Below the pieces are notes generated by a model. That model saw nothing but the letters and a program-made list of their open reading frames with translations, did no database searches and was not told the DNA's origin. From NCBI GenBank assembly GCA_028293745.1, contig JAQGOF010000105.1, positions 1-64,000 on the forward strand: a DNA stretch of 64,000 nt, given 5' to 3'. A program made the position numbers and the translations under genes. Positions 1 through 64,000 of this stretch are shown here, piece by piece; within the stretch, counting starts at the first letter, position 1; each line of letters starts with the position of its first letter. Source of the stretch: Gammaproteobacteria bacterium. GTDB taxonomy: Bacteria > Pseudomonadota > Gammaproteobacteria > Steroidobacterales > Steroidobacteraceae.

Positions 1-393
1 CGCGAGCACACTCTGGTGCATACAAACGCTCCTGGGTTCGACTCGTCCTCGCCCATCGAGAATGCTCCGGATTGGCTGGCCAACGTGGAGGTGTTCTACG
101 AAAAGCGCGGCCTGTCCGTGGGTGTCCTCTACAACTACAGCGGCAAGTATCTTGCCCAGTACGACCAGATCGGCTTGGGAAGCAATTGGGACGACTTGTG
201 GGTACGCCCGACGCGCCGACTCGACATGCACGCCGGCTACGCCTTCGAAAGTGGCCTGAAGCTCGATCTGTCCATAGCGAACCTCCTGAGGGATTACAGC
301 TACTGGTCGCACATCGGCAAGAACTCGCTGGCGATTTCGGACATCGTCGATTCGGGTATGACGGGATTCTTCAACGTGACTTACAAGTTTTAA
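1..393 (+). CDS. TonB-dependent receptor, C-terminal fragment (cut by window edge)
   Basis: Frame 1 is open from the first base and ends at a TAA at 391. About 130 residues are visible. They show alternating aromatic and charged beta-strand texture (a VLYNYSGKY strand, a LDMHAGY strand, an SIANLLRDYSYW strand) and end in the FNVTYKF terminal strand with a final Phe, the usual C-terminal signature of an outer-membrane beta-barrel. The asparagine-leucine turn before the last strands is typical of the final hairpin of TonB-dependent receptors. The protein should import an oligosaccharide released outside the cell, because three families of glycosidase genes follow on the same strand 19 bases downstream. 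The plug domain and most of the barrel lie outside the window. Confidence 0.85.
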   Translation, partial: REHTLVHTNAPGFDSSSPIENAPDWLANVEVFYEKRGLSVGVLYNYSGKYLAQYDQIGLGSNWDDLWVRPTRRLDMHAGYAFESGLKLDLSIANLLRDYSYWSHIGKNSLAISDIVDSGMTGFFNVTYKF

Positions 394-412
394 GCGCGCA
401 GGCCGGCTTCGG

Positions 413-1804
413 ATGTTGTGGGCAGCACGTGCCCTGTCGGTGTGCGGCATCGCGGCGGCAACCCCCGCCGTCGCGATGCCGCCCAACTTCGCTGACGTGG
501 CGCCGAGTCCGCAGCAAGTGCGTTGGCAGGACCTGGAGTTCGGCGTAATCGTGCATTTCGGCACGAATACATTTCTGGGGCTTGAGTGGGGAGACGGGAC
601 GGCAAAGCCGTCCGTGTTCAATCCCGACGCTCTCGATGCGGAGCAGTGGGTTGAGGCGGCGCAGGGTGCGGGAGCCAAATACATCGTGTTGGTGGCCAAA
701 CATCACGATGGGTTCTGCCTCTGGCCGACGGAAGAGTCGGACTATTCAGTCAAGAGCTCGCCTTGGAAGGGGGGCAAGGGCGACTTAGTCGCCGAGGTCG
801 CCGCCGCCGCGCGCAAGCACGGTATGCAGTTCGGTGTCTACCTTTCTCCGTGGGATCGTCATGAGCCCCGGTATAAAGACTCCGCTGCCTACGACGACTA
901 CTACGAGTCGCAGGTCGGGGACCTCGCGTCGCACTATGGCCAACTGGTCGAGTTCTGGCTGGATGGCGCCGGCAGCGGGGGTCACGTGTACGACTTCCCC
1001 AGATACGTCGAACAATTGCGCGTCTACCAGCCGAATACGCTGGTGTTCGCAGATGTAGCGCTGTTCGACTACGGGGACATCCGTTGGGTCGGAAATGAAG
1101 ATGGATTCATTCCATACGAGAACTGGAATGTCATCGACCGGCACGGCCCACTGCGCTGGCGGCCGGCTGAAGTCGATACGCCGTTGCGCAAAGGGCATTG
1201 GTTCGGGGGAGTCGATGACGAAGGCTTGCTCAAAAGCGTCGCTGAGCTCATGAAGACCTATGAAGAGAGCATCGGGCGAGGCGGGCAGTTGATGCTGGGC
1301 ATTGCGCCGAACCGGCACGGATTGCTTCCGCCGAGCGACGTTGCGCGGCTACGTGAATTCGGGGCGGCCATCAATGCACGCTACGGCAACAATCTCGTCC
1401 GCGGGCATCATCGGACCGATGATGACAATCGGGAGCGCGCGCTGGACGACAATCCTGACACGTTCTGGTCCGCACCCGCCGGGAGCCATCACGCCAACGT
1501 GGAAGTACGATTTGACCGCCCGGTCACGTTCGATCGCGCGATGACCCTGGAGTGGCTGGAAGGCGGCCAGCGCGTGCGCCAATACCAGGTTGAGGTCTGG
1601 GCCGGCAACGGGTGGAAAACGATCGCCCGTGCGCAAGCGATCGGTCACAAGAAGATCGATACGTTCGAGCCCGTTACGGCCACCCGGGTGCGCCTGAACT
1701 TGCTTTCGACAACGGATGCGGCGCAGATCCGCGAATTTGCGCTTTACGACTCGCACTTCAACGAGTCGCCCTCGCGTGTCAAGGCGGGCGCTGCGGTCCC
1801 CTGA
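413..1804 (+). CDS. alpha-L-fucosidase (GH29) with C-terminal F5/8-type domain
   Basis: 463 residues from ATG 413. An N-terminal signal peptide (residues about 1-21, ending AVA) is followed by the GH29 barrel: [12 protein letters not shown], then [15 protein letters not shown], the strand FGVYLSPWD, and the probable nucleophile Asp184 in EFWLDG. Near residue 300 the [12 protein letters not shown] segment marks the end of the barrel. Residues about 325-450 read as a discoidin/F5-8 C-type sugar-binding module ([18 protein letters not shown], later IREFALYD), common on exported fucosidases. It removes terminal alpha-L-fucose, probably in the periplasm. It is first in a run with GH125, GH92 and another GH29, which points to N-glycan degradation. 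Exact linkage specificity cannot be read from the sequence. Confidence 0.9.
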
Positions 1805-1865
1805 TGGTACCGGTGTCGAGTACAGCACAACCTGCCCGGCGACTTCGTGCGGAGACGTTTGTATC

Positions 1866-3350
1866 ATGCACGATGTGCAGACCCGACGCGACCTTCTGAT
1901 TGGTGCCGCCCTCGCGGGCAGTGCGCTCGCTTTTCCTCGCTACACGCGAGCCTTTTCACACACCGATCGGCCGACTCGCGATCGGGCGACGTTCGATCGG
2001 GCAACTCTGCGGCCCCCTGCCAATCAGCGCACCTTCTCGAGCCCGGCGGTTGAGGAAACTCTCCACCGCGTCAAGTCCAGAATTGCCGATCCGGAGCTCG
2101 CGTGGCTGTTTGAGAACTGCTATCCGAATACGCTCGATACGACAGTCACGCTCACGGATCTTGCCGGAAAGCCCGACACGTTCATTGTGACCGGCGACAT
2201 ACCCGCGATGTGGCTGAGAGACTCCTCGGCCCAGGTGTGGCCATATCTGCCCCTGGCGCGATCTGATGAGACCCTGCGGCGAATGTTCCACGGGCTGATC
2301 CACCGCCATGCCCGCTGCATTCAGATCGATCCGTACGCGAATGCCTTCCAGCGCGACCCGCACGGGACGCAGTCGCTCGGCTGGGCTGCAACGGACAAGA
2401 CCGACATGAAACCGGGAGTGGCGGAGCGCAAGTGGGAGATCGATTCGCTGTGCCACCCCATCCGCCTGGCTCATGGCTACTGGCGAGCAACGGGTGACAT
2501 CGAGCCATTCGACGGGGAATGGCGTGAGGCGATGGCGCTCATCGTCAAAACCTTCCGCGAGCAACAACGGCGTGGAGGGCCTGGCCCTTACCAGTTTCAG
2601 CGCGCATCCGAAAATCCGAACGACACGCTAGGCGGGAACGGCTATGGTGCGCCCACACGGCCAGTTGGCCTGATCCATTCGATGTTCCGGCCATCCGACG
2701 ATGCCTGCGTCTATCCTTTCCTCATTCCGGCGAATCTGTTCGCAGTGCGCAGTCTTCGCGACCTTGCGGCAATGACTCGAACGATGCAGGCGGACAAGTC
2801 CTTTGCGGCTGAGTGCGAGACCCTGGCGACAGAGGTCGAAGCGGCATTGATGGCGCACGGGCGGATACGCGATGCACACGGGAATGCGTTTTTCGCGTAT
2901 GAAACCGATGGCTTCGGTAACACGCTGTTCATGGACGATGCCAACATTCCCGGATTGATGAGTCTTGCCTATCTGGGGTGTTGTGAGCGTGATGATCCCG
3001 TTTATGCGAACACGCGCAAACGAGCGTGGAGTGAGAGCAATCCATACTTCTTCAACGGAACTGCCGCGAGCGGCGTGGGCGGGCCGCATGTGGGCCTCAA
3101 GATGATCTGGCCGATGTCGATCATGATACGTGCCCTGACCAGCGAGAGCGACGCAGAGATCCGCGAATGCCTGGTTTGGCTGAAGCGCTCGAATTCAGCG
3201 ACTGGTTTCATGCATGAGGCTTTCGACAAGGACGATCCGTCTCACTTTACGCGGCCGTGGTTCGCGTGGGCGAACGGACTATTCGGCGAGCTGATCATCG
3301 ATCTGAGCGAGCGTAAGCCGGCGTTGCTGAACAGCGCATTACACGCCTAA
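1866..3350 (+). CDS. exo-alpha-1,6-mannosidase-like glycoside hydrolase family 125
   Basis: 494 residues. The frame is open further upstream, but ATG 1866 opens a protein starting [20 protein letters not shown], with a Tat-like TRRD-LL pattern and hydrophobic segment, so it is preferred. The body carries the GH125 hallmark [18 protein letters not shown] (about residues 108-125), then [44 protein letters not shown] near the middle, and FGELI near the end. The length of about 450 mature residues is normal for the family. GH125 enzymes cleave non-reducing alpha-1,6-linked mannose, as found in N-glycan cores. It sits 10 bases before the GH92 gene and almost certainly shares its transcript. Tat export suggests folding before transport to the periplasm. 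Confidence 0.9.
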
Positions 3351-3360
3351 GGAATCGTAC

Positions 3361-5712
3361 ATGTTGACACGAAGACAGGTGCTCGGCAGCACCGTCCTGG
3401 CCGGGCTCGGAAGCCATTTGACATGGCGAGCAGCCGCGGCTGAGTCGAAGTCGTCGGCTGACCCGCACACGGCAGCTGACTCGAAAGCGGCTGCCGATTT
3501 TTGCAGCTACGTCGATCCGTTCATCGGCACCGGTGGACATGGTCACACCTTTCCCGGGGCGACGGTTCCCTTCGGCATGGTCCAACTCAGCCCCGATACA
3601 GACGTCGGGCGATGGGACGCTTGCTCGGGCTATCACCACGACGACACGTCGATTCTCGGCTTCTCGCACACCCACCTGAGCGGCACGGGCGTCGCTGACA
3701 TGATGGACGTGTTGGTCGTTCCCGCGATAGGCCCCGTGCGCCTGCAACCCGGCAGCCTGGAGCATCCGGAAGTTGGCTATCGGTCACGGTTCGATCGTGC
3801 CGACGAGCGCGCATCTCCCGGGTACTACCGGGTGCTCCTCAAGGATCACGGCATAGAGGCGGAGCTGACTGCCACAGCGCGGGCGGGTCTGCACCGTTAC
3901 CGCTTCACGCAGGCTGGAGCGGGGCATCTGCTCATCGATTTGAGCCACGGGGCGCAGGACCCTGCCGACGTGCCGACCAGGGTCACCGAAGCATCTCTGC
4001 GTGTCGTCGCAGATAACATGTTGGTAGGTACGCGGCATGTGCAGCAGTGGGCTCAGGGGCGCGTGATCTATTTCGCGCTGCAGGTGTCGCGCCCGTTTGC
4101 CGCAGTGGAACTGTATTCCAATGATCGGCCCAATGATGGGCAATTGACGCCGGGCTCGGCCGAGGCGCACGGCTCGCGGCTGAAGTGTGTTCTGCACTTC
4201 CCTGATGCGCATGCCACACCGCTGCTCGTGAAGGTCGGAATTTCCGCGGTTGACACCGACGGAGCGTTGAGGAATCTGCAGAGCGAAATTCCGGAATGGG
4301 ACTTCGAAGGAGTCCACTCGGCCGCACGCGCGGCGTGGGAGCGCGAGCTGTCACGAATGTCGATCCAGGGAGGCACCGATGCGGATCGGCGCATATTCTA
4401 CACCGCGCTGTATCACGCCATGCTCGCTCCGACCTTGTTTTCGGATGTCGATGGCCGCTATCGGGCGATGAATACGGTCGTTCGCCAACTGCCCGCCGGA
4501 ACCAACAATTACAGTACGTACTCGCTCTGGGACACCTACCGGGCTCTGCACCCGCTATTTACCCTCATTCAACGCGAGCGGACAACAGATCTCCTGTCAG
4601 GTCTCGTACGCATGGCGGAAGAGAGCCCCCTGGGGCCGCCCATCTGGCCGCTGCAGGGTATCGAAACACGATGCATGATCGGCTGGCACTCGGCAGTCGT
4701 ACTGGCCGAAGCCTGCGCGAAGGGCTTTCCCGGGATCGACTATGCGCGGGCGTGGACCGTGTTCCGCAAGCGCGCATTCGACAACCCGGCAAACGGTCTC
4801 GGCGAGTATCAAACATTGGGCTACATCCCGAGCGACACGGTCGAGGAGGCGGTCAGCAAGACTCTGGAGTACGCCTATGATGACTGGGCGATGGCCACTT
4901 TGGCCGAGGCGGCCGGCGCCGCGGACGATGCGAAAGCGTTGCGCGAACGGTCCCGCAACTATCGCAACCTGTTCGATCAGAAACTCGGCTTCATGCGTCC
5001 GCGCTTGAGCGACGGCCGCTGGGCCGAGCCATTTGATCCACGAGCCATGGGTCACAGCACGCGTTGGCGCGATTTCACCGAATGCAACTCGTGGCAGGCG
5101 ACATTCCTGAATCAACACGACGTTCGCAGCTACATGGAGATGTTTGGCGGCCCCGCGGCGTTCGAGCGCAAGCTCGATGAGCTGTTCACAACGAGCTCGG
5201 AGCTCCCCGCCGATGCGCCCCCCGACATTGCGGGGCTCGTGGGGCAATACGCTCATGGCAATGAGCCCAGCCACCACATTGCCTATCTCTACGCCTATTG
5301 CGGGGCGCACCACAAAACGCAGTCGCGTGTTCGAATGCTGCTGACGACCATGCACCGGGCTGAGCCCGATGGAATCGCGGGCAATGAGGACTGCGGTCAG
5401 ATGAGTGCCTGGTATCTGATGAGTGCGCTCGGCCTCTACGCAGTTGATCCCGTCAGCGCGCGTTATGTTTTTGGCAGCCCTCTGTTTGACCGGGCGGATG
5501 TGCAGGTGGCGCCGGGGCGCAAGCTTACCATCGAGGCGCGGAACAATGCGCCCGACCATCCCTATATTCAGTCGGTGCGGTGGAACGGTCGGTCTTACTC
5601 CAAAGCGTGGATCAGCCACGCAGAGCTTGCTAACGGCGGGCACTTGGTGTTTGAGCTGGGTCCCCGGCCGAATCCGGCGTATGGCGCCGCGCCTGAGGAT
5701 CGCGCCACGTGA
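3361..5712 (+). CDS. alpha-1,2-mannosidase (GH92)
   Basis: 783 residues, starting MLTRRQVLGSTVLAGLG, a twin-arginine type signal. The GH92 opening YVDPFIGTGGHGHTFPGA and VPFGMVQLSPDT lies at about residues 51-80, followed by GFSHTHLSGTG. Later GH92 landmarks are YSLWDTYRALHPL, WNSWQATF-like ECNSWQATFLNQHDV, GNEPSHHIAYLY and GNEDCGQMSAWYLMSALGLY, which contribute the calcium site and catalytic acid region in characterised members. The length agrees with the family (about 700-800). GH92 enzymes are calcium-dependent, inverting exo-mannosidases, most often alpha-1,2. The gene overlaps the next fucosidase start if that begins at GTG 5709. Together with GH125 and GH29 it indicates high-mannose or fucosylated N-glycan trimming. 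Confidence 0.93.
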   Translation: MLTRRQVLGSTVLAGLGSHLTWRAAAAESKSSADPHTAADSKAAADFCSYVDPFIGTGGHGHTFPGATVPFGMVQLSPDTDVGRWDACSGYHHDDTSILGFSHTHLSGTGVADMMDVLVVPAIGPVRLQPGSLEHPEVGYRSRFDRADERASPGYYRVLLKDHGIEAELTATARAGLHRYRFTQAGAGHLLIDLSHGAQDPADVPTRVTEASLRVVADNMLVGTRHVQQWAQGRVIYFALQVSRPFAAVELYSNDRPNDGQLTPGSAEAHGSRLKCVLHFPDAHATPLLVKVGISAVDTDGALRNLQSEIPEWDFEGVHSAARAAWERELSRMSIQGGTDADRRIFYTALYHAMLAPTLFSDVDGRYRAMNTVVRQLPAGTNNYSTYSLWDTYRALHPLFTLIQRERTTDLLSGLVRMAEESPLGPPIWPLQGIETRCMIGWHSAVVLAEACAKGFPGIDYARAWTVFRKRAFDNPANGLGEYQTLGYIPSDTVEEAVSKTLEYAYDDWAMATLAEAAGAADDAKALRERSRNYRNLFDQKLGFMRPRLSDGRWAEPFDPRAMGHSTRWRDFTECNSWQATFLNQHDVRSYMEMFGGPAAFERKLDELFTTSSELPADAPPDIAGLVGQYAHGNEPSHHIAYLYAYCGAHHKTQSRVRMLLTTMHRAEPDGIAGNEDCGQMSAWYLMSALGLYAVDPVSARYVFGSPLFDRADVQVAPGRKLTIEARNNAPDHPYIQSVRWNGRSYSKAWISHAELANGGHLVFELGPRPNPAYGAAPEDRAT

Positions 5713-5726
5713 CCCGGTTCGCAGGC

Positions 5727-7082
5727 ATGCAGACAATGTTGACCCGTGTGCTCCTCCTGGTAGTGCTGCTCCTGGCAACGGCGGTCAGCCGGGCAGATCC
5801 ACTCGAAACCTACACCCCTGCGCCCGAGAATCTGGCCGCGCGCCAGTGGTTCCAGGACGCGAAGTTCGGCGTGTTCCTGCATTGGGGGCTCTACAGCGAG
5901 CTCGGCGGCGCCGGCAAGATGGGCATCGCCGAATGGATAATGAACGACGCGCAGATTCCTGCCCGGCATTACGAGCGGCTCGCGAAATTTTTCAATCCAA
6001 CTTCGTTCGATGCCGACGCGTGGGCAAGGACGTTCAAAGTCGCCGGCGCCCGCTATGTCGTGATCACGGCCAAACATCACGAAGGCTTCGCGATGTTCGC
6101 GAGCAAGGTCAGCCCCTACAACGTCGTCGACGCCACACCCTTCAAGCGCGACCCGCTCGCCGAACTGGCCGCCGCCTGCCGCAAGCAGGGGATCAAGCTG
6201 TTCTTCTACTACTCGCAGCTCGATTGGCATCATCCCGACTACTTTCCGCAGGGCACGACCGGCCACGGCGCCGAGCGGCCCGCTGGCGGCGATTGGGATC
6301 GCTATATCGACTATGAGAACGCCCAGCTGCGCGAGCTTCTGACGCAGTACGGCCCGATCGGCGGCATCTGGTTCGATGGCTGGTGGGATCAGAAGGATAC
6401 CGCGCTGCGTAACCGCTGGCGCCTCGCCGAGACATACGGGCTCATCCATAGCCTGCAACCCGCAGCGATGATCGGCAATAACCACCATCAGCCGCCGTTT
6501 GTGGGCGAGGACTTCCAGATGTTCGAGCGCGACCTGCCCGGCGAGAACAGCATGGGATTCAACAGCGCCACCGTCAGCCGGCTACCGTTGGAGATGGCGG
6601 AGACCATGAACGGTTCCTGGGGCTTCAACCTGATCGATGATCAGTTCAAGTCGGTCCGGACCCTGGTGCGCAGCATGGTCTCGGCCGCGGGGCGTAACGC
6701 GAACTTCCTGCTGAACACCGGACCTCTGCCGAACGGGGAGCTTCAGCCGGAGAACGTCAAGACGCTCGGGGAGATCGGGCGCTGGCTGCAACAATATGGC
6801 GAGAGCGTGTACGGCACGCGTGGCGGACCAGTCACTCCGCGACCCTGGGGTGTCACTACCAGGAGCGGCAATCGCGTCTACGTTCACGTTCTCGATTGGC
6901 CCGACACCCAGCTGTTCATACCTCTCAAGCAACCCATCCGCAGTGCTCGCCTGTTGAGGGACGGACGCGCTGTCGCGGTCAGAAAGCGCCCTGACGGCCT
7001 CGAACTTACCATCCCAGCGCCCGCCGCGGACGAATGGGACCGCGTGATCCGCCTGGATCTGCTCGAAGGCAAAGGAGGCTGA
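5727..7082 (+). CDS. alpha-L-fucosidase (GH29)
   Basis: About 451 residues from ATG 5727; GTG 5709 (overlapping the GH92 stop as GTGA) and ATG 5736 are also possible. A strong signal peptide follows (LLLVVLLLATAVSRA). The GH29 barrel shows FGVFLHWGLYSELGG, YVVITAKHHEGFAMF, LFFYYSQLDWHHPDYF, and the probable nucleophile Asp in GGIWFDGWWDQ (about residue 217), then NFLLNTGPLPNGEL and a C-terminal beta domain. It differs from the first fucosidase of this locus in having no discoidin-like module, so the two probably act on different linkages or sites. Strong similarity in layout to the interrupted fucosidase at 26.5 kb. It closes the glycosidase run. Confidence 0.9.
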   Translation: MQTMLTRVLLLVVLLLATAVSRADPLETYTPAPENLAARQWFQDAKFGVFLHWGLYSELGGAGKMGIAEWIMNDAQIPARHYERLAKFFNPTSFDADAWARTFKVAGARYVVITAKHHEGFAMFASKVSPYNVVDATPFKRDPLAELAAACRKQGIKLFFYYSQLDWHHPDYFPQGTTGHGAERPAGGDWDRYIDYENAQLRELLTQYGPIGGIWFDGWWDQKDTALRNRWRLAETYGLIHSLQPAAMIGNNHHQPPFVGEDFQMFERDLPGENSMGFNSATVSRLPLEMAETMNGSWGFNLIDDQFKSVRTLVRSMVSAAGRNANFLLNTGPLPNGELQPENVKTLGEIGRWLQQYGESVYGTRGGPVTPRPWGVTTRSGNRVYVHVLDWPDTQLFIPLKQPIRSARLLRDGRAVAVRKRPDGLELTIPAPAADEWDRVIRLDLLEGKGG

Positions 7083-7089
7083 TTTCAGG

Positions 7090-7470
7090 TGCGCCAGAAA
7101 GTCGTGGTTGCTGTTGAATTTTGTCTGTGCCGCAACCTGGGGCTCTTCAGCCTGCGCCGCAGACTTCACCGGCGAGTGGGGAGGGCTCCTGCCCGACCCC
7201 TTGCGCGTGATCGTCCATATTCAGGAGTCCGGCGGAAAATACGGCGCAACTGTTGAGATTCCGGACGAGACGGACGAGGTTTTTCACCCCACAATTGCGA
7301 TCTCGCCGCATCGTCTGACCATGACCGGGCGGCGATCGATGCGATGGCCCCGAAACGGCCACAGGAGGCAGCGATCGTGGCCGCCCCTCTGCCGGGACAA
7401 TCGCGACGCCACCGTGATGGAGCTGCCTGGCCTCAATCACATGTTCACCACCGCCCGAACCGGGACGGAA
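7090..7470 (+). pseudogene. alpha/beta-hydrolase remnant with internal deletion
   Basis: A frame opening with a signal-like stretch (KSWLLLNFVCAATWGSSACA) continues FTGEWGGLLPDPLRVIVHI and YGATVEIPD, the small N-terminal beta domain that precedes the catalytic domain in a family of secreted alpha/beta-hydrolases. After about 70 residues the similarity decays. A short run DATVMELPGLNHMFTTARTG (about 7403-7462) then matches what I recall of the extreme C-terminal region of the same family, including its catalytic-His segment. The nucleophile elbow and most of the fold, around 300 residues, are missing between. There is no good start codon (TTG 7108 at best). The frame runs on into the 3' end of the opposing Vgb-like gene. 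I read this as a dead gene that once belonged to the glycan locus. Confidence 0.6.
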
Positions 7471-7476
7471 TGGGTG

Positions 7477-8478
7477 TCACCGTGCCTCGACCAGCGCAAC
7501 CTTTCCGACACCACTCTCCGCCAACACGAGCTTGCCGTCGGCCGTCGGCATCATGTTGCGCACTACGCCGCCGCCCGAGGGTATGGGCCAGGTCTGGAAC
7601 TTTTGCGACCTGGGGTCGAATCGCACGAGTGTGTTTGGGCGGACGCCTGACTCGCTGTACCAGACGATATCGTCGAGTACCGTGATTCCGTAGGGTTGGG
7701 ACCCAGGTCCGCCGGGAGAGGGCCATTCGCGGGTGGTGCCGGTCTTCGGATCGAACCGGCCCAGTGAGCCGCGCGAATAGTCGGAGAACCAAATCGCATC
7801 GTCGCTGCTGATCCCGATCCGGCGGGGCCGGGAAGCCGCATCCGGTAGAACGAACTCGTGGATGCTCATCGTGTCCGGATCGATACTCCCGATCCGGTTC
7901 GAGCCGAACTCGGCAAAGAACGGCACACCCTTTGAATTGACGGCTATGCCGTAAGGAAGCGCATATGCGGTGGGTACGGCAACCAACTTCACTTCGCCGG
8001 TACGGGGCACGATCCGGCCGATCCTGTTTCCGGCCTGTACCGTAAACCAGAGCACGCCCTTGTGATCGAAGATGGGTGTGTGCGGATCGCGCGCGTTCGG
8101 ATAAGGCAGCTTGAATTCGGTGATTGCGCCGGTCTTCGGGTCGAGCTCGCCTATGTAGCCGGCCGAGTTCGCCGTGAACCAGATGTTGCCGGCCGCATCG
8201 GCGGTCAGTCCGTGAGGACCTGAGTTGGGAGTACGGGTGCGGTACTCCCTGATCGTGCCGGTTTGCGGATCAATCCGCCCGAGGAGGCTTGCGCCCTGGC
8301 CGGTGTACCAGATCGCACCATCCGCGGTGGCAAGCGGGTCATGCGGGAATGCGTTTTTCGTCGCAACGGCCCATTCCTTGAACGTGACCTGGACGCTGCC
8401 GGGCTCCTGGCCCACGCATACGGCGGCCGACAGCAGCGCAATCGCCACGAACATCCAGACTGTTCTGAACACCCGCAT
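7477..8478 (-). CDS. Vgb-like (streptogramin-lyase fold) seven-bladed beta-propeller protein, secreted
   Basis: 333 residues from ATG 8478 with a signal peptide (FVAIALLSAAVCVG). The rest is built of repeated blades of about 42 residues with the pattern IWFT-x-N/G-x(4)-IG-x-IDPKTG-x-I-x-E, for example NIWFTANSAGYIGELDPKTG, VLWFTVQAGNRIGRIVP and AIWFSDYSRGSLGRFDPKTG. This is the virginiamycin B lyase fold. Many secreted members are not antibiotic lyases, and the export signal here argues for a periplasmic binding or lyase role of unknown substrate, so resistance should not be assumed. It is transcribed against the glycosidase run, and its 3' end abuts the hydrolase remnant. Confidence 0.8.
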   Translation of the reverse strand: MRVFRTVWMFVAIALLSAAVCVGQEPGSVQVTFKEWAVATKNAFPHDPLATADGAIWYTGQGASLLGRIDPQTGTIREYRTRTPNSGPHGLTADAAGNIWFTANSAGYIGELDPKTGAITEFKLPYPNARDPHTPIFDHKGVLWFTVQAGNRIGRIVPRTGEVKLVAVPTAYALPYGIAVNSKGVPFFAEFGSNRIGSIDPDTMSIHEFVLPDAASRPRRIGISSDDAIWFSDYSRGSLGRFDPKTGTTREWPSPGGPGSQPYGITVLDDIVWYSESGVRPNTLVRFDPRSQKFQTWPIPSGGGVVRNMMPTADGKLVLAESGVGKVALVEAR

Positions 8479-8676
8479 TCTCCGTAAGTGCAGGGAGTGC
8501 AGACGATCTTACTACTCCCCAGGACCAACAGGTGCAACAAACTTTCGCCTGCGGATGAAAGACAGACGAAAGACGGCGGTGGCGCGATCTTGTCGGGAGT
8601 TGAGTTCCCCCGTGTCGGATCGCGTCAATGGCCAAGGTGACGCTATGGTACACGGAGGAACCAACCGGTGCTCATA
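8479..8676. other. intergenic, no gene seen
   Basis: Stretch of 198 bases between the Vgb-like gene start and the Hsp20 gene end. It should hold the promoter of the Vgb-like gene. I see no convincing ORF, hairpin or repeated motif in it. Confidence 0.4.
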
Positions 8677-9321
8677 TCAGTGAGCGGCCGTTTCGCCCTG
8701 CGAGGTTTTTCCGGATTTGTTTTGGCCCGCAGACGCGTTTTTCTCGCCCGCGCCACCGCCATCGGTGGGCGTCGCAGCATTCTGCCCGCCATTCGCGCCT
8801 TGTTGTTGACCATTCGAGCCGGCGTGAACCTCTATCTTGTGTGACTTGTCCTGGACCGACTGGGGTTTCGCGATCCGGATCGTCAGGAGACCGTCCTGAA
8901 GTTGGGCCTCTACCTGGTCCGGATCGGGGGAGAACGGAAGCCGGAACGCACGGACCATACGGCCGTATTCGCGCTCCGTGACGCTATAGTCACGTTGTCC
9001 GCCGTTCTCGGTTCTTTCATCGCGAGTCTCCGCGCGGATAGTCACTACATCGTCATCGAGTGAAACTTCAACGTCCTGCTGCGATACTCCCGGCAGTTCG
9101 GTAACAATCGAGATGTCCTTGTCCGTCTCACTGACTTCGGTGCGCGCCATCGCCAGCTGCGGCGGCGAAATGGCTGCAAAGGGAAGGCGAGTGATGGCCG
9201 TGAGCATGTCCTCAAACATGCGACTCATGTCCGGGTATGCACTGGGGATCAATCCCTGGTTGCGCTGCGGGCGCAGCCCTGTTGCAGGACGTGTTGCGAG
9301 GTCGGTTGATCTTAAGGCCAT
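8677..9321 (-). CDS. Hsp20 / alpha-crystallin small heat-shock protein
   Basis: 214 residues from ATG 9321, preceded by a strong GAGGAGG ribosome site. The alpha-crystallin domain spans roughly residues 60-160: TDKDISIVTELPGVSQQDVEVSLDDDVVTIRAE is the ELPG strand region, followed by YGRMVRAFRLPF and the GLLTIRIAKP strand that precedes the C-terminal extension. The tail after residue 165 is rich in Gly, Asn and Gln and looks disordered. It is an ATP-independent holdase chaperone for unfolding cytoplasmic proteins. An FNR/FixK-type box (TTGAC-TTGC-ATCAA) is centred about 69 bases upstream of the start, so low-oxygen control is likely. Confidence 0.92.
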   Translation of the reverse strand: MALRSTDLATRPATGLRPQRNQGLIPSAYPDMSRMFEDMLTAITRLPFAAISPPQLAMARTEVSETDKDISIVTELPGVSQQDVEVSLDDDVVTIRAETRDERTENGGQRDYSVTEREYGRMVRAFRLPFSPDPDQVEAQLQDGLLTIRIAKPQSVQDKSHKIEVHAGSNGQQQGANGGQNAATPTDGGGAGEKNASAGQNKSGKTSQGETAAH

Positions 9322-9383
9322 GGGGCCCTCCTCAATAGCGTAATGGGTCAGCTCCCACTATGGCGCCGGGGCGCATATCTGCG

Positions 9384-9397
9384 TTGACTTGCATCAA
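9384..9397. promoter_or_regulatory. FNR/FixK-type box between hsp20 and the sensor kinase
   Basis: TTGAC-TTGC-ATCAA: nine of ten bases fit TTGAT-N4-ATCAA, and TTGAC is a common FixK variant. The centre is 69 bases before the Hsp20 start and 173 bases before the kinase start, so Hsp20 is the likelier target. Confidence 0.6.
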
Positions 9398-9563
9398 TTC
9401 GCGGCGCGACCTGAAGCTGCAGCCGACAGGCGCGCAGTTGAAATTCATGCAGGCAAGTCATTTGCTCAGTGATGCCGCGGTATAGGATGTCGCACCATCG
9501 AGGCATCGACCCGCTGCGAAGTGTTCGCTTCGGTGCAGCCTTCATGCTGCGGAGGACGCCGCC

Positions 9564-10955
9564 ATGCCGCACCCAACCTCTCGCGGCCCGGGCAAACCGG
9601 GCGGCACCGCGCGCGTGAGCCGAAAACGTGTCGCAGTGTCTGATTCCGGCAAGTCCGGCACCTCCACGTCACCGCTGCCCTTGCGCCCCCGGCGGCGGGC
9701 CGCGTCCGAGCCGAGTACACGCAAACTGGCGCAGAACGCCAGCCTGCGCTTGAGCGAGGTGCTGCAGAATCTGAAGAAGTGTGCTGCCGCGATCCAATCT
9801 CTCGACGCGAAGTTAAGGCAACACAACCAGGAACAGGATAGGCTCCGGCGCCAAATGGATTATTTCGCGCTCGGGCAGAAAATCACCCGAACGGGCAGTT
9901 GGGCCTGGAACCTGTCGTCAGGGAAGTTGTTCTGGTCACGGGAGCATTTCCGCATCTTCGGGCTGGACCCTGAAAATAACAAAGTCTCTTATCGTGTTTT
10001 TTTCCGTATGATCCACGCCGATGAGCGGGCACACGTCGAACGGGAGTTTCAGGAAGCAGTTCGCGCTGGTCGCGACTTCGACAGCGAGTACCGCATAGTC
10101 CGCCCCGATGGTCAACTGAGGTACATCCAGAGTCACGCCTACCCGGTTTTCGGAGAGTCCGGCGAGCTCATGGAGTATGTGGGCACGGCTGCGGACATCA
10201 CGGAGCAAAGGCAGGGTGAGGAGTCATTAGGCAGCATGCAGGCAGAGCTTGCGCAGGCCTCGCGCGCCATCACCCTCGGACAGCTGATGGCAACCATTGC
10301 ACACGAAGTGAATCAGCCCTTGGCAGCTCTCGTTGCCAATGCTGGCGCGGCTGTGCGCTGGCTCGCTGGAGATCCGCCACGCATCGACAAGGCCCGGCAG
10401 GCGCTGACACGTATCGCCAGGGACGCGAACAGGGCGAGTAACGTCATTGCGCGAATCCGGGCGCTCATAGGTGGGACTGACGTGCAGCGCAGCCCGCTCG
10501 ACTTGAACTCAATCGTTCACGAGGTGATTGCGTTGGTGAGATCGGAGCTACGCCGAAACAACATTACCGTGCGCGCCCACCTGGATGAGAATTTGCGGCA
10601 GGTACGCTGCGACCGGGTACAGATGCAGCAGGTTCTTCTCAATCTCATTGTGAACGCGATCGAAGCCATGGTTACTGTCATGACCCAGCCCAAGCTGCTG
10701 GCGATCGCCACTGTAGCGGATGTCGCCGGCGTGATGGTGTCGGTCAAAGACTCGGGCGTAGGGCTCGACCAACTGGTGTTGGAGCGGGTATTTGAGCCGT
10801 TCTACACCACCAAGCCGCGCGGCATGGGCATCGGCCTGGCGATCAGCCGGGCCATTATCGAGGCGCACGGCGGCCGGATCTGGGCTGTGCCCAACGAAGC
10901 GTCGGGAACGACGTTCCGGTTCCGGTTGCCCTTCAACGGGACACCTGCCGAGTGA
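9564..10955 (+). CDS. PAS-domain sensor histidine kinase (FixL/DctB-like output)
   Basis: 463 residues from ATG 9564. A basic, low-complexity start and a short coiled region (about 60-100) lead into a PAS_3-type domain (about 105-225: GSWAWNLSSGKLFWSREHF, later VGTAADITEQR). A HisKA segment carries the phosphoacceptor His247 in TIAHEVNQPLAAL, the HExNQPL form typical of FixL-like kinases. The ATPase has an N box NLIVNAIEAM, DSGVGLDQL, and FYTTKPRGMGIGLAIS. No membrane helix is seen, so it should be cytoplasmic. The PAS domain lacks a recognisable FixL haem pocket signature, so its signal is unknown. It overlaps the downstream FixJ-like gene by 4 bases, its obvious partner. Confidence 0.9.
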   Translation: MPHPTSRGPGKPGGTARVSRKRVAVSDSGKSGTSTSPLPLRPRRRAASEPSTRKLAQNASLRLSEVLQNLKKCAAAIQSLDAKLRQHNQEQDRLRRQMDYFALGQKITRTGSWAWNLSSGKLFWSREHFRIFGLDPENNKVSYRVFFRMIHADERAHVEREFQEAVRAGRDFDSEYRIVRPDGQLRYIQSHAYPVFGESGELMEYVGTAADITEQRQGEESLGSMQAELAQASRAITLGQLMATIAHEVNQPLAALVANAGAAVRWLAGDPPRIDKARQALTRIARDANRASNVIARIRALIGGTDVQRSPLDLNSIVHEVIALVRSELRRNNITVRAHLDENLRQVRCDRVQMQQVLLNLIVNAIEAMVTVMTQPKLLAIATVADVAGVMVSVKDSGVGLDQLVLERVFEPFYTTKPRGMGIGLAISRAIIEAHGGRIWAVPNEASGTTFRFRLPFNGTPAE

Positions 10956-11560
10956 AGCCATCGAACGCCGTCGTTTATGTCGTTGATGATGATGTCTCGG
11001 TCCGCGAGGCCCTGGCCAGTCTGATCGGGTCTGTTTCACTGAATGTAGAGTGTTTCGCGTCCCCCCAGGAGTTTCTTCGCCGGCACAGCAGGGACGGTCC
11101 GTCGTGCCTGGTCCTCGATGTGCGCATGCCGGGCCTGAGCGGCCTCGACCTGCAGCGCGAGCTGACTCGCACGGCGCAGCCGATTCCCATCATCTTCATT
11201 TCGGGCCATGGCGATATCCCGATGGCGGTGGGGGCCATGAAGGCGGGTGCCATCGAGTTTCTGGCCAAGCCATTTCGCGACGAGGATCTATTGGATGCCA
11301 TACGGCAAGCCCTCGAGCGTGATCAAGCTGCCCGGGGCCGCCGCGCGGAGCTTGCCAGAATCCGCGGCCGCTATGCACAGCTCACGGCGCGTCAACGTCA
11401 AATCGCTAAGAAGATCGTGGAGGGGAGGCTCAACAAGCAGATCGCGGCCGAGCTTCACCTGAGCGAGAACACCATCAAGGTGCACCGCCGGCGCATTATG
11501 GAAAGAATGGGTGCGGCCAACGTGGCGACATTGGTCCACCTGATGGAGCAACTCACTTAA
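10952..11560 (+). CDS. FixJ/NarL-type response regulator
   Basis: 202 residues; GTG 10952 overlaps the kinase stop as GTGA, so the two are translationally coupled. Receiver domain at residues about 7-120 with the acidic pair VVDDDVSVREAL, phosphoacceptor Asp56 in LVLDVRMPGLSG, Ser/Thr in ISGHGD and Lys in FLAKPF. A LuxR-type HTH at about 135-200 has LTARQRQIAKKIVEGRLNKQIAAEL and ENTIKVHRRRIMERM. This is the FixJ subgroup layout. By analogy it would activate a fixK-like gene, and a FixK-like regulator is in fact encoded 0.7 kb downstream, but the target is inferred. Confidence 0.92.
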   Translation: MKPSNAVVYVVDDDVSVREALASLIGSVSLNVECFASPQEFLRRHSRDGPSCLVLDVRMPGLSGLDLQRELTRTAQPIPIIFISGHGDIPMAVGAMKAGAIEFLAKPFRDEDLLDAIRQALERDQAARGRRAELARIRGRYAQLTARQRQIAKKIVEGRLNKQIAAELHLSENTIKVHRRRIMERMGAANVATLVHLMEQLT

Positions 11561-11616
11561 ACCGTGCCAACGTCGCAACCCGGGTGCACCCGATGAAGTA
11601 ACTCATCTAAACCGTG
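11534..11616 (+). repeat. imperfect 33-base direct repeat of the response-regulator 3' end
   Basis: Bases 11534-11566, covering the last codons and stop of the FixJ-like gene, recur at 11584-11616 with 27 of 33 identities by eye, at an offset of 50. Copy 2 lies after the gene and is not in the coding frame. It may be the scar of an old duplication or the end of a lost paralogue. Confidence 0.6.
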
Positions 11617-11699
11617 GCCTCCGTCAAAGCAACTCTATGCGGATCGAGCCGATCCTATGTAACAGGCTCGCATCTCACAGGGCAGTACGCGACGGGCCC

Positions 11700-12098
11700 A
11701 TGGCCAAACGGAAACGACAATTCTTCGTGGCGATCGTGGACGATGACGCAGGAATGCGCGCCGCGATCAAGGATCTCCTCAACTCGAATGGCTGGCGCAC
11801 GCGCAGCTTCCCGAGTGCCGAGGCCTTCCTTCAATCCATGGACGGTGGCGAGCCGCCGGGCTGTCTCATTCTCGACTACCGGCTGCCGGGCATGAGCGGG
11901 CTCGAGTTGCACCGTGAGCTGCAGGCGAAGGGCCGGGCCATCCCGGTCATCTTTGCAACCGCCGATGACGAGGCTTTCCGTCTCTTGAAGTCATCCGCTG
12001 CGAAGGCGGATGCGCTGGCAGTGCTGCGCAAGCCATTCGACCCCGACGAGCTCCCACGCTTGGTGAAGGCCGCGGCCCAGGCCCGGCGAAAGCGCTGA
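11700..12098 (+). CDS. single-domain response regulator (receiver only)
   Basis: 132 residues from ATG 11700 (start MAKRKRQ); the frame is open upstream, but this start fits the domain boundary. It consists of one receiver domain: VAIVDDDAGMRAAIKDLL acidic pocket, phosphoacceptor Asp59 in LILDYRLPGMSG, ATADD and the conserved Lys in VLRKPFDPDEL. There is no output domain and the tail is only a few basic residues. It may act as a phosphate sink, or deliver a signal to one of the two kinases encoded nearby (9.6 and 13.1 kb). Its partner cannot be told from the sequence. Confidence 0.88.
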   Translation: MAKRKRQFFVAIVDDDAGMRAAIKDLLNSNGWRTRSFPSAEAFLQSMDGGEPPGCLILDYRLPGMSGLELHRELQAKGRAIPVIFATADDEAFRLLKSSAAKADALAVLRKPFDPDELPRLVKAAAQARRKR

Positions 12099-12128
12099 CC
12101 GTACCGCCATTTACCGCAGTTGGTTTGC

Positions 12129-12146
12129 GCTACCGCCAGGGGTAGC
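12129..12146. promoter_or_regulatory. small inverted repeat upstream of the FixK-like gene
   Basis: GCTACC-GCCAGG-GGTAGC, perfect 6-base arms with a 6-base loop, about 90 bases before the start of the Crp/Fnr gene. It is either a possible binding site or a weak hairpin after the receiver gene. No T-run follows. Confidence 0.3.
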
Positions 12147-12235
12147 AGGCGCATCCGAAGGTGTACTGGCGGCCCATCCTGCCAGCACCTAACGTGTTCC
12201 CCGTTGCCAATGCATCTGACAGGAAGGAGCGGGCG

Positions 12236-12994
12236 GTGGATATTCCAATGTCAGCCTCGATTCACAAGTGCGCGTGGGAAATTCGCGGCGACAGATCCCT
12301 CGGAGCGTTGGAGCGCCTGGCCGTTGTAGCCCGCTACGAAGCCGGCGAGGCGGTCTATCGTTGCAACGACCCGATCGAACACTGGTATCGCGTCGTGCGT
12401 GGTGCTGCACGCAAGAGTGCGTTGAGTGGTGACGGGCGCCGGCATATCGTGGACTTCATGTTGCCGGGTGATTTCTTCGGATTCGGCCTGTCCCGTCCCC
12501 GCCAGTTTTGCGTGGAGGCGATCTTCCCAGGAACCCTTATCGCACGTTACGCCCGCATGGCCGTTGAGCGGCTTGCGGACTCCGATCCGGTGATCGCGCG
12601 GAACATCCGCGAGCTCGCCTTCGAGGCGATTGTCCGCTTGCAGGGACGCATGGTGATTCTCAGCCGGTCCAAGGCGCTCGAGAGAGTGAGCTCGTTCCTG
12701 CTGGAGATGGCTGATCGCAGCCGCATCAGCCCGACTCACGCCGTGTTCCTGCCGATGTCACGGTATGACATCGCCGACTATCTCGGACTCGCGGTCGAGA
12801 CCGTGAGCCGCGCTCTGACCGAGCTGCGGCAGCGTCACGTGATCGCTTTCCGCAGCGTGCGGCAGGTTCGCATCTGCGATCGCGCTGTCCTGGAAGGGCT
12901 CGCGGAAAAGCTGGCCGAGCAGGGCTCACAGCCCTCCAGGCAGCGCGCGACTGCGCTCGCCGGCCAAGGCGAAACAAACCAGCTGTCGAATTGA
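12236..12994 (+). CDS. Crp/Fnr-family regulator, FixK-like
   Basis: 252 residues from GTG 12236, chosen because AGGAAGGA lies 7 bases upstream; ATG 12248 is the alternative. A cyclic-nucleotide-binding fold (about 25-145: FMLPGDFFGFGL) is followed by a long dimer helix and a winged HTH with ISRYD-like MSRYDIADYLGLAVETVSRALTEL. The recognition helix has E-x-x-S-R, the residues by which FNR and FixK read TTGA half-sites. The N-terminal cysteine cluster of true FNR is absent (one Cys near residue 12, others scattered), so it should not carry an oxygen-labile Fe-S cluster and is more FixK-like. It probably binds the TTGAY-N4-RTCAA boxes found between 9.4 and 21.4 kb. Confidence 0.85.
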   Translation: MDIPMSASIHKCAWEIRGDRSLGALERLAVVARYEAGEAVYRCNDPIEHWYRVVRGAARKSALSGDGRRHIVDFMLPGDFFGFGLSRPRQFCVEAIFPGTLIARYARMAVERLADSDPVIARNIRELAFEAIVRLQGRMVILSRSKALERVSSFLLEMADRSRISPTHAVFLPMSRYDIADYLGLAVETVSRALTELRQRHVIAFRSVRQVRICDRAVLEGLAEKLAEQGSQPSRQRATALAGQGETNQLSN

Positions 12995-13004
12995 TGTCTG
13001 TCAA
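12991..13004. promoter_or_regulatory. FNR/FixK-type box at the end of the FixK-like gene
   Basis: TTGAT-GTCT-GTCAA overlaps the stop codon of the Crp/Fnr gene. Its centre is about 147 bases before the second sensor kinase start, so a target role is plausible if the leader is long. Confidence 0.5.
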
Positions 13005-13144
13005 GGCAGCGGTGCCAGGGTATATCAGGATACCAACACCGGAGCGTTGAATCGCGGCATCGGACCCGCCACCGGTGCCACGAAGGTCGGTAGTTGTCCC
13101 GCAGTCGGTGACGATTCGCGCCGGGGACTGGAGGTAAGCTTAGG

Positions 13145-14281
13145 ATGCGCGTCACCGAGACTCACTTTCGTTCCTTGGCGGACTTACTGCCACAGTTCGT
13201 GTGCATCGTGGACGAGAGCGGACGTGTGTCGTATGGCAACCCGAGCTGGTATGAATTCATGGGAATCGGGGCCGGCAGCCCGTTTCTCGCCAGCTTTCTG
13301 CCGGCGCTGCATCCGGTGGACCGCTCGCTCTGGGAGCGGACCTGGGAACAGGCTGTTGCTTCCGGAGAGCCCTACGTGTTGGAACGCCGGGTCCGTTTCA
13401 CGACGGAATCGGACTACGTACGGCAGCTCGAACGGGGTAATCCAGTTCGAGACCGTGACGGCAGGATCGGAGAGTGGATCCTGATTGCGGCCGATGCAGA
13501 CGAGAACGAACGTCTCATTGCACAGTTGCGCCGCTCCATCGCGGGCAAGGACAGGTTTCTTGCGCTGCTCGCGCATGAGATGCGAGGGCCGCTGGCGCCG
13601 CTGTCGAGTGCCTTGCAGCTGCTCGGGCTGCACATCGATGAACCGCAGGTGGTGAGGCAATCAAGCACCATGATGGGGCGCCAACTTGCCCAACTGGTGC
13701 GGCTCGTTGACGATCTGCTCGACCTGGCGCGGTCTCAGAACGCTCAGATCGCGCTCAAGCGCGGGGTGCTCGAGCTCGAAACCGCCGTCAGGGCGGCAGT
13801 GGAGGCTGCGCAGCCGCTCATCACCGCGCACGGGCATCATTTGACCCTGGCACTCCCGGCAGACACCATGATGGTTGACGGTGATGCGGGGAGGTTGACC
13901 CAGGTGTTTGCAAACCTGTTGGTCAATGCCGCGAAATTCACGGAAAACGGGGGCCAGATAAGCATTTCGATCGAGAGGGATGTGGATTGGGCTCTGGTTA
14001 GAGTGCGGGATTCGGGCATAGGAATCCGACGCGACATGCTAGCGCGTGTATTCGACGCCTACGTGCAGGCTGAGGGCGGCTCGGCGGCCTCCAGGGCCGG
14101 GTTGGGTTTGGGCCTCGCGCTGGTGCGGCACCTGATCGAGCTGCATGGCGGCACGGTCAACGCCTACAGTGAGGGGCCAGGGCGGGGAAGCGAGTTCATC
14201 GTGCGCTTGCCGTCTGTTCGCGGCGCCGAGTGCCTGCCAGGATGTCCTGCAAACGCATGCAACTCCGCCTTGCTGACGTAA
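13145..14281 (+). CDS. PAS-domain hybrid-less sensor histidine kinase
   Basis: 378 residues from ATG 13145. A PAS domain occupies about residues 5-120 (LLPQFVCIVDESGRVSYGNPSWYEFMG; later GEWILIAADADENE). The HisKA box holds His144 in LLAHEMRGPLAPLSSAL. The ATPase domain has the N box NLLVNAAKFT, RDSGIGIRRDML, a G box GLGLGLALVRHLIELHGG and ends GRGSEFIVRLP. No membrane segments or receiver are present. It has no regulator of its own directly downstream, so the lone receiver (11.7 kb) or the FixJ-like protein are candidate partners. It lies 24 bases before the PsiE gene. Confidence 0.88.
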   Translation: MRVTETHFRSLADLLPQFVCIVDESGRVSYGNPSWYEFMGIGAGSPFLASFLPALHPVDRSLWERTWEQAVASGEPYVLERRVRFTTESDYVRQLERGNPVRDRDGRIGEWILIAADADENERLIAQLRRSIAGKDRFLALLAHEMRGPLAPLSSALQLLGLHIDEPQVVRQSSTMMGRQLAQLVRLVDDLLDLARSQNAQIALKRGVLELETAVRAAVEAAQPLITAHGHHLTLALPADTMMVDGDAGRLTQVFANLLVNAAKFTENGGQISISIERDVDWALVRVRDSGIGIRRDMLARVFDAYVQAEGGSAASRAGLGLGLALVRHLIELHGGTVNAYSEGPGRGSEFIVRLPSVRGAECLPGCPANACNSALLT

Positions 14282-14305
14282 GCCCGCGGGATTAGCCTCC
14301 TCGGA

Positions 14306-14782
14306 ATGCCCTCGGAACGTTGGATCCGTTACAAGGCCCGGTGGAATGTGCTGACGTACTACCAGCGTTTCGAGAGCGCGGTCGCGTTGGTTTTGACCGC
14401 CGTGATCGCGCTCATCATTCTCGTCGCGTTGTACCGCCTTTGCGTCGGGGTGGTCGCCGGGCTGCTGTTAGGCGCTCTCGATCCGCTGGAGCACACGGTA
14501 TTCCAGACGGTCTTCGGCCAGATCATGACCCTGTTGATCGCGCTCGAATTCAATCACACGTTGCGGTTTTTCGTGACCCGGCATGAAAGCATCATACAGA
14601 CCCGGGTCGTGGTGCTCATCGCACTGCTGGCGCTGGCGCGCAAATTCATCATTCTCGATATAAACGAGACCAGCCCCGGCTATCTGCTGGGGCTCGCGGC
14701 GGTTACGCTTGCGCTGGGCCTTACATACTGGCTCATGCGGCAGCGCGACGAGGATGATGATCGGAGGCCAGGGCAAGAGTGA
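14306..14782 (+). CDS. PsiE-family membrane protein
   Basis: 158 residues from ATG 14306. Four hydrophobic helices are visible (about 24-55, 62-85, 95-112 and 122-142), with the family's signature texture: TYYQRFESAVALVLT before helix 1, LEFNHTLRFF in the loop after helix 2, and a charged tail rich in Arg and Asp. PsiE proteins are inner-membrane proteins of unclear function, first seen as phosphate-starvation inducible. Its last 50 bases overlap the 3' end of the convergent HdeD gene. Confidence 0.85.
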   Translation: MPSERWIRYKARWNVLTYYQRFESAVALVLTAVIALIILVALYRLCVGVVAGLLLGALDPLEHTVFQTVFGQIMTLLIALEFNHTLRFFVTRHESIIQTRVVVLIALLALARKFIILDINETSPGYLLGLAAVTLALGLTYWLMRQRDEDDDRRPGQE

Positions 14783-15314
14783 CATTGCCCGCGCCCGTGA
14801 CGATGAGGTTGATCCCCAGCAGCAGACCAATACCCCACAGTGCGGTCGAAGGCCATCCGAGCAACAGGATGACTCCCACGAGGATACTGCTGACGCCGGC
14901 TGCCACAAGCCAACCCCAGCCGGGAACGGGGCGCAGTCCTGCTCCGAACACGACACGGGCGCTACCTTCTGCGATCAGCAGAATCGCGATCAGTACGGCA
15001 AGCGTCAATGCACCGCCGAAGGGGTATAGAACTACGAGCACCCCGGCGATCCCGTATAGCAATCCTCCGAGCCCATACCATGTAGAACGTCGCCACTCCC
15101 TGACTTTGAATGCGTGAACAATCTGCATGATCGCAGTCACGATCAACACGGCGCCGAATACACCTACGGCTGCGAGGGACGCAACCACAGGTACGGCAAT
15201 GGCAAGGCCACCGGCAATGATCTGCACAATCCCCAGTGCGAGCAACCATCCCCACCGGTAGCCAAATGAGGTTGCTGGGATATCCGCGTTCATTGTGTCG
15301 CTCATCGTTGGCAT
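14733..15314 (-). CDS. HdeD-family (DUF308) membrane protein
   Basis: 193 residues from ATG 15314 with AGGAGT six bases upstream. Six hydrophobic helices occur in pairs, with repeated glycine-rich LALGIVQIIAGGLAIAVP and LVAAGVSSILVGVILLLGWP segments, the internal duplication typical of the HdeD/DUF308 family. Known HdeD members contribute to acid resistance in enteric bacteria; the mechanism is not established. It probably shares a transcript with the lipoprotein gene 26 bases upstream, whose promoter region has a perfect FNR-type box. It overlaps the convergent PsiE gene by 50 bases. Confidence 0.85.
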   Translation of the reverse strand: MPTMSDTMNADIPATSFGYRWGWLLALGIVQIIAGGLAIAVPVVASLAAVGVFGAVLIVTAIMQIVHAFKVREWRRSTWYGLGGLLYGIAGVLVVLYPFGGALTLAVLIAILLIAEGSARVVFGAGLRPVPGWGWLVAAGVSSILVGVILLLGWPSTALWGIGLLLGINLIVTGAGNVTLALASDHHPRRAAA

Positions 15315-15340
15315 ATCAACTCCTGTTTGTCCGCGGGAAC

Positions 15341-15859
15341 TCAGGATGGTGGAAAGTCAGCGTTGATCGTCTGTCCGGTAGGCAGCTGGCATTGCCCCTG
15401 GCCGCCACCTTTCATTCCTTCCGAGGAACGCAGCAGCCGGAACTGGCAGCGCATGCGCTGTCCATTCGGCCCGGCAAGGTTGGCGACCACGTGCCCGGTG
15501 TAATGCTCGATGAAGGAGTCTGAGGGGCCGGGCCCCCAGTACGGCCAACCGTACCATCCGGGATACCAGGGATCCCACAGCGGGCCGATGGTGTCTATGT
15601 GCGACTCCTTTGTAATCTGATAGAACTTGCCTTCGTACGTTTGCTCTGTGCCATCGGGCATCGTTACCGTGGCCTTCATATTTCCAGACGAGGGGTCTGA
15701 CTGCTCCCAGGTGAAGCGGGCCTTCACACCACCAGCGGCGGTGGGGGATTCACCCGTGCCTTCACCCGTGCTCTTGCAGCCCGAGAGTGCTGCACCAAGG
15801 AACAAGGCCAGGGACAGCGTGGCCGTGGCAAAACGATTCATGACAACGTGCTTTCGCAT
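15341..15859 (-). CDS. lipoprotein of unknown function
   Basis: 172 residues from ATG 15859 (ATG 15841 is the alternative). The signal sequence ends in a lipobox with LSGC, so the mature protein begins at a Cys and should be anchored in a membrane. The middle has FTWEQSDPSSGNMKATVTMPDG and YEGKFYQITKES. A Trp/Tyr/Gly/Pro-rich stretch follows (LWDPWYPGWYGWPYWGPG), then GRVVANL-like HVVANLAGPNGQRMRCQF and GGGQGQCQLPTGQTI, which resemble small periplasmic proteins that sense or scaffold. I do not recognise a named family. An FNR/FixK-type box lies about 62 bases upstream and HdeD follows, so it is likely part of the low-oxygen/stress set. Confidence 0.75.
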   Translation of the reverse strand: MRKHVVMNRFATATLSLALFLGAALSGCKSTGEGTGESPTAAGGVKARFTWEQSDPSSGNMKATVTMPDGTEQTYEGKFYQITKESHIDTIGPLWDPWYPGWYGWPYWGPGPSDSFIEHYTGHVVANLAGPNGQRMRCQFRLLRSSEGMKGGGQGQCQLPTGQTINADFPPS

Positions 15860-15896
15860 GGTGAGCTATTGATAGCCCGGCGGCAGTCACGAGTCC

Positions 15897-15910
15897 TTGA
15901 TGGCTATCAA
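15897..15910. promoter_or_regulatory. perfect FNR/FixK-type box before the lipoprotein-hdeD genes
   Basis: TTGAT-GGCT-ATCAA is a full match to the consensus. It is centred about 44 bases upstream of ATG 15859 and 62 upstream of ATG 15841, reading towards the lipoprotein and HdeD genes. Confidence 0.7.
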
Positions 15911-15965
15911 TTCGTTGCGGGGAGGACCCAAGGCGGCCGGGCGCGCGAACGCCGCCCGCGGATCT

Positions 15966-18137
15966 TCAGTTCAACAACAGGACCTCGACGTTCCCGGTGG
16001 GCCTTTCGACATTCAGCCCCACCGTGCCCGAATAGCGCTGCAAGATCAGATCGGCGGTGGCATTGCCGACCTGCAGGTTGCGGATCGACAGCCGGTCCAG
16101 ACCCTCGGGCAGGTGCGGGTGTTGGATGATGATCCGGTTGAGGCGGGAGTCGATCCTGACACCCAGACACGACTGCAGCAGCATGAATACGGAACCTGAG
16201 GCCCAGGCTTGCGGGGAGCACGCGACGGGATAGCTCGTCGGGGGCTTGCCCTCCCGCCGGCGGAACCCGCAGAACAGCTCAGGAAGGCGACTCGCGTCGA
16301 AGTACGTCGATGCATCGAGCTGTGATTTGAGAATGCGCAGCGCCAGGGTCTTGTCCTCGCGAAAGCTCAGGCCCGCGGCAATCAGTGCATTGTCGTGCGG
16401 CCAGATCGAGCCGTTGTGATAGGACATCGGGTTGTAGCGCGGCTCGAGATCGGCCACGGTGCGTACACCCCAGCCCGAGAAAAAGACATCGTCATGCAGG
16501 CACTTGACGATGGCGGTCGCGTGTTCCGGCCGGGCGATGTCCGTGAACAGGCAATGACCGGCATTCGAGCTGCGTACGCGGCATTGATTCTTCGCACCGT
16601 CCAGTGCCAGTGCATACATCGCGATCTCCGGGCACCAGAAGCGCTGCTGAAAGCGCTCCCTGATTCCCCGGGCGGCGTCGGTGAGCGTGCGCGTACGGTC
16701 GCGGTGTCCCAGCACTTCTGCCATTTCGGCGGCGGCCAGGAACGCGGCATAGGCGTAACCCTGGACTTCGCACAGCGCAATAGGTCCTTCGGCAAGCCTG
16801 CCGTCGGCGTGGAACACCGAGTCATGCGAATCCTTCCAACCCTGTTGAATCAGCCCGTTTGGCGAACGGCGCTGATACTCGATGAATCCGTCCTGATCGG
16901 CATCTCCGTAGCGCTCCAACCACTCGATTGCCGCCGCAACGTTGGGCCACACTGACTGCATGAATGATTCGTCGCCAGTACGGCGGAAATATGCGCCTGC
17001 CAACATGACGAACAACGGGGTCGAATCGACGCTCCCGTAGTAGGAGCCGAACGGAACTTCGCCCAACGCCGCCATTTCACCTTTGCGCGCCTCGTGCAGG
17101 ATCTTCCCGGGCTCGGCGTCCCGATTCACGTCCTGCTCCTTGGCCTGCGTTTTCGCCAGGAAGGTCAGCACACCGCGCGCGATATCGGGCGCCAGCCACA
17201 GGCATTCCAGAGCCGTAATGATGCCGTCGCGGCCGAAGGTCGTGTCAAACCAGGGCACACCCGCATACGGATACAGTCCCGTCGGTGTGGACGTGAGCAG
17301 CATGCGAAGGTCGGCCGCCGACCGGTCGAGCCATGCATTCAACTGTTGGTTCGAAGTATCGACCACGCATTGCAGGCGATCCTGTTCCGCCTGGGCTTTC
17401 TGTGCCGCTGCCAGAGCGGCAGGTTGGGAGGACCGCGCAGGCCGGGCAGCCTGTGCACCGCCGGGTGAGGATTCGCACCAGATGTCCACGCAGAAGACCT
17501 GCTCGCTGTGGGCCTCGAGGCGCACCTGCAGCTTGACTTCCGATCTGCCGATCGTGTGCGGCTCCGGATTGCACTCGAGGCGCGTGTGGCGCTCTACACC
17601 GTCCAGGCCTTCGTATCCCAGCGAGATGTAGTTGGCGCCGGTGCGCGGCTCCAGCAGCCGCCCGCGCCGCGGCCGCTGTTGCCCGCGAACTTCGAAGATA
17701 TCGGCGTAGTCCGCGGCGAACTCGATCGTAAGCGCAATGTCGAGCGGCTCGTTGATGAAGTTACGAACGTGGATCCGCTCGTGGCACGTATCGGACCGGA
17801 TCATCTTGGAGCGATAGACGTGCAGGCTGCCGCGCGGCACGACGATCTGGCCGTCAACATACAAGTCCGGATTGGTGAGATCGGCGGACATCAGCAGATT
17901 GTCGCGGTGAACGGCCGAGCTCAATAACAGCGGGCGGGCGCCCATGAGCTTCAGTGTCAGCTTCGACAGATAGCGCGTACCCCTGTGGTACAGCCCTTCC
18001 TCGTGACGGGCGTGGGCATCGATGTCGCCGGAGTCATTGAACAGGCCACAGGTCTCATCGTGCTTGAGCACGCGAAGCCGCTCTGGAACGGGCACTTCCG
18101 GAGCGGAGATGTAATAGCGCTCTACACTTTCGGTCAT
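15966..18137 (-). CDS. glycogen-debranching-type amylo-alpha-1,6-glucosidase
   Basis: 723 residues from ATG 18137, overlapping the glycosyltransferase stop as ATGA. The N-terminal beta domain (about 20-235) has LFNDSGDIDAHARHEEGLYHRGTRYLSKL, characteristic of the GDE_N-type domain. The (alpha/alpha)6 barrel follows with LYPYAGVPWFDTTFGRDGIITALECLW, PFGSYYGSVDSTPLFVML, QGWKDSHDSVFHADG, EVQGYAYAAFLAAAEMAE, and YHNGSIWPHDNALIAAGL towards the end. The Asp and Glu residues in GRDG, KDSHDS and SIWPHD are likely catalytic or substrate contacts. It probably hydrolyses branched alpha-glucan or a related sugar polymer in the cytoplasm (no signal peptide). It is the second gene of a pair with a GT4 enzyme, a common arrangement for storage-glucan handling under stress. 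Confidence 0.85.
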   Translation of the reverse strand: MTESVERYYISAPEVPVPERLRVLKHDETCGLFNDSGDIDAHARHEEGLYHRGTRYLSKLTLKLMGARPLLLSSAVHRDNLLMSADLTNPDLYVDGQIVVPRGSLHVYRSKMIRSDTCHERIHVRNFINEPLDIALTIEFAADYADIFEVRGQQRPRRGRLLEPRTGANYISLGYEGLDGVERHTRLECNPEPHTIGRSEVKLQVRLEAHSEQVFCVDIWCESSPGGAQAARPARSSQPAALAAAQKAQAEQDRLQCVVDTSNQQLNAWLDRSAADLRMLLTSTPTGLYPYAGVPWFDTTFGRDGIITALECLWLAPDIARGVLTFLAKTQAKEQDVNRDAEPGKILHEARKGEMAALGEVPFGSYYGSVDSTPLFVMLAGAYFRRTGDESFMQSVWPNVAAAIEWLERYGDADQDGFIEYQRRSPNGLIQQGWKDSHDSVFHADGRLAEGPIALCEVQGYAYAAFLAAAEMAEVLGHRDRTRTLTDAARGIRERFQQRFWCPEIAMYALALDGAKNQCRVRSSNAGHCLFTDIARPEHATAIVKCLHDDVFFSGWGVRTVADLEPRYNPMSYHNGSIWPHDNALIAAGLSFREDKTLALRILKSQLDASTYFDASRLPELFCGFRRREGKPPTSYPVACSPQAWASGSVFMLLQSCLGVRIDSRLNRIIIQHPHLPEGLDRLSIRNLQVGNATADLILQRYSGTVGLNVERPTGNVEVLLLN

Positions 18138-19204
18138 GACACGGGCCGGGTCTGCTGCAGTGCAAGTTCGTACACGTCGCAGTAGCCCTGCGACATTTGC
18201 GCGACCTGGAAGCGCTGTTCGAACTTCTCGCGGCAGCGCTTGCGGCTCAGGCCGCGCGCGCGTGCAACACAGTCAACTGCAGCGTCCAGGTCATCGACGA
18301 TGAAGCCGGTCACTCCGTCGTCAATGATCTCAGGTACCGACCCGCGACGGAATCCAATCACGGGAGTGCCACAAGCCATGGCTTCGATCATGGTGAGTCC
18401 GAACGGTTCGGGCCAGTCAATCGGAAACAGCAACGCAATCGCATCACCCAGAAAGCGCGTCTTCTCAACCTCGGTGATTTCACCGATGAAGTCAATCAGG
18501 GACCCATCGATCAGGCAGGCGACCTCGGTCTCGAAGTATTCCTGGTCCGAGCGGTCGATCTTGGCCGCGATCTTCAGTGGAATGTCGCTGCGGCGCGCTA
18601 TCTCGATCGCGCGCTCGATGCCCTTTTCAGGAGCGATGCGGCCGAGGAAGGCCAGGTACTGCCCCGGCGTTTCGGTGGCCGTATGAATCTGCAGCGGCAG
18701 TCCGTGATAGACCGTTGCAAGCCAGTTCGCGCTCGCTATGGGGCCCCGCTGTGCGTTCGAGATGGAGACCAGCGGCTGTTCGCTGAACTCGCGGTACAGA
18801 GCTGCCAGGCCGGGGGTGTCGAGGCGTCCGTGCAAGGTGGTCACGGAGCAGACCCTGGGGCAACGTCGCGCCACAGGCAGATGCAGCCCATCGGTATGAA
18901 AATGGATCACATCGAAGGAACTCGCATGCCGGCAAACCCGTTCCAACATCAGGGCATGCAGTGCAAAGGCATCGGGGCGCGCCGGGTCCAGGCGCAGCGC
19001 CCGGTCGCATATGGCTATCAGCTCGGCCGCGGTAACCGAGTCGCCGCTGGCGAACAGTGTGACCGCATGCCCCTGGCGAACCAGGTCTTCGGTCAGATAA
19101 GAGACAACTCGCTCCGTTCCACCATATAGTTTCGGTGGCACGCTCTCAAAGAGCGGTGCGACCTGTGCAATCCGCAAGCGCGGGTGAAAAGAGCTTCTCG
19201 TCAT
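18134..19204 (-). CDS. glycosyltransferase family 4
   Basis: 356 residues from ATG 19204 (a TTG at 19243 would add 13). The GT-B fold has LRIAQVAPLFESVPPKLYGGTERVVSYL at the start, the Rossmann-like FDVIHFHTDGLHLP, then LAFLGRIAPEKGIERAIEIARRS at the domain boundary and PFGLTMIEAMACGTPVIGFRRGSVPEIIDDG with the E-x7-E donor-binding motif of GT4. It transfers a sugar from a nucleotide donor; the acceptor is unknown. It is translationally coupled to the debranching-type enzyme, so the pair may remodel an alpha-glucan. The divergent gene at 19320 shares its promoter region and an FNR-type box. Confidence 0.88.
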   Translation of the reverse strand: MTRSSFHPRLRIAQVAPLFESVPPKLYGGTERVVSYLTEDLVRQGHAVTLFASGDSVTAAELIAICDRALRLDPARPDAFALHALMLERVCRHASSFDVIHFHTDGLHLPVARRCPRVCSVTTLHGRLDTPGLAALYREFSEQPLVSISNAQRGPIASANWLATVYHGLPLQIHTATETPGQYLAFLGRIAPEKGIERAIEIARRSDIPLKIAAKIDRSDQEYFETEVACLIDGSLIDFIGEITEVEKTRFLGDAIALLFPIDWPEPFGLTMIEAMACGTPVIGFRRGSVPEIIDDGVTGFIVDDLDAAVDCVARARGLSRKRCREKFEQRFQVAQMSQGYCDVYELALQQTRPVS

Positions 19205-19269
19205 GCTCACCGGCCTACAAGGGCTTCCTGCCTCCTGCAGCAATGTCGGTGCCCGGATCGCTGTTGCGC

Positions 19270-19283
19270 CTGACTGGTGTCAA
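19270..19283. promoter_or_regulatory. FNR/FixK-type box in the divergent GT4 / repeat-protein promoter
   Basis: CTGAC-TGGT-GTCAA, one base from TTGAC-N4-GTCAA. It is centred 43 bases before the + strand gene start (19320) and 72 bases before the GT4 start, so it could serve either side. Confidence 0.55.
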
Positions 19284-19319
19284 TTCGCGGCACGAGCTGG
19301 CAAGCTACAATCGGCAGCC

Positions 19320-19832
19320 ATGAGCTCTTTGCCGCGTGTTGCCGCCTTGACCCGCGAGCGAGTGGCGCGCGAATTCGATGACCGCGGTCCCGAAGTGTGC
19401 CGTACCGAGATCACTCTCGATCTCGAGGCGAATAATCCCGAACTGCTCGATATGGCCGCGCGTTGTGCCCGTGACGTGGGCAATTTCGCTCGCGTCATGA
19501 CGTGGTTCTGCATGTTCTATCGGGTGTTGAATGCGCAGGCGCGCGCCGGCCTCGGTGCATCTGCCGACCCGGCCAAACAGCAACTGAGCCTGCTGCCGCG
19601 AGTGTCAGCTGCAACGCGAGCCGAAATAGTGAGGCGCATCCAGAGCGCGGGTTCGCAGGAGTTCACGCGCGAGACAGTCGCGGACCTCGAGAGCAACAAC
19701 CCCGAGCTGCTGATCATGGCGCACAACTTCGCCACGGACCATTCGGATTACGGCGGCGTGATGCAGGGCTTTGCCCTGCTGTACGCCTCTTTGTTGGCCG
19801 AGGCGGCCCAGGAGCGCGAGGTCCTTCACTAA
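19320..19832 (+). CDS. unknown protein made of two tandem homologous repeats
   Basis: 170 residues from ATG 19320. Two copies of a roughly 67-residue unit can be aligned by eye: residues about 4-70 and 90-157. Both open LPRV-x3-TR, contain DLE-x-NNPELL-x-MA, and close with x-VM-x2-F-x-LY. The spacer (about 70-90) is Ala-rich. The units look all-helical. No signal peptide or membrane segment is seen, so it is probably cytoplasmic. I do not recognise the family. Its location beside an FNR-type box in the stress island suggests induction at low oxygen. The NNPELL-MA core is so well kept in both halves that it probably forms a binding or dimer surface. Confidence 0.75.
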   Translation: MSSLPRVAALTRERVAREFDDRGPEVCRTEITLDLEANNPELLDMAARCARDVGNFARVMTWFCMFYRVLNAQARAGLGASADPAKQQLSLLPRVSAATRAEIVRRIQSAGSQEFTRETVADLESNNPELLIMAHNFATDHSDYGGVMQGFALLYASLLAEAAQEREVLH

Positions 19833-19878
19833 GCGCCGGCCTGGATGGGTGGCGCGGTAGCCCGAATCACCGCTTTGG

Positions 19879-20160
19879 TCAGCCATTCACCCCGCTGCGT
19901 ACGCCGGTCATGAAGTCTTCCCGGATGCGCGGCAGGTAAGTGTGCCGCCTGAGATCCTCCTGAAACGAAGGCACGTTGAGGCCAACAGCTGCCGCAGCAG
20001 CGGCGAGCACGCCATTGGTGAGAGGTGCTTCAGCCGCGAATAACGTGCTGTGCATTTGCCAGAACAGGCGCTGGCTGCCCGCGGCTTCGGCCGCTTCGGC
20101 GGCAGTCTGTGCATGGGGATGTACCGTGCTGATAGGAAAGTGTCGGAACACAAAGCGGAG
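19879..20160 (-). pseudogene. DsbA-like thioredoxin-fold remnant
   Basis: A minus-strand frame of about 92 codons reads LRFVFRHFPISTVHPHAQTAAEAAEAAG, then FWQMHSTLFA and a helical stretch to DFMTGVRSGVNG, where a TGA stops it. This is the middle of the DsbA/2-hydroxychromene isomerase-type domain that also occurs fused to NhaA antiporters. The preceding CPYC active-site region is absent, since an in-frame stop lies at 20161-20163. The following cis-Pro strand, expected as GTPTFFI right after GVNG, is missing too. So both ends are lost, and what remains cannot fold into a working oxidoreductase. Confidence 0.6.
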
Positions 20161-20217
20161 TCATGAAGCTATCCTTCCAGTGACGCCGCCATGGTGACAA
20201 TCCGGCTGCGCTTCGCA

Positions 20218-20231
20218 TTGATCGATATCAA
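20218..20231. promoter_or_regulatory. perfect FNR/FixK-type box (distal) before DUF5335 gene
   Basis: TTGAT-CGAT-ATCAA, a full consensus palindrome, centred 104 bases before the DUF5335 start. A second box lies 25 bases further down, so two dimers could bind on almost the same helix face. Confidence 0.7.
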
Positions 20232-20242
20232 AAGCGCCGCTA

Positions 20243-20256
20243 CTGACGCGGGTCAA
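20243..20256. promoter_or_regulatory. FNR/FixK-type box (proximal) before DUF5335 gene
   Basis: CTGAC-GCGG-GTCAA, one base away from TTGAC-N4-GTCAA, centred 79 bases before the DUF5335 start and 25 bases after the distal box. Confidence 0.5.
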
Positions 20257-20328
20257 TGCCAAGACTGACGCCGGCGGCCAGACTACCGTCGGCGTGCACA
20301 CTACCGTTCGTTACCCCGGGAGATAGCC

Positions 20329-20679
20329 ATGAGTATCCGTAGACTCGAGCGCAGCGATTGGGGATGGTATTGCATACACACCTCGCGGGTGTTCATGGGC
20401 AAGCAGGCGGATATCGAGGTGGGTTCGCTGGAGGTGGGGTTTCAGACCGAAGCGCGCCGGCTGCCGCTGATCGGGATGTCATACGACCCGAAGAGTGACG
20501 TGCTGACGCTTCTGGTCGGCGACCTGAGTCACATGATTCATGCACCGCGCGAGCTCTATGTAGATGAGCAGCCTTTGGGACTCATCGCCTTTCAGGTTGT
20601 GGACGCCGAAGGCGTGCGGCAGATCATCACGTTGCGGGAGCCGCTGATGCTGCCCGTGCTACGTGAATTTCTGAGCTGA
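20329..20679 (+). CDS. DUF5335-family protein
   Basis: 116 residues from ATG 20329 behind GGGAGATAG. The sequence has the conserved texture of DUF5335: RRLERSDWGWYCIHTSRVFMGKQADIEVGSL, then LPLIGMSYDPKSDVLTLLV, and DAEGVRQIITLREPLMLP at the C-terminus. It is a small soluble protein with alternating beta strands and no export signal; the function of the family is unknown to me. The same family often sits beside BON and PRC-barrel genes, as here. Two FNR-type boxes stand upstream, and the BON gene follows after 12 bases. Confidence 0.75.
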   Translation: MSIRRLERSDWGWYCIHTSRVFMGKQADIEVGSLEVGFQTEARRLPLIGMSYDPKSDVLTLLVGDLSHMIHAPRELYVDEQPLGLIAFQVVDAEGVRQIITLREPLMLPVLREFLS

Positions 20680-20691
20680 GACGAAGTCAGC

Positions 20692-21348
20692 ATGCGCCCC
20701 GACAATGACATCAGGCGCGACGTCCTGCAGGAGCTCGATTCCGACCCGAAAATAGCATCGCGCGATATCGCTGTGTCTGTGCGCGACGGCGTCGTGACTC
20801 TCGCGGGGTTCGTGCGCGGGCTTGGGGAAAAGTCGCAGGCGGAGGCGGACGCGAGGCGTGTCGAGGGTGTGGTTGGTCTTGCCAACGACATCGAAGTTCG
20901 ATTGCCGCTGCTGAGTGGAAGGCCGGATCCGGATATCGCGCGCGAGGTGATTGCCCGCATCCACGGTGAGATGCCCGACCTCCGAGAGCAGATTCGCGTG
21001 CGTGTAGCTGACGGACGAGTCACGCTCGAGGGTGAGGTTGAGTCACATGATCAGCGAGCCATTGTCGAGGATCTGGTGCGGACCGTGAAAGGCGTCAGGA
21101 GGATCAGCAACGACATCGTCGTCAAACCGCAAATTCTGCCAATGGAGATCAAGCACATGATCGAGACTGCATTCGAGCGCCGCGCGGAGATCGATGCTGA
21201 CTCCGTAACAGTTGAAGTCGGCCCCAATGGCACGATCATCCTCCAGGGGTCGGTGCAATCCTGGGCCGAGCGGGAGGAAGCGGAACGCGCGGCCCGGTCT
21301 GCAGTGGGTGTGGTGAAAGTCGAAAACCGGCTTCAGGTTGTCAGCTAG
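20692..21348 (+). CDS. BON-domain protein (three BON repeats)
   Basis: 218 residues from ATG 20692. It has three BON domains of about 65-70 residues: DIRRDVLQELDSDPKI...DGVVTLAGFV, then DIAREVIARIHGEMPDL...DGRVTLEGEV, then EIKHMIETAFERRAEID...NGTIILQGSV, the last with SWAEREEAERAA. BON domains bind phospholipid surfaces and occur in OsmY-like stress proteins. No signal peptide is apparent, which differs from OsmY. It is paralogous to the gene at 21935 over its entire length. It is likely cotranscribed with DUF5335 under FNR/FixK-type control. Confidence 0.88.
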   Translation: MRPDNDIRRDVLQELDSDPKIASRDIAVSVRDGVVTLAGFVRGLGEKSQAEADARRVEGVVGLANDIEVRLPLLSGRPDPDIAREVIARIHGEMPDLREQIRVRVADGRVTLEGEVESHDQRAIVEDLVRTVKGVRRISNDIVVKPQILPMEIKHMIETAFERRAEIDADSVTVEVGPNGTIILQGSVQSWAEREEAERAARSAVGVVKVENRLQVVS

Positions 21349-21374
21349 CGCGCTGCGGTCCCGCGGCGTACCGA

Positions 21375-21388
21375 TTGACCCGAATCAA
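21375..21388. promoter_or_regulatory. FNR/FixK-type box before the PRC-barrel gene
   Basis: TTGAC-CCGA-ATCAA, nine of ten consensus bases, centred 93 bases before the PRC-barrel gene start. It suggests a second promoter inside the DUF5335/BON/PRC/BON group. Confidence 0.6.
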
Positions 21389-21474
21389 GGCGGGATGGCC
21401 GCTCCGGGGGCGAAAATAGTGTGTAGGCGGATGCAGCCCGTCCTACGAGCACTTCACCGTCAGGAGAGTCATTC

Positions 21475-21912
21475 ATGAAAGTGTATGAGAACCGTGGCCA
21501 TGACGCGCACCTCGGGCGCGGGCGTCGCTCTTTCAACCGTCAATGGCTGGCCGCGGTGTTGGCAGGTGTTGCTATTTCGGGCGCGCTCGTTCCGCAAGTC
21601 GTGCCAGCCGCAGTGGCTCTCGTCGTCGTCGATGTGGTGTCGGTAGCTGATGGCTACCGCTTCAGCAAGCTCCGGGGCGAAACGGTCTACAACTCGACGA
21701 GCGAGAAGATTGGCACTCTCGACGATCTGATTGTGGGCAAGGATCGCGTGTTGTTCGCCATCATACAGGTCGGTGGGTTCCTCGGCATTGGCAGCCGCCT
21801 GGTCGCGGTGCCCTACACATCACTGCAAATCAACGACGACGGCACGCGGATCGTGCTGCCGGGCGCGACCAAGGAGCAGCTGAAATCCCTGCCAGAATTC
21901 CACTATCGGTAG
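21475..21912 (+). CDS. PRC-barrel domain protein with N-terminal hydrophobic segment
   Basis: 145 residues from ATG 21475 with CAGGAGAG nine bases upstream. A basic N-terminus (about 1-22) precedes a hydrophobic stretch WLAAVLAGVAISGALVPQVV (about 23-45), probably a signal or anchor. The PRC-barrel follows at about 55-140: FSKLRGETVYNSTSEKIGTLDDLIV, then FAIIQVGGFLGIGSRLVAVPY and the closing LPGATKEQLKSLPEFHY. PRC-barrel proteins are small beta-barrels that bind RNA or membranes in different contexts; the role here is unknown. It is placed between two BON paralogues and preceded by an FNR-type box. Confidence 0.88.
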   Translation: MKVYENRGHDAHLGRGRRSFNRQWLAAVLAGVAISGALVPQVVPAAVALVVVDVVSVADGYRFSKLRGETVYNSTSEKIGTLDDLIVGKDRVLFAIIQVGGFLGIGSRLVAVPYTSLQINDDGTRIVLPGATKEQLKSLPEFHYR

Positions 21913-21934
21913 AAGCAACCCGGGAGTATGTGAA

Positions 21935-22588
21935 ATGAGACTCGATTCAGACATTAAGCGAGACGTTGAAGATGAGCTGCGTTGGGATCCTGACATCGAC
22001 GCGACCGACATTGGTGTAGCCGCTCATAACGGCGTCGTCACGCTTAGCGGCTTCGTGCGCAGTTACGCGCAAAAAACTCAAGCGGAACGCGACGCGAAGC
22101 GCGTTGCCGGTGTCGTGGGTGTGGCCAACGATATCGAGGTGCGATTGCCGGTCCTGGATCAGCGGCCGGACCCGGAAGTCGCTCGCGATGCTGTCAATGC
22201 GCTGAAGGCGGAGCTTCCATTCTCGTCGGAAAATATCAAGGTGGTCGTCAGGGATGGCTGGTTGACACTCGAGGGTACCGTCGAGTGGAACTACGCGCGC
22301 GAGCGTGCGGAAAACTCGGTGAAGCGCGTTCGTGGCGTGAAGGGCGTAACGAACGCGATCACGTTGAAGCCGAAAGTCGCACCTCAGGAGATCCGTCGCA
22401 AGATCGAGGATGCTTTGCGTCGCAGCGCTGAGATCGATGCAAGTCGTATCACGGTGGAAACCAACGGCAGCGAGGTGATTTTGCGCGGGACGGTGAAATC
22501 CTGGGCCGAGCGCGAGGAGGCCGAGCGTGCGGCATGGGCGGCGCCGGGGGTAGCCAGAGTAGATAACAGGATAACGATCAGTGTGTAG
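21935..22588 (+). CDS. BON-domain protein (three BON repeats), paralogue of the 20692 gene
   Basis: 217 residues from ATG 21935, with GGGAG about nine bases upstream. Three BON domains in the same order as the paralogue: DIKRDVEDELRWDPDID...NGVVTLSGFV, EVARDAVNALKAELPF...DGWLTLEGTV, and EIRRKIEDALRRSAEID...GSEVILRGTV. The most conserved shared blocks are GVVTL-x-GFVR, ANDIEVRLP and KSWAEREEAERAA. It is separated from the PRC-barrel gene by 22 bases and is followed by a strong hairpin terminator, so it closes this transcription unit. Its likely role is a lipid-associated stress protein. Confidence 0.88.
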   Translation: MRLDSDIKRDVEDELRWDPDIDATDIGVAAHNGVVTLSGFVRSYAQKTQAERDAKRVAGVVGVANDIEVRLPVLDQRPDPEVARDAVNALKAELPFSSENIKVVVRDGWLTLEGTVEWNYARERAENSVKRVRGVKGVTNAITLKPKVAPQEIRRKIEDALRRSAEIDASRITVETNGSEVILRGTVKSWAEREEAERAAWAAPGVARVDNRITISV

Positions 22589-22635
22589 AGCGGCGCGAAG
22601 GGCCGGCGCGACTGCACGCTAGAACCGGCCCACTG

Positions 22636-22681
22636 GGCAGCGCCGCAGAGGTCCCCGCCTGACTGCGGCGCTCCCTTTTTC
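22636..22681 (+). terminator. rho-independent terminator after the BON/PRC genes
   Basis: AGCGCCGCAG (22639-22648) pairs perfectly with CTGCGGCGCT (22663-22672) around a 14-base loop and is followed by CCCTTTTT. This is the clearest intrinsic terminator in the window. Confidence 0.8.
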
Positions 22682-22760
22682 GAGTCAACGCCAACTCAAC
22701 TCAATACGAGCACCTGTGCGCCGGGATTCCCGGCGCCGCCTCGTGTTGCAAGGACCCACC

Positions 22761-23357
22761 ATGCGCACCCTCAAACCGACGCTTGCACTGTTACTCCTGT
22801 TTCTGGGCTCCCTTGCGGCGCAGCCGCCGTCATTGGCCCGCGATGAGCAGCCCATCGTGCCGATGGGCGCATTGGCGCACGCGGCCGCGGCTCTGGAGCA
22901 AAGTACGGGCGCCAAGGTTTTGGAAGTCCGGCTCGCGAATGCGCCGGGCGCGCCGGCATTCGAGGCTGCGATTGCAAGAAAGGACGGCGTGTTGTACATG
23001 CGCATCGAGGCGCCTGGTGACCATGTCACGCAGATCAAGGCACGTGATCTGCCGCCTTGGCTCCTCAACTACCACATGGAAGCTTGGATTCGCAGTATCT
23101 CCAAGGCGCAAGTACCGCTGGACGCAGCAATCAGGAAGGCGGAAGAACGAGATAACGCGCCCGCCATTGACGCCGGTATCGCAAAGCCGCTGAGTGGCAC
23201 CAATGCCGTGTTGGCGTACTTCGTGGAGACGATGAAGGGATCCACGCGCCATGAGTCCGCCATCGATGCGACGACCGGTGCCCCCATAGCGAATCCTGAC
23301 GAGCTCTACGAGGCCCGCAAGCCCGTGGATCTGGCGAAGCGCCTGGCGCCGGAGTGA
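22761..23357 (+). CDS. secreted protein of unknown function, PepSY-like texture
   Basis: 198 residues from ATG 22761; the frame is open upstream, but this start begins a clean signal peptide (LKPTLALLLLFLGSLAAQPPSLA). The mature part has GALAHAAAALEQSTGAKVLEVRLAN and FEAAIARKDGVLYMRIEAPG, which resembles a single PepSY-like beta-alpha unit. It continues with LLNYHMEAWIRS and a C-terminal ATTGAPIANPDELYEAR. The PepSY assignment is weak. It stands alone between the terminator of the BON group and the decayed TonB receptor, on the same strand as both. Confidence 0.65.
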   Translation: MRTLKPTLALLLLFLGSLAAQPPSLARDEQPIVPMGALAHAAAALEQSTGAKVLEVRLANAPGAPAFEAAIARKDGVLYMRIEAPGDHVTQIKARDLPPWLLNYHMEAWIRSISKAQVPLDAAIRKAEERDNAPAIDAGIAKPLSGTNAVLAYFVETMKGSTRHESAIDATTGAPIANPDELYEARKPVDLAKRLAPE

Positions 23358-23615
23358 GCCAGGGCCCTTGTCCGCCTGAAAAATGGCCGCCGTGAAAAAT
23401 TGACCCTTAGGGGGCCGGTTATCAGCCGGCCGCTTTGGCGCGCCTGAACGTCCAATAACCAGCCGCATTTCGCGCGGCCCTCCCGCGCGCTGACCGTCTC
23501 CCCTCAGACGGCTCGGAAACCAGCCCTGTCAGATATGTTACCGGTGGACACTTGAAAGTGGTAATACAGCATGTTAGGCCACATTCCGCGCCGCTGTCTG
23601 ACAAAGGGGGAGATC
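23358..23615. other. intergenic with IS-end-like repeats
   Basis: 258 bases without a gene. Two similar motifs, TGAAAAATGGCC (from 23378) and TGAAAATTGACC (from 23394), lie next to each other, followed by an inverted repeat GGCCGG / CCGGCC around 23413-23432. Repeats of this kind flank some IS21-like elements, but no transposase is left, so a mobile-element scar is only a possibility. The promoter of the TonB receptor remnant should be in its right half. Confidence 0.3.
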
Positions 23616-24661
23616 ATGCGACGTATGCTGTTTTGGGGGACGGCCGCAAGCTCGATACTCGCTGCAGCGGCCGTGCCGGCTCAGACAACGGGCCCGGCGT
23701 CAGCGCAGCCGCGGGAAGAGGGCAGCGGTGCGAATGCGGCTGAAGCACCCCAGCTCCAGGAAGTGGTCGTCTCAGGGGTGCGTCGCAGCCTCGAGAACGC
23801 AATCAACACCAAACGCGACGCGGACGTCGTAGTCGATGCTATCTCCGCCGAGGAGGTCGGCAAATTCCCTACCGAAAACATCGCTGAATCTCTGCAGCGC
23901 GTCACGGGCGTCCAGATCTCCAGGTTCCGGGGTGAAGGCCAGAACGTCACGATTCGTGGTCTTTCTCCCGGTTTCACGCTCGTAGAACTCAACGGGCACA
24001 CGATCGCAAACGCACTGGGCCCGTCCGGAAGCAACATCAGCCGCAGTTTCGATTTCACCATCCTGCCGTCGGAGTTCGTCAGCAAGGTGGAAGTGTTCAA
24101 GACGCCCAGCGCGGATATGGAGGAGGGCGGTCTGGCCGGTACCGTGGTTGCCCGCACGGCGAGAAACAGATCCGCGGCAGGGGGCTGAGCTGCATTGCCC
24201 CACAGCGGTGAGAGCTACGTCGGGTCACCGGCGCCGAGTTCTCGTATCAGCAGAACTTCGACTTTCTGCCGAAGCCCTTGGACGGCTTCGGGTTCCTGGC
24301 CAACTACACCTACCTGCAGAGCCACGGCGGAAGCGTGCCGCTGATTGGCGCGTCGAAGAACAACTACACGGCCTCGGTCTACTATGAGAAAGGCTGGTTC
24401 GGCGGCCGCGTGACCTACACCTATCGGGGCAAGTTCTACACCAGCACCGAAGGCAACACGCAGGACCAGGTCTGGGAGCAGCCCTTCGGGACTCTGGATG
24501 CCAACGTGACTTTCGGCATCGGCGATCATGTCTCGCTGGTATTCGAGGCCACCAACATCCTGCAGGACACCAACCGGTCGCGTTTCGAGCCGATCGATCT
24601 GATCAGCGATTACTTCGACAACGGGCGGCGCATCCTGGCCGGAGTGCGCGCAACCTTCTGA
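23616..24661 (+). pseudogene. TonB-dependent receptor with large internal deletion
   Basis: ATG 23616 (GGGGGAG upstream) opens a signal peptide (AAAVPAQ) and a plug domain: LQEVVVSGVRRSLENAINTKR, AEEVGKFPTENIAESLQRVTGVQISR, NVTIRGL and VEVFKTPSADMEEGGLAGTV. The normal continuation into the barrel is lost after GLAGTVVARTAR and the frame stops at 24186-24188. From about 24224 another frame resumes with the C-terminal barrel (FSYQQNFDFLPKPLDGFGFLANYTYLQS, then FEATNILQDTN) and ends properly in RATF. Several hundred residues of barrel are missing and the two halves are in different frames, so it cannot be functional. It heads a decayed sugar-utilisation locus with the GH88/105 remnant, GntR and GH29. 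Confidence 0.85.
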
Positions 24662-24735
24662 GACACGCGGTCCCCCGGGCGCCGGAGGCTCCTTGGCGTC
24701 GGCGCCCATCCCTGGCGCGGTCGTCCCGGCGCCGT

Positions 24736-25426
24736 CTATCCCCGGCGCAGCAGGGCCGAGGCGCTCCATAAGATTGGGACCTGCCCATGCAGGTCGCCGA
24801 TGTTGCGTTTGCGATCGAGGTAGTACTGGTAATCGTTCTTTTTGTTCGTGCCCTCACACACCTCGCGGACGTCGGCGTCTGCGTTGATGTATCGATCAAA
24901 CCAAGCCACCCCTTGCTCGCAGCGCGCGGGTAGGGGGCGGCTTGCAGCCAACCCTGTTTAACGCCCGTCACCATGGCGAACGTGAACATACCCGTGCAGG
25001 AGGTTTCCGGCCAGGCCTCGGGCCGGTCGATCAGCTCTCGCCACATTCCGTTCTCGACAAAGACGGAAGGATCCACGTGATCCGCCGTCGGAATCAGGTG
25101 TGCTTCCGCGCCGAACAGCGGCTCGAATCGGGCAATCAGTTTCCGCGTCAGCGCTTTGTTCCGGCTCAGTTGGGCGAAGGTCAGAGCGCCGTACCAGGTG
25201 CAGGTCTCCGGATACGTAATGCTTCCGGGCGGAGCCGGACGGCCGAAGTTGGTGTGCGGGGTCGCCACGAAACGCTCGGCGACGCGCGTGCCGATCTCTT
25301 TGGGTGAGCCGCCTTTCGGCCATGCCATGGGCCGAAGTCCGCCGCCGGCGCCAGCGCGCGCGCACAAGGGATTGCCACTACGGCGGCGGAAATGCCCGAC
25401 AAAAGTGTGCGCCGCGTTACCGCCAT
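24736..25426 (-). pseudogene. GH88/GH105-like unsaturated glycuronyl hydrolase remnant
   Basis: Three minus-strand frames must be joined. From ATG 25426 a Tat-type signal reads MAVTRRTLLSGISAAVVA. After about 25 codons the sequence moves to a second frame with RVAERFVATPHTNFGR, YPETCTWYGALTFAQL and HVDPSVF. Here a stretch of roughly 130 residues normally present is absent, and it resumes as NGMWRELIDRPEAWPETSCTGMFTFAMV. At about 24910-24925 it shifts to a third frame with YINADADVREVCEGTNKKNDYQYYL and ends at LLRRG. The matches fit glycosyl hydrolases of family 88/105 and relatives. With two frameshifts and an internal deletion it is dead. It is divergent from the GntR gene. Confidence 0.75.
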
Positions 25427-25480
25427 GGCGTGCTGCTCACGTTGACACGTCGTCGCGCTGAAGTGATGATCATAGTTATT

Positions 25481-25489
25481 TGACCAATT
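25481..25489. promoter_or_regulatory. candidate GntR half-operator before the gntR gene
   Basis: TGACCAATT contains the core GACCAAT that recurs at 26361 and 26429 near the GH29 gene. It lies 18 bases before ATG 25507 and could mediate autoregulation. Confidence 0.4.
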
Positions 25490-25506
25490 CCGGTTTAAAG
25501 AATCCG

Positions 25507-26307
25507 ATGGGTAGCAAGAACTTATCAGACAGCGAACGGCGGGGCGGAGCAGCGCCCGGGGGGCGGCTGTACAAGCGCGTTGCCGACGAGCTGCGTGCTG
25601 CAATTCTCTCGGGTCGCTACACGCCGGGCCGCCGACTGCCCGCGGAGCGCGAGCTCGGCGAGATGTTCAACGTCAGCCGGCCGACCGTACGCGAGGCGGT
25701 CATCGCCCTCGAGCTGCAAGGGCTGGTCGAAGTGCGTGTCGGAGCTGGCGTTTTCGTGCTCGAGCCGAACACCGCGGAGCGCGCGCGTGGGGCGGGTGCA
25801 GGTCCGGAGCTCATGATCGGACCCTTCGAGCTCATGGAGGCGCGCAAGATCATTGAGAGCGAAACCGCTGCTCTCGCGGCCACGTTGATCGACGATGAGC
25901 AGTTGGAGCGCCTCGAGAAGATCATTGACGGCATGGCGGAGGAAAACCGCCTCGAAATCCAAGGGGAGAGCGCCGACCGGCAATTCCACGTAGCCATTGC
26001 CGAGTGCACCGGCAACTCCGCACTGGTGGCCGTCATCGACGATCTGTGGAAGATCCGCGAAACCAGCCCGATGGTGATCAACCTGATGGAGAAGGCGCGA
26101 TCCAAGGGTGTCAAACCGATGGTCGACGAGCATCGGGGGATTGTGGCGGCCTTGCGCAAGCGCGATCCCGTTGCCGCACGCGAGGCGATGCAGGGTCACA
26201 TCACCCGCGTGATCGATGAACTGCTGCAGGCCACCGAAACCGAGGCCCTGCAACGTATTCAGACCGAAATCGCGGCGCGCCGACAGCGTTTTCGACGACC
26301 CATCTGA
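25507..26307 (+). CDS. GntR-family (FadR/FCD) transcriptional regulator
   Basis: 266 residues from ATG 25507; an upstream in-frame start near 25480 is possible. The winged HTH (about 20-90) shows LYKRVADELRAAILSGRYTPGRRLPAERELGEMFNVSRPTVREAVIALELQGLVEVR, split here into its standard pieces. The all-helical FCD ligand domain follows: FELMEARKIIESETAALAA, DRQFHVAIAECTGNSAL with its metal-binding His region, and DEHRGIVAALRKRDPVAAREAM with a second His cluster. Family members of this type bind sugar acids and repress uronate or glycan genes. It stands between a dead GH88/105 gene and an interrupted fucosidase, both plausible targets. It is intact although its neighbours are not. Confidence 0.9.
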   Translation: MGSKNLSDSERRGGAAPGGRLYKRVADELRAAILSGRYTPGRRLPAERELGEMFNVSRPTVREAVIALELQGLVEVRVGAGVFVLEPNTAERARGAGAGPELMIGPFELMEARKIIESETAALAATLIDDEQLERLEKIIDGMAEENRLEIQGESADRQFHVAIAECTGNSALVAVIDDLWKIRETSPMVINLMEKARSKGVKPMVDEHRGIVAALRKRDPVAAREAMQGHITRVIDELLQATETEALQRIQTEIAARRQRFRRPI

Positions 26308-26360
26308 GCCCTGTCTTTGGCCCACTCCCGGGCCCAGTTCCGCGGCCCGCGGACCTGACT

Positions 26361-26367
26361 GACCAAT
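26361..26367. promoter_or_regulatory. GACCAAT half-site upstream of the GH29 gene
   Basis: GACCAAT, same core as at 25482 and 26429, located 150 bases before the fucosidase start in the 203-base gap after gntR. Confidence 0.3.
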
Positions 26368-26419
26368 GTTTACGAGTGGACAAGATATCTGGTACGGTCA
26401 TTCCGTCTGCAATCCGGAT

Positions 26420-26436
26420 AATTGGCCCGACCAATT
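26420..26436. promoter_or_regulatory. palindromic GntR-type operator before the GH29 gene
   Basis: AATTGG-CCCGA-CCAATT: perfect 6-base arms with a 5-base centre, 75 bases before the fucosidase TTG start. TTGG-N-CCAA palindromes of this size are typical for FadR-subfamily regulators such as those of uronate operons. The neighbouring GntR protein is the obvious candidate. Confidence 0.6.
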
Positions 26437-26510
26437 GTGTACACCACTGTTTGCGTGCGAGTTGACGGGCTGCAGCGCCTTTCGAACTCAACTCATAAGG
26501 AGCGCGGCCT

Positions 26511-28415
26511 TTGAAATGCGTGTCCCCTGGAGCCGTGAGGACTGCGGCAGCACTGCTTGCAGCTCTCGCGATCGGCCTGTTCTGCGCTGGGTTCTCCGCA
26601 GCAAAAGAGGCCCAGCCGCAAAGTGGTGCGCTGAGCGCCGCGCCACCGCCTTTCGTGCCCTACACACCGCCACCGCAGAAGGCAGCGGCGCTGGCGCGCT
26701 GGCGCGACGCTTCTTTCGGCCTGTTCCTGCATTTCGGGGTCTATTCGACGTTCGGCGGTGAGTACGAGGGACGCCGCTCGGGTGCTTATGCAGAGTGGTT
26801 GATGCACGACGTCCGGATCCCAGTCGCGGAGTACCGCAAGAAGGTCGCCGGGGTGTTCAACCCGACGGAATTCAATGCCGACGAGTGGGCGCGGATCGCC
26901 AAAGAAACCGGCATGCGATACGTTGTCATCACCTCCAAGCACCACGACGGCTTCGCCATGTGGCACAGCAAGGTGACCGATTACAACGTGGTGGACGCCA
27001 CGCCCTTTCATCGGGATGTGATCTGAGAACTGCGGGACGCCTGTCGCAAACAGGGGCTGCTGTTCGGCGTCTACTACTCGCAGTCTCAGGACTGGAGTCA
27101 TCCGGGTGGGCAGCACAACACCTGGGATTTTCCGTGGGAACCGGATGGGAAGAACTGGTGGCGGACCGCCGATGGCAAGCGCAATCTCGAATGGGCGGCG
27201 CACTTCGAGCGCTCGTGGCAGTACGTCAACCAGAAGGCCATGCCGCAGCTGGAGGAGCTCATCACGGGCTACGATCCTGACATCCTGTGGTGGGACACGG
27301 GCACGATGCTTCCGTACGAAATGGCGCGCGCGATGTTCGACCGCGCCAATCAACTCAAGCCCTCGATCGTCATGAACGATCGCAACGGCGAGTCCTATGC
27401 GGGGGACAAGTATTTCGACTATCACGGTACACCGGACAAGCCGCGATATTTCCAGCCGGTCGACGGTTACTGGGAGGCGATCCCGACCACCAACGAGTCC
27501 TACGGCTACAACAAATCCGACAAGTCCCATAAGAGTCCGGCTGAGCTGGTCGAGCTGCTCGCGCGCGCAGCCTCGAAGGGCGGCAACGTCATGCTCAACG
27601 TCGGGCCAATGGGTACCGGCCAATTTTCCCCGGAGGACCGCAAGCTCCTCGCCGGCATTGGCGAATGGATGAAAGTGAACGGTGAGGCGATCTATGGCGC
27701 CGAGCGCACGCCGCTTCCGGTGCAGCCGTGGGGCACTTCCTCGCTGAAAGGTCACGACCTGTATTTGTCGGTGTTTGCTGCGCCCAAGAACGGCGCGCTC
27801 GTCATCGGGGATCTGCAATCGAGTCCCAAGCGTCCGACCTTCCTGGGCGCGGGCAACTCCGCTTTACCCGTGCGCCGCCTGGATGCTGATCATGTGCAGA
27901 TCACCCTGCCGGCCGCGGCGCGCACCGCCCTGATTCCGGTGATCAAGCTGACGTTTGACACGCCAATCCAGGCTGGTAGCTCGTTGCCCGTGAGTCGCAG
28001 TCAGGCAAATGACTATCGCATTTTCGATGCAACGCTGGCCGGCGGTGTCGGCTGCGGCTCCAACACCTATGCGCGCGCGGGCTCGACCGACTGGACCAAC
28101 CCGCAAGGCCGCGTCTGGTGGCCAGTGATTGTGCGCAGCGCCGGCGCGTACAAGGTGTCCGCGACCTACAATCGCGTGAAGGGAATTGGCGGCGGCGAAT
28201 TCGCGGTCTCGGTGGACGGCCAATCCCTCAAGCAGGGCGTCGAGAGCGGTGACGTGACGCCCGATCTGCACAAGGGCGATGTCGTGACCCGCGAGCTCGG
28301 CGTGCTAAAAGTATCCGCGGGCCGGCATGAGCTGGCGATCACGGCTGTGAAGATCCCGCCGGGGCAGGAGCTGATTCGCTTCATCGGTGTAACGCTGACG
28401 CCAGTGGAGCGTTAG
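26511..28415 (+). pseudogene. alpha-L-fucosidase (GH29) interrupted by one in-frame TGA
   Basis: TTG 26511 (AAGGAG nine bases before) starts a signal peptide and the GH29 barrel with FGLFLHFGVYSTFGG, YVVITSKHHDGFAMWHSK and ATPFHRDVI. Codon 172 (27024-27026) is TGA. The same frame then continues without a break: ELRDACRKQGLLFGVYYSQSQDW, the probable nucleophile Asp in DILWWDTGTM, GGNVMLNVGPMGTG, and a C-terminal carbohydrate-binding-like beta domain (about 500-634) to the TAG at 28413-28415. Everything but one codon looks healthy, so this is either a very recent nonsense mutation, a sequencing error or, less likely, readthrough. The intact fucosidase of region 1 has an Ala at the aligned position. 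If translated in two parts, neither contains the full barrel. Confidence 0.85.
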
Positions 28416-28482
28416 CGGTTAAGACGGCGGGCTCACGGAAGAGGGCTTGCGTGCGGGCCGGACCCTATGTAGACTTACAACT

Positions 28483-28785
28483 ATGGGTAAGGATCGCAAT
28501 GTGCGGATGTCCCTCCAGACGCTGCGGGTGCTGGAGGCGTTTCTCGAGAATCCAACCGATGAGCTGTCCGGCGCGGACGTGCAGAAACGCGGCAGTCTCG
28601 CCTCGGGCACGTTGTACCCCATTCTCCTGCGACTCGAGTCAGCTGGATGGTTCGTCAGCCGATGGGAGGCCATCGACCCCTCGAGCGCCGGTCGCCCGCG
28701 CCGCCGGCTATATCGCCTGACACCGACCGGACTCACTCGCGCAAGCGAGGTCTTCGCAAGCTTCGGCCGAGGAGTTCCAGCATGA
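28483..28785 (+). CDS. PadR-family transcriptional regulator
   Basis: 100 residues from ATG 28483. Winged-helix texture: LQTLRVLEAFLENPTDELSGADV, then LASGTLYPILLRLESAGWFVSRWE with the G-T-L-Y-P recognition helix diagnostic of PadR, then GRPRRRLYRLTPTGLTRA for the wing. The C-terminal dimer helix is short. The stop overlaps the next start as ATGA, so the TonB-like gene is its co-expressed partner. PadR repressors usually control transporters or membrane proteins; the ligand is unknown. Confidence 0.88.
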   Translation: MGKDRNVRMSLQTLRVLEAFLENPTDELSGADVQKRGSLASGTLYPILLRLESAGWFVSRWEAIDPSSAGRPRRRLYRLTPTGLTRASEVFASFGRGVPA

Positions 28786-29714
28786 CCTGGCGCAATACCT
28801 TCGCTCCGCCGCCCGCAGCGGTAGTCTCCGACCAACCGGCGAGGTGGGTTGACGGGTTTGTCCGATCGCTGATTCAACACGCTGCCCGCAACGCTCCGTC
28901 GTCTCTGTCAGAACGGTTGGAAGAGGAGTGGTTGGCGGATTTGGCAGAGCGGCGTGGACAAATGGCGCGTTTGCGCTTTGGAATTGGATGCTGCTGGGCT
29001 ACGAGAGTAATCGCGCACGAATACTCTGCGCCCAAGGTGTTGGCTGCCGTTTCTGCAACAGGGAATAAGGTTATGACTGCCTACGCACAACACGATTACT
29101 CGTTGTTCTCGCGCCGCTCGCTCGCTTTCGTGCTCATCGTCGGTGTGCACGGTGTGCTGATTCTCGTTCTCGCGAACGGCCTGGGCCACAACTTCGTCAA
29201 GGTGATTCCAACGGGGATGCAGATAGGGTGGGTGCCGGAGGTGCCAAAGAATCAGCCGCCGCCCCTGCCACCCCCTCCGACATTCAGGCCCCACGTGATC
29301 GACATTCCCCCGACGGACGATAAGGTGGACCTCCCACCCGACGACGGGCAGACCATTCAGCAGGTAGGTCCTGAGGTCACAGGCGCGGTTCCGCCGCCAA
29401 CAACGCCTCCGATAACGGTCAACCGCGTGTTAGGAGGTCCGGGCAAGACATTCCCGAACACGGACGACTTCTATCCCTTCGAGGCAAAACGCAGAGGGGA
29501 AAAGGGCGTCGCCACAGTGCGAACTTGTGTGGATGACAAGGGCAGGCTCACCGCGGTCCCGACACTCGCCGAGACCTCTGGTAGTGCGAGCCTGGATGAG
29601 GGTGCGTTGAAGCTCGCGAAGGCCGGCTCCGGACATTACCGAGCCACCACAGAAGATGGCCGCCCCGTGAGCTCTTGCTACCAGTTCCGCATCAGGTTCA
29701 ATTTCAAGGAATAG
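28782..29714 (+). CDS. TonB-like energy transducer with a cytoplasmic N-terminal extension
   Basis: 310 residues from ATG 28782, coupled to PadR by a 4-base overlap. Residues 1-90 are soluble (RLEEEWLADLAERRGQMARLRFGIGCC) and resemble a short protein often encoded after PadR genes. A single membrane helix follows at about 118-140 (SLAFVLIVGVHGVLILVLA), then a periplasmic Pro-rich linker (PPPLPPPPTFRPHVIDIPP), and a C-terminal TonB domain at about 225-310 (YPFEAKRRGEKGVATVRTCVDDKGRL, then FRIRFNFKE). TonB domains pass energy from ExbBD to outer-membrane receptors. No exbBD are nearby. The unusual part is the N-terminal extension. Confidence 0.82.
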   Translation: MTWRNTFAPPPAAVVSDQPARWVDGFVRSLIQHAARNAPSSLSERLEEEWLADLAERRGQMARLRFGIGCCWATRVIAHEYSAPKVLAAVSATGNKVMTAYAQHDYSLFSRRSLAFVLIVGVHGVLILVLANGLGHNFVKVIPTGMQIGWVPEVPKNQPPPLPPPPTFRPHVIDIPPTDDKVDLPPDDGQTIQQVGPEVTGAVPPPTTPPITVNRVLGGPGKTFPNTDDFYPFEAKRRGEKGVATVRTCVDDKGRLTAVPTLAETSGSASLDEGALKLAKAGSGHYRATTEDGRPVSSCYQFRIRFNFKE

Positions 29715-29744
29715 CCGCGATATCAGACCGAGCACAGCCTCGAA

Positions 29745-32201
29745 TCACTCGTACCGTAACGCCTCGACCGGTTTGGCGCGTGCGACGAGAAGCGCATGCC
29801 CGGCTACCGTTGCGAGCGCGATGATGAGGGCGAGCACGCCCGCCGCCACGAAAACCATCGGGTTCTGGTCTACATGATAGGCAAACCCCTCCAGCCAGCG
29901 CTGCATGAACAAGTAGGTCAGGGGCCAGGCGAGGAGGTTGGCCCATAGCACGGGTCGAGTGAACTGCCATCCGAGGAGACGCAGGATGTCCCATCGGCTC
30001 GCGCCCATGACCTTGCGCAGTCCGATCTCGCGCGTCTGCCGTTCCGCGGTGCAGACCGCGAGACCCAGAAGACCGAGCGAGGCAACGACCAAAGCCACCG
30101 CGGCGAACGCGGAGAAGATGGTGGATTGCCGCTGGATATCCGCATAGAGATCGTTGACGTACCGGCTCAGGAAAATCCCGTCGAAGGATTGCGTTGGCTC
30201 ATGCTGCTTCCAGAGGGCCCGAACGGCACGCATGGTTTGCGGGATAGCGTGCCCGTCCAGCTTCAGGACGACGAAATAGGTCATCGACGGGTCTATGTAG
30301 TAGGCAGTGGGTTCGATCACGTCGCGGACGGAGCCGACCGAAAAATCCGGTATGACCCCCACGATCTGCGACCGCAGGCTCGGGGAGAGTTTCAGCGCGT
30401 CGCCACTCTGCGTGACCCGGACCCAGCGCCCGAATTGATTTACCGCCGCTTGTGGCGACCCGAATCCCAGGGCTCTCGCGCCCGACTCGTTGATGACAAT
30501 CGAAGGATTTGACGCACTGTTGGCATCCGCGCGCAACAGATCGTCCTCACCATGGTCCGGTGCCAACAATCGGCCCGCAAGCGGTTTGACCGCAAACAGG
30601 TCGAAAAAGCCGTAGTCGACGGGCGCGAGTCGGACCGAGATGTTGCTGCCGTTTTTCGAATCGAAAACGGTCCCAAACCGGTCCATCGTCAGACCCGAGC
30701 CCGATGTGCAAGTCGCCGCGCGCACGCCGGGAACGTGTGACACGGCATCTGCGAAGGCAGCAGGACATCCGGACATGCCGACATAGATCTGGTCATTCGG
30801 CAGGTGCAGCCGATCCTCCATGGCGTACTGCGTCTGGCGGTGTACCGTGGTTGTCGCAACCATCAGAGCGATCAGAGTGCCGAACTGGAAGATAACCAGC
30901 GCCCGCCGAAGGCGGCCCGGCCCGCCCGGGAGGAACACGATCCCCTTCAGCACCGTGCTGGGCCGGAACATCGACAGCACGAGTGCCGGATAGGCTCCGG
31001 CGGCGAGCCCGGTCATTATCAGTATTCCAACGATGCTCGCGCCGAGAACCGGGTCACGCACGAAGTCGAACTCGATGTCGCGCTGCAGGAAGCCATTGAA
31101 AGCGGGCAGCGTCAGTTGCACGACGATGATTGCAAGGGCGAGCGCGAGCGCAGAATAGAACAAACACTCACCTAGAAACTGAATGATGATCTGGCGGCGA
31201 GTCGCGCCCACCACCTTGCGCACGCCTACTTCAATGGCACGGCGTGCAGCACGTGCGGTCATCATGCTTACAAAGTTACTGCACGCCACGAACAGGATGA
31301 GAAACGCAATGCCGACCATGGCCTGAAGCGTGCGGGTATCCCCGGAGGGCTTCATGTCACCGATGCTGCGCGGCTGAAAATGAATGTCAGCAAGGGGTAC
31401 GAAGCCGAATGCGTACGCCTTGGCTAATGGAGTGCCGTTGATCTCGCCGGTGATATGCCGGTTGACGAAGCCGCGCATGCCAGCGTCGAGGCGGGTCACG
31501 CGGGCGCCTGGCTGCAGGCGTACATAGGTGTAAACGTTCTCCATTTTTATCGCGCCCGAATCCTGCCCAGCCTGATCGAGAGCGCGCAGGCCCGAGAAGC
31601 TCGCGAGGCCCGACGCGAGCACATCTACGTTCATATGAGTGTTGGACGGTAAGTCCTCGATGACGGCGGCAATATGCATTGAATGTTGCCGGTCAAACTC
31701 GACGGTCTCGCCAACCGCGTCATCGCGTCCGAATAGGCGGCGTGCTATTTTTTTCGTGAGCACCACGGCGTCAGGCCGACTCAGTGCCTCCGCGGCGTTT
31801 CCTGAGAGGGTTTTCAGGCGAAACAAGCGGAAGAAATTCGGATCTGCCCAATAAACCATCATCGAGCTCTCGAAATCGCCGTGACGCAGACTGACTTTGG
31901 TGGCCGAGAGGCGAGTGGTGGTTTCGATCTCAGGGAAATCCAGTTTCAGGGCCGCAGCAATGTTGGAGGACGTGACCGCTACGCGGATGGTGGGTTGTCC
32001 AGGAACGCTGAGGCTTTCCACCACCCGGTAGGTACGTTCGCGGTCGGGAAAGAAGCGGTCGTAGCTATACTCATCGCGCACGAACAGTCCGATGAGAATG
32101 ACCGCTGCGAAACCGAGAGCGAGGCCGCAGATGTTGATGGCGGCGTAGGCCCGGTTGCGAAACAGGTTCCGGATCGCAGCGGCCAGGTAGTTTCGCAGCA
32201 T
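29745..32201 (-). CDS. MacB/FtsX-type ABC transporter permease
   Basis: 818 residues from ATG 32201. Duplicated MacB-like permease: N-terminal helix (NICGLALGFAAVILIGLFV), a large periplasmic domain with the MacB_PCD texture (YRVVESLSVPG, LTKKIARRLFG), three helices with FLILFVACSNFVSMMTARAARRAIEVGVRKVVGATR, then a second half with the same order (STIFSAFAAVALVVASLGLLGLAV and REIGLRKVMGASRW near the C-terminus). Such permeases do not pump across the inner membrane, but use ATP hydrolysis to drive periplasmic mechanotransmission with an adaptor. It forms an operon with BlaI-like, HlyD-like and ATPase genes, with only 5 bases before it. Confidence 0.9.
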   Translation of the reverse strand: MLRNYLAAAIRNLFRNRAYAAINICGLALGFAAVILIGLFVRDEYSYDRFFPDRERTYRVVESLSVPGQPTIRVAVTSSNIAAALKLDFPEIETTTRLSATKVSLRHGDFESSMMVYWADPNFFRLFRLKTLSGNAAEALSRPDAVVLTKKIARRLFGRDDAVGETVEFDRQHSMHIAAVIEDLPSNTHMNVDVLASGLASFSGLRALDQAGQDSGAIKMENVYTYVRLQPGARVTRLDAGMRGFVNRHITGEINGTPLAKAYAFGFVPLADIHFQPRSIGDMKPSGDTRTLQAMVGIAFLILFVACSNFVSMMTARAARRAIEVGVRKVVGATRRQIIIQFLGECLFYSALALALAIIVVQLTLPAFNGFLQRDIEFDFVRDPVLGASIVGILIMTGLAAGAYPALVLSMFRPSTVLKGIVFLPGGPGRLRRALVIFQFGTLIALMVATTTVHRQTQYAMEDRLHLPNDQIYVGMSGCPAAFADAVSHVPGVRAATCTSGSGLTMDRFGTVFDSKNGSNISVRLAPVDYGFFDLFAVKPLAGRLLAPDHGEDDLLRADANSASNPSIVINESGARALGFGSPQAAVNQFGRWVRVTQSGDALKLSPSLRSQIVGVIPDFSVGSVRDVIEPTAYYIDPSMTYFVVLKLDGHAIPQTMRAVRALWKQHEPTQSFDGIFLSRYVNDLYADIQRQSTIFSAFAAVALVVASLGLLGLAVCTAERQTREIGLRKVMGASRWDILRLLGWQFTRPVLWANLLAWPLTYLFMQRWLEGFAYHVDQNPMVFVAAGVLALIIALATVAGHALLVARAKPVEALRYE

Positions 32202-32206
32202 CGCGC

Positions 32207-32881
32207 CTAAACCTCTGCTGCGTCAACGAAGCGTCCATCGAGCATGTGCACCACCCGGTCCGCACGGCTCGCATGGATTTCGGAGTGAGTGACCATGATG
32301 ATGGTCGTGCCTGCCATTGTGATGCCGCTCAGCATCTCCATGACCGCGTCGCCATTCGCGGTGTCGAGGTTCCCCGTCGGCTCATCCGCCAGGATGACTT
32401 TGGGTTCCGAAACGAGGGCCCGGGCGACCGCCACGCGTTGTTGTTGGCCACCGGAGAGTTGTTTGGGCATGTGCTTGCTGCGGTGAGCGAGATCCACCTT
32501 CTCCAGGGCTGCGATCACACGCCGCCGTCGTTCCGGCCCCGACACACGACGGTAGATCAACGCCACCTCGACATTTTCGGCCACGTTGAGGTCGTCGATC
32601 AGGTTGAAGTTCTGGAACACGAATCCGACACCCGCGCGCCGCCGCAGGGTGAGATCTTCCTCGGTGCAGCGGGCGATATCCTCTCCCATGAACCAGTAAG
32701 CGCCGGAGGTCGGTGTGTCGATGAGGCCCAGGATGTTGAGCAGTGTCGATTTGCCGCAGCCGGAAGGACCCATGACGGCGAGAAACTCGCCAGGCCGCAC
32801 CTCGAGCGACAGATCGTCGACCGCAGCAGTCTCGACCTCCGCCGAACGGTAGATCTTGGACACATGTTCGAGCTTGAACAT
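32207..32881 (-). CDS. ABC transporter ATP-binding protein (MacB/LolD type)
   Basis: 224 residues from ATG 32881. Walker [13 protein letters not shown] (about 39-50), Q-loop FVFQNFNLI, signature [15 protein letters not shown], Walker [13 protein letters not shown], and the H-loop His in MVTHSEIHA. The size and the GNLDTANGD sequence place it with the MacB/LolD export ATPases. It powers the permease encoded 5 bases downstream, with the HlyD-like adaptor encoded 9 bases upstream. The substrate is unknown; a lipid, peptide or drug is possible. Confidence 0.93.
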
Positions 32882-32890
32882 TCGCCGCCC

Positions 32891-34210
32891 CTAGTGCGTC
32901 AGGATGACACGATCGACCTTGTCGAAACCGGTGTAGTCCGAGGCGATCACCTGTTCGCCTGCGGCAAGGCCACTGAGAATCTCGAGCTGCTCGGCAGTGC
33001 GTCGCCCGACTTTGATCGAGCGACGTTCGGCCGACTTACCGTCCGGTGCGACGACAAAAATCCAATCACCGCCGGTGCGCTCGAGGAACGGGCCAACGGG
33101 AAGGACCCGCGCCGGTGTGTCGCCGCCCAATTGCAGGTGGCCCTGCGCGGTCTCACCCGCAACGAGATCGCGCGGGCTCACGCCATCGAAGTCGAGGTCG
33201 ATCGTGAAATGGCCGTCCCGCACTTGCGGTGAAACGCGACGAACGGTGACCTTTGTTTGTGCACCGTCAAGCTCGACGCTCGCTGTTTGTCCCGTGCGCA
33301 CGCGTGCCAGATAGAACTCGTCGATATCCGCGGACAGCTTCATGCCGGTCTCGGGAGTGACTTCCGCCAGGCGCTGCCCGGGGTCGCGATGCTCGCCCAC
33401 CTTGAGATCGATGGCCGTCACTCGGCCGGTCACCGGCGCGCGGATGATGAGGCTGTTGAGCTGTCCATGAACGACGTCGAGATTGCCCCGCAGGATCTTG
33501 AGCTGGCGATGGATGTCCGGGAGAAGCCGTTCGCGCAGCTCCGATTGACGCTTGCCGCTCTCCGCCTGGATCGGTCCCAGCCGCTGGTAGTATGCCAACT
33601 CGTCGGCGATGACATCGCGCTGCTCGATGGGCACCGCGCCCTTGGCGACCAGCCCTTCACGCCGCGCAGCTGAGCGCTCCAGGCGGACGAGGCTGTAGTC
33701 GATCTCTGCCAGTGCACGGTCGTTCGACAGCTTGTTCTGCTCCAGCGCAATCTCATTCTGCTGCAGCTGCGAGATCGCCTGGTTGAGCTGTGATTCCTGC
33801 TGGATGATCGACAGCGCCAGGTTGGTGTTGCTGAGCTCCATCATCGGCTGGCCTTCCTGAACGGTATCACCAGGCTCGACCCACACCCGGTCCACGCGCC
33901 CGCCATCGATCGCATCGACGTAGAGAGTTTCGCGAGGAACGACCCTGGCGCGCAGCGGAATGAGGTCATGGAAAATACCTTCCTCCACCCGGGCGAGGGT
34001 GGCCTGCGCGAGCGGCAGGCGTAGCGTTCTGACGCCGGTCCCTGCCAACAGCATCACGGTCAGCACGGCTATCAAGACGGCCGCGCCACACGCAATTCCC
34101 AACTTCGCGGCTACAGGCCAACCCGCGGGTGACCATGGCTTGTGCTGAATTCTCCGGTCCATCCGCGCACCGGCTCGCGCGGCAGGCTTGAGATCGGGTG
34201 GTGCCATCAC
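32891..34210 (-). CDS. HlyD/MacA-type periplasmic adaptor protein
   Basis: 439 residues from ATG 34210. A membrane anchor helix is seen at about 35-60 (LGIACGAAVLIAVLTVMLLAG). A barrel-sandwich half-motif DRVWVEPGDTVQEGQPMMEL leads into an alpha-helical hairpin with heptad texture (SQLNQAISQLQQNEIALEQNKLSND, then YQRLGPIQAESGKRQSELRERLLPDIHRQLKILRGNLDVVHG as the longer arm). The second sandwich half follows (IRAPVTGRVTAIDLKVGEHRDPGQRLAEV), then a beta-barrel domain. This is the membrane-fusion adaptor of a MacAB-like tripartite system. No outer-membrane factor is encoded in the operon, so it must use one from elsewhere. Confidence 0.9.
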   Translation of the reverse strand: MMAPPDLKPAARAGARMDRRIQHKPWSPAGWPVAAKLGIACGAAVLIAVLTVMLLAGTGVRTLRLPLAQATLARVEEGIFHDLIPLRARVVPRETLYVDAIDGGRVDRVWVEPGDTVQEGQPMMELSNTNLALSIIQQESQLNQAISQLQQNEIALEQNKLSNDRALAEIDYSLVRLERSAARREGLVAKGAVPIEQRDVIADELAYYQRLGPIQAESGKRQSELRERLLPDIHRQLKILRGNLDVVHGQLNSLIIRAPVTGRVTAIDLKVGEHRDPGQRLAEVTPETGMKLSADIDEFYLARVRTGQTASVELDGAQTKVTVRRVSPQVRDGHFTIDLDFDGVSPRDLVAGETAQGHLQLGGDTPARVLPVGPFLERTGGDWIFVVAPDGKSAERRSIKVGRRTAEQLEILSGLAAGEQVIASDYTGFDKVDRVILTH

Positions 34211-34227
34211 CGGCCATCCTCATGCCT

Positions 34228-34599
34228 CTACTGCGGCTTGCGTTTGAGCTTGCCGGCAATGGCGGCGAGTGTCTTCGGCTCAACCAGCGCGGCATCCGCC
34301 AGCGCCAGCAGCGCGCGTTCGATCGAACCGCCGCAGAACCGGTCGAGAATGCCTTGTACCGCGCTCGCGGCAGCGCTCTGCGCCGATTCCTTCGGACGGT
34401 AGATGAACGTGCCGGCCTCGACCGAATGCGTGACGTAGCCCTTTTCCTCCAATCGCCGCAGCACCGTGCGGATGGTTGCATCCTTGAGCTTCCTCGCCAG
34501 CCGCTTGCGCACGTCCGCGGCGGTCATCTCGCCACCGGCCCAAAGAATGGTGAGCAGCTCGTGCTCGAGATCGCCGAGGGGCGGCAGGGCGCGTCTCAT
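34228..34599 (-). CDS. BlaI/MecI/CopY-family transcriptional regulator
   Basis: 123 residues from ATG 34599 with CGGAG about nine bases upstream. The HTH is typical: [27 protein letters not shown], then [29 protein letters not shown]. The C-terminal dimerisation helices include [19 protein letters not shown], matching the BlaI family's F-F-G-G-S type block. BlaI repressors are normally inactivated by cleavage by a BlaR1-type protease-sensor; none is encoded next to it. Here it leads an operon of adaptor, ATPase and permease, with 17 bases to the adaptor gene, so it probably represses its own export operon. Confidence 0.88.
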
Positions 34600-34707
34600 G
34601 CTGTGACTCTCCGTAACATGTGACGACTTGTAACACCGCGGTCGGTAATGCGCAAGTCTGTGCAGGCCAGGCGATCCCCCCGGGGCCCCTCGCCATTCTC
34701 TAATCCT

Positions 34708-34722
34708 TGCTATTAAATAGCA
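34708..34722. promoter_or_regulatory. palindromic OhrR operator before ohrR
   Basis: TGCTATT-A-AATAGCA: perfect 7-base arms, 20 bases before the OhrR start. AT-rich palindromes of this form are OhrR sites in relatives. It matches the ohr promoter site at 35266 in the TTTAATAGC part. Confidence 0.7.
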
Positions 34723-34741
34723 CGCGATGTAATATGCGCGC

Positions 34742-35209
34742 ATGACGACGCAACGTACCAGCCGGTCGCGCAACCCCAAGCCCTCGCTGCTATTGAGCGA
34801 GCAGCTTTGTTTTGCCCTGTACTCCACGATGCTGGCGCTCAACAAGGTGTATCGAAAGCTGTTGCGCAAGCTGGGTCTTACGTATCCGCAGTACCTCGTG
34901 ATGCTGGTGCTCTGGGAACGCGATGAGCTGATGGTCTCGGAAATCGGGACGCGCCTGTTTCTGGACTCGACGACCCTGACACCGCTGCTGAAACGGCTGG
35001 AGGCGTCCGGGTTGATTGCGCGCACGCGGGCGGCAAGCGACGAGCGCCAGGTGATCATCACGCTGACCAGGCAGGGACGGGCGTTGAAACAGCAGGCTCA
35101 AGAGGTGCCTGGGTCCGTCTTCTGCGCTACCGAATGTACGCCAGAGGAGCTCGTGAGCATGCGCGATCACTTGCTGCTGCTGCGGGCGAAGCTGTTCAAG
35201 AATGCGTGA
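34742..35209 (+). CDS. ohrR: OhrR, organic-hydroperoxide-sensing MarR-family repressor
   Basis: 155 residues from ATG 34742. The reactive peroxidatic Cys23 sits in the diagnostic EQLCFALYS, and a second pair of cysteines lies in [12 protein letters not shown] (about 127 and 131), so it is of the two-Cys type, in which an intersubunit disulphide inactivates the repressor. The HTH reads [24 protein letters not shown], then [23 protein letters not shown] and [11 protein letters not shown] for the wing. It is followed by ohr on the same strand with a second OhrR-type palindrome between, the classical ohrR-ohr arrangement. Confidence 0.95.
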
Positions 35210-35265
35210 ACCGGGCTCTGCAGCCGCAGCCGCAGCAGCCCATTAATTGACTTATATATATAGCG

Positions 35266-35280
35266 CGCGATTTAATAGCG
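35266..35280. promoter_or_regulatory. OhrR-type operator before ohr
   Basis: CGCGATT-T-AATAGCG, 7-base arms with one mismatch, about 30 bases before the Ohr start. It sits in a TA-rich promoter (TTATATATATA just upstream). Confidence 0.6.
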
Positions 35281-35309
35281 TAATATGTTTAACCCACGAG
35301 GAAACTGCC

Positions 35310-35735
35310 ATGTCAATCGAAAAAGTACTGTACCGGGCTCATGCGACAGCCACCGGCGGCCGTGATGGCCGCGCGGTCGCCTCCGACGGCGCACTGGATG
35401 TGAAGCTCGCTACTCCGCGCGAGCTGGGTGGGGCCGGAGGTGCGGCAACCAATCCGGAGCAACTGTTCGCGGCCGGCTACAGCGCCTGCTTCCTGGGCGC
35501 GTTGAAGTTCGTCGCGGCGCGCGAGAAAGTGGCGCTGTCGCCGACAACCTCTATCGAGGGAACCGTCGGCATAGGCGCCATTCCGACCGGCTTCGGCATC
35601 GAGGTCGAGTTGAAGATCTCACTGCCAGGTCTCGCCCGGGACGTGGCCCAGACGCTGATCAACCAGGCGCACGTTGTCTGTCCGTACTCGAACGCCACGC
35701 GGAACAACATTGATGTCCGCCTCGTGCTCGCCTGA
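35310..35735 (+). CDS. ohr: organic hydroperoxide resistance protein Ohr
   Basis: 141 residues from ATG 35310. OsmC/Ohr fold with two active cysteines: Cys60 in [12 protein letters not shown] and Cys124 in [13 protein letters not shown], plus the catalytic Arg in the [18 protein letters not shown] region typical of Ohr rather than OsmC. It reduces organic and fatty-acid hydroperoxides in the cytoplasm, using lipoylated proteins as electron donors in studied species. It is controlled by the OhrR encoded just upstream. A large perfect hairpin follows the gene. Confidence 0.95.
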
Positions 35736-35768
35736 GCCGAGTGTGCGGCTCAGGTACCGAGCCGCCCG

Positions 35769-35805
35769 GAGTCGCTGGCAGGCCTCAAAGGGCTGCCAGC
35801 GACTC
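35769..35805 (+). terminator. strong hairpin after ohr, no T-tract
   Basis: GAGTCGCTGGCAG (35769-35781) and CTGCCAGCGACTC (35793-35805) are a perfect 13-base-pair stem with an 11-base loop. It lies between ohr and the acyl-CoA dehydrogenase gene. The missing T-run means termination may need Rho, or the element may stabilise the ohr mRNA. Confidence 0.5.
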
Positions 35806-35881
35806 GATCCTCCACGCAGTGTCCCGTTTGCGGCAATGCCACTAAGGACTAATATGCAGTCATTGCTACATGGAGGTCACT

Positions 35882-37522
35882 ATGGCCATTGCTCCGCGCG
35901 CCCGTTTGGAAACGCACACGGTGGAAAATCAACCCCCGCCATTCGCCGGCCGCAACCTCTACCTGACTGACCTCGCATTACGCGAGGCTGTGCAACGAGA
36001 AGCCGGTGACTGGTTGGACGGGCGGGCGAGCGCGCTTGGCGCAGTCGCAGGCTCCGAGGATGTGCTGGCGCTGGGTGAAGCGGCCAACCGCAACAAACCC
36101 GAGCTCGTATCGTTCGACCGCTACGGTCGCCGGCTGGACGAGGTGCGTTTTCATCCCAGCTATCACTCCCTGATGGCGCTGGCCATGGAGCACCGTATCC
36201 ACGACCTGGCCTGGGCGGTGGATACACCCGGCCGGCACCTCGGCCATGCCGCACTGCTGGCGATCTTTGGCCAGGCCGAAGCGGGCACAATGTGTCCGAT
36301 CGAAATGACCTATGCGGCCGTACCAACACTACGGGCGCAACAGGACGTGACCTCCCCCTGGTTGGACAAACTGATCGGCGGCCGCTACGACCCCTCATTG
36401 CGACCGATAGCCGACAAGCCGGGTATTACGCTGGGCATGGCGATGACGGAGAAGCAGGGTGGCAGTGACGTTCGGGCAAACACCACCCGCGCGCAGCCGT
36501 TGGGTGGCCATACATACAGCCTCGTGGGACACAAGTGGTTCTGCTCTGCGCCCATGAGCGACGGTTTCCTCACACTTGCTCAGGCTGCCGATGGTCTGAC
36601 GTGCTTTCTGGTCCCACGCGTGACGCCGGCGGGCGAACGCAACGCGATCCACCTGATGCGGTTGAAAGACAAACTGGGCAACACCTCCAATGCATCGGCC
36701 GAGATCGAGTACCACGGAGCCTACGCTTTGCGCATAGGCGACGAGGGGCAGGGCGTGAAGGTCATCATCGACATGGTGCACCACACACGCCTCGGAACTG
36801 TGGCCATCACTGTCGGTCTCATGCGTCGCGCTTTGGCGGAGGCGGTGAATCATGTGGCGGGCCGGCGCGCGTTCCAGAAGACCTTGATCGAGCAACCCGT
36901 CATGATCGGCGTAGTGGCTGACCTCGCTCTCGAGTACGAAGCCGCGGTCGCGTTGGCCATGCGGGTCGCACGATTCCTTGGCGAGCCGGGCTCTGAGGCA
37001 CGTGCCCTGGGTCGACTGGCCATCGCTCTGGCCAAATACCTGCTGACCAAGCGTTGCCCGAACTTCGTTTACGAGTGCCTCGAGTGCCATGGTGGCGTTG
37101 GTTACGTAGAGGAAACGCCCATGCCACGACTGTTCAGAGAGTCGCCACTGAATGCAATCTGGGAAGGTTCGGGCAATGTCATTGCCTTGGATGTGCTGCG
37201 AACGTTGAGCCGTGAGCCGGTTGCATTGGAGGCTTACGCCGCGGAAGTAGCCCTGGCAAAAGGGGGTAACACGCAGCTCGACCGCGCCGCGCTCGAACTG
37301 ATGGCGTATGCCCGGAAGCCCGTCGATGAAGCCCAGGCGCGTTGGCTATGCGAGCGCATGGCCCTGGTGCTGCAGGGCTCCCTGCTCGTGCGCCATGCGC
37401 AGCGCGCAGTGGCTGACGCGTTCTGCGCTCGTCATTTCGGCGAAGGAGCAGGGCTTACCTACGGAGCTTTCCCCGTAGCCATTGACTCCGCCGCCATCAT
37501 CCGGAGACAGTTGACCTTCTGA
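35882..37522 (+). CDS. acyl-CoA dehydrogenase, AidB-like
   Basis: 546 residues from ATG 35882, chosen over ATG 35870 because GGAGG ends five bases before it. It is longer than usual acyl-CoA dehydrogenases, as AidB proteins are. Segments are typical: HPSYHSLMALAMEHRIHDL, MCPIEMTYAAVPTLR, LGMAMTEKQGGSDVRANTTRA as the FAD-contacting strand, GHKWFCSAPMSDGFLTLAQ, RLKDKLGNTSNASAEIEY, and YECLECHGGVGYVEETPMPRLFRESPLNAIWEGSGNV, with the Arg and Glu-Gly near the flavin in the C-terminal four-helix domain. AidB binds DNA and FAD in adaptation to alkylation. Here it precedes a ThDP decarboxylase by 19 bases, so a metabolic role is equally possible. Confidence 0.85.
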   Translation: MAIAPRARLETHTVENQPPPFAGRNLYLTDLALREAVQREAGDWLDGRASALGAVAGSEDVLALGEAANRNKPELVSFDRYGRRLDEVRFHPSYHSLMALAMEHRIHDLAWAVDTPGRHLGHAALLAIFGQAEAGTMCPIEMTYAAVPTLRAQQDVTSPWLDKLIGGRYDPSLRPIADKPGITLGMAMTEKQGGSDVRANTTRAQPLGGHTYSLVGHKWFCSAPMSDGFLTLAQAADGLTCFLVPRVTPAGERNAIHLMRLKDKLGNTSNASAEIEYHGAYALRIGDEGQGVKVIIDMVHHTRLGTVAITVGLMRRALAEAVNHVAGRRAFQKTLIEQPVMIGVVADLALEYEAAVALAMRVARFLGEPGSEARALGRLAIALAKYLLTKRCPNFVYECLECHGGVGYVEETPMPRLFRESPLNAIWEGSGNVIALDVLRTLSREPVALEAYAAEVALAKGGNTQLDRAALELMAYARKPVDEAQARWLCERMALVLQGSLLVRHAQRAVADAFCARHFGEGAGLTYGAFPVAIDSAAIIRRQLTF

Positions 37523-37541
37523 GCCAGCCCAGGAGTCAGCC

Positions 37542-39134
37542 GTGCAGCATACTTCCGATCCCGACCAGCCCGTCACCGTGCGTGCGGCCGTGATCGAGCT
37601 GTTGCATGCGTTCGGCATGCAGACGATCTTCGGCAATCCCGGCTCGACGGAATTGCCGATGTTCAGGGACTTCCCGGCAAAGTTTCGCTACGTGCTCGGG
37701 CTGCAGGAGTCCGTGGTCGTGGGGATGGCGGATGGGTATGCCCAGGCGACTCGCAACGCCGCCTTCGTCAACTTGCATTCGGCCGTGGGCGTGGGGCACG
37801 CGCTCGGCAACATCTTCACCGCATTCAGGAATCAAACCCCGCTCGTCATCACAGCCGGTCAGCAGGCCCGCTCCATCCTTCCACTCGAGCCGTTTCTGTT
37901 TGCGTCCCAACCCACAGAAATGCCCAGACCCTATGTGAAGTGGGCGGTTGAGCCCGCCCGCGCGGAAGATGTGCCTGCCGCCATCGCACGTGCGTACTAC
38001 ATGTCGATGCAACCCCCGCGCGGCCCCACTTTCGTATCGGTACCGGTGGATGATTGGGACCGGACGTGCGAACCGGTTGAGCCGCGAACAGTAAGTACTA
38101 TCGTGCGCGGCGACCCCGCATTGATGACGGAGATTGCTCACGCCTTGAGCGTTGCCGAGCGCCCCGCCTTTGTGGTCGGAGCTTCTGTGGCGCGCGATGG
38201 CGCGTGGGACGAGATGATTGAGCTGGCGGAACGCCATCAGGCACGGGTGTGGGCCGCCCCGATGTCCGCTCGCAACAGCTTTCCGGAAAATCACGTCCTG
38301 TTTGCCGGGTTCCTGGCCGCCGACCGCAGCAAGATAGTCGGGGACCTGGCCGGACACGACCTGATCCTCGTGCTGGGCGCGCCGGTCTTTACCTACCACG
38401 TCGAAGGTTTCGGCCCGCATGTGCCACCCCGCGCACAGTTGTTTCAGATCACGGATGATCCGGCCAGTGCGAGCTGGATGCCGGTGGGTACGTCTGTGTT
38501 TTCGAGCCTGGCGCCCGCGATTCGCGAATTGTTGGGTGGTCCCGCACCGGTCGCTCGCAGCCGACCGGCAGCCCGCGCGCACATTCAACCGCTGTCGGGT
38601 TCCAAGCTGACTGACGACTATCTCATGCAGCAGATCGCGCTGCTGCGTCCTGCCGGAAGCGTCATTGTAGAAGAGGCTCCAAGCAGCCGGGGTGCCATGC
38701 ACGATCGGTTGCCAATCGTCGATCCGGATACGTTTTACACTTGCGCCAGTGGCGGGCTAGGTCACGGACTGCCTGCTGCCATCGGCGTGGCCCTGGGACG
38801 ACCGGGTGCGAAGGTAATCGGTCTGCTGGGGGACGGTTCGAGTATGTATTCCATCCAGGGACTGTGGACGGCGGCGCAGATGAAACTGCCAGTGACCTTC
38901 ATCATCGTCAACAACCGCCGATACGAAGCCCTCGTCGAGTTTGGCCGTCACTTTGGCCTCCCGCAGGTCGTCGGGACAAACTTGCCGGAAATCAACTTCT
39001 GCGATCTCGCACGCGGCCAGGGTTGCCGGGCAATCCGCGTCGAGCGGGTAACGGAACTCGATGAGGCGCTGAAAACGGGCTTCAATGCGTCAGGGCCGAT
39101 GCTGATCGAGGTTGTGGTTGCTCAGAAGGACTGA
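37542..39134 (+). CDS. benzoylformate-decarboxylase-like ThDP enzyme
   Basis: 530 residues from GTG 37542 with AGGAG nearby. Three-domain thiamine-diphosphate enzyme: the cofactor-activating Glu in VLGLQESVVVGMADGYAQAT, His in FVNLHSAVGVGHALGN as in benzoylformate decarboxylase (His70), and a second His in FPENHVLFAGF matching its His281. The ThDP motif GDGSSMYSIQGLWTAAQMKLPVTFIIVNN is at the C-terminal third. These histidines favour non-oxidative decarboxylation of an aromatic 2-oxo acid to an aldehyde over acetolactate synthesis. It is a cytoplasmic tetramer in relatives. The partner acyl-CoA dehydrogenase gene precedes it. The exact substrate is unknown. Confidence 0.85.
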   Translation: MQHTSDPDQPVTVRAAVIELLHAFGMQTIFGNPGSTELPMFRDFPAKFRYVLGLQESVVVGMADGYAQATRNAAFVNLHSAVGVGHALGNIFTAFRNQTPLVITAGQQARSILPLEPFLFASQPTEMPRPYVKWAVEPARAEDVPAAIARAYYMSMQPPRGPTFVSVPVDDWDRTCEPVEPRTVSTIVRGDPALMTEIAHALSVAERPAFVVGASVARDGAWDEMIELAERHQARVWAAPMSARNSFPENHVLFAGFLAADRSKIVGDLAGHDLILVLGAPVFTYHVEGFGPHVPPRAQLFQITDDPASASWMPVGTSVFSSLAPAIRELLGGPAPVARSRPAARAHIQPLSGSKLTDDYLMQQIALLRPAGSVIVEEAPSSRGAMHDRLPIVDPDTFYTCASGGLGHGLPAAIGVALGRPGAKVIGLLGDGSSMYSIQGLWTAAQMKLPVTFIIVNNRRYEALVEFGRHFGLPQVVGTNLPEINFCDLARGQGCRAIRVERVTELDEALKTGFNASGPMLIEVVVAQKD

Positions 39135-39153
39135 GTACTACATATCCGAGCGA

Positions 39154-40683
39154 TCAGACACGCGGGGCGGGAATGGCCCCCAGCGCACGCTCGAGGCTGA
39201 CGCCGATGGCGAGCAGCGCCCGGTCGGAACCGGCTGGAGCATCAAATTCGATGCCGACCGGCAGGCCCGTTGCCGTGAGCCCCGCGGGCAGAACCAACCC
39301 CGGCAGGCCCGCTGTGCTTCCCGGTGCAATGTTGCGCCCAACGACCGTGAAAAACGGTAATTTGCGCTCGCCGATGTCCACCGTTACGTCCTGCCCGATC
39401 GGCGGCGGCGGAGCCATGGTCGCAGGGAATACAATGGCAGCCACTCCCGTTCGCGTGAAGTAATCGCGATACAAGTGGCGCAGCGCTGGCAGATGTACAT
39501 CGCGCGCCTGGGCGTAAGCTTGTTCCGACACGAAGTTCGGGCCGCCCGGCAACACGTCACTGCGAAAGATCGCCTGAATGTCTGGACTGGCCTGGCGCAC
39601 GACCTGCTCAAACGTCAAGTTCGTCCCGTACTCCTTGAGGTACTGGGCGAGCGAAACGCGCACGTCATGGTTCTGCACCGCATCGGTGGTCAGCTCGATC
39701 AGGCGCCTGAGTCCGGGGAGCTCTGTTTCGACGAGCTCGGCACCGGCTTGCCTCAGCCGCTGGAGGGCCTGCTCAGTCAGATGCTCCACCTGCTCGTCGA
39801 GACTCGTGAACCAATAGTCCCTGACAATTCCAAACCGCAATCCCTTCAAAGGTGCAGGCGTCAGGGGCCGCCAGTCGTCGGCCGCAACTGAATCGAACAG
39901 CGCGAGGTCGGAGACTGACCTGGCGTGGGGACCGACTTGATCAAACAGCGGCGTGATCGGTACGCACCCTTTGGTCGAGTAGCGTCCGGTGCTCGGCCTG
40001 AAGCCCGCAATCCCGCACATTGCCGCCGGTACACGAATGGACCCCTGCGTGTCTTCGGCGATGCCCAGCGGCGCCATGTGTGCGGCCACGGCGGCGGCCG
40101 TGCCGCCGCTGCTGCCCCCGGGAATTCGCGTGGGATCGTAGGGATTGTGAACCGCCCCGAAGGCCAGGTTGTTGCTGGTCCAGCCGTATGAGAGCTCATG
40201 CAGGTTGGTCTTGCCCAACACGATAGCCCCGCCCGCGCGCAGCGATCTCACAATGGGCGCATCGGCCGCCGGCTGGAAGTCGCGCAAGGCGGGTGTTCCG
40301 GCGCTCGTCGGATAGTCGCGCGTGTTTACGCTGTCCTTCACCGGAATTGGCAGGCCGAACAACGGGCCGAGGTTCCCCCCGGAATGCCGGTGTTTGTCGC
40401 AGGCACGTGCCGCCTCCAACACGCGCGACGGCTCGAGGGTGATGAATGCGTTGAGTGCGCGAAGGGATTCGCAACGCGCGAGCAGTACGCGCGCGTAGCG
40501 CTCTGCCGTGATCTCACCGCGCGACATGCGCGCCACTGCCTCACCGGCGCTGAGCTGCAGCAATGCGGCCGAATCGCTATCGGGGCCTGGATTCGCAAGC
40601 GTTGCGAGTGGCACCGTCATCGCCGCCGCCCCTGCCATGCCTCGAATGAACGCACGGCGGGACACATTGTCGGAGTTGGACAT
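39154..40683 (-). CDS. Tat-exported amidase (amidase signature family)
   Basis: 509 residues from ATG 40683. The N-terminus has a twin-arginine signal SRRAFIRGMAGAAAM. Amidase-signature residues: the catalytic Lys in LPIPVKDSVNTRDYPTSAG, the cis-Ser in GGSSGGTAAAVAA and the nucleophilic Ser in EDTQGSIRVPAAMCGI; the usual Gly-Gly before the nucleophile reads Gln-Gly here. It probably hydrolyses an amide in the periplasm; specificity cannot be told. It is transcribed against the decarboxylase gene, with 19 bases between the stops. Confidence 0.88.
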   Translation of the reverse strand: MSNSDNVSRRAFIRGMAGAAAMTVPLATLANPGPDSDSAALLQLSAGEAVARMSRGEITAERYARVLLARCESLRALNAFITLEPSRVLEAARACDKHRHSGGNLGPLFGLPIPVKDSVNTRDYPTSAGTPALRDFQPAADAPIVRSLRAGGAIVLGKTNLHELSYGWTSNNLAFGAVHNPYDPTRIPGGSSGGTAAAVAAHMAPLGIAEDTQGSIRVPAAMCGIAGFRPSTGRYSTKGCVPITPLFDQVGPHARSVSDLALFDSVAADDWRPLTPAPLKGLRFGIVRDYWFTSLDEQVEHLTEQALQRLRQAGAELVETELPGLRRLIELTTDAVQNHDVRVSLAQYLKEYGTNLTFEQVVRQASPDIQAIFRSDVLPGGPNFVSEQAYAQARDVHLPALRHLYRDYFTRTGVAAIVFPATMAPPPPIGQDVTVDIGERKLPFFTVVGRNIAPGSTAGLPGLVLPAGLTATGLPVGIEFDAPAGSDRALLAIGVSLERALGAIPAPRV

Positions 40684-40867
40684 ACACCACTTTTGTTCGG
40701 ATGCGATCCTGTACGCAGGCTGAACGTGTCGGAGAAATCGTCAAAGACCGGCTACGTTATTTCCCAAGGGCATAACCTAGCTGATTTTTGTGAAACGCGT
40801 GATTGCAATAACGTCCGGTGTGGCTACTCTTGCGCCTGTGCATTTTAGCGACACAGGAGAATGACTG
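40684..40867. other. intergenic between divergent amidase and glycine-zipper genes
   Basis: 184 bases. It must carry both promoters. The right end has a GGAG ribosome site before GTG 40868. I see no clear palindrome. Confidence 0.35.
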
Positions 40868-41422
40868 GTGAACAAGTCTTTGGCAGTCGGGTTGGTGATA
40901 GGGGCCATCGCGGCAGGGACGGTTGGTGCCGTGGCCGGGTATCGGATTCTCGCGGCCCCCAGCAGTGCGCAGGTCGTTAGTGCCAAGGAGCTGACCAAGA
41001 CGGTCAAGACTCCGCGTCAGGAATGCCATGACGAGCAGGTCACCCACACAAAGGCGCCCAAAGACAAGGACCGGCTGGTGGGAACCGGCGTCGGTGCGGT
41101 CGTGGGCGGACTGCTGGGCAGCAGGATCGGCGGAGGAAACACGCGGATCTTTACTGGCCTCGCCGGCGCGGCAGCGGGTGGCTATGCCGGCAACAAGATC
41201 GAGCAGAAGGTACAGAAGGGAGACACTTACACGGCTGCGGAGCAGCGGTGTGTCACTGTGTACGACAGTCACGAGGAATCGAAAGGATACGATGTCGTGT
41301 ACATGTTGGATGGCAAACGCCATCACATCCACCTGGATCATGACCCCGGTAAGGAAATCCCCGTCCGCGATGGTCAGATTGTGATCGACACAGGTACAGG
41401 TAAGGACTCATCCAGCTCCTGA
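40868..41422 (+). CDS. glycine-zipper 2TM domain outer-envelope protein
   Basis: 184 residues from GTG 40868 with GGAG eight bases upstream. A signal-anchor helix (SLAVGLVIGAIAAGTVGAVAGY) precedes a Cys-containing linker and a glycine zipper at about 75-115: GTGVGAVVGGLLGSRIGGGN and GLAGAAAGGYAGNKIE. The C-terminal part contains QRCVTVYDSHEESKGYDVVYMLDGKRHHIHLD and PGKEIPVRDGQIVI, a small SH3-like beta domain. It resembles the SlyB/UmoD group of envelope proteins that respond to stress. Two cysteines may form a disulphide in the periplasm. Confidence 0.8.
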   Translation: MNKSLAVGLVIGAIAAGTVGAVAGYRILAAPSSAQVVSAKELTKTVKTPRQECHDEQVTHTKAPKDKDRLVGTGVGAVVGGLLGSRIGGGNTRIFTGLAGAAAGGYAGNKIEQKVQKGDTYTAAEQRCVTVYDSHEESKGYDVVYMLDGKRHHIHLDHDPGKEIPVRDGQIVIDTGTGKDSSSS

Positions 41423-41448
41423 TTCGCACGGGACGTCGGGACCCGTAT

Positions 41449-41495
41449 GCGGCTAGTCGCGCCTGGTGGAGTCTGCCTCCAGGCGCGCTAGCCGC
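41449..41495. terminator. long hairpin between convergent genes, overlapping the tetR 3' end
   Basis: GCGGCTAGTCGCGCCTGG (41449-41466) pairs with CCAGGCGCGCTAGCCGC (41479-41495), 17 pairs with a single bulged T. It covers the stop codon and last 14 codons of the TetR gene and follows the glycine-zipper gene by 26 bases, so it could stop both transcripts. Confidence 0.6.
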
Positions 41496-42097
41496 ATGAT
41501 GGAATCAACGAACACGGTCAGCAGGGATTCTGCTATCGGGCCCGTCATCTCCGCCGGGCTCGACATCATGTACAGCTTCACCCCTTCCGCCAGGCTCATG
41601 AAGCCCATGGCCAGCTGTTCCGGGGGAACCGCGGGTGCGACCCCGACACGCTCATAGAAGTAACGGATGAAGTCGGCAATCTGAGCGCGTTTTTCCGTCA
41701 TGAGCGCATTCAGCTTGGCACGGAAGCGGGCGTCCCGGACAGCCAGCATGCGCGCCTCGGTCCAGATCATGAAAGATTCATTGTCACGGTACATCTGGCC
41801 GTAGATGTCCCGCGCCCGGCTCTGGACGTGGTCCACGGGCAGGGAAGGGTCGCCGCGCAGCGCATTCAGTTCCGCGGTGGCCTTCTCATGGTCACGCCGC
41901 AGAAGCTCGATGAATAAATCATCCTTGCTATTGAAGTTCGAATAGAAGGCGCCCCGCGTGTAGCCGGCGGCGGCCGCTATGTTCTCCACGCTGGCCGCGT
42001 CCAACCCCTTCTTCGCAATGAGTTTCTGCGCGGCATCCAGCAGGCGCTGCGTGGTCTGCTCGCGGCTGTCATCGCGGCTCAGGCGTTTCCGGCTCAT
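41453..42097 (-). CDS. TetR-family repressor of the adjacent RND pump
   Basis: 214 residues from ATG 42097. The HTH is at about 15-60: RLLDAAQKLIAKKGLDAASVENIAAAAGYTRGAFYSNFNSKDDLFIELL. The C-terminal ligand domain is about 150 residues and includes a TetR_C-like segment (GMSLAEGVKLYM). It is divergent from the RND adaptor gene with a 128-base gap containing a dense set of ATAC/GTAT palindromes, so it most likely represses the pump until a toxic compound binds. The gene's 3' end folds into the hairpin listed above. Confidence 0.9.
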   Translation of the reverse strand: MSRKRLSRDDSREQTTQRLLDAAQKLIAKKGLDAASVENIAAAAGYTRGAFYSNFNSKDDLFIELLRRDHEKATAELNALRGDPSLPVDHVQSRARDIYGQMYRDNESFMIWTEARMLAVRDARFRAKLNALMTEKRAQIADFIRYFYERVGVAPAVPPEQLAMGFMSLAEGVKLYMMSSPAEMTGPIAESLLTVFVDSIMRLARLEADSTRRD

Positions 42098-42148
42098 TCG
42101 GTCAGTCTAGCACATGCGCGCCCGCACTTAAATACATCTAAGTATCAG

Positions 42149-42164
42149 GATACGTATATGTATC
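42149..42164. promoter_or_regulatory. TetR-type operator in the RND pump promoter
   Basis: GATAC-GTATAT-GTATC with matching outer arms. Further ATACAT/GTATC half-sites lie at 42132-42146 and 42165-42175 within the same AT-rich stretch, so two overlapping sites are possible. Confidence 0.5.
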
Positions 42165-42225
42165 TGAATACTAGTATGCATCATTGGGCTGCCGCAGCCC
42201 GCCGGAAACTGTGTGGGGAGCCGAC

Positions 42226-43422
42226 GTGACTATTGCCGTCAATACTAGTGTGAGCAAAGCGGCAGTGACCCTGCTGCTCGCCGCCGCTGCGGCCTGCCTC
42301 CTGGCAGCCTGCCATCGAGCCCCGCCACCTGCCGCGCCGCCGGCTCTGGTCCTCGCTCTGCCTGTGCACTCCGATGCCAGCAACGGCAGCGGGGTGGTTA
42401 GCCATCCGGTGGAGGTCACGGCGAGGTACTCGACGTCCGTGTCATTTCGCGTCCCGGGCAAGTTGATCGAGCGGCGCGTGCGGCTCGGCGACCCGGTGAG
42501 GCAAGGGCAGGTTCTCGCCCGGCTCGATCCACTCGATGCGCAGAAACAGGAGGCCAGCGCCAAGGCCGCTCTCGCCGCTGCGGAACACCGTCTGGCCTTC
42601 GCCCAGCAGCAACTCGACCGCGATAAGGCGCAGGCGGAGCAGAATCTGATCGCGACCAATCAGCTCGAGCAGACACAGGATGCATTCACCGCGGCACTGG
42701 CGGGCCGCGATCAGGCTGCTGCCCAGTGGGTAGTGGCCCGCAACTCGCTTCAATACAACACGCTGGCTGCGGACCATGACGGTGTGATCACGAGTGAGAA
42801 CGCCGACACGGGGCAAGTGGTGTCCGCTGGCCAGGCCGTCTATGGCCTTGCATGGACCGGCGATACGGATGTCATCCTCGACGCTGCTGAAAGCGAGCTC
42901 GGCAGAATCTCCATCGGTCAGGCTGCGACGGTCACCTTTCCTGCGCTGCCAAACCATCAGTTTGCGGCGCGCGTGCGGGAGATTTCACCCGCGGCCGATC
43001 CCCAGAGCCGTACTTACCGCGTAAAGCTGACGATGACGGAGCTCGCGCAGGCGGTGAGGCTCGGCATGACAGGTGATGCAACTCTTTCGCCTGTCGCATC
43101 CGGGGACGGCACGGACCCTGATCCACCGACCTATACCGTCCCGGCTACCGCCCTTTTCCACAAGGACAACAGCCCGGCTGTGTGGGTGGTCGACAACAGT
43201 TCAACTCTGCAACTGCGTCCCATCAAAGTGGGCCGCTACAGCGATCGCTCCACGCTCATCACCGCCGGTCTGCATGAGGGCGACGTAGTGGTATTGGCCG
43301 GCGTCCACACGGTCTATGCGGGCCAGCCCGTCCGGCCTGTCAAGCCGCTGTTTGATGGCCAGGATAATATCGACGGCGCCGCGGGACCGGCCGAAGTCGT
43401 CGCGGGACCGGTCGCGCGATGA
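42226..43422 (+). CDS. RND efflux periplasmic adaptor (lipoprotein)
   Basis: 398 residues from GTG 42226, preceded by GGGGAG. The frame is open further up, but this start gives a clean signal with lipobox LAAC (mature N-terminus CHRAPPP). Sandwich half VSFRVPGKLIERRVRLGDPVRQGQVLARLDPLD, alpha hairpin (LAAAEHRLAFAQQQLDRDKAQAEQNLI), second half YNTLAADHDGVITSENADTGQVVSAGQAVYGLA, then barrel and membrane-proximal domains. It links the RND pump to the outer-membrane channel. It overlaps the pump gene by 4 bases. Confidence 0.92.
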   Translation: MTIAVNTSVSKAAVTLLLAAAAACLLAACHRAPPPAAPPALVLALPVHSDASNGSGVVSHPVEVTARYSTSVSFRVPGKLIERRVRLGDPVRQGQVLARLDPLDAQKQEASAKAALAAAEHRLAFAQQQLDRDKAQAEQNLIATNQLEQTQDAFTAALAGRDQAAAQWVVARNSLQYNTLAADHDGVITSENADTGQVVSAGQAVYGLAWTGDTDVILDAAESELGRISIGQAATVTFPALPNHQFAARVREISPAADPQSRTYRVKLTMTELAQAVRLGMTGDATLSPVASGDGTDPDPPTYTVPATALFHKDNSPAVWVVDNSSTLQLRPIKVGRYSDRSTLITAGLHEGDVVVLAGVHTVYAGQPVRPVKPLFDGQDNIDGAAGPAEVVAGPVAR

Positions 43423-46400
43423 GCCAGGAATACGGCAGCACCCTCGGCGCCGCGCCGCAGTCAGGAACGCCGGCCATCACGCCGGCCGAACAGGCTCACC
43501 GGTTCAATCTCTCGAGCTGGACCCTGCAGCATCAGCCGCTGGTGATCTTCCTCCTCGTGTTGATCACACTGTTCGGCATCATTTCGTACGGCAGGCTGGC
43601 CCAGTCCGAGGATCCGCCGTTCACGTTCAAGGTCATGGTTGTCACTACGATGTGGCCCGGCGCGACCGCCCGCCAGGTCCAGGAGGAAGTGACTGACCGC
43701 ATCGCGCGCAAGCTCCAGGAAACGCCCGCAGTTGACTTTCTGCGTAGCTACTCACGCCCCGGCGAATCGACGCTGTTCTTCACCATCAAGGACGCGGCGC
43801 CGCCATCAGAGGTACCCGATACCTGGTATCAGGTCCGCAAGAAGGTGGGTGACATCACCAACACCCTGCCTGCAGGAGTGCAGGGACCGTACTTCAACGA
43901 CGAGTTCGGCGATGTCTACACCAACATTTACGCACTGGAAGGCGACGGGTTTTCGTTCGCGCAGCTGCATGACTACGCCGAGCGGCTCAGGACCGAGCTG
44001 TTGCGCGTCCCTAACGTCAACAAGGTCGATTTCATTGCCGATCAGGAGCAGCACGTTTACGTCGAGATTGCGAATGCTCAGCTCGCCAAGCTCGGCCTGA
44101 CGCCGCAGCAGATTGCAGACGCCGTCAACTCACAGAATGCGGTGGCCGGATCGGGAATATTCACGACCGGCGCCGACCGGGTCTATGTCCGGCCAACAGG
44201 GCAGTTCGCCGACGTCGATGCACTCGGCGAGACTCTGATCCGCGTCAATGGACGCGTTATCCGGCTCGGTGATATCGCGACCATCAGGCGTGGATACCTC
44301 GAGCCGGCGACGCAGTACATGCGCTTCAAAGGTCAGGCGGTGTTGGGAATCGGAATCACGATGGCGCCCTCGGGCGATGTCATTGTGCTCGGCAAGGCCC
44401 TGGATGAGGAGACTGCCCGCTTGCGAGCTGCTCTTCCGGCGGGGCTCAAACTCACCCAGGTGGCCAATATGCCTGCGGCGGTGGGCCACTCCGTGGATGA
44501 CTTTGTCGAAGCCGTGGCCGAGGCAATCGGCATCGTATTGGTAGTCTCACTCCTCAGTCTCGGCGTACGCACGGGGATGGTTGTGGTCATCTCCATACCC
44601 CTGGTGTTGGCGGCGACCGCGCTCTTCATGTACCTGTTCGGCATCGGGCTGCACAAGGTGTCACTCGGCACGTTGATCCTAGCGCTGGGACTGTTGGTCG
44701 ATGACGCGATCATCGCCGTCGAATCCATGGCGGTGAAAATCGAACAGGGCTTTGGCCGCATGCGTGCCGCCGCATTCGCCTACAGCAGCACCGCGTTTCC
44801 GATGTTGACCGGCACTTTGGTGACCGTGTCGGGATTTCTGCCCATTGCACTGGCGAAGTCAGCAACCGGTGAGTACACCCGTTCCATCTTCCAGGTGTCC
44901 GCAATTACGCTGCTCCTATCGTGGCTGGCTGCGGTAATCGTCATTCCGCTGCTGGGTTACCGCATCCTGTCGGAGCATCCGACCCGCCGAGGCTTGAGTC
45001 ACGCAGATGAAGGAGGGCAGGGCACAGAAAAGGCCCAGGAGCATCATGATATCTACGATACGGCGTTCTACCGCCGTCTGCGGGGCTGGATAGCCTGGTG
45101 CGTCGATCACCGCCTGCGGGTGCTGGTGGTCACGTTGATCGTCTTCGTGGTTTCGCTGGCCGCATTCAGACTCGTGCCGCAGCAGTTCTTCCCGAGCTCC
45201 GATCGTCCAGAGCTGATGGTCGACCTTCGCTTACCGGAGGGCGCATCGTTTGACGCCACTCTGCGTCAGGCGAGGCGTTTTGAAGCTGTGCTCGCCAAGC
45301 GTCCTGAAATAGACCACTTCATCGATTTCGTGGGTGCGGGCGCACCGCGTTTCTACCTGCCTTTGGACCAGCAGCTGGCAGCACCCAACTTTGCGCAGTT
45401 TGTGGTGACTGCACGCAACGTCAAGGACCGGGAGAAGCTGATCCCGATTCTCAGCGAGGTCCTGCGAACCGACTTTGCCCCGGTGCGCACCCGGATCAGC
45501 CGCCTCGAAAATGGCCCGCCCATCGGCTTCCCGGTGCAATTCCGCGTCACCGGGCCCGAAATCGGCTCGGTGCGGCAGTGGGCGGACAAAGTGGCCGAGG
45601 TGATGCGGCGCAATCCGGACACCAGCAACGTGCAGTTCGACTGGGATGAGCCCGCCGAACGCTCCGTTCGTTTCGAGATCGATCAGTCCAAGGCGCGCCG
45701 GCTCAACATCTCCTCGCAGGAGATTGCCAACTTCCTGGACATGTCACTGACGGGCTATTCGATCACGAGGTTCCGCGAGCGCGACAAGCTCATCAGCGTG
45801 GACTTGCGGGCACCCGAACACGATCGCGTCGATCCATCACAGCTCGAAAGGCTCGCCATTCCGTCCCCGACTGGAACTGCCGTGCCGCTGGCCGCTCTGG
45901 GCCAGTTCGTCTACGGCCTGGAGTTCGGCGTGATCTGGGAACGGGACCGTCAGCCGACCATCACCGTGCAGGCCGATGTGCAGCACGGCGCCCAGGGAAT
46001 CGATGTTACAAACCGCGTCGACGCCGCGCTGGCGAGCCTGCGCAAGCAACTGCCGGTGGGGTATCGGGTCGAAATCGGCGGCTCGGTGGAGGAAAACGGG
46101 AAGGCGCAGGCTTCCATCAATGCGCAGATGCCCGTGCTGCTGGTTGCCGTGCTGGTACTGCTGATGGTGCAGCTGCAGAGTTTCAGCCGCGTGCTGATGG
46201 TGGTTCTCACGGCACCTCTTGGCCTGATCGGCGTGGTGATCGCCTTGCTGTTGTTCCACATGCCCTTCGGCTTCGTCGCCTTGCTGGGGACGATCGCCAT
46301 GTTCGGCATCATCATGCGCAACTCCGTGATTCTCGTTGACCAGATCGAGCAGGACATCCTGGCGGGTCACAGCCGCTTCGAGGCCATCATCGGCGCGACG

Positions 46401-46613
46401 GTGCGCCGATTCCGGCCGATCACTCTCACCGCAGCCGCGGCCGTGCTGGCCTTGATCCCACTGTTGCGAAGCAACTTCTTCGGCCCGATGGCCACCGCCC
46501 TCATGGGCGGAATCACCGTGGCGACTGTGTTGACGCTGGTTTACCTTCCCGCCCTGTACGCCCTATGGTTTCGCGTCCGGCGGGATGAGAAGCCAGCGGA
46601 GGTGGTCACGTGA
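43419..46613 (+). CDS. RND-family multidrug efflux transporter
   Basis: 1064 residues from ATG 43419, in an ATGA overlap with the adaptor. Twelve-helix RND layout with two periplasmic porter regions. The proton-relay Asp pair is present in LALGLLVDDAIIAVESMAV (helix 4), and helix 1 reads PLVIFLLVLITLFGIISYGRLAQSEDPPF. C-terminal helices have AVLVLLMVQLQSFSRVLMVVLTAPLGLIGVV and GIIMRNSVILVDQIEQDI. The sequence is closest in feel to the unusual RND subgroup with paired Asp but shorter start (AcrB-like HAE1). It exports amphipathic toxic compounds by proton antiport and works with the adaptor and channel around it. Confidence 0.93.
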   Translation: MSQEYGSTLGAAPQSGTPAITPAEQAHRFNLSSWTLQHQPLVIFLLVLITLFGIISYGRLAQSEDPPFTFKVMVVTTMWPGATARQVQEEVTDRIARKLQETPAVDFLRSYSRPGESTLFFTIKDAAPPSEVPDTWYQVRKKVGDITNTLPAGVQGPYFNDEFGDVYTNIYALEGDGFSFAQLHDYAERLRTELLRVPNVNKVDFIADQEQHVYVEIANAQLAKLGLTPQQIADAVNSQNAVAGSGIFTTGADRVYVRPTGQFADVDALGETLIRVNGRVIRLGDIATIRRGYLEPATQYMRFKGQAVLGIGITMAPSGDVIVLGKALDEETARLRAALPAGLKLTQVANMPAAVGHSVDDFVEAVAEAIGIVLVVSLLSLGVRTGMVVVISIPLVLAATALFMYLFGIGLHKVSLGTLILALGLLVDDAIIAVESMAVKIEQGFGRMRAAAFAYSSTAFPMLTGTLVTVSGFLPIALAKSATGEYTRSIFQVSAITLLLSWLAAVIVIPLLGYRILSEHPTRRGLSHADEGGQGTEKAQEHHDIYDTAFYRRLRGWIAWCVDHRLRVLVVTLIVFVVSLAAFRLVPQQFFPSSDRPELMVDLRLPEGASFDATLRQARRFEAVLAKRPEIDHFIDFVGAGAPRFYLPLDQQLAAPNFAQFVVTARNVKDREKLIPILSEVLRTDFAPVRTRISRLENGPPIGFPVQFRVTGPEIGSVRQWADKVAEVMRRNPDTSNVQFDWDEPAERSVRFEIDQSKARRLNISSQEIANFLDMSLTGYSITRFRERDKLISVDLRAPEHDRVDPSQLERLAIPSPTGTAVPLAALGQFVYGLEFGVIWERDRQPTITVQADVQHGAQGIDVTNRVDAALASLRKQLPVGYRVEIGGSVEENGKAQASINAQMPVLLVAVLVLLMVQLQSFSRVLMVVLTAPLGLIGVVIALLLFHMPFGFVALLGTIAMFGIIMRNSVILVDQIEQDILAGHSRFEAIIGATVRRFRPITLTAAAAVLALIPLLRSNFFGPMATALMGGITVATVLTLVYLPALYALWFRVRRDEKPAEVVT

Positions 46614-48049
46614 AATTGCGTCTCGCACTGGTTCCGGTTGTCCTGGCGCTTTCGGCATGCACCGCCTTCGGTCCGGATAGAAGGCCGCCGCAGATGCCAC
46701 AGCCAGCCCATTACTCCGTCGAAGGACAGCCTGCTCAGACTGCGCAGGCCGATGGAGTTGCACAGCAGGTTGTTATCGGCGCGCGTCCTGTTCCGAGCTG
46801 GTGGACCTCGTACGGATCCGATGACCTCAACGCGCTCGTGGAAGAGGGGCTCAAGAACAGTCCGTCACTCGCGGCTGCACGCAGCACCTTGCAGGCTGCC
46901 CGGGAACAGCTGCGCTCGCAGATCGGCGACAACCTCTTTCCAAAGATCGATCTCGAGTTCAGCCCTACGCGGCAAAGAGCGCTGGGAATTCCCGTTCTTC
47001 CCCAACAGACATTCATCGAGAACATCTTCGTCGCGCAGGCGAACGCATCCTATACGTTCGATTTCTTCGGTGCTGCATTCCTTGCGGACCGGGCCCTCGA
47101 GGGACAAGTCCAGCAACAGGCGTTTCAACTCGAGGCGACCCGGCGGGCGCTGGCGACCAACATAGTCGTTGCAACCATCAATGCCGCCTCCATGCAGGAG
47201 CAGGTCGCTGCGACTGAGAAACTGGTTGCACTCGGCGAGCAGCGCGCACAACAGACGGCCGCCCGTTATAAGTTGGGTAGCGCATCGCGCGACGAGATGC
47301 TGGCGAGCGAGCAGGATGCGGCAAATGCTGCGGCCACGCTTCCTGCACTGCGTGCACAGGCTATGGCGGTGCGCCACGCTCAGGCAGTTCTGCTGGGGAG
47401 GACGCCTGACGGTGCGCCAGCCCCGCTGCAACTGCAGGCACTCAAACTTCCTGAGAGCGTGCCCGTCTCCGTACCTTCAGACCTTCTGCATCAGCGTCCT
47501 GATATCCTCGCGGCCGAGGCTGCTGTGCGGGCGGCAGCGGATGCGGCCGGCGCTGCCACCGCGTCGATGTTTCCATCTTTGAGCCTGAACGCGTCCTACG
47601 GACACGGCGGCTTCGACTGGTCAACGTTTACGTCACCGCAGGGAGCAATCTGGAGTGTCGGCGGATCGCTGACCCAGCCTCTGTTTCATGGCGGAGCCTT
47701 GTTTGCGCGCAAGCGCCAGTACCAGGCAAGTTACGACGTTGCAGTGGGTCAATACAAGCAGACGGTGTTGTCGGCCTTCAGGACAGTCGCCGACACGCTC
47801 GTTTCGCTCGATGGGGATGCAGACACATTGTTCCAAACACAACGCGCGGAAGCGGCGGCCCGCGATGCCCAGGGCGATACGGACTCGCGTTACAGACTGG
47901 GTGCGACCTCGTTCTTTGTGACGTTGACGGCGGGCCAGCAGTATCAGAACGCTCACATCCAATATGTCCGGGCACGTGCCTCACGGCTCGCTGACACGGC
48001 AGCCTTGTTCGATTCGATGGGTAATCCGCCGGAGGATCAACTAAAATAG
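46610..48049 (+). CDS. outer-membrane efflux factor (NodT/OprM-type lipoprotein)
   Basis: 479 residues from GTG 46610, GTGA overlap with the pump gene. The signal ends with lipobox LSAC (mature Cys-Thr-Ala). Two tandem OEP repeats follow: PVPSWWTSYGSDDLNALVEEGLKNSPSLAAARSTLQAAREQL, the first helical pair, and a second copy from LPESVPVSVPSDLLHQRPDILAAEAAVRAAADAAG to the C-terminus. It forms a trimeric tunnel through the outer membrane for the upstream RND pump. All three pump genes are on one transcript. Confidence 0.92.
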   Translation: MKLRLALVPVVLALSACTAFGPDRRPPQMPQPAHYSVEGQPAQTAQADGVAQQVVIGARPVPSWWTSYGSDDLNALVEEGLKNSPSLAAARSTLQAAREQLRSQIGDNLFPKIDLEFSPTRQRALGIPVLPQQTFIENIFVAQANASYTFDFFGAAFLADRALEGQVQQQAFQLEATRRALATNIVVATINAASMQEQVAATEKLVALGEQRAQQTAARYKLGSASRDEMLASEQDAANAAATLPALRAQAMAVRHAQAVLLGRTPDGAPAPLQLQALKLPESVPVSVPSDLLHQRPDILAAEAAVRAAADAAGAATASMFPSLSLNASYGHGGFDWSTFTSPQGAIWSVGGSLTQPLFHGGALFARKRQYQASYDVAVGQYKQTVLSAFRTVADTLVSLDGDADTLFQTQRAEAAARDAQGDTDSRYRLGATSFFVTLTAGQQYQNAHIQYVRARASRLADTAALFDSMGNPPEDQLK

Positions 48050-48052
48050 GGT

Positions 48053-49615
48053 ATGACGAGGGCAGTTGTCATGCTAACGGAAAAACAGCTGGCCGCAGCA
48101 TGCCTGGCCCTGATCGACCGCGGTGCCGGGCTCTCCTCGATGCAGAGGACGCTCCTTAAAGAGATCCAAAGAGGAGGCGATCCGCTCGGGGAGGCGTTCT
48201 CCTCGCTACGCTCAGCAGCCGTGCAGCGTGCGGCTGGCGCGATTTATACACCCGCTCCCATTGTCCGTTCGATGATGAGTTGGCTTGCGGCTCAAGGTCA
48301 GCCCGCCCGTATCGTGGATCCGGGGGCCGGTTCCGGCCGCTTTATCATGGCGGCCGGCCAGGTGTTCCCCGATGCACACCTGGTTGCCGTCGAGACGGAT
48401 CCGCTCGCTGCTCTCACGTTGCGCGCCAATCTGAGTTGTCGTGGTTGGATGGATCGCACGACGATCATGGTGAAGGATTACCGGGATGTTCAGCTGCCCG
48501 CTCCGAGCGGGGGCATCACGGCCTTTGTTGGCAATCCTCCCTATGTGCGGCATCACGGCATCAGCGAAAAGTGGAAAACATGGTACGCCGCGCGCTTCGC
48601 TGGACTAGGGATCAAGGCGAGCGCGCTCGCGGGTTTGCACCTGCACTTCTTCTTGCAGACGCGATTGTTGGCGCGGGAGGCAGACATCGGCGCATTCATC
48701 ACATCGGCTGAGTGGCTGGATGTCAACTATGGGACCGCCCTGCGCGAATTGTTTCTGACCGAGTTGGGCGGGGTCGCCTTGCACGTTCTGAAGCCGACAG
48801 TCGAAGCCTTTCCCGGCATAGCGACAACCGCCGCAGTTACGTGTTTTCGAGTGGGCGAGACGGCTTTGCCAGTGCGTGTCTGCTCCGTGGATTCCCTCTG
48901 TGATCTGAATGGCTTGAATAAAGGCGTGGACATACCACGTGAGAGACTGACGGCAGCGCGGCGCTGGTCAGCTATCGTTGAGCCATCGCCTTCGGGGTCT
49001 GAGGGAGACATAGAGCTTGGCGAACTGTTCCGGGTACATCGCGGACAGGTTACGGGAGCGAATGCCGTCTGGATCGCCGGCGAGCACGCCGAGGGGCTTC
49101 CCGATAACATTAAGCTTCCCGCTGTCACGAAAGCGAGGGAGCTGATCAGAGCCGGCGCGCATCTGCGCTCAGCCGATGCCCTCAGGCGGGTTATCGACCT
49201 GCCACCCGAGCTCGATGAGTTTACGCGCGAGGAGCGAAGGCGCATCGCCACGTTTCTGCGCTGGGCAAAGAAGCAGGGCGCCGACCAGGGATATATCGCG
49301 CAGCATCGCAAGCCGTGGTGGTCCGTGGGACTCAAGTCGCCCGCGCCGATACTGTGCACATACATGGCGCGCCGACCGCCACAGTTCACGCTGAACGCCT
49401 GCAAAGCGCGACACATCAACATCGCACACGGCCTGTATCCGCGCGCGGCTGTGTCGGCTGCCGCACTGACTCGGCTGGTGACCTGGTTGAACAAGAACAT
49501 TCAGAAGAGCAGCGGCAGGACCTATTCGGGCGGGTTGACGAAGTTTGAGCCGAAGGAGATTGAGCGGTTGCGCATCCCACATCTCGAAACCCTGTTGGCC
49601 GGCAGCTTCGGCTGA
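48053..49615 (+). CDS. N6-adenine-type DNA methyltransferase, solitary
   Basis: 520 residues from ATG 48053 (ATG 48071 is possible). SAM-binding motif I VDPGAGSGRF at about 88-97, the acidic partner VETDPLAALTL, and the catalytic motif IV NPPY at 161-164, followed by VRHHGISEKW. After LHLHFFLQTRLLAREADIGAFITSAEWLD, the C-terminal half (about 270-520) carries the target-recognition-like region with IAQHRKPWWSVGLKSPAPILCTYMARRPP, ending in KFEPKEIERLRIP. This layout matches TaqI/Eco57I-like gamma-class m6A methyltransferases. There is no restriction subunit, helicase or nuclease nearby, so it is probably an orphan modifier or a lone defence remnant. It starts 3 bases after the outer-membrane factor gene stop. 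Confidence 0.85.
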   Translation: MTRAVVMLTEKQLAAACLALIDRGAGLSSMQRTLLKEIQRGGDPLGEAFSSLRSAAVQRAAGAIYTPAPIVRSMMSWLAAQGQPARIVDPGAGSGRFIMAAGQVFPDAHLVAVETDPLAALTLRANLSCRGWMDRTTIMVKDYRDVQLPAPSGGITAFVGNPPYVRHHGISEKWKTWYAARFAGLGIKASALAGLHLHFFLQTRLLAREADIGAFITSAEWLDVNYGTALRELFLTELGGVALHVLKPTVEAFPGIATTAAVTCFRVGETALPVRVCSVDSLCDLNGLNKGVDIPRERLTAARRWSAIVEPSPSGSEGDIELGELFRVHRGQVTGANAVWIAGEHAEGLPDNIKLPAVTKARELIRAGAHLRSADALRRVIDLPPELDEFTREERRRIATFLRWAKKQGADQGYIAQHRKPWWSVGLKSPAPILCTYMARRPPQFTLNACKARHINIAHGLYPRAAVSAAALTRLVTWLNKNIQKSSGRTYSGGLTKFEPKEIERLRIPHLETLLAGSFG

Positions 49616-49632
49616 TTCCTTGCGGCGGGCGC

Positions 49633-50670
49633 CTAGCTGCGCGGCATCAATTCACGTGTAAGCGCCGCAGCCCCAATTTCCTTGCAGCCCGTAACGTTTT
49701 GCCCAGCCCAAAGCGGCGAGAAATCCCCGCGGCCGGTGCTTTCAGCTGCTCGTCGCAGTGAAGTCAGTGCATTGGCGGCGAGGGGGAAGGCGGGCGCTGC
49801 TGGGCTCAGGGGCCCAAGGTCATCCGTGAGTCGATTCGGTATTCCCCGGGCCACACCCCCCGAGAACAGGTTCGTCAACACAGTGTGCCTCGCGCGGCCG
49901 CCCTTGAGCGCTGCGCGATGCACGGCGCTCGTGTCTGCTTCAGGGCAGAGGAGGTAAGCGGTTCCTACTTGAACGCCGGCCGCTCCCAAAGCCAGCGCCG
50001 CGGCCACCGCATCGGCGGATGCAACTCCTCCGGCCGCAATCACCGGCACCTTTACGGCCCGTATCACTTGCGGCAGCAGGGCGAATGTTCCCACCTGTTC
50101 CGACAGATCCTTCGACAGGAACATTCCACGATGTCCACCGGCTTCGAGGCCTTGCGCGATGATGACATTCGCGCCGTTTGCCTCCAGCCAGAGCGCCTCG
50201 GCGACCGTCGTCGCTGACGACATCACCTTTGCGCCCCATGCTTTGACTCGAGCCAGTAGCGCAGGTGAGGGCAGGCCGAAGTGAAAGCTGACAACCGGCG
50301 GGCGGAACTCGCTCAGCACCACCGCCGCCTCTTCGTCGAACGGGTTGCGAGAGGGGCCGGCCTCATCCCCACGCATCTCAATGCCGAATTCCTTGTAGTA
50401 CGGCGCTAGTTGTGCTCGCCAGGTCGCCTCTCGGGCTGGGTCCGGGACCGGGCGCGAGTGACAGAACAGATTGACGTTGAAGGGTCTCCCCGTGTGTGAG
50501 CGTATCGCGGTGATCTCCCGGCGCATGCTGTCGCTACTCAGCATCGCGCAAGGCAGCGACCCCAAACCGCCGGCCTCGCAGACGGCAATAGCCAAGGCTG
50601 AGCCCTGCACGCCTGCCATGGGCGCCTGAATGATGGGAAGGTCGATTCCGAGGGTGTCAGTAATACGCAT
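49633..50670 (-). CDS. nitronate monooxygenase / 2-nitropropane dioxygenase family
   Basis: 345 residues from ATG 50670. FMN-binding TIM barrel: PIIQAPMAGVQGSALAIAVCEAGGLGSLP at the start, NVNLFCHSRP, VVSFHFGLP, KVMSSATTVAEALWLEANGANVIIAQGLEAGGHRG with the active His-Gly, PVIAAGGVASADAVAAALALGAAGVQVGTAYL, and GKNV-like AGQNVTGCKEIGAAAL. It oxidises alkyl nitronates to carbonyl plus nitrite, likely protecting against nitro compounds. It converges on the methyltransferase gene and is divergent from the glutathione peroxidase. Confidence 0.9.
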   Translation of the reverse strand: MRITDTLGIDLPIIQAPMAGVQGSALAIAVCEAGGLGSLPCAMLSSDSMRREITAIRSHTGRPFNVNLFCHSRPVPDPAREATWRAQLAPYYKEFGIEMRGDEAGPSRNPFDEEAAVVLSEFRPPVVSFHFGLPSPALLARVKAWGAKVMSSATTVAEALWLEANGANVIIAQGLEAGGHRGMFLSKDLSEQVGTFALLPQVIRAVKVPVIAAGGVASADAVAAALALGAAGVQVGTAYLLCPEADTSAVHRAALKGGRARHTVLTNLFSGGVARGIPNRLTDDLGPLSPAAPAFPLAANALTSLRRAAESTGRGDFSPLWAGQNVTGCKEIGAAALTRELMPRS

Positions 50671-50793
50671 TGGCAGTGATTGTGCCCCCGCCGCCGTGCT
50701 TGATCAAAGGCGGGCCGCTACTACGAAGACGACGTCATGGGGAACGCCCCTGCCAGCTTGAACGATTGCGCGCAGCTGGATAGGCTCTTAGCG

Positions 50794-51270
50794 ATGAGCC
50801 TCTATGAATTCACAGTCAATGCGTTGGATGGACGGCCGATGCCATTGCGGGATTTCGCGGGCAAGGTGCTGTTGGTGGTCAATACCGCCAGCAAGTGCGG
50901 CTTTACGCCGCAGTATGTGGGGCTGGAACGACTCTATGCCCAATACGCGCCACGCGGTTTCGTCGTGTTGGGCTTTCCGTGCAATCAATTCGGCCAGCAA
51001 GAGCCTGGGAACGCGGTCGAGATCGGCGAGTTCTGCCTGAAGAACTATGGGGTCAGCTTTCCGATGTTCGAGAAAATCGACGTCAACGGCACGAATGCGC
51101 ACGCGATTTATACCTATCTGAAAAACGAGGCTCCGGGGTTGCTGGGAACGCGGGCCATCAAGTGGAATTTCACGAAATTCCTGTTGGCCCGCTCGGGCGA
51201 GGTCACGGCACGCTATTCGCCGCGCACCAAGCCCGAAAGCCTGGCGGGCGACATCGAGAGGCTCCTGTAG
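50794..51270 (+). CDS. glutathione-peroxidase-family thiol peroxidase
   Basis: 158 residues from ATG 50794, chosen for the family start MSLYEFTVN; the frame is open 57 bases earlier. Peroxidatic Cys35 in NTASKCGFTPQY, the conserved Gln in FPCNQFGQQEPG, and the Trp-Asn in IKWNFTKFLL complete the catalytic tetrad. It is a Cys enzyme, not a selenoprotein, and such bacterial forms usually use thioredoxin. It reduces hydroperoxides in the cytoplasm or periplasm (no signal peptide). It is 6 bases from the end of the convergent MarR gene. Confidence 0.93.
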   Translation: MSLYEFTVNALDGRPMPLRDFAGKVLLVVNTASKCGFTPQYVGLERLYAQYAPRGFVVLGFPCNQFGQQEPGNAVEIGEFCLKNYGVSFPMFEKIDVNGTNAHAIYTYLKNEAPGLLGTRAIKWNFTKFLLARSGEVTARYSPRTKPESLAGDIERLL

Positions 51271-51276
51271 GGAGGG

Positions 51277-51747
51277 CTATTTCGCCGCTGCGCGCTGGCT
51301 GCGGAAGTCCGACAAATTGCCGGCTATGGCGTCCAGGAGCGCGTCCAGCTTCTCCAGGTCCTCAGAGTCGAAGCCGGCGAATATCGCCGCTTCGTGGATC
51401 TTTGCAAGCTCGTCCAGTTTGTCCAGCAGGGGCTGCGCGGCCGGCGTCAGAAAAACGCAGTACGCGCGGCGATCGGTCGGATTTTCCTCTCTCCTGAGAT
51501 ACCCTTCATCGCAAAGGCGATCGATCAGGCGGCCCGCGGTGATCTCCCTGACTTCGAGCGCTTCCGCGATCAGTCGCTGCGTTGCGCCGGGGTTGCGCGC
51601 GACCGCCGCGATGAGGGTCCACCGTGCCCGGGTCAACCCGCTTCGCTCGGCGCTCTGATCGAACGTCACGCGCAGTTGGCGAGCAACCACCGTCAATTTC
51701 AATGCAACGGATCTTCTTCGACTTCTCTGTGCCGCGATGATTGACAC
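51277..51747 (-). CDS. MarR-family transcriptional regulator
   Basis: 156 residues from ATG 51747. Typical layout: LTRARWTLIAAVARNPGATQRLIAEALEVREITAGRLIDRLCDEGYLRREENPTDRRAYCVFLT, where the recognition helix and DRR wing are clear, then a C-terminal dimer helix. One Cys in the HTH and one in the wing could be redox-active, but there is no OhrR-type N-terminal Cys. The target is unknown; nothing lies close on its own strand downstream except the end of the glutathione peroxidase gene. Confidence 0.88.
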   Translation of the reverse strand: MSIIAAQRSRRRSVALKLTVVARQLRVTFDQSAERSGLTRARWTLIAAVARNPGATQRLIAEALEVREITAGRLIDRLCDEGYLRREENPTDRRAYCVFLTPAAQPLLDKLDELAKIHEAAIFAGFDSEDLEKLDALLDAIAGNLSDFRSQRAAAK

Positions 51748-51865
51748 CCCTGTACCAGCAGAAAGCGCGCATATTTCAACCGCAAGCAGATAATCATACT
51801 AGCCCCATGCCAGAGGGTGCACGTCGATATGTAGCCGCGTCAGGCTCAGAGAGGCTTTGGTTCCC

Positions 51866-52489
51866 ATGAGCGCCAGCTTGGCGTCGATGAGTAAGGTCGC
51901 CCCGAGAGTCGCCGTATACCCATTTGGCTCGGCGCCCCCGTCGGTGGATCAGGGCTGGATAGCACTTGCACAGCTGCCTCACACGCCAGGCCGTCCTGCG
52001 GTGTTCGGCGACGGATCGCACGCGACTACGTGTCTATGTGCCGCAGCCGTGGACCTGATTTGTCGCCAGCGCCAACCAGAAGCGGTTCTGGATGTAGGAA
52101 CCGGTACCGGTGTGCTTGCCCGGATCGCCCGAGGTCGCGGCGCTCGGTTGATTGTCGGGACGGACATCGATGCGGTTGCCCTGTCTTGCGCCAAGGCGCA
52201 CGCGGATCTCGATGCTCATCCGGTTGAAATCGAGTTCGGCTCCGAAGCGCCCGATCATTGGGGAGCGCGTTTTGATCTCGTGGTCGCGAATATTCTGGAG
52301 GCGCCGCTGCAGGCCCTTGCACCGGCACTATGCCGCGCGTTAGGACCGGGTGGTGTCCTGCTCATAAGCGGATTCACGCGGCCGCAGACGCCCGCGCTGC
52401 GCGTGCTTTACGAGAGCGCGGGGCTGACATTCGCCGGCAATTCAAGCCTCGATGAGTGGGCTCTCTTGACGTTCGCCTCGACGCAGTAG
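51866..52489 (+). CDS. class I SAM methyltransferase, PrmA-like
   Basis: 207 residues from ATG 51866 (GTG 51857 is possible). SAM-binding motif VLDVGTGTGVLARIARGRGARLIVGTDIDAVAL (about 80-112), then the catalytic NILEAPLQALAP and LGPGGVLLISGFTRPQ. The D-V-G-T-G-T-G-V-L and N-I-L-x3-L arrangement is that of ribosomal L11 methyltransferase, but the usual N-terminal domain is shorter and different here, so its protein substrate is uncertain. Its last 48 bases overlap the 3' end of the CofCGH gene on the other strand. Confidence 0.75.
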   Translation: MSASLASMSKVAPRVAVYPFGSAPPSVDQGWIALAQLPHTPGRPAVFGDGSHATTCLCAAAVDLICRQRQPEAVLDVGTGTGVLARIARGRGARLIVGTDIDAVALSCAKAHADLDAHPVEIEFGSEAPDHWGARFDLVVANILEAPLQALAPALCRALGPGGVLLISGFTRPQTPALRVLYESAGLTFAGNSSLDEWALLTFASTQ

Positions 52490-55426
52490 CCCGTCTCCGG
52501 GGGCTCCGACATACAGCGTATTCCGCCGAACCAACACGCGTCCGAGAGAGTTGGCGAGTGCCCGCATATCTTCGACAGTCATCTCCTGCCCATGAATAGC
52601 GCCAGCAGCACGGGTGATGCTTTCGTTCATCAGGGTTCCGCCGAGATCGTCTGCGCCCGCCTGGAGAGCGGCACGCATGCCGTTATGGCCCATCTTCACC
52701 CATGAAGTTTGGATATGAGAGAAGTAGGGATGCAGTACGAGGCGCGCGACGGCATGCATGAGCACAGCCTCCCGAAATGTCGGGCCCGGCCGGGCGCGAC
52801 CACGCTTGTACAGCGGGGCTTCGTGAGCCACGAATGGCAATGGTACGAACTCCGTAAACCCATCTGTGCGCTTCTGTAAATCGCGCAGGGACAGCAGGTG
52901 CCGCGCCCAGGAGCGATAGTCATCGACGTGTCCGAACATGATGGTGGCGGTCGTGCGCAAACCTAAGCTATGAGCAGCATCGATGACCTCGAGCCACTGA
53001 CCGGTGTTGAGTTTGTCCGGGCAAAGCACTTGCCGGACTCCGTCATCAAGAATCTCAGCGGCCGTGCCCGGCAGACTGCCTAACCCCTCGTCCCGCAAGA
53101 GACGCAGGTAAGCGGGTAGGCTGAGCCCGAGCGTAGTCGCGCCATGCAATATCTCAAGCGGTGAGAATGCATGAACGTGGATGGCGGGTACCGCCTTCTT
53201 CACAGCACGCAGAATATCGACATAGGTTTCGCCGGTGAAACTCGGATGAATGCCACCTTGGAGGCACACCTCCGTAGCGCCGCGCATCCAGGCCTCCTGA
53301 ACTCTCGCCCCTATCTCATCCAGTTCCAAAAGATACGGCTTTTCCGCTCCCTCGCGATTGCGTTTGCCCTTCGAGAAGGCACAAAACCCGCAACCATAGG
53401 TGCAAATGTTTGTGTAGTTGATGTTGCGATTTACAACGTACGTAGCGACATTGCCTACCGTGGATGTACGAACATGGTCAGCCGCTTCACAGACGGCCGC
53501 AAAGTCACTGTCCCGTGCCTCGAACAGGCGCTCCACCTCGTCCTCCCCGATGTCCTGCGCACCTTGCTCGATGATGTTTGTGAGCAACTTCGACACTGAC
53601 GCAGAGCGACGGCCATACACGCCGGACACTGGCAATTCTGCCGACCGCCCGGCTCGCCAATAGTCCTCGCGTCCATGGCCACTGCCGTCGCTGAGCTCCA
53701 GCACGCTCCGCCGCATCGCCGGATCAAGCCACATATCGGGCGCGCGAGCGTAGGAGGGGTAGATCGTCAAGCGCTCGGTCAGGATCTTCCCGGCCAGCGC
53801 CGTCTCTTTGTGCAGGCGCTCGATCTGCGGCCACGGCGCCTCCGGATTTACATAGTCGGGGGTTAGCGGCGACACGCCACCCCAATCGTTCACACCGGCC
53901 TCGACCAGGTGCCCCAACACTCCGGGATTGAGGTTGGGCGGAGCCTGAATGTTCATGTAAGGGCCGAACAAAATGCGCGCAACCGACACAGTCCAGACAA
54001 GCTCCTCCAGTGGAGGCGCGATGGCCTTGGTCATGCGCGTGCCGGGCTTCGGCAGAAAGTTTTGGATGATGATTTCCTGGATGTGGCCGTAGCGCTCGTG
54101 AAGCGCCCGGATCGCCAGTAGAGAGTCGATTCGCTCAGCCCGCGTCTCACCAATGCCGATCAAGATGCCCGTGGTGAACGGCACTCTCTGACGGCCAGCT
54201 TCGGCGATGGTCGCCAACCGTACCGCAGGTACCTTGTCGGGCGAACCGTAATGCGGGGCACCTTTCATGCAAAGTCGGTCCGAGACGCTTTCCAGCATCA
54301 ACCCCATTGAGGCCGAGACCGGCCTCAGCATGGCAATCTCTTCGGCAGTCATGCAGCCGGCGTTGATGTGTGGCAGCAGGCCTGTCTGGTCTCGCACGGC
54401 GGCAGCAACGTGCGCGACATAGTGGAGGGTGGTATCAAAACCAGCCTCCGCGAGCCAACTCTTCGCGACGTTGTAGCGCAGCTCGGGCTTTTCGCCGAGC
54501 GTAAAAAGGGCTTCCTTGCATCCTCGTTTCGCTCCTGCCGCCGCCGTGGCGACCGCTTCGTCCACCGACATGAATGGGCGGCCGACGCGGCGCGGCGTCT
54601 TGGCGAAGGTGCAGTAATGGCAGGTGTCGCGGCAGAGCTGGGTCAGCGGCAGGAACACTTTGCGCGAGTAGGTCACAAGCGCACCATGACCGACATCGCG
54701 TAGGCGAGAAGCCCGCGCGACGAGCTCTTCAAGCGCGTCGGTACCGAGGGACAGCGCCTCAGGGCCGAGGGGCAGCGATAAGCCGACAAACGGACGTAAC
54801 CGCGCCGGCACCACACCGCCGGTGAGCCTGTCCAGATCCGCATCGGTGTCCACGTCGAATGCCGCTTCCTGGGAGTGAAGTTCCTTGGCTCGTGGACCTG
54901 CCGCAAGCTGATGGGCCGCAAAACTGGCGGGCCCAAACGCAGGCGTGAACGGCAGCCTGGGATCGATCAACACTACATTCGTCCCCGTACCCTGGCGACA
55001 GCGGACTAAGCCGATGACAGACTCACCTTGGACACGTCGCGATTCGAGATACGCGCAGATCAGAGCATCGACGCCGCGCGGCGATAGTAGAGCGAGATCC
55101 GCGTGGATAATGGCACAGATGTCGCCGCCGCGCGCGCGGATCTCCGCTAGACCATGCGCGCATGCGGTGTTGAGATCCGCTTCCTCTTGAAGCACTTCCG
55201 CGCCCGCTTGTCGCGCCTCATCTGCAACCTCCGGATCGGCAGTCACGACGAGCACACCGGCCACAAGCCGCGAGCCGGCAAGGGCGAACAGCGTTTGGGC
55301 CAGCAGCGCGCGAGCAAAAGCTTCTCGCCGCGGCCCCAGCGCAAGCGCAAGCCTCTGCTTGGACGAGCTGAGCGCCTTGACAGGGACAACTGCCCAGACT
55401 TTCAAACCATGCACTGAGGTACTCAC
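52442..55426 (-). CDS. CofC-CofG-CofH triple fusion, F420 precursor biosynthesis
   Basis: 994 residues from GTG 55426, overlapping the DUF1214-like gene stop as GTGA. Residues about 1-205 form a CofC/FbiD nucleotidyltransferase: VWAVVPVKALSSSKQRLA, IIHADLALLSPRG, GTNVVLIDPRLPFTPAFG, DVDTDADLDRL. Residues about 220-590 are CofG, a radical-SAM domain with CX3CX2C in CRDTCHYCTF, then LLPHINAGCMT and LMLESVS. Residues about 620-985 are CofH with a second cluster motif in CTYGCGFCAF, CLQGGIHPSF, HAFSPLEI and SWVKMGHNGM. CofG and CofH together make the deazaflavin FO; CofC activates the phospho-acid that CofD attaches. In actinobacteria CofG-CofH form FbiC and CofC is separate, so this is an unusual third fusion. 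All catalytic Cys are kept. Confidence 0.9.
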   Translation of the reverse strand: MSTSVHGLKVWAVVPVKALSSSKQRLALALGPRREAFARALLAQTLFALAGSRLVAGVLVVTADPEVADEARQAGAEVLQEEADLNTACAHGLAEIRARGGDICAIIHADLALLSPRGVDALICAYLESRRVQGESVIGLVRCRQGTGTNVVLIDPRLPFTPAFGPASFAAHQLAAGPRAKELHSQEAAFDVDTDADLDRLTGGVVPARLRPFVGLSLPLGPEALSLGTDALEELVARASRLRDVGHGALVTYSRKVFLPLTQLCRDTCHYCTFAKTPRRVGRPFMSVDEAVATAAAGAKRGCKEALFTLGEKPELRYNVAKSWLAEAGFDTTLHYVAHVAAAVRDQTGLLPHINAGCMTAEEIAMLRPVSASMGLMLESVSDRLCMKGAPHYGSPDKVPAVRLATIAEAGRQRVPFTTGILIGIGETRAERIDSLLAIRALHERYGHIQEIIIQNFLPKPGTRMTKAIAPPLEELVWTVSVARILFGPYMNIQAPPNLNPGVLGHLVEAGVNDWGGVSPLTPDYVNPEAPWPQIERLHKETALAGKILTERLTIYPSYARAPDMWLDPAMRRSVLELSDGSGHGREDYWRAGRSAELPVSGVYGRRSASVSKLLTNIIEQGAQDIGEDEVERLFEARDSDFAAVCEAADHVRTSTVGNVATYVVNRNINYTNICTYGCGFCAFSKGKRNREGAEKPYLLELDEIGARVQEAWMRGATEVCLQGGIHPSFTGETYVDILRAVKKAVPAIHVHAFSPLEILHGATTLGLSLPAYLRLLRDEGLGSLPGTAAEILDDGVRQVLCPDKLNTGQWLEVIDAAHSLGLRTTATIMFGHVDDYRSWARHLLSLRDLQKRTDGFTEFVPLPFVAHEAPLYKRGRARPGPTFREAVLMHAVARLVLHPYFSHIQTSWVKMGHNGMRAALQAGADDLGGTLMNESITRAAGAIHGQEMTVEDMRALANSLGRVLVRRNTLYVGAPGDGLLRRGERQESPLIEA

Positions 55427-56658
55427 AAGCTGAAACGCTGCCTGATCCCGTCGAAGCGCTCCCGCATTTGGCGGACTCTTTCCTCGGGCGTGACTCGCGT
55501 CGTGTCTGCAGGCAAAGCGGCTGCCAGCTGGGAGCGCTTGACCACCTCTGTACGAAAGACAGTCTGCGCCTCGCTCATCAGATTCCGATACGTCACGTTG
55601 CCTCGCTCGAAACCCTGCGTGTCCATCCAGTTGTGAAACCCGAGATCATCGTGACTGAGGATCAGCCGGACCTTGCCATCACCATCCACTTTTGTACGGC
55701 TCGGCGTATAGCTCACCGGGCGGTAGAGATAGTCCATGCTGTTGAAGAAGACCCCCATGTTGGTCATCATCCAGAAGCCGCCGTGACTGTCGAACTCGAT
55801 AATCAGGGCCTCGTCGGACCCCAACTGCCAACACATATTCGCAACTGCGCGGCCCCGCCGCTTGTCTGCTGCAGCATCACCCTTCGGCTCCGCCGGAAAG
55901 CGGTTGACGTTCACCGGGTCGACGCTACCGCCGCTGTACTGGTAGGGGTGCTCCGGCCAGTCCTTCATCAGTCCGGTCAGAAACTGTCCCGCCCAATCCA
56001 TCGCGTCCACAATGACCTCGGGTGTCGGTATTGGCCGGGGCTCGGCCATCCCGACACGCTCGATGCGCAGCCGCGCCGGCAGCTCGGTCCAACGGTCAAA
56101 ACCCTGACGCAGGAAGAGTTTGCGCGAGCCAGGCGTCGTGGGCAGCCAATTGGGCCCGCGCCCGGGTCCACCGAGGTACAGCTCGAAGCTACCATCCCAC
56201 CCCGTTTCGAGTTGCTGCCCGAACAGGTTGGCCTCGGGAATGTCGCCGAAGGGCTCGTGCAAGCTGGGCCAGTCGGTTCCGGGCTGTTTTTCGGGCCGCG
56301 GGCCCTGCACGGTGAAGTTCAGAAATCGCGCCGTGCCGCGATTGCCCGCGATCTTGTAAACCGACGCACCGTCAATCCAGGCCTGCTGGTAGATGAAGTC
56401 GGCGCTGTCGCTGCCGAGCTTGCAGAAAGGGGTGCAGAACGCATGCAGGACCGGGAACCGCGTGTCCTTGGTCTCCAGGGCCAGGTCAAAGGCCTGGCCG
56501 AGGTTTTGTGTCAGGAATCGAAACGCGTCCGCCCGGTGCAGCGGCGCTGGCGGGTTGTAATCCTTGAACACCTGGTCCCCGGCCTGCTGCAGGCGTTCAC
56601 AGAACACCCGCCAGGCAGCACGCAAGGCGTCATCGTCGCGACAATCTCCGAAGGCCAT
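55423..56658 (-). CDS. DUF1214-like protein
   Basis: 411 residues from ATG 56658, chosen because it follows the upstream stop by 2 bases with GGGAG just before; an in-frame start 141 bases earlier would extend into the upstream gene. The protein has WRVFCERLQQAGDQVF early, then FLNFTVQGPRPEKQPGTDW, TPGSRKLFLRQGFDRWT and a C-terminal DEALIIEFDSHGGFWMMTNMGVFFNSMDY followed by ILSHDDLGFHNWMDTQGFERGNVTYRN. The E-F-Q/D...W and H-N-W-x-D-T-x-G-F-x-x-G patterns recall DUF1214 proteins, which are frequent in catabolic clusters. Function is unknown. It is coupled to both neighbours in the F420 operon. Confidence 0.65.
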   Translation of the reverse strand: MAFGDCRDDDALRAAWRVFCERLQQAGDQVFKDYNPPAPLHRADAFRFLTQNLGQAFDLALETKDTRFPVLHAFCTPFCKLGSDSADFIYQQAWIDGASVYKIAGNRGTARFLNFTVQGPRPEKQPGTDWPSLHEPFGDIPEANLFGQQLETGWDGSFELYLGGPGRGPNWLPTTPGSRKLFLRQGFDRWTELPARLRIERVGMAEPRPIPTPEVIVDAMDWAGQFLTGLMKDWPEHPYQYSGGSVDPVNVNRFPAEPKGDAAADKRRGRAVANMCWQLGSDEALIIEFDSHGGFWMMTNMGVFFNSMDYLYRPVSYTPSRTKVDGDGKVRLILSHDDLGFHNWMDTQGFERGNVTYRNLMSEAQTVFRTEVVKRSQLAAALPADTTRVTPEERVRQMRERFDGIRQRFSL

Positions 56659-56660
56659 CG

Positions 56661-57527
56661 TCACACTCCCAGCGATCGCAGTATTCCACCGAGATTTTCC
56701 GCCGCCCTGCGAACGGCTGCGACCCTGCCTTCCGCATCGATGCGCGGCCCAATCAACTCGATGTCGAAGGTGCCCGTATATCCGGCATCCAGCATCCACT
56801 GCACGATTCGCTTGACTGGAATAGCGCCGTCTCCGGGAACCGCCCGCGACGGCAAGGACCGATCGCCGTACACGTAATCGCAGACCTGCACGAGATTGCA
56901 GCGCGGCATGGCACGCTCGATCGACTCACGCAACCCAGCTTCGGTCCAGCAAGCAAACAGGTCGATGCATACGCCTACATCCGCCAACTCCGCAAGGGTT
57001 ACCGCGTCGCGCAAAGTATGCGCGATATGTACGTCGGCGTAGAGAGGTGCTGAATTCTCGATCATCAACGGAATGCCGGCCGCCTTTGCCTGCATGACGC
57101 ATGGCGCGAGCGCTGCCCGGAAAGCTTGCGCCGCTTCTTCCCACGCGAGCGAGCCATGACCACCTGTCAGCATGTAGATCGAGCGCGCATGGAGGCTTTT
57201 GGCATCGTGGATCAAGCGCGTCAGCGTGTCGCGCGCATCGCGCCAGGACTCTTCACGTAGTTCCAAATGCCGACCGGGCAGAAACACATGAGTCATGCTT
57301 TCAACACTACAATTGTTCGTTCGAAGCGCCTCCCGTGCCGCAGGAAGCCCTTCCTTCAGCAGAACGTCGCTCGCCAGACTCACGCGACGCGCGCCAAGCT
57401 CGCGACAGAAGCCAGCCAGCTCGCTCAAGGTGGCGCCCGGAAAGCAAACAGCGTGTACGGACAGTCTTTCGTGCATGTCGGTGTCGCCCTGCGATCGGCC
57501 CGGCTCGGGACGCCCGAGCGCCTTCAC
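56661..57527 (-). CDS. sugar-phosphate isomerase/epimerase-like TIM-barrel protein
   Basis: 288 residues from GTG 57527 (GTGA overlap with the sulfotransferase), with ATG 57476 as a shorter option. AP-endonuclease-2-like TIM barrel: VHAVCFPGATLSELAGFCRELGARRVSL, then SIYMLTGGHGSLAWEEAAQAF, IPLMIENSAPLYADVHIAHT with the metal-binding Glu, VGVCIDLFACWTEAGL with the Asp, NLVQVCDYVYGDR, PGDGAIPVKRIVQWMLDAGYTGTFDIELIG with the last metal Glu. It probably isomerises or epimerises a keto-sugar or a similar small molecule using a divalent metal. Its substrate is unknown. Confidence 0.82.
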   Translation of the reverse strand: MKALGRPEPGRSQGDTDMHERLSVHAVCFPGATLSELAGFCRELGARRVSLASDVLLKEGLPAAREALRTNNCSVESMTHVFLPGRHLELREESWRDARDTLTRLIHDAKSLHARSIYMLTGGHGSLAWEEAAQAFRAALAPCVMQAKAAGIPLMIENSAPLYADVHIAHTLRDAVTLAELADVGVCIDLFACWTEAGLRESIERAMPRCNLVQVCDYVYGDRSLPSRAVPGDGAIPVKRIVQWMLDAGYTGTFDIELIGPRIDAEGRVAAVRRAAENLGGILRSLGV

Positions 57528-58693
57528 TTTCGCCGTTCCATCTCCAGCCCGAAGCGTTTCCGATAAGGCTCGAATTGCGCGTGCAGCGCCTCGATGTCCG
57601 CGCCAATCACGTCGGTCGAATACCGAAACTTCCCATACCGGTCAGCCTTGTTGTTTTGCAAATAACTGCGCATGGCGGCCTCGGTCTCAGGGCCAAACGG
57701 CACGCCGCACTTCTCGTAGAAACCGCGGATCGTCCCGACAGGGTCGGCGGTGAAGTCCGGGTATCGAACGTGATGTATGCGGGGATCGTTGATCAACGGG
57801 TTGTTCAGGGTCGCCTGAAAGCTTGCACGGCTGGCGGCCAGGTGTATGCGCGCCTGCTCCTTCCAGTCCACATGGCCGGTCAGCGCTTCCACGAGCTCAC
57901 CCGTGAGGACGATGCGCGAGGCTGTAACCTGGACGGGGTCGCGGTGCACCCAGATGATCCGCGCATCCGGGTAGGTTTCAAACAGGGCCTGCAGCCGCGC
58001 TCCGTGAAAGCCCTTCAGCACCCAGTACTTCTTCGGTCGGCCGAACTGACACTGCTGGAGCATCATCTTGTGCAAGCGGTACTGAGCACGGGGGTCCATG
58101 GGCAAGCCGCCGATGTTCATGCCCATCGGCACGCGCCACCACGCCGTCGGTGTCATCACACGGAAATCGAATGCCCAGGTGCGCTCGCATTCCGGCAGCC
58201 CGTTGCCCAACATGTCGTTGTAGGGATGGCTGATGAGCCACTTGGGGATTCTCTCGAGGATTTCTCTCCAGTCCTGATCGGCGCGGGCGCGCCGAGGATC
58301 ATTGGGTGCAGCCAGGCCGGGAGGCGGCGAGGGGTACATCACTTCCCAGAATCGAAGTGCGCGCCCGTTGGGATCGACAGACAACAGCGCATGGAGCAAG
58401 GTCGTCCCGGAACGCGGCTCTCCGGTCGCAAACAGCGGTTGTTCAATCTTCTCTGCGGCGACGGGCGAGCGCTTGCGGTCTTCCATGAGCTGCAGTCGCG
58501 AGGTCAGGAGCCACGAACAGACCGATGCCGCGGCACGTTGACCGGTCTCATCCATCCGCTGGGCTTGAAGCCAGGACACCGCTTGGCGAAACCTGGCAGG
58601 CAGCGTGTTGTCCCCATAGTCACTCAGACGGGTGTCGGCTTCCGCCTGTGCGAGTAGCGTATCAGCGTTCAGGATTTCGTTACTGGAGTCCAT
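57524..58693 (-). CDS. sulfotransferase-family protein
   Basis: 389 residues from ATG 58693, just 4 bases after the stop of the LLM oxidoreductase gene; an upstream in-frame ATG at 58723 overlaps that gene. The PAPS 5'-phosphosulfate loop is at LFATGEPRSGTTLLHALLSVDPNG (about 85-108) and the 3'-phosphate site at IIWVHRDPVQVTASRIVLTGEL, with HHVRYPDFTADPVGTI-like HVRYPDFTADPVGTIRGFYEKCGVPFG at the end. This fits the bacterial sulfotransferase_3 family. It should transfer sulfate to a hydroxyl of a small molecule such as a steroid or phenol, in the cytoplasm. Placement in the F420 operon is notable. Confidence 0.85.
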   Translation of the reverse strand: MDSSNEILNADTLLAQAEADTRLSDYGDNTLPARFRQAVSWLQAQRMDETGQRAAASVCSWLLTSRLQLMEDRKRSPVAAEKIEQPLFATGEPRSGTTLLHALLSVDPNGRALRFWEVMYPSPPPGLAAPNDPRRARADQDWREILERIPKWLISHPYNDMLGNGLPECERTWAFDFRVMTPTAWWRVPMGMNIGGLPMDPRAQYRLHKMMLQQCQFGRPKKYWVLKGFHGARLQALFETYPDARIIWVHRDPVQVTASRIVLTGELVEALTGHVDWKEQARIHLAASRASFQATLNNPLINDPRIHHVRYPDFTADPVGTIRGFYEKCGVPFGPETEAAMRSYLQNNKADRYGKFRYSTDVIGADIEALHAQFEPYRKRFGLEMERRK

Positions 58694-58697
58694 GTGT

Positions 58698-59816
58698 TCA
58701 CCCAACAAGACGCACGATCTCATCTTCAGCGTCCCGCACCTTTTGGGCGGAGCGCGCCGCGTACTTCAGTCCGGCCATTCCCCCGTAGTCGAGGATCTTG
58801 CAGACGCGCAAGCCGGCTTCCACGTAACCCTTGAGAGTGCGCGCGATCTGTTTGGGCGTGCCATGCGGTACGACTGAGAGGATCGCCTCGACGTTGACCT
58901 GCTTCAACATCGCGAGAATCCGTTCACGCGGCAGTACCTCGGGGTTGATGTCCTGATAGCCGCGCCAGCTATCGCCCAGCGGATGCTCGAAGCCGTGCTG
59001 GCGCATGATCTGTGCTGGAATCTGCAGGACGTAGGCCTTCACGAGAGGCGCTTCGAGTATCTGAGCCAGTTCCGCATCGTTGTCGGCAATCAGACAGGTC
59101 CAGATGAACGCCGGCGTGATGGCCTGGGGATCGCGACCGGCCCGCTCGGCCGAGCTGCGTACCACGTGGAGTTTCTCCGCATAGTCTTCGGGTGAGTAGG
59201 CGCCGGCCGGCCACCAGCCATCGCAATGGCGGCCAATGATGTCCAACATGCGCGGACCGCTGCCTCCCGCCCAGATCCTGGGCACACGTCCCTCGTACGG
59301 CTCGGTGTCCAGGCGTGCGTGCCGCAGCTGGTAGAACTGACCTGAGAAGTCCACCGGTCCTTCGCTTTCCCAGAGCATGCGGATGACCTTGAGCGACTCC
59401 TCGAACCGACCTACAGGTTTGGAGAAGTCGAACCCGTACGGGACGGTGTTTTCCGTTTCACCGCTACCCACCCCAAGTATGAAGCGGCCGCGCGAGATGT
59501 GGTCGATAGTCAATGCGGTCTGTGCCAGCAGGGATGGATGCCGGCGCACGGTATCCACCACGCTGGTTACGATCGGCACATTCTTCGTTAGCGCGGCAAC
59601 AGCTGCGGCTATCGCGAGTCCATCGAGGTGACGGTGTGGCGAAGCAGACGTGGTCGCGAGATCCGTGAACTCCGGCGTCCAGATCGCGTCAGGCCAGAAG
59701 CTCACCATGTGATCCGGAAGCCAGATCGAGTGATAGCGGCCGCTGTCCAACACACCGAGCGTCGATAAGTCCATTGGAAGCGTCGTACGAAAAAAGGCCG
59801 CCGGCTGAATCTTCAT
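58698..59816 (-). CDS. LLM-class F420-dependent oxidoreductase
   Basis: 372 residues from ATG 59816, preceded by AGGGGA; a longer start at 59846 is less likely. TIM-barrel luciferase-like fold: YHSIWLPDHMVSFWPDAIWTPEFTDLATT, NVPIVTSVVDTVRRHPSLLAQTALTIDHISRGRFILGVGSGETENTVPYGFDF, the conserved PRIWAGGSGPRMLDIIGRHCDGWWPAG, and VPHGTPKQIARTLKGYVEAGLRVCKI at the end. These are the signatures of the F420-dependent subgroup (the GSGE and GGSGPR regions). It catalyses hydride transfer between F420H2 and an organic substrate. Together with the biosynthesis genes it argues that the operon both makes and uses F420. Confidence 0.9.
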   Translation of the reverse strand: MKIQPAAFFRTTLPMDLSTLGVLDSGRYHSIWLPDHMVSFWPDAIWTPEFTDLATTSASPHRHLDGLAIAAAVAALTKNVPIVTSVVDTVRRHPSLLAQTALTIDHISRGRFILGVGSGETENTVPYGFDFSKPVGRFEESLKVIRMLWESEGPVDFSGQFYQLRHARLDTEPYEGRVPRIWAGGSGPRMLDIIGRHCDGWWPAGAYSPEDYAEKLHVVRSSAERAGRDPQAITPAFIWTCLIADNDAELAQILEAPLVKAYVLQIPAQIMRQHGFEHPLGDSWRGYQDINPEVLPRERILAMLKQVNVEAILSVVPHGTPKQIARTLKGYVEAGLRVCKILDYGGMAGLKYAARSAQKVRDAEDEIVRLVG

Positions 59817-59981
59817 GATGTCCCCTATCGACGAGTCGCTGCGCAAATCCCTACTCGATGGTCGTCATTCTTTCCCTCGACGCAGGCGCCTCGCAACGCC
59901 GCCGACCGTCGATTTCGGGCCATGTGGCGTTTGGCCGGCACCGCGCAGCCGTCCATCGCCCGTGGGAGTCGCGCCACCCGC
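59817..59981. other. longest gap inside the F420 operon
   Basis: 165 bases between the LLM oxidoreductase start and the CofE stop; no coding segment or hairpin with T-run is obvious. It could hold a second promoter for the five downstream genes. Confidence 0.35.
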
Positions 59982-60737
59982 TTATCGGAAGAGATCTTCC
60001 GCGGGCGGCCGCACCAGCGCCGCTGCAGGGCAATCGTCCGCCTCCCAGCGCAAGCCGCGCACCAACACCGCCGGTACGCCCTCCGCGCCTTCGCCTGTCA
60101 CCAGCCCACCCGCGGCGGCGATCATGTCGCCGAGCGCGACTTGGGTAACCTCGAGCTTGCGCCCGTTACGATCCGCTTCGCCCCTGCGATCGATCAGCGC
60201 AGGCAGCCCGCTCGCGCCGATTGCAACATTGACCACACCCAAGCGCCACGGTCGTCCGAAGCTGTCGCAGATCAGGACTGCAGGCGGTTGAGGCCAGTAC
60301 TCGCCCAGCGCCGTGCGCAGCCGCTGCGCCGATGCGTCCGCATCGAGCGGCAACAGCAGTGCCCGATCTTGACCACCGGGTCCCATGTTGGATCGATCGA
60401 TGCCGGCGTTAGCCATGACATGGCCTGATCGGTGGCGCGTGATCAGCACCTCGGGCGCGGTGCGCACGACGGCGGTTGATTCAGCAAGCACGAGCTCGAC
60501 AAACCTCGCATCTTTGCGCGTAATCGCAGCGAGCTCGATCGCCTTTGGGGACGGCGTGACGCTGGCAAGCTCTACGAACCGTCCCTCCGCTTTGGAGACG
60601 ATCTTCTGAGTCACCATCAGCACGTCGTTTCGTTGAGGGACCAGGTCCGCAGCACTCAGCGCGTGCGCCAGCAGGCGCGCCAGGTCATCGCCCGGTACGA
60701 CCTCACCAATGGCCGAAAGAGGGTGGAGCTCAATCAC
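59982..60737 (-). CDS. cofE: CofE-type coenzyme F420-0:L-glutamate ligase
   Basis: 251 residues from GTG 60737. CofE/FbiB N-terminal fold: MIELHPLSAIGEVVPGDDLARLL, DVLMVTQKIVSKAEGRFVEL with the conserved Lys, VRTAPEVLITRHRSGHVMANAGIDRSNMGPG, where the ANAGID-SN motif binds GTP and metal, ILICDSFGRPWRLGVVNVAIGASGLPAL, and DMIAAAGGLVTGEGAEGVPAVLVRGL. It adds gamma-linked glutamate to F420-0 using GTP. It is the stand-alone CofE form, without the nitroreductase domain that FbiB carries. It is placed 6 bases after the stop of the reductase gene. Confidence 0.92.
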   Translation of the reverse strand: MIELHPLSAIGEVVPGDDLARLLAHALSAADLVPQRNDVLMVTQKIVSKAEGRFVELASVTPSPKAIELAAITRKDARFVELVLAESTAVVRTAPEVLITRHRSGHVMANAGIDRSNMGPGGQDRALLLPLDADASAQRLRTALGEYWPQPPAVLICDSFGRPWRLGVVNVAIGASGLPALIDRRGEADRNGRKLEVTQVALGDMIAAAGGLVTGEGAEGVPAVLVRGLRWEADDCPAAALVRPPAEDLFR

Positions 60738-60743
60738 GGCGCT

Positions 60744-61400
60744 TTACTCATCAGGAGTAACGAGCTGGCCCGTGATGACCACCCCGGCGCCGTCCACCTG
60801 ATAGGTCTTGTTGATGAATATGAGGACGGAGGTCATTGCCTCTGCTGCCGCCGAGTTGGTCAATGCACCGCCGTGAATACCTCGGAGCCCAGTCTGCGCG
60901 ACGAGCTCAACCACCTCAGCGCGGGCGCCTTTGTCGTCGCCGAACACGAGCACGTCGCAGTCGATGTGCTGATCCGTTGCAAGCTTGTGGGCAGCAACAT
61001 TGTGGAAGGCGGACACGACCCTCACGCCCGGACCCAACAGTTTCTGCGCGCGTTGGGCAGCGCTGCCTTCAGGCGGGAGCTGGACCCGCATCACTTTCGG
61101 TGGCACGAGCGGTACGGTGGTGTCGACTACGACTTTGCCGGCAACATGCGGCGCAATCTCGGCCAATGTGAGCTGCTGCGCGGCAAAGGGCACGGTCACA
61201 ATCACGATGCTCCCCGCCATTGCAGCGTCAGCGTTGGCAAGGCCCGTCAGCCCGAACCCAAGCTCAGCCGCGGTGCGGGCCGCGCTTTCCGCCGATCGGG
61301 AGCCAATGATTACTTTGCGTCCGGCTTTGGCCAGCCTGCGGGCGATCGCTGCGCCCAGCTTACCCGTCCCGCCGATTACCGCGATGGTCCTGTCTGACAT
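60744..61400 (-). CDS. F420-dependent NADP reductase-like protein (NPDR/Fno family)
   Basis: 218 residues from ATG 61400; its ATG overlaps the TetR gene stop by one base (TGATG). N-terminal Rossmann NADP site TIAVIGGTGKLGAAIARRLAKAGRKVIIGSRSAESA with the NADP-preferring basic loop, then VTVPFAAQQLTLAEIAPHVAGKVVVDTTVPL and the conserved VVSAFHNVAAHKLATD with H-N in the F420 pocket, then HGGALTNSAAAEAMTSVLIFINKTYQ. It resembles archaeal F420H2:NADP oxidoreductase and bacterial NPDR. It probably shuttles hydride between NADPH and F420 to supply the LLM enzyme. Confidence 0.9.
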   Translation of the reverse strand: MSDRTIAVIGGTGKLGAAIARRLAKAGRKVIIGSRSAESAARTAAELGFGLTGLANADAAMAGSIVIVTVPFAAQQLTLAEIAPHVAGKVVVDTTVPLVPPKVMRVQLPPEGSAAQRAQKLLGPGVRVVSAFHNVAAHKLATDQHIDCDVLVFGDDKGARAEVVELVAQTGLRGIHGGALTNSAAAEAMTSVLIFINKTYQVDGAGVVITGQLVTPDE

Positions 61401-62089
61401 CAGGAGCTCCCGAATCCGAAGTTGGCGCGGCTGCCCTCTTTGATGAAGTCATTGACGGCGGCCGTGATTTCCTCATCGGTCGCGAGTCCCGCAGGGAATA
61501 TCCAGTCCTTGAACATGACACTGGCCAGGACCGCGCCAAAGACGACGCGTACCGTCAGCCTCGGATCGACTTTCGCCCGGCCCTTCAGCCGCAGGCTCAT
61601 GAGGGAGGCGCACCGATCGAAGTAGGTATGCAGGCTGTCGATCGCGGGTTGCGCGGTTCCGGACTCATAGGTCTGCGCCACCACCAGTGAAGCCAGTATC
61701 CCCGAGTTCTCGCGGATGAAGCGCTGCAGCTCCGTTGCATACAGATCAGTCATTTCTGCATTGCTGGCCGCTTTACGGATCTCGGGCATGTGCTGGTTGA
61801 TGAAGTGCGTGAAATGCTGGTCCACCGGCTTGAAGATTGTCTCGCGGAACAGGTTGGACTTCGAGCCGAAATAGCGAAACAGCTGAGCCTCGGTCACATC
61901 CGCGTTGCGAGCGATCGCCGCCGTCGTCGCTCCAGCGAATCCACTGCGCTTGAATTCCTCACGTGCGGCCTGGACGATCCGATTCAATATGTCGTCCCGC
62001 GAACGCCGCGTACGTTTCACCGTACGGGAGCGCCGCCTGCGCGGCGCGACCTGCGAAGCGGCAGCCGTCGAAAGCTTGTTCTTCTGCAA
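61400..62089 (-). CDS. TetR-family regulator of the F420 operon
   Basis: 229 residues from TTG 62089, chosen because AGGAGG lies seven bases upstream; a GTG at 62137 would add 16. A basic N-terminal region (RRRRSRTVKRTRRSRDD) precedes the HTH: ILNRIVQAAREEFKRSGFAGATTAAIARNADVTEAQLFRYFGSKSNLFRETI (about 35-85). The C-terminal ligand domain runs to about 225. It is the first gene of the minus-strand F420 set and is divergent to the Rieske oxygenase gene across a perfect palindrome, so it probably represses both sides. Confidence 0.9.
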   Translation of the reverse strand: MQKNKLSTAAASQVAPRRRRSRTVKRTRRSRDDILNRIVQAAREEFKRSGFAGATTAAIARNADVTEAQLFRYFGSKSNLFRETIFKPVDQHFTHFINQHMPEIRKAASNAEMTDLYATELQRFIRENSGILASLVVAQTYESGTAQPAIDSLHTYFDRCASLMSLRLKGRAKVDPRLTVRVVFGAVLASVMFKDWIFPAGLATDEEITAAVNDFIKEGSRANFGFGSS

Positions 62090-62172
62090 TGCGAATCCTC
62101 CTGCGAAATATTCTGCCAGGCGCCGTGCCCGTTGCACCCCCCAAGGCTTGCCGAGGCTGATATCCTCTCATA

Positions 62173-62190
62173 AGATAGTGAGCACTATCT
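62173..62190. promoter_or_regulatory. perfect TetR-type operator between the F420 operon and the oxygenase genes
   Basis: AGATAGTGAGCACTATCT: 8-base arms around AG with no mismatch. It is 83 bases from the TetR start and 33 bases before the oxygenase start, so one dimer could control both directions. Confidence 0.75.
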
Positions 62191-62222
62191 AGGCGTCTGC
62201 GGCCTGCACCGGGGGAGATACT

Positions 62223-63280
62223 ATGAGTGTCCCATCGCGCAACGTGAATCGGGGAGGCCCGTCGCAGTCTGCTGCAGGGGGGACAGAGTGGCCGCCGAGC
62301 TGGAACGTCCAGCCCCATGGCATCAGTGTCGGCCGCTATATCGATCCCGCCTTCATGCGTCTCGAGTACGAGCGACTCTGGAGTCGCGTGTGGCAGGTGG
62401 CTGCGAGGCTCGATGAGGTCCCGGAAACCGGTGACTACACGACCTACGAGATCGGCGACCAGTCGGTCGTGATCGTGCGAGTGGATCAGTCCACCATCAA
62501 GGCGTACCACAACGTCTGTCCTCATCGGGGTACCGCGCTCGCACAGGGCTCCGGCAGGTTCGGCAGCTGTCGCATCATATGCCCCTTTCACGGTTGGCGC
62601 TGGGACCTGGCCGGTAACAACCAGTTCGTACTCGAGCGGCAGGAGTTTCGCGGGGGCCAGCTGCGCGACAGCGACGTCGCTTTGCGGGCTGTGCAGGTGG
62701 CTGTGTTTGCGGGGTTCGTGTTCATCAACTTCGATCCCAACCCGCAAGCCTTCGACGAATTCATCGCGCCGGTTCGCCCTTTCATCGAGGATCTGGCGAT
62801 CGGCGACATGCACCACTACTGCAGCTGCCGGTGGGGGACCCGGTAGAAGCGATGGCCGCGCGCCTGTCCCTCCTGAACCGACCCCGGAGACCCTTGGGAT
62901 GTGGGGGGGGTGAGGTCTTTATCTTCCCGAATTTCATGATCCTGCCCCAGGCCGGCAATGCCCAGATGTACCGCGCGCGTCCTGATCCGTCCGACCCTGA
63001 CCGCTGCATCTTCGAGATCTACTCCACCAAAACCTATCCCGCATCAACCAAGCCACCCCGTGCCACCGCCGAACGCGTGACCGAGTTGGGCGATCCCGCT
63101 CAACTGCTGCTGATTCCACGCCAGGACCTGGGCAACATTCCCCGGATTCAGAAGGGGCTGCACTCGCGCGGAATTCAGCATACGTGGCTCGCGGCTGACC
63201 AGGAGAAGATCATTCTGAACATGCACCAGGAGCTCGATCGCTATCTGCGCGCCGGCAACTGGAAGGAGGGGGGGACATGA
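62223..63280 (+). pseudogene. Rieske ring-hydroxylating oxygenase alpha subunit, catalytic centre deleted
   Basis: ATG 62223 opens a Rieske domain with C-x-H in YHNVCPHRGTALAQG and C-x2-H in RIICPFHGWRWDLAG (about residues 97-125), then VAVFAGFVFINFDPN and PFIEDLAIGDMHHY, and stops at 62846. From 62831 another frame, reading from GTG, resumes at EVFIFPNFMILPQAGNAQMYRARPD, IFEIYSTKTYP and ends LRAGNWKEGG at 63280. The stretch between, about 130-170 residues in relatives, should hold the mononuclear iron ligands (the N-W-K and H-x4-H region), and it is missing. A G-rich run sits at the junction. Non-functional as written. Its stop overlaps the FAD dehydrogenase start. Confidence 0.8.
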
Positions 63281-64000
63281 GTGATTTCGATGAGGTCTTC
63301 GACTTGGTCGTGGTAGGCAGCGGTGGCGGCTCCATGTGTGCGGGGCTGGTGATGCGATCGGCGGGCAAGGGTGTACTCATTCTCGAGAAGACCGATCTCG
63401 TCGGCGGCACCAGCGCGCGCTCTGGCGGTGTCATGTGGATGCCCAACAATCCGTTCATGAAGCGTGACGGCGTTGAGGACAGCTTCGAAAAGGCAACCAC
63501 TTATCTGGATGCCGTTTTGGGCGATCAAAAGGATGCTCCCGGTGCCTCGCGCGAGCGGCGTCGCACGTACCTGACCGAGGCGCCGCGAATGGTGGATTTC
63601 CTCGGCAGCCAGGGCGTCAAGCTAACGCGCGTCACGGAATGGCCTGATTATTACGACGAGCGTCCCGGCGGGTCGGCGTCAGGACGGACGGTCGTGGCCG
63701 AGCTCTTCGATGCAAACGAGCTCGGGTCATGGAAGCAGAAGTTGCGACCCAGTTTCATTCGGGCGCCGGTACCGGCCACTCTCGAGGAGATGCTGGAGTT
63801 ACCGGGACTCAAGCGCTCCTGGCGGGTCAAGATGCTGCTGCTGAAGCTGGTGGTGCGCGGGATCATTGCCAAAATCACGGGTAAGGATTGGGTGGCAGGG
63901 GGTGCTGCGCTTCAAGGACGCATGCTGCAGGCGGCGGTGCGTACAGGTGTTGAGATTCGAACAGAATCGCCAGTGACCGAGCTCATCGTAGAGGGCGGCG
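63277..64000 (+). CDS. FAD-binding dehydrogenase, 3-ketosteroid dehydrogenase-like (N-terminal part)
   Basis: ATG 63277 (ATGA overlap with the oxygenase remnant, GGAGGGGGGG upstream) starts an open frame that leaves the window at 64000, 241 codons in. FAD Rossmann motif FDLVVVGSGGGSMCAGLVMRSAGKGVLILEK (residues about 8-38), then DLVGGTSARSGGVMWMPNNPFM, the G-G-T-S-x-R-S-G-G pattern seen in fumarate-reductase and 3-ketosteroid delta-1-dehydrogenase flavoproteins. Later are YLTEAPRMVDFLGSQGVKLTRV and, near the edge, GGAALQGRMLQAAVRTGVEIRTESPVTELIVEGG, the strand that closes the FAD site. The substrate is unclear without the C-terminal half. It is downstream of the operator shared with the F420 operon. 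Confidence 0.85.
   Translation, partial: MSDFDEVFDLVVVGSGGGSMCAGLVMRSAGKGVLILEKTDLVGGTSARSGGVMWMPNNPFMKRDGVEDSFEKATTYLDAVLGDQKDAPGASRERRRTYLTEAPRMVDFLGSQGVKLTRVTEWPDYYDERPGGSASGRTVVAELFDANELGSWKQKLRPSFIRAPVPATLEEMLELPGLKRSWRVKMLLLKLVVRGIIAKITGKDWVAGGAALQGRMLQAAVRTGVEIRTESPVTELIVEGG

Follow-up and report, generated by a model that had tools for sequence, protein, structure and literature searches.

The window analyzed here, a 64,000-nucleotide stretch of one contig (C204) from a gammaproteobacterium of the Steroidobacteraceae, carries a minus-strand operon (52442–62089) for making and recycling coenzyme F420, which probably forms part of a gene cluster, regulated and dependent on F420, that would degrade an alicyclic (steroid- or terpenoid-like) compound and carry its own cofactor supply. 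The identities and order of the genes, the complete set of F420 genes in the genome, the co-occurrence of cluster and F420 genes in four genomes and a palindrome repeated on the contig can be read directly from the sequence. The operon is unusual in that cofD is displaced from it by four other genes and in that CofC is fused to CofGH.

Gene content and divergent promoter of the operon

The operon comprises eight open reading frames, all on the minus strand and all present in the content and order described by a first-pass annotation of the same DNA. The first gene encodes a TetR-family regulator (61400–62089; PF00440), with a TTG start codon after an AGGAGG sequence. It is followed by Fno/NpdG, an NADPH:F420 oxidoreductase (60744–61400) that is over the cut-off of TIGR01915 npdG (186.7 against 149.8 bits) and has the F420:NADP oxidoreductases 5n2i and 1jax as its top PDB matches, and by the F420-0:gamma-glutamyl ligase CofE (59982–60737; TIGR01916, 247.8 against 180.7 bits), each of the two being a single match genome-wide. 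CofE is a single-domain protein of 251 amino acids with PF01996 as its sole Pfam match and lacks the nitroreductase fusion of the mycobacterial FbiB type. The next four genes encode LLM1, a luciferase-like hydride transferase and probable F420-dependent oxidoreductase (58698–59816; PF00296, Bac_luciferase); a sulfotransferase (57524–58723; Sulfotransfer_3, PF13469, 92 bits over the Pfam threshold); a xylose-isomerase-like TIM barrel, epimerase/isomerase-like (56661–57476; PF01261, AP_endonuc_2); and a DUF1214-like protein (55423–56664). The last gene (52442–55426, with the start codon corrected to GTG 55426) is a single-ORF fusion of CofC, CofG and CofH, that is, of the guanylyltransferase and FO synthase, in which all three domains are over the NCBIfam cut-offs (TIGR03552, 120.9 against 105 bits; TIGR03550, 493.9 against 213; TIGR03551, 547 against 374). 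The radical-SAM CX3CX2C motifs of CofG and CofH are intact, and the aspartates in the HADL and DVDT stretches of CofC, which we take to be functionally important, are in place.

The family labels given earlier hold to differing degrees: Fno, CofE and the three parts of the fusion pass equivalog cut-offs, the TetR, sulfotransferase, TIM-barrel and LLM proteins fit broad families, and the DUF1214 label is weak but fair (PF06742 at 19.5 bits against a cut-off of 25; PDB chain 6ans E, to which no function is assigned, at E = 2.9e-43; some plasmid homologues annotated DUF1214). Of the claim that F420 is made, recycled and used within one unit, making (CofC-G-H and CofE) and recharging (Fno) stand, together with a TetR gene of the unit's own, whereas use by LLM1 is only probable.

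The tight packing of the genes is likewise as first described. Neighboring frames overlap by 1 base (Fno/TetR), 26 bases (sulfotransferase/LLM1), 4 bases (DUF1214/TIM barrel) and 4 bases (CofC-G-H/DUF1214), and the remaining gaps are of 6 bases (CofE–Fno), 47 bases (TIM barrel–sulfotransferase, counted from ATG 57476; position 57479 is no start codon, and either ATG 57476 or GTG 57527 fits) and 165 bases (LLM1–CofE), the last of which could hold another promoter. Rfam and tRNA scans gave no match anywhere in the window.

Upstream of the TetR gene, a 133-base divergent region (62090–62222) contains a perfect 8-2-8 palindrome, AGATAGTG-AG-CACTATCT (62173–62190), a candidate TetR operator. It is the sole match at up to three mismatches in the window, where 0.06 are expected, and its arms occur exactly at two places in 100 kb of the contig, 62173 and C204:95996–96013 (5e-6 exact copies expected). 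At up to two mismatches it is found at one other place in 2.7 Mb of fetched DNA (in locus L057) and was not found in the corresponding clusters of the other genomes described below. TetR is predicted to bind this palindrome. On the plus strand, the region leads into a Rieske oxygenase alpha-subunit-like gene (62223–63280), which is divided into two overlapping frames, 62223–62846 (PF00355 on this first part) and 62831–63280 (which we read as part of the same gene), and is therefore frameshifted or misassembled. Next comes an FAD enzyme resembling 3-ketosteroid-delta-1-dehydrogenase (63277–63999, on to C204:65019, plus strand); we label it KSTD-like only, because it scores 683.9 bits against the NF009478 equivalog cut-off of 789. 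Two closely similar MarR-family genes, approximately 16 kb apart, flank the operon and the dehydrogenase (51277–51747 and C204:67380–67877, the latter equivalent to L166:5381–5878).

Elsewhere in the window, fucosidase, GH125 and GH92 genes stand in a row reminiscent of N-glycan breakdown (413–5712 and 27240–28415), the fucosidase-like gene at 27240 matching the C-terminal part of its family model only, and, downstream of an RND pump gene, an ORF (48053–49615) weakly matches Eco57I and N6-methylase domains.

A catabolic-looking cluster linked to F420 genes in four genomes

A catabolic-looking cluster of approximately 35 kb borders the operon on the same contig and runs to about C204:98500. Past the end of the window it consists of the rest of the KSTD-like gene, a second luciferase-like gene (LLM2, C204:64995–65903), SDR1, MarR, thiolase, amidohydrolase and DUF2889-like genes (the last at 22.9 bits against a cut-off of 25). 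Further along are a lipid-transfer-type thiolase with its OB-fold partner, a P450, a TonB receptor, a double acyl-CoA dehydrogenase, genes resembling enoyl-CoA hydratase, ALDH, alkyl-sulfatase and a second sulfotransferase, and CysD and CysNC; the hydratase, ALDH and second sulfotransferase were named by the family matches of their orthologues or by similarity. By family names, the combination of dehydrogenase, P450, OB-fold/thiolase and amidohydrolase genes resembles steroid or terpenoid degradation.

CysD and CysNC, which belong to PAPS synthesis, lie approximately 32–35 kb from the sulfotransferase gene of the operon. A plasmid of Paraburkholderia sprentiae carries DUF1214, sulfotransferase, VOC, CysQ, CysD and CysN genes in a row (L125:6752–13268), likely a PAPS-fed sulfation module, and the plasmid search also placed DUF1214 and sulfotransferase genes side by side in Novosphingobium sp. 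PP1Y (by match positions only). The CysD and CysNC genes here and the CysQ/CysD/CysN arrangement of P. sprentiae together hint that PAPS may really be used.

Three other genomes share a large part of this cluster and have F420 genes within it: Pseudomaricurvus sp. HS19, placed in the Cellvibrionaceae by tree labels, and G619 and G630, which represent another genus of the family and in which CofGH lies 12–13 kb from the thiolase gene. In HS19, Fno, the fused CofC-G-H, a sulfotransferase, a DUF7064-like protein, SDR1 and LLM2 are encoded consecutively, CofE and CofD run divergently, and the same catabolic genes as on the window contig stand on both sides. Twelve catabolic genes of HS19 are reciprocal best hits of genes on the window contig at 56–79% identity (among them the thiolase-like gene at 79, the amidohydrolase at 76, SDR1 at 72, LLM2 at 63 and the dehydrogenase at 62%), and the F420 proteins are less alike (CofD 49, CofC-G-H 50, CofE 55 and Fno 63%). 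There are 11 such hits at 65–85% in G630 and 22 at 61–86% in G619, and the KSTD-like dehydrogenase has a reciprocal best hit in all three genomes. These numbers were reduced from raw counts of 24 (HS19), 25 (G630) and 47 (G619), obtained from a simple ORF list, by dropping antisense or nested ORFs, F420 genes, a short ORF, a MarR match at 58%, sulfotransferase matches at 31 and 34% and weak partial matches to TonB (33%), Rieske (33%) and AMP-ligase (32%) proteins.

The pairing of particular genes also recurs. LLM2 and SDR1 stand beside F420 genes in HS19, G619 and the same-genus genome G035, and in G630 LLM2 does so without a called SDR1. The order in G619 is sulfotransferase, DUF7064-like, SDR1, LLM2, another LLM and CofGH, and in G035 an SDR1-LLM2 pair precedes CofC-CofGH, with the thiolase gene on a contig without F420 genes. 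Sulfotransferase genes are present in the G630 and G619 clusters as well, and the DUF7064-like proteins of HS19, G619 and G630 are 53–77% identical (with a sub-threshold Pfam match); no DUF7064-like gene was found on C204:48000–100000. For LLM1, the operon's sulfotransferase, the TIM barrel and the DUF1214-like protein, no orthologue was seen in the HS19, G630 or G619 clusters. The earlier view that the operon serves a specialized pathway is strengthened by the recurrence of F420 genes inside the same catabolic cluster in these three genomes.

At E values up to 1e-75, LLM2 was detected in one of 369 genomes of the class, the window's own. An E-value limit of 1e-60, applied to 50 chosen genomes (48 of which carry the surveyed F420 loci), gave LLM2 in 4; for two of these four, Sphingobium scionense (L185) and a Caulobacteraceae MAG (L186), the stretch fetched around the orthologue showed no such catabolic cluster. 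A search of 217 family genomes gave the thiolase gene in 4, each of which encodes CofGH. Eleven other family genomes have CofGH and no thiolase gene among the matches listed (8 of the 11 fall outside the listed part), and the window's own genome and G035 are the only thiolase carriers out of 13 in the family whose CofE match is clear. Six genomes without the thiolase gene have no CofGH (0/6) but are no fair control, because the absence of CofE from them was already known. Within these few genomes, the cluster thus implies F420 genes and not the reverse.

Completeness, prevalence and ancestry of the F420 genes

The absence of cofD from the window had raised the concern that F420 biosynthesis was incomplete. 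A profile search of the rest of the genome allays it: an intact cofD lies on contig C86 (32610–33512; 303.4 against 257.5 bits, no internal stop) and is the sole match. With CofC, CofG, CofH, CofD and CofE all encoded, the pathway is complete by predicted gene content. The genome contains three CofC-family matches over the cut-off (the window, C15:597–1145 and C124:62857–63429) and a second CofGH, split across the ends of contigs C15 and C98 and adjoining the C15 CofC. The two ends share an exact 127-base overlap and the GC content of the C15, C98, C86 and C204 stretches is 0.61–0.62 (0.64 for the C124 stretch with the third CofC); contamination as the origin of the second CofGH was therefore set aside, and the halves were treated as a single gene belonging to the genome. 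By tetranucleotide correlation, the genome's own contigs were not clearly distinguishable from same-genus contigs. Assembly completeness is 91% and contamination 2.5%, such that another copy may be missing. Two same-genus genomes, G003 and G045, likewise have two distinct CofGH each, one in each of two subclades (L169, L174, L170, L171).

The nearest solved relative of the CofC domain is 7p97, a CofC of the 3PG type known from the 3PG-F420 of Mycetohabitans rhizoxinica, but the diagnostic residues differ: aligned to 7p97, the window's CofC has Gly at the Ser162 position and Thr at the His145 position. According to the excerpted text of PMC8764529, the 3PG-F420 pathway is marked by Ser or Thr at the Ser162 position. 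The 3PG route was rejected on this residue, and the fused CofC is therefore predicted to use PEP or 2-phospholactate.

The first-pass annotation had considered F420 uncommon in Proteobacteria, a view that our survey does not support. Relatives of CofC-G-H are encoded in at least 583 of 591 candidate stretches, and most of the 80 loci kept from these have proteobacterial titles, in agreement with the review PMC8498797. The trait is patchy among relatives, because CofE occurs in 21 of 99 of them (the genome itself included, and G054 by a weak partial match), and within the family 13 of 61 genomes gave a clear CofE match. Nor is a neighborhood that both makes and uses F420 special in itself, as had been supposed, since an LLM gene lies near 47 of 79 F420 loci (kept from the at least 583, in fetched stretches of up to 10 kb on each side). 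Among the 80 loci kept of at least 583, the order Fno-CofE-CofD-CofCGH is found in 36, and CofD is next to CofE, in order among these genes, in all 57 that bear CofE. The same holds closer to home, CofD being present in 13 of 14 CofE loci of family and order relatives (the exception, L114, is on a 6.3-kb contig). The window, with cofD on C86, departs from this arrangement. A CofC-CofGH fusion is seen in 7 of 88 loci with CofG and CofH in one ORF, the window counted; 22 of the 88 have no CofC in the fetched stretch, and L053 and L112, the same locus, are both counted.

So regular an arrangement lends some weight to the reading that this is an ordinary F420 operon in which the LLM, sulfotransferase, TIM-barrel and DUF1214 genes are chance passengers at the usual place of cofD and the catabolic cluster is a chance neighbor. 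The frequency of LLM genes near F420 genes and the 165-base gap between CofE and the inserted genes are compatible with it, as is the genome G035, in which relatives of LLM1 (58%) and the sulfotransferase (59% identical) are adjacent on a 5.9-kb contig without F420 genes (a contig that starts inside the LLM gene). We nevertheless judge this reading unlikely: the inserted genes overlap or nearly do so, with a 4-base overlap into CofC-G-H; in HS19, G630 and G619 a largely matching cluster encloses F420 genes; and a sulfotransferase gene, present in these three clusters, occurs in 1 of the 79 named F420 loci kept from at least 583, that of HS19.

Trees of 95, 38 and 41 sequences place the second CofGH of the genome with its genus and the window's CofGH outside the genus clade. 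Constraining the latter to the genus (with HS19 and L020) was rejected (p 0.021), as was constraining it to a distinct clade whose members, Proteobacteria that are uncultured and mostly aquatic, encode CofC, CofG and CofH in one ORF (L025, L028, L045 and L072; p 0.015). CofE groups with three loci of this fused clade (support 92), and Fno is nearest to the same three. The operon therefore looks to be of mixed ancestry, and its FO synthase is a second copy unlike the other. A single origin of the fusion, with all fused rows held together, was rejected (AU p 0.0003), suggesting that it arose at least twice. In the 41-row tree, the CofGH of the four clusters occupy three positions (the window, G630 with G619, and HS19) and one clade for them was rejected (AU p 5.6e-5); the linkage is therefore not one shared inheritance. 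The trees were quick and contain long branches, the AU tests used 38, later 41, hand-chosen rows, and rows with coverage below 75% or from duplicate loci were left out, as was L053, a copy of the G043 locus, in one comparison.

This result bears on a second alternative, namely that FMN is the cofactor of the LLM enzymes and of the cluster, that the F420 gene set serves some other process and that shared transfer explains the linkage. LLM1 matches F420 subfamilies best, yet all below their cut-offs (TIGR03619 at the top with 132.4 against 166.9 bits, among the best 25 models listed), and FMN and F420 enzymes both occur among the PDB matches of LLM2, the best of them FMN-type or unassigned, as FMN use would predict. 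Against it, the eleven best NCBIfam models of LLM1 are all F420 families, as are the two best of LLM2, which is over the F420 cut-off (TIGR03619, 232.8 against 166.9 bits), and one shared transfer does not account for linkage to CofGH genes without common ancestry. The PDB list of LLM1 is headed by the F420 enzymes Mer, Adf and Fgd; its AlphaFold model was too poor for a fold search (mean pLDDT 61, 149 of 372 residues below 50). We conclude that FMN use is decidedly improbable and that LLM1 and LLM2 are likely F420 users.

Genes for sulfotransferases, P450s, SDRs and LLM enzymes are common in antibiotic-type clusters. That the operon is biosynthetic, using F420 as reductant to make a sulfated secondary metabolite in the manner of some actinobacterial antibiotic clusters, would fit these genes and the nearby CysD and CysNC, but it is very doubtful given the degradation-type surroundings (KSTD-like dehydrogenase, acyl-CoA dehydrogenase, enoyl-CoA hydratase, thiolases, TonB receptor and aldehyde dehydrogenase) and the lack of any polyketide, peptide or terpene synthase among the cluster genes scanned, which were part of the ORFs.

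A proposed role and its relation to known systems

We propose that the operon is the cofactor-supply arm of the catabolic cluster. The fused FO synthase and CofC, with CofE and the distant CofD, would make F420, which Fno would recharge from NADPH; LLM1 and, 3 kb away, LLM2 would then move hydride via F420 on or off an alicyclic intermediate, and the dehydrogenases, P450, OB-fold/thiolase pair and other neighbors would degrade the steroid- or terpenoid-like substrate. The PAPS-supplied sulfotransferase may activate or protect a hydroxyl group. TetR would probably control the operon, the divergent Rieske and dehydrogenase genes and a unit 34 kb away via the shared palindrome.

The enzymes of the operon are those of the Fno-CofE-CofD-CofC-FbiC operon of Cupriavidus, Bradyrhizobium and Pseudomonadales, in the same order but for CofD; compared with the usual proteobacterial operon, cofD is on another contig with four genes in its stead, CofC and CofGH are fused and a TetR gene stands at the head. 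The npd gene layout of picrate degradation includes Fno. As in that system, hydride transfer by an LLM-type enzyme, here predicted from the genes, would occur in an aerobic catabolic setting; unlike it, the operon includes F420 biosynthesis genes, no nitroaromatic genes were identified and the host is Gram-negative. In Rhodococcus, Nocardia and Nocardioides, picrate (2,4,6-trinitrophenol) is degraded by an F420H2-dependent LLM-type reductase, as described in the excerpted text of PMC8498797. The catabolic plasmid pDK3 of Rhodococcus sp. DK180 also resembles the cluster, with amidohydrolase, P450, OB-fold, F420 LLM and DUF2889 genes side by side, but no F420 biosynthesis genes are annotated in the pDK3 stretch shown, the amidohydrolase is only 39% identical and the pDK3 LLM belongs to a different subfamily, TIGR03617. 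No published description of the cluster itself was found, judged by titles and abstract openings, which is no proof that it is unpublished.

More tentatively, and with the balance of our own judgment somewhat against it, a conserved degradation cluster for a polycyclic lipid may be so dependent on F420 that F420 genes of differing ancestry joined it on several occasions, here as a TetR-controlled second FO synthase–CofC fusion, and PAPS-dependent sulfation and F420-dependent hydride transfer may be linked in one undescribed pathway. According to a 2021 review, no F420-using or F420-reducing enzyme of bacteria outside the Actinobacteria had been studied experimentally, and the role of F420 there needs work (PMC8498797). 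The presence of the cluster in a named strain, Pseudomaricurvus sp. HS19, makes the role of F420 in these bacteria testable by growth and knockout, and its linkage with F420 genes of different ancestry would be unusual evidence for selection that keeps a pathway and its cofactor supply moving together.
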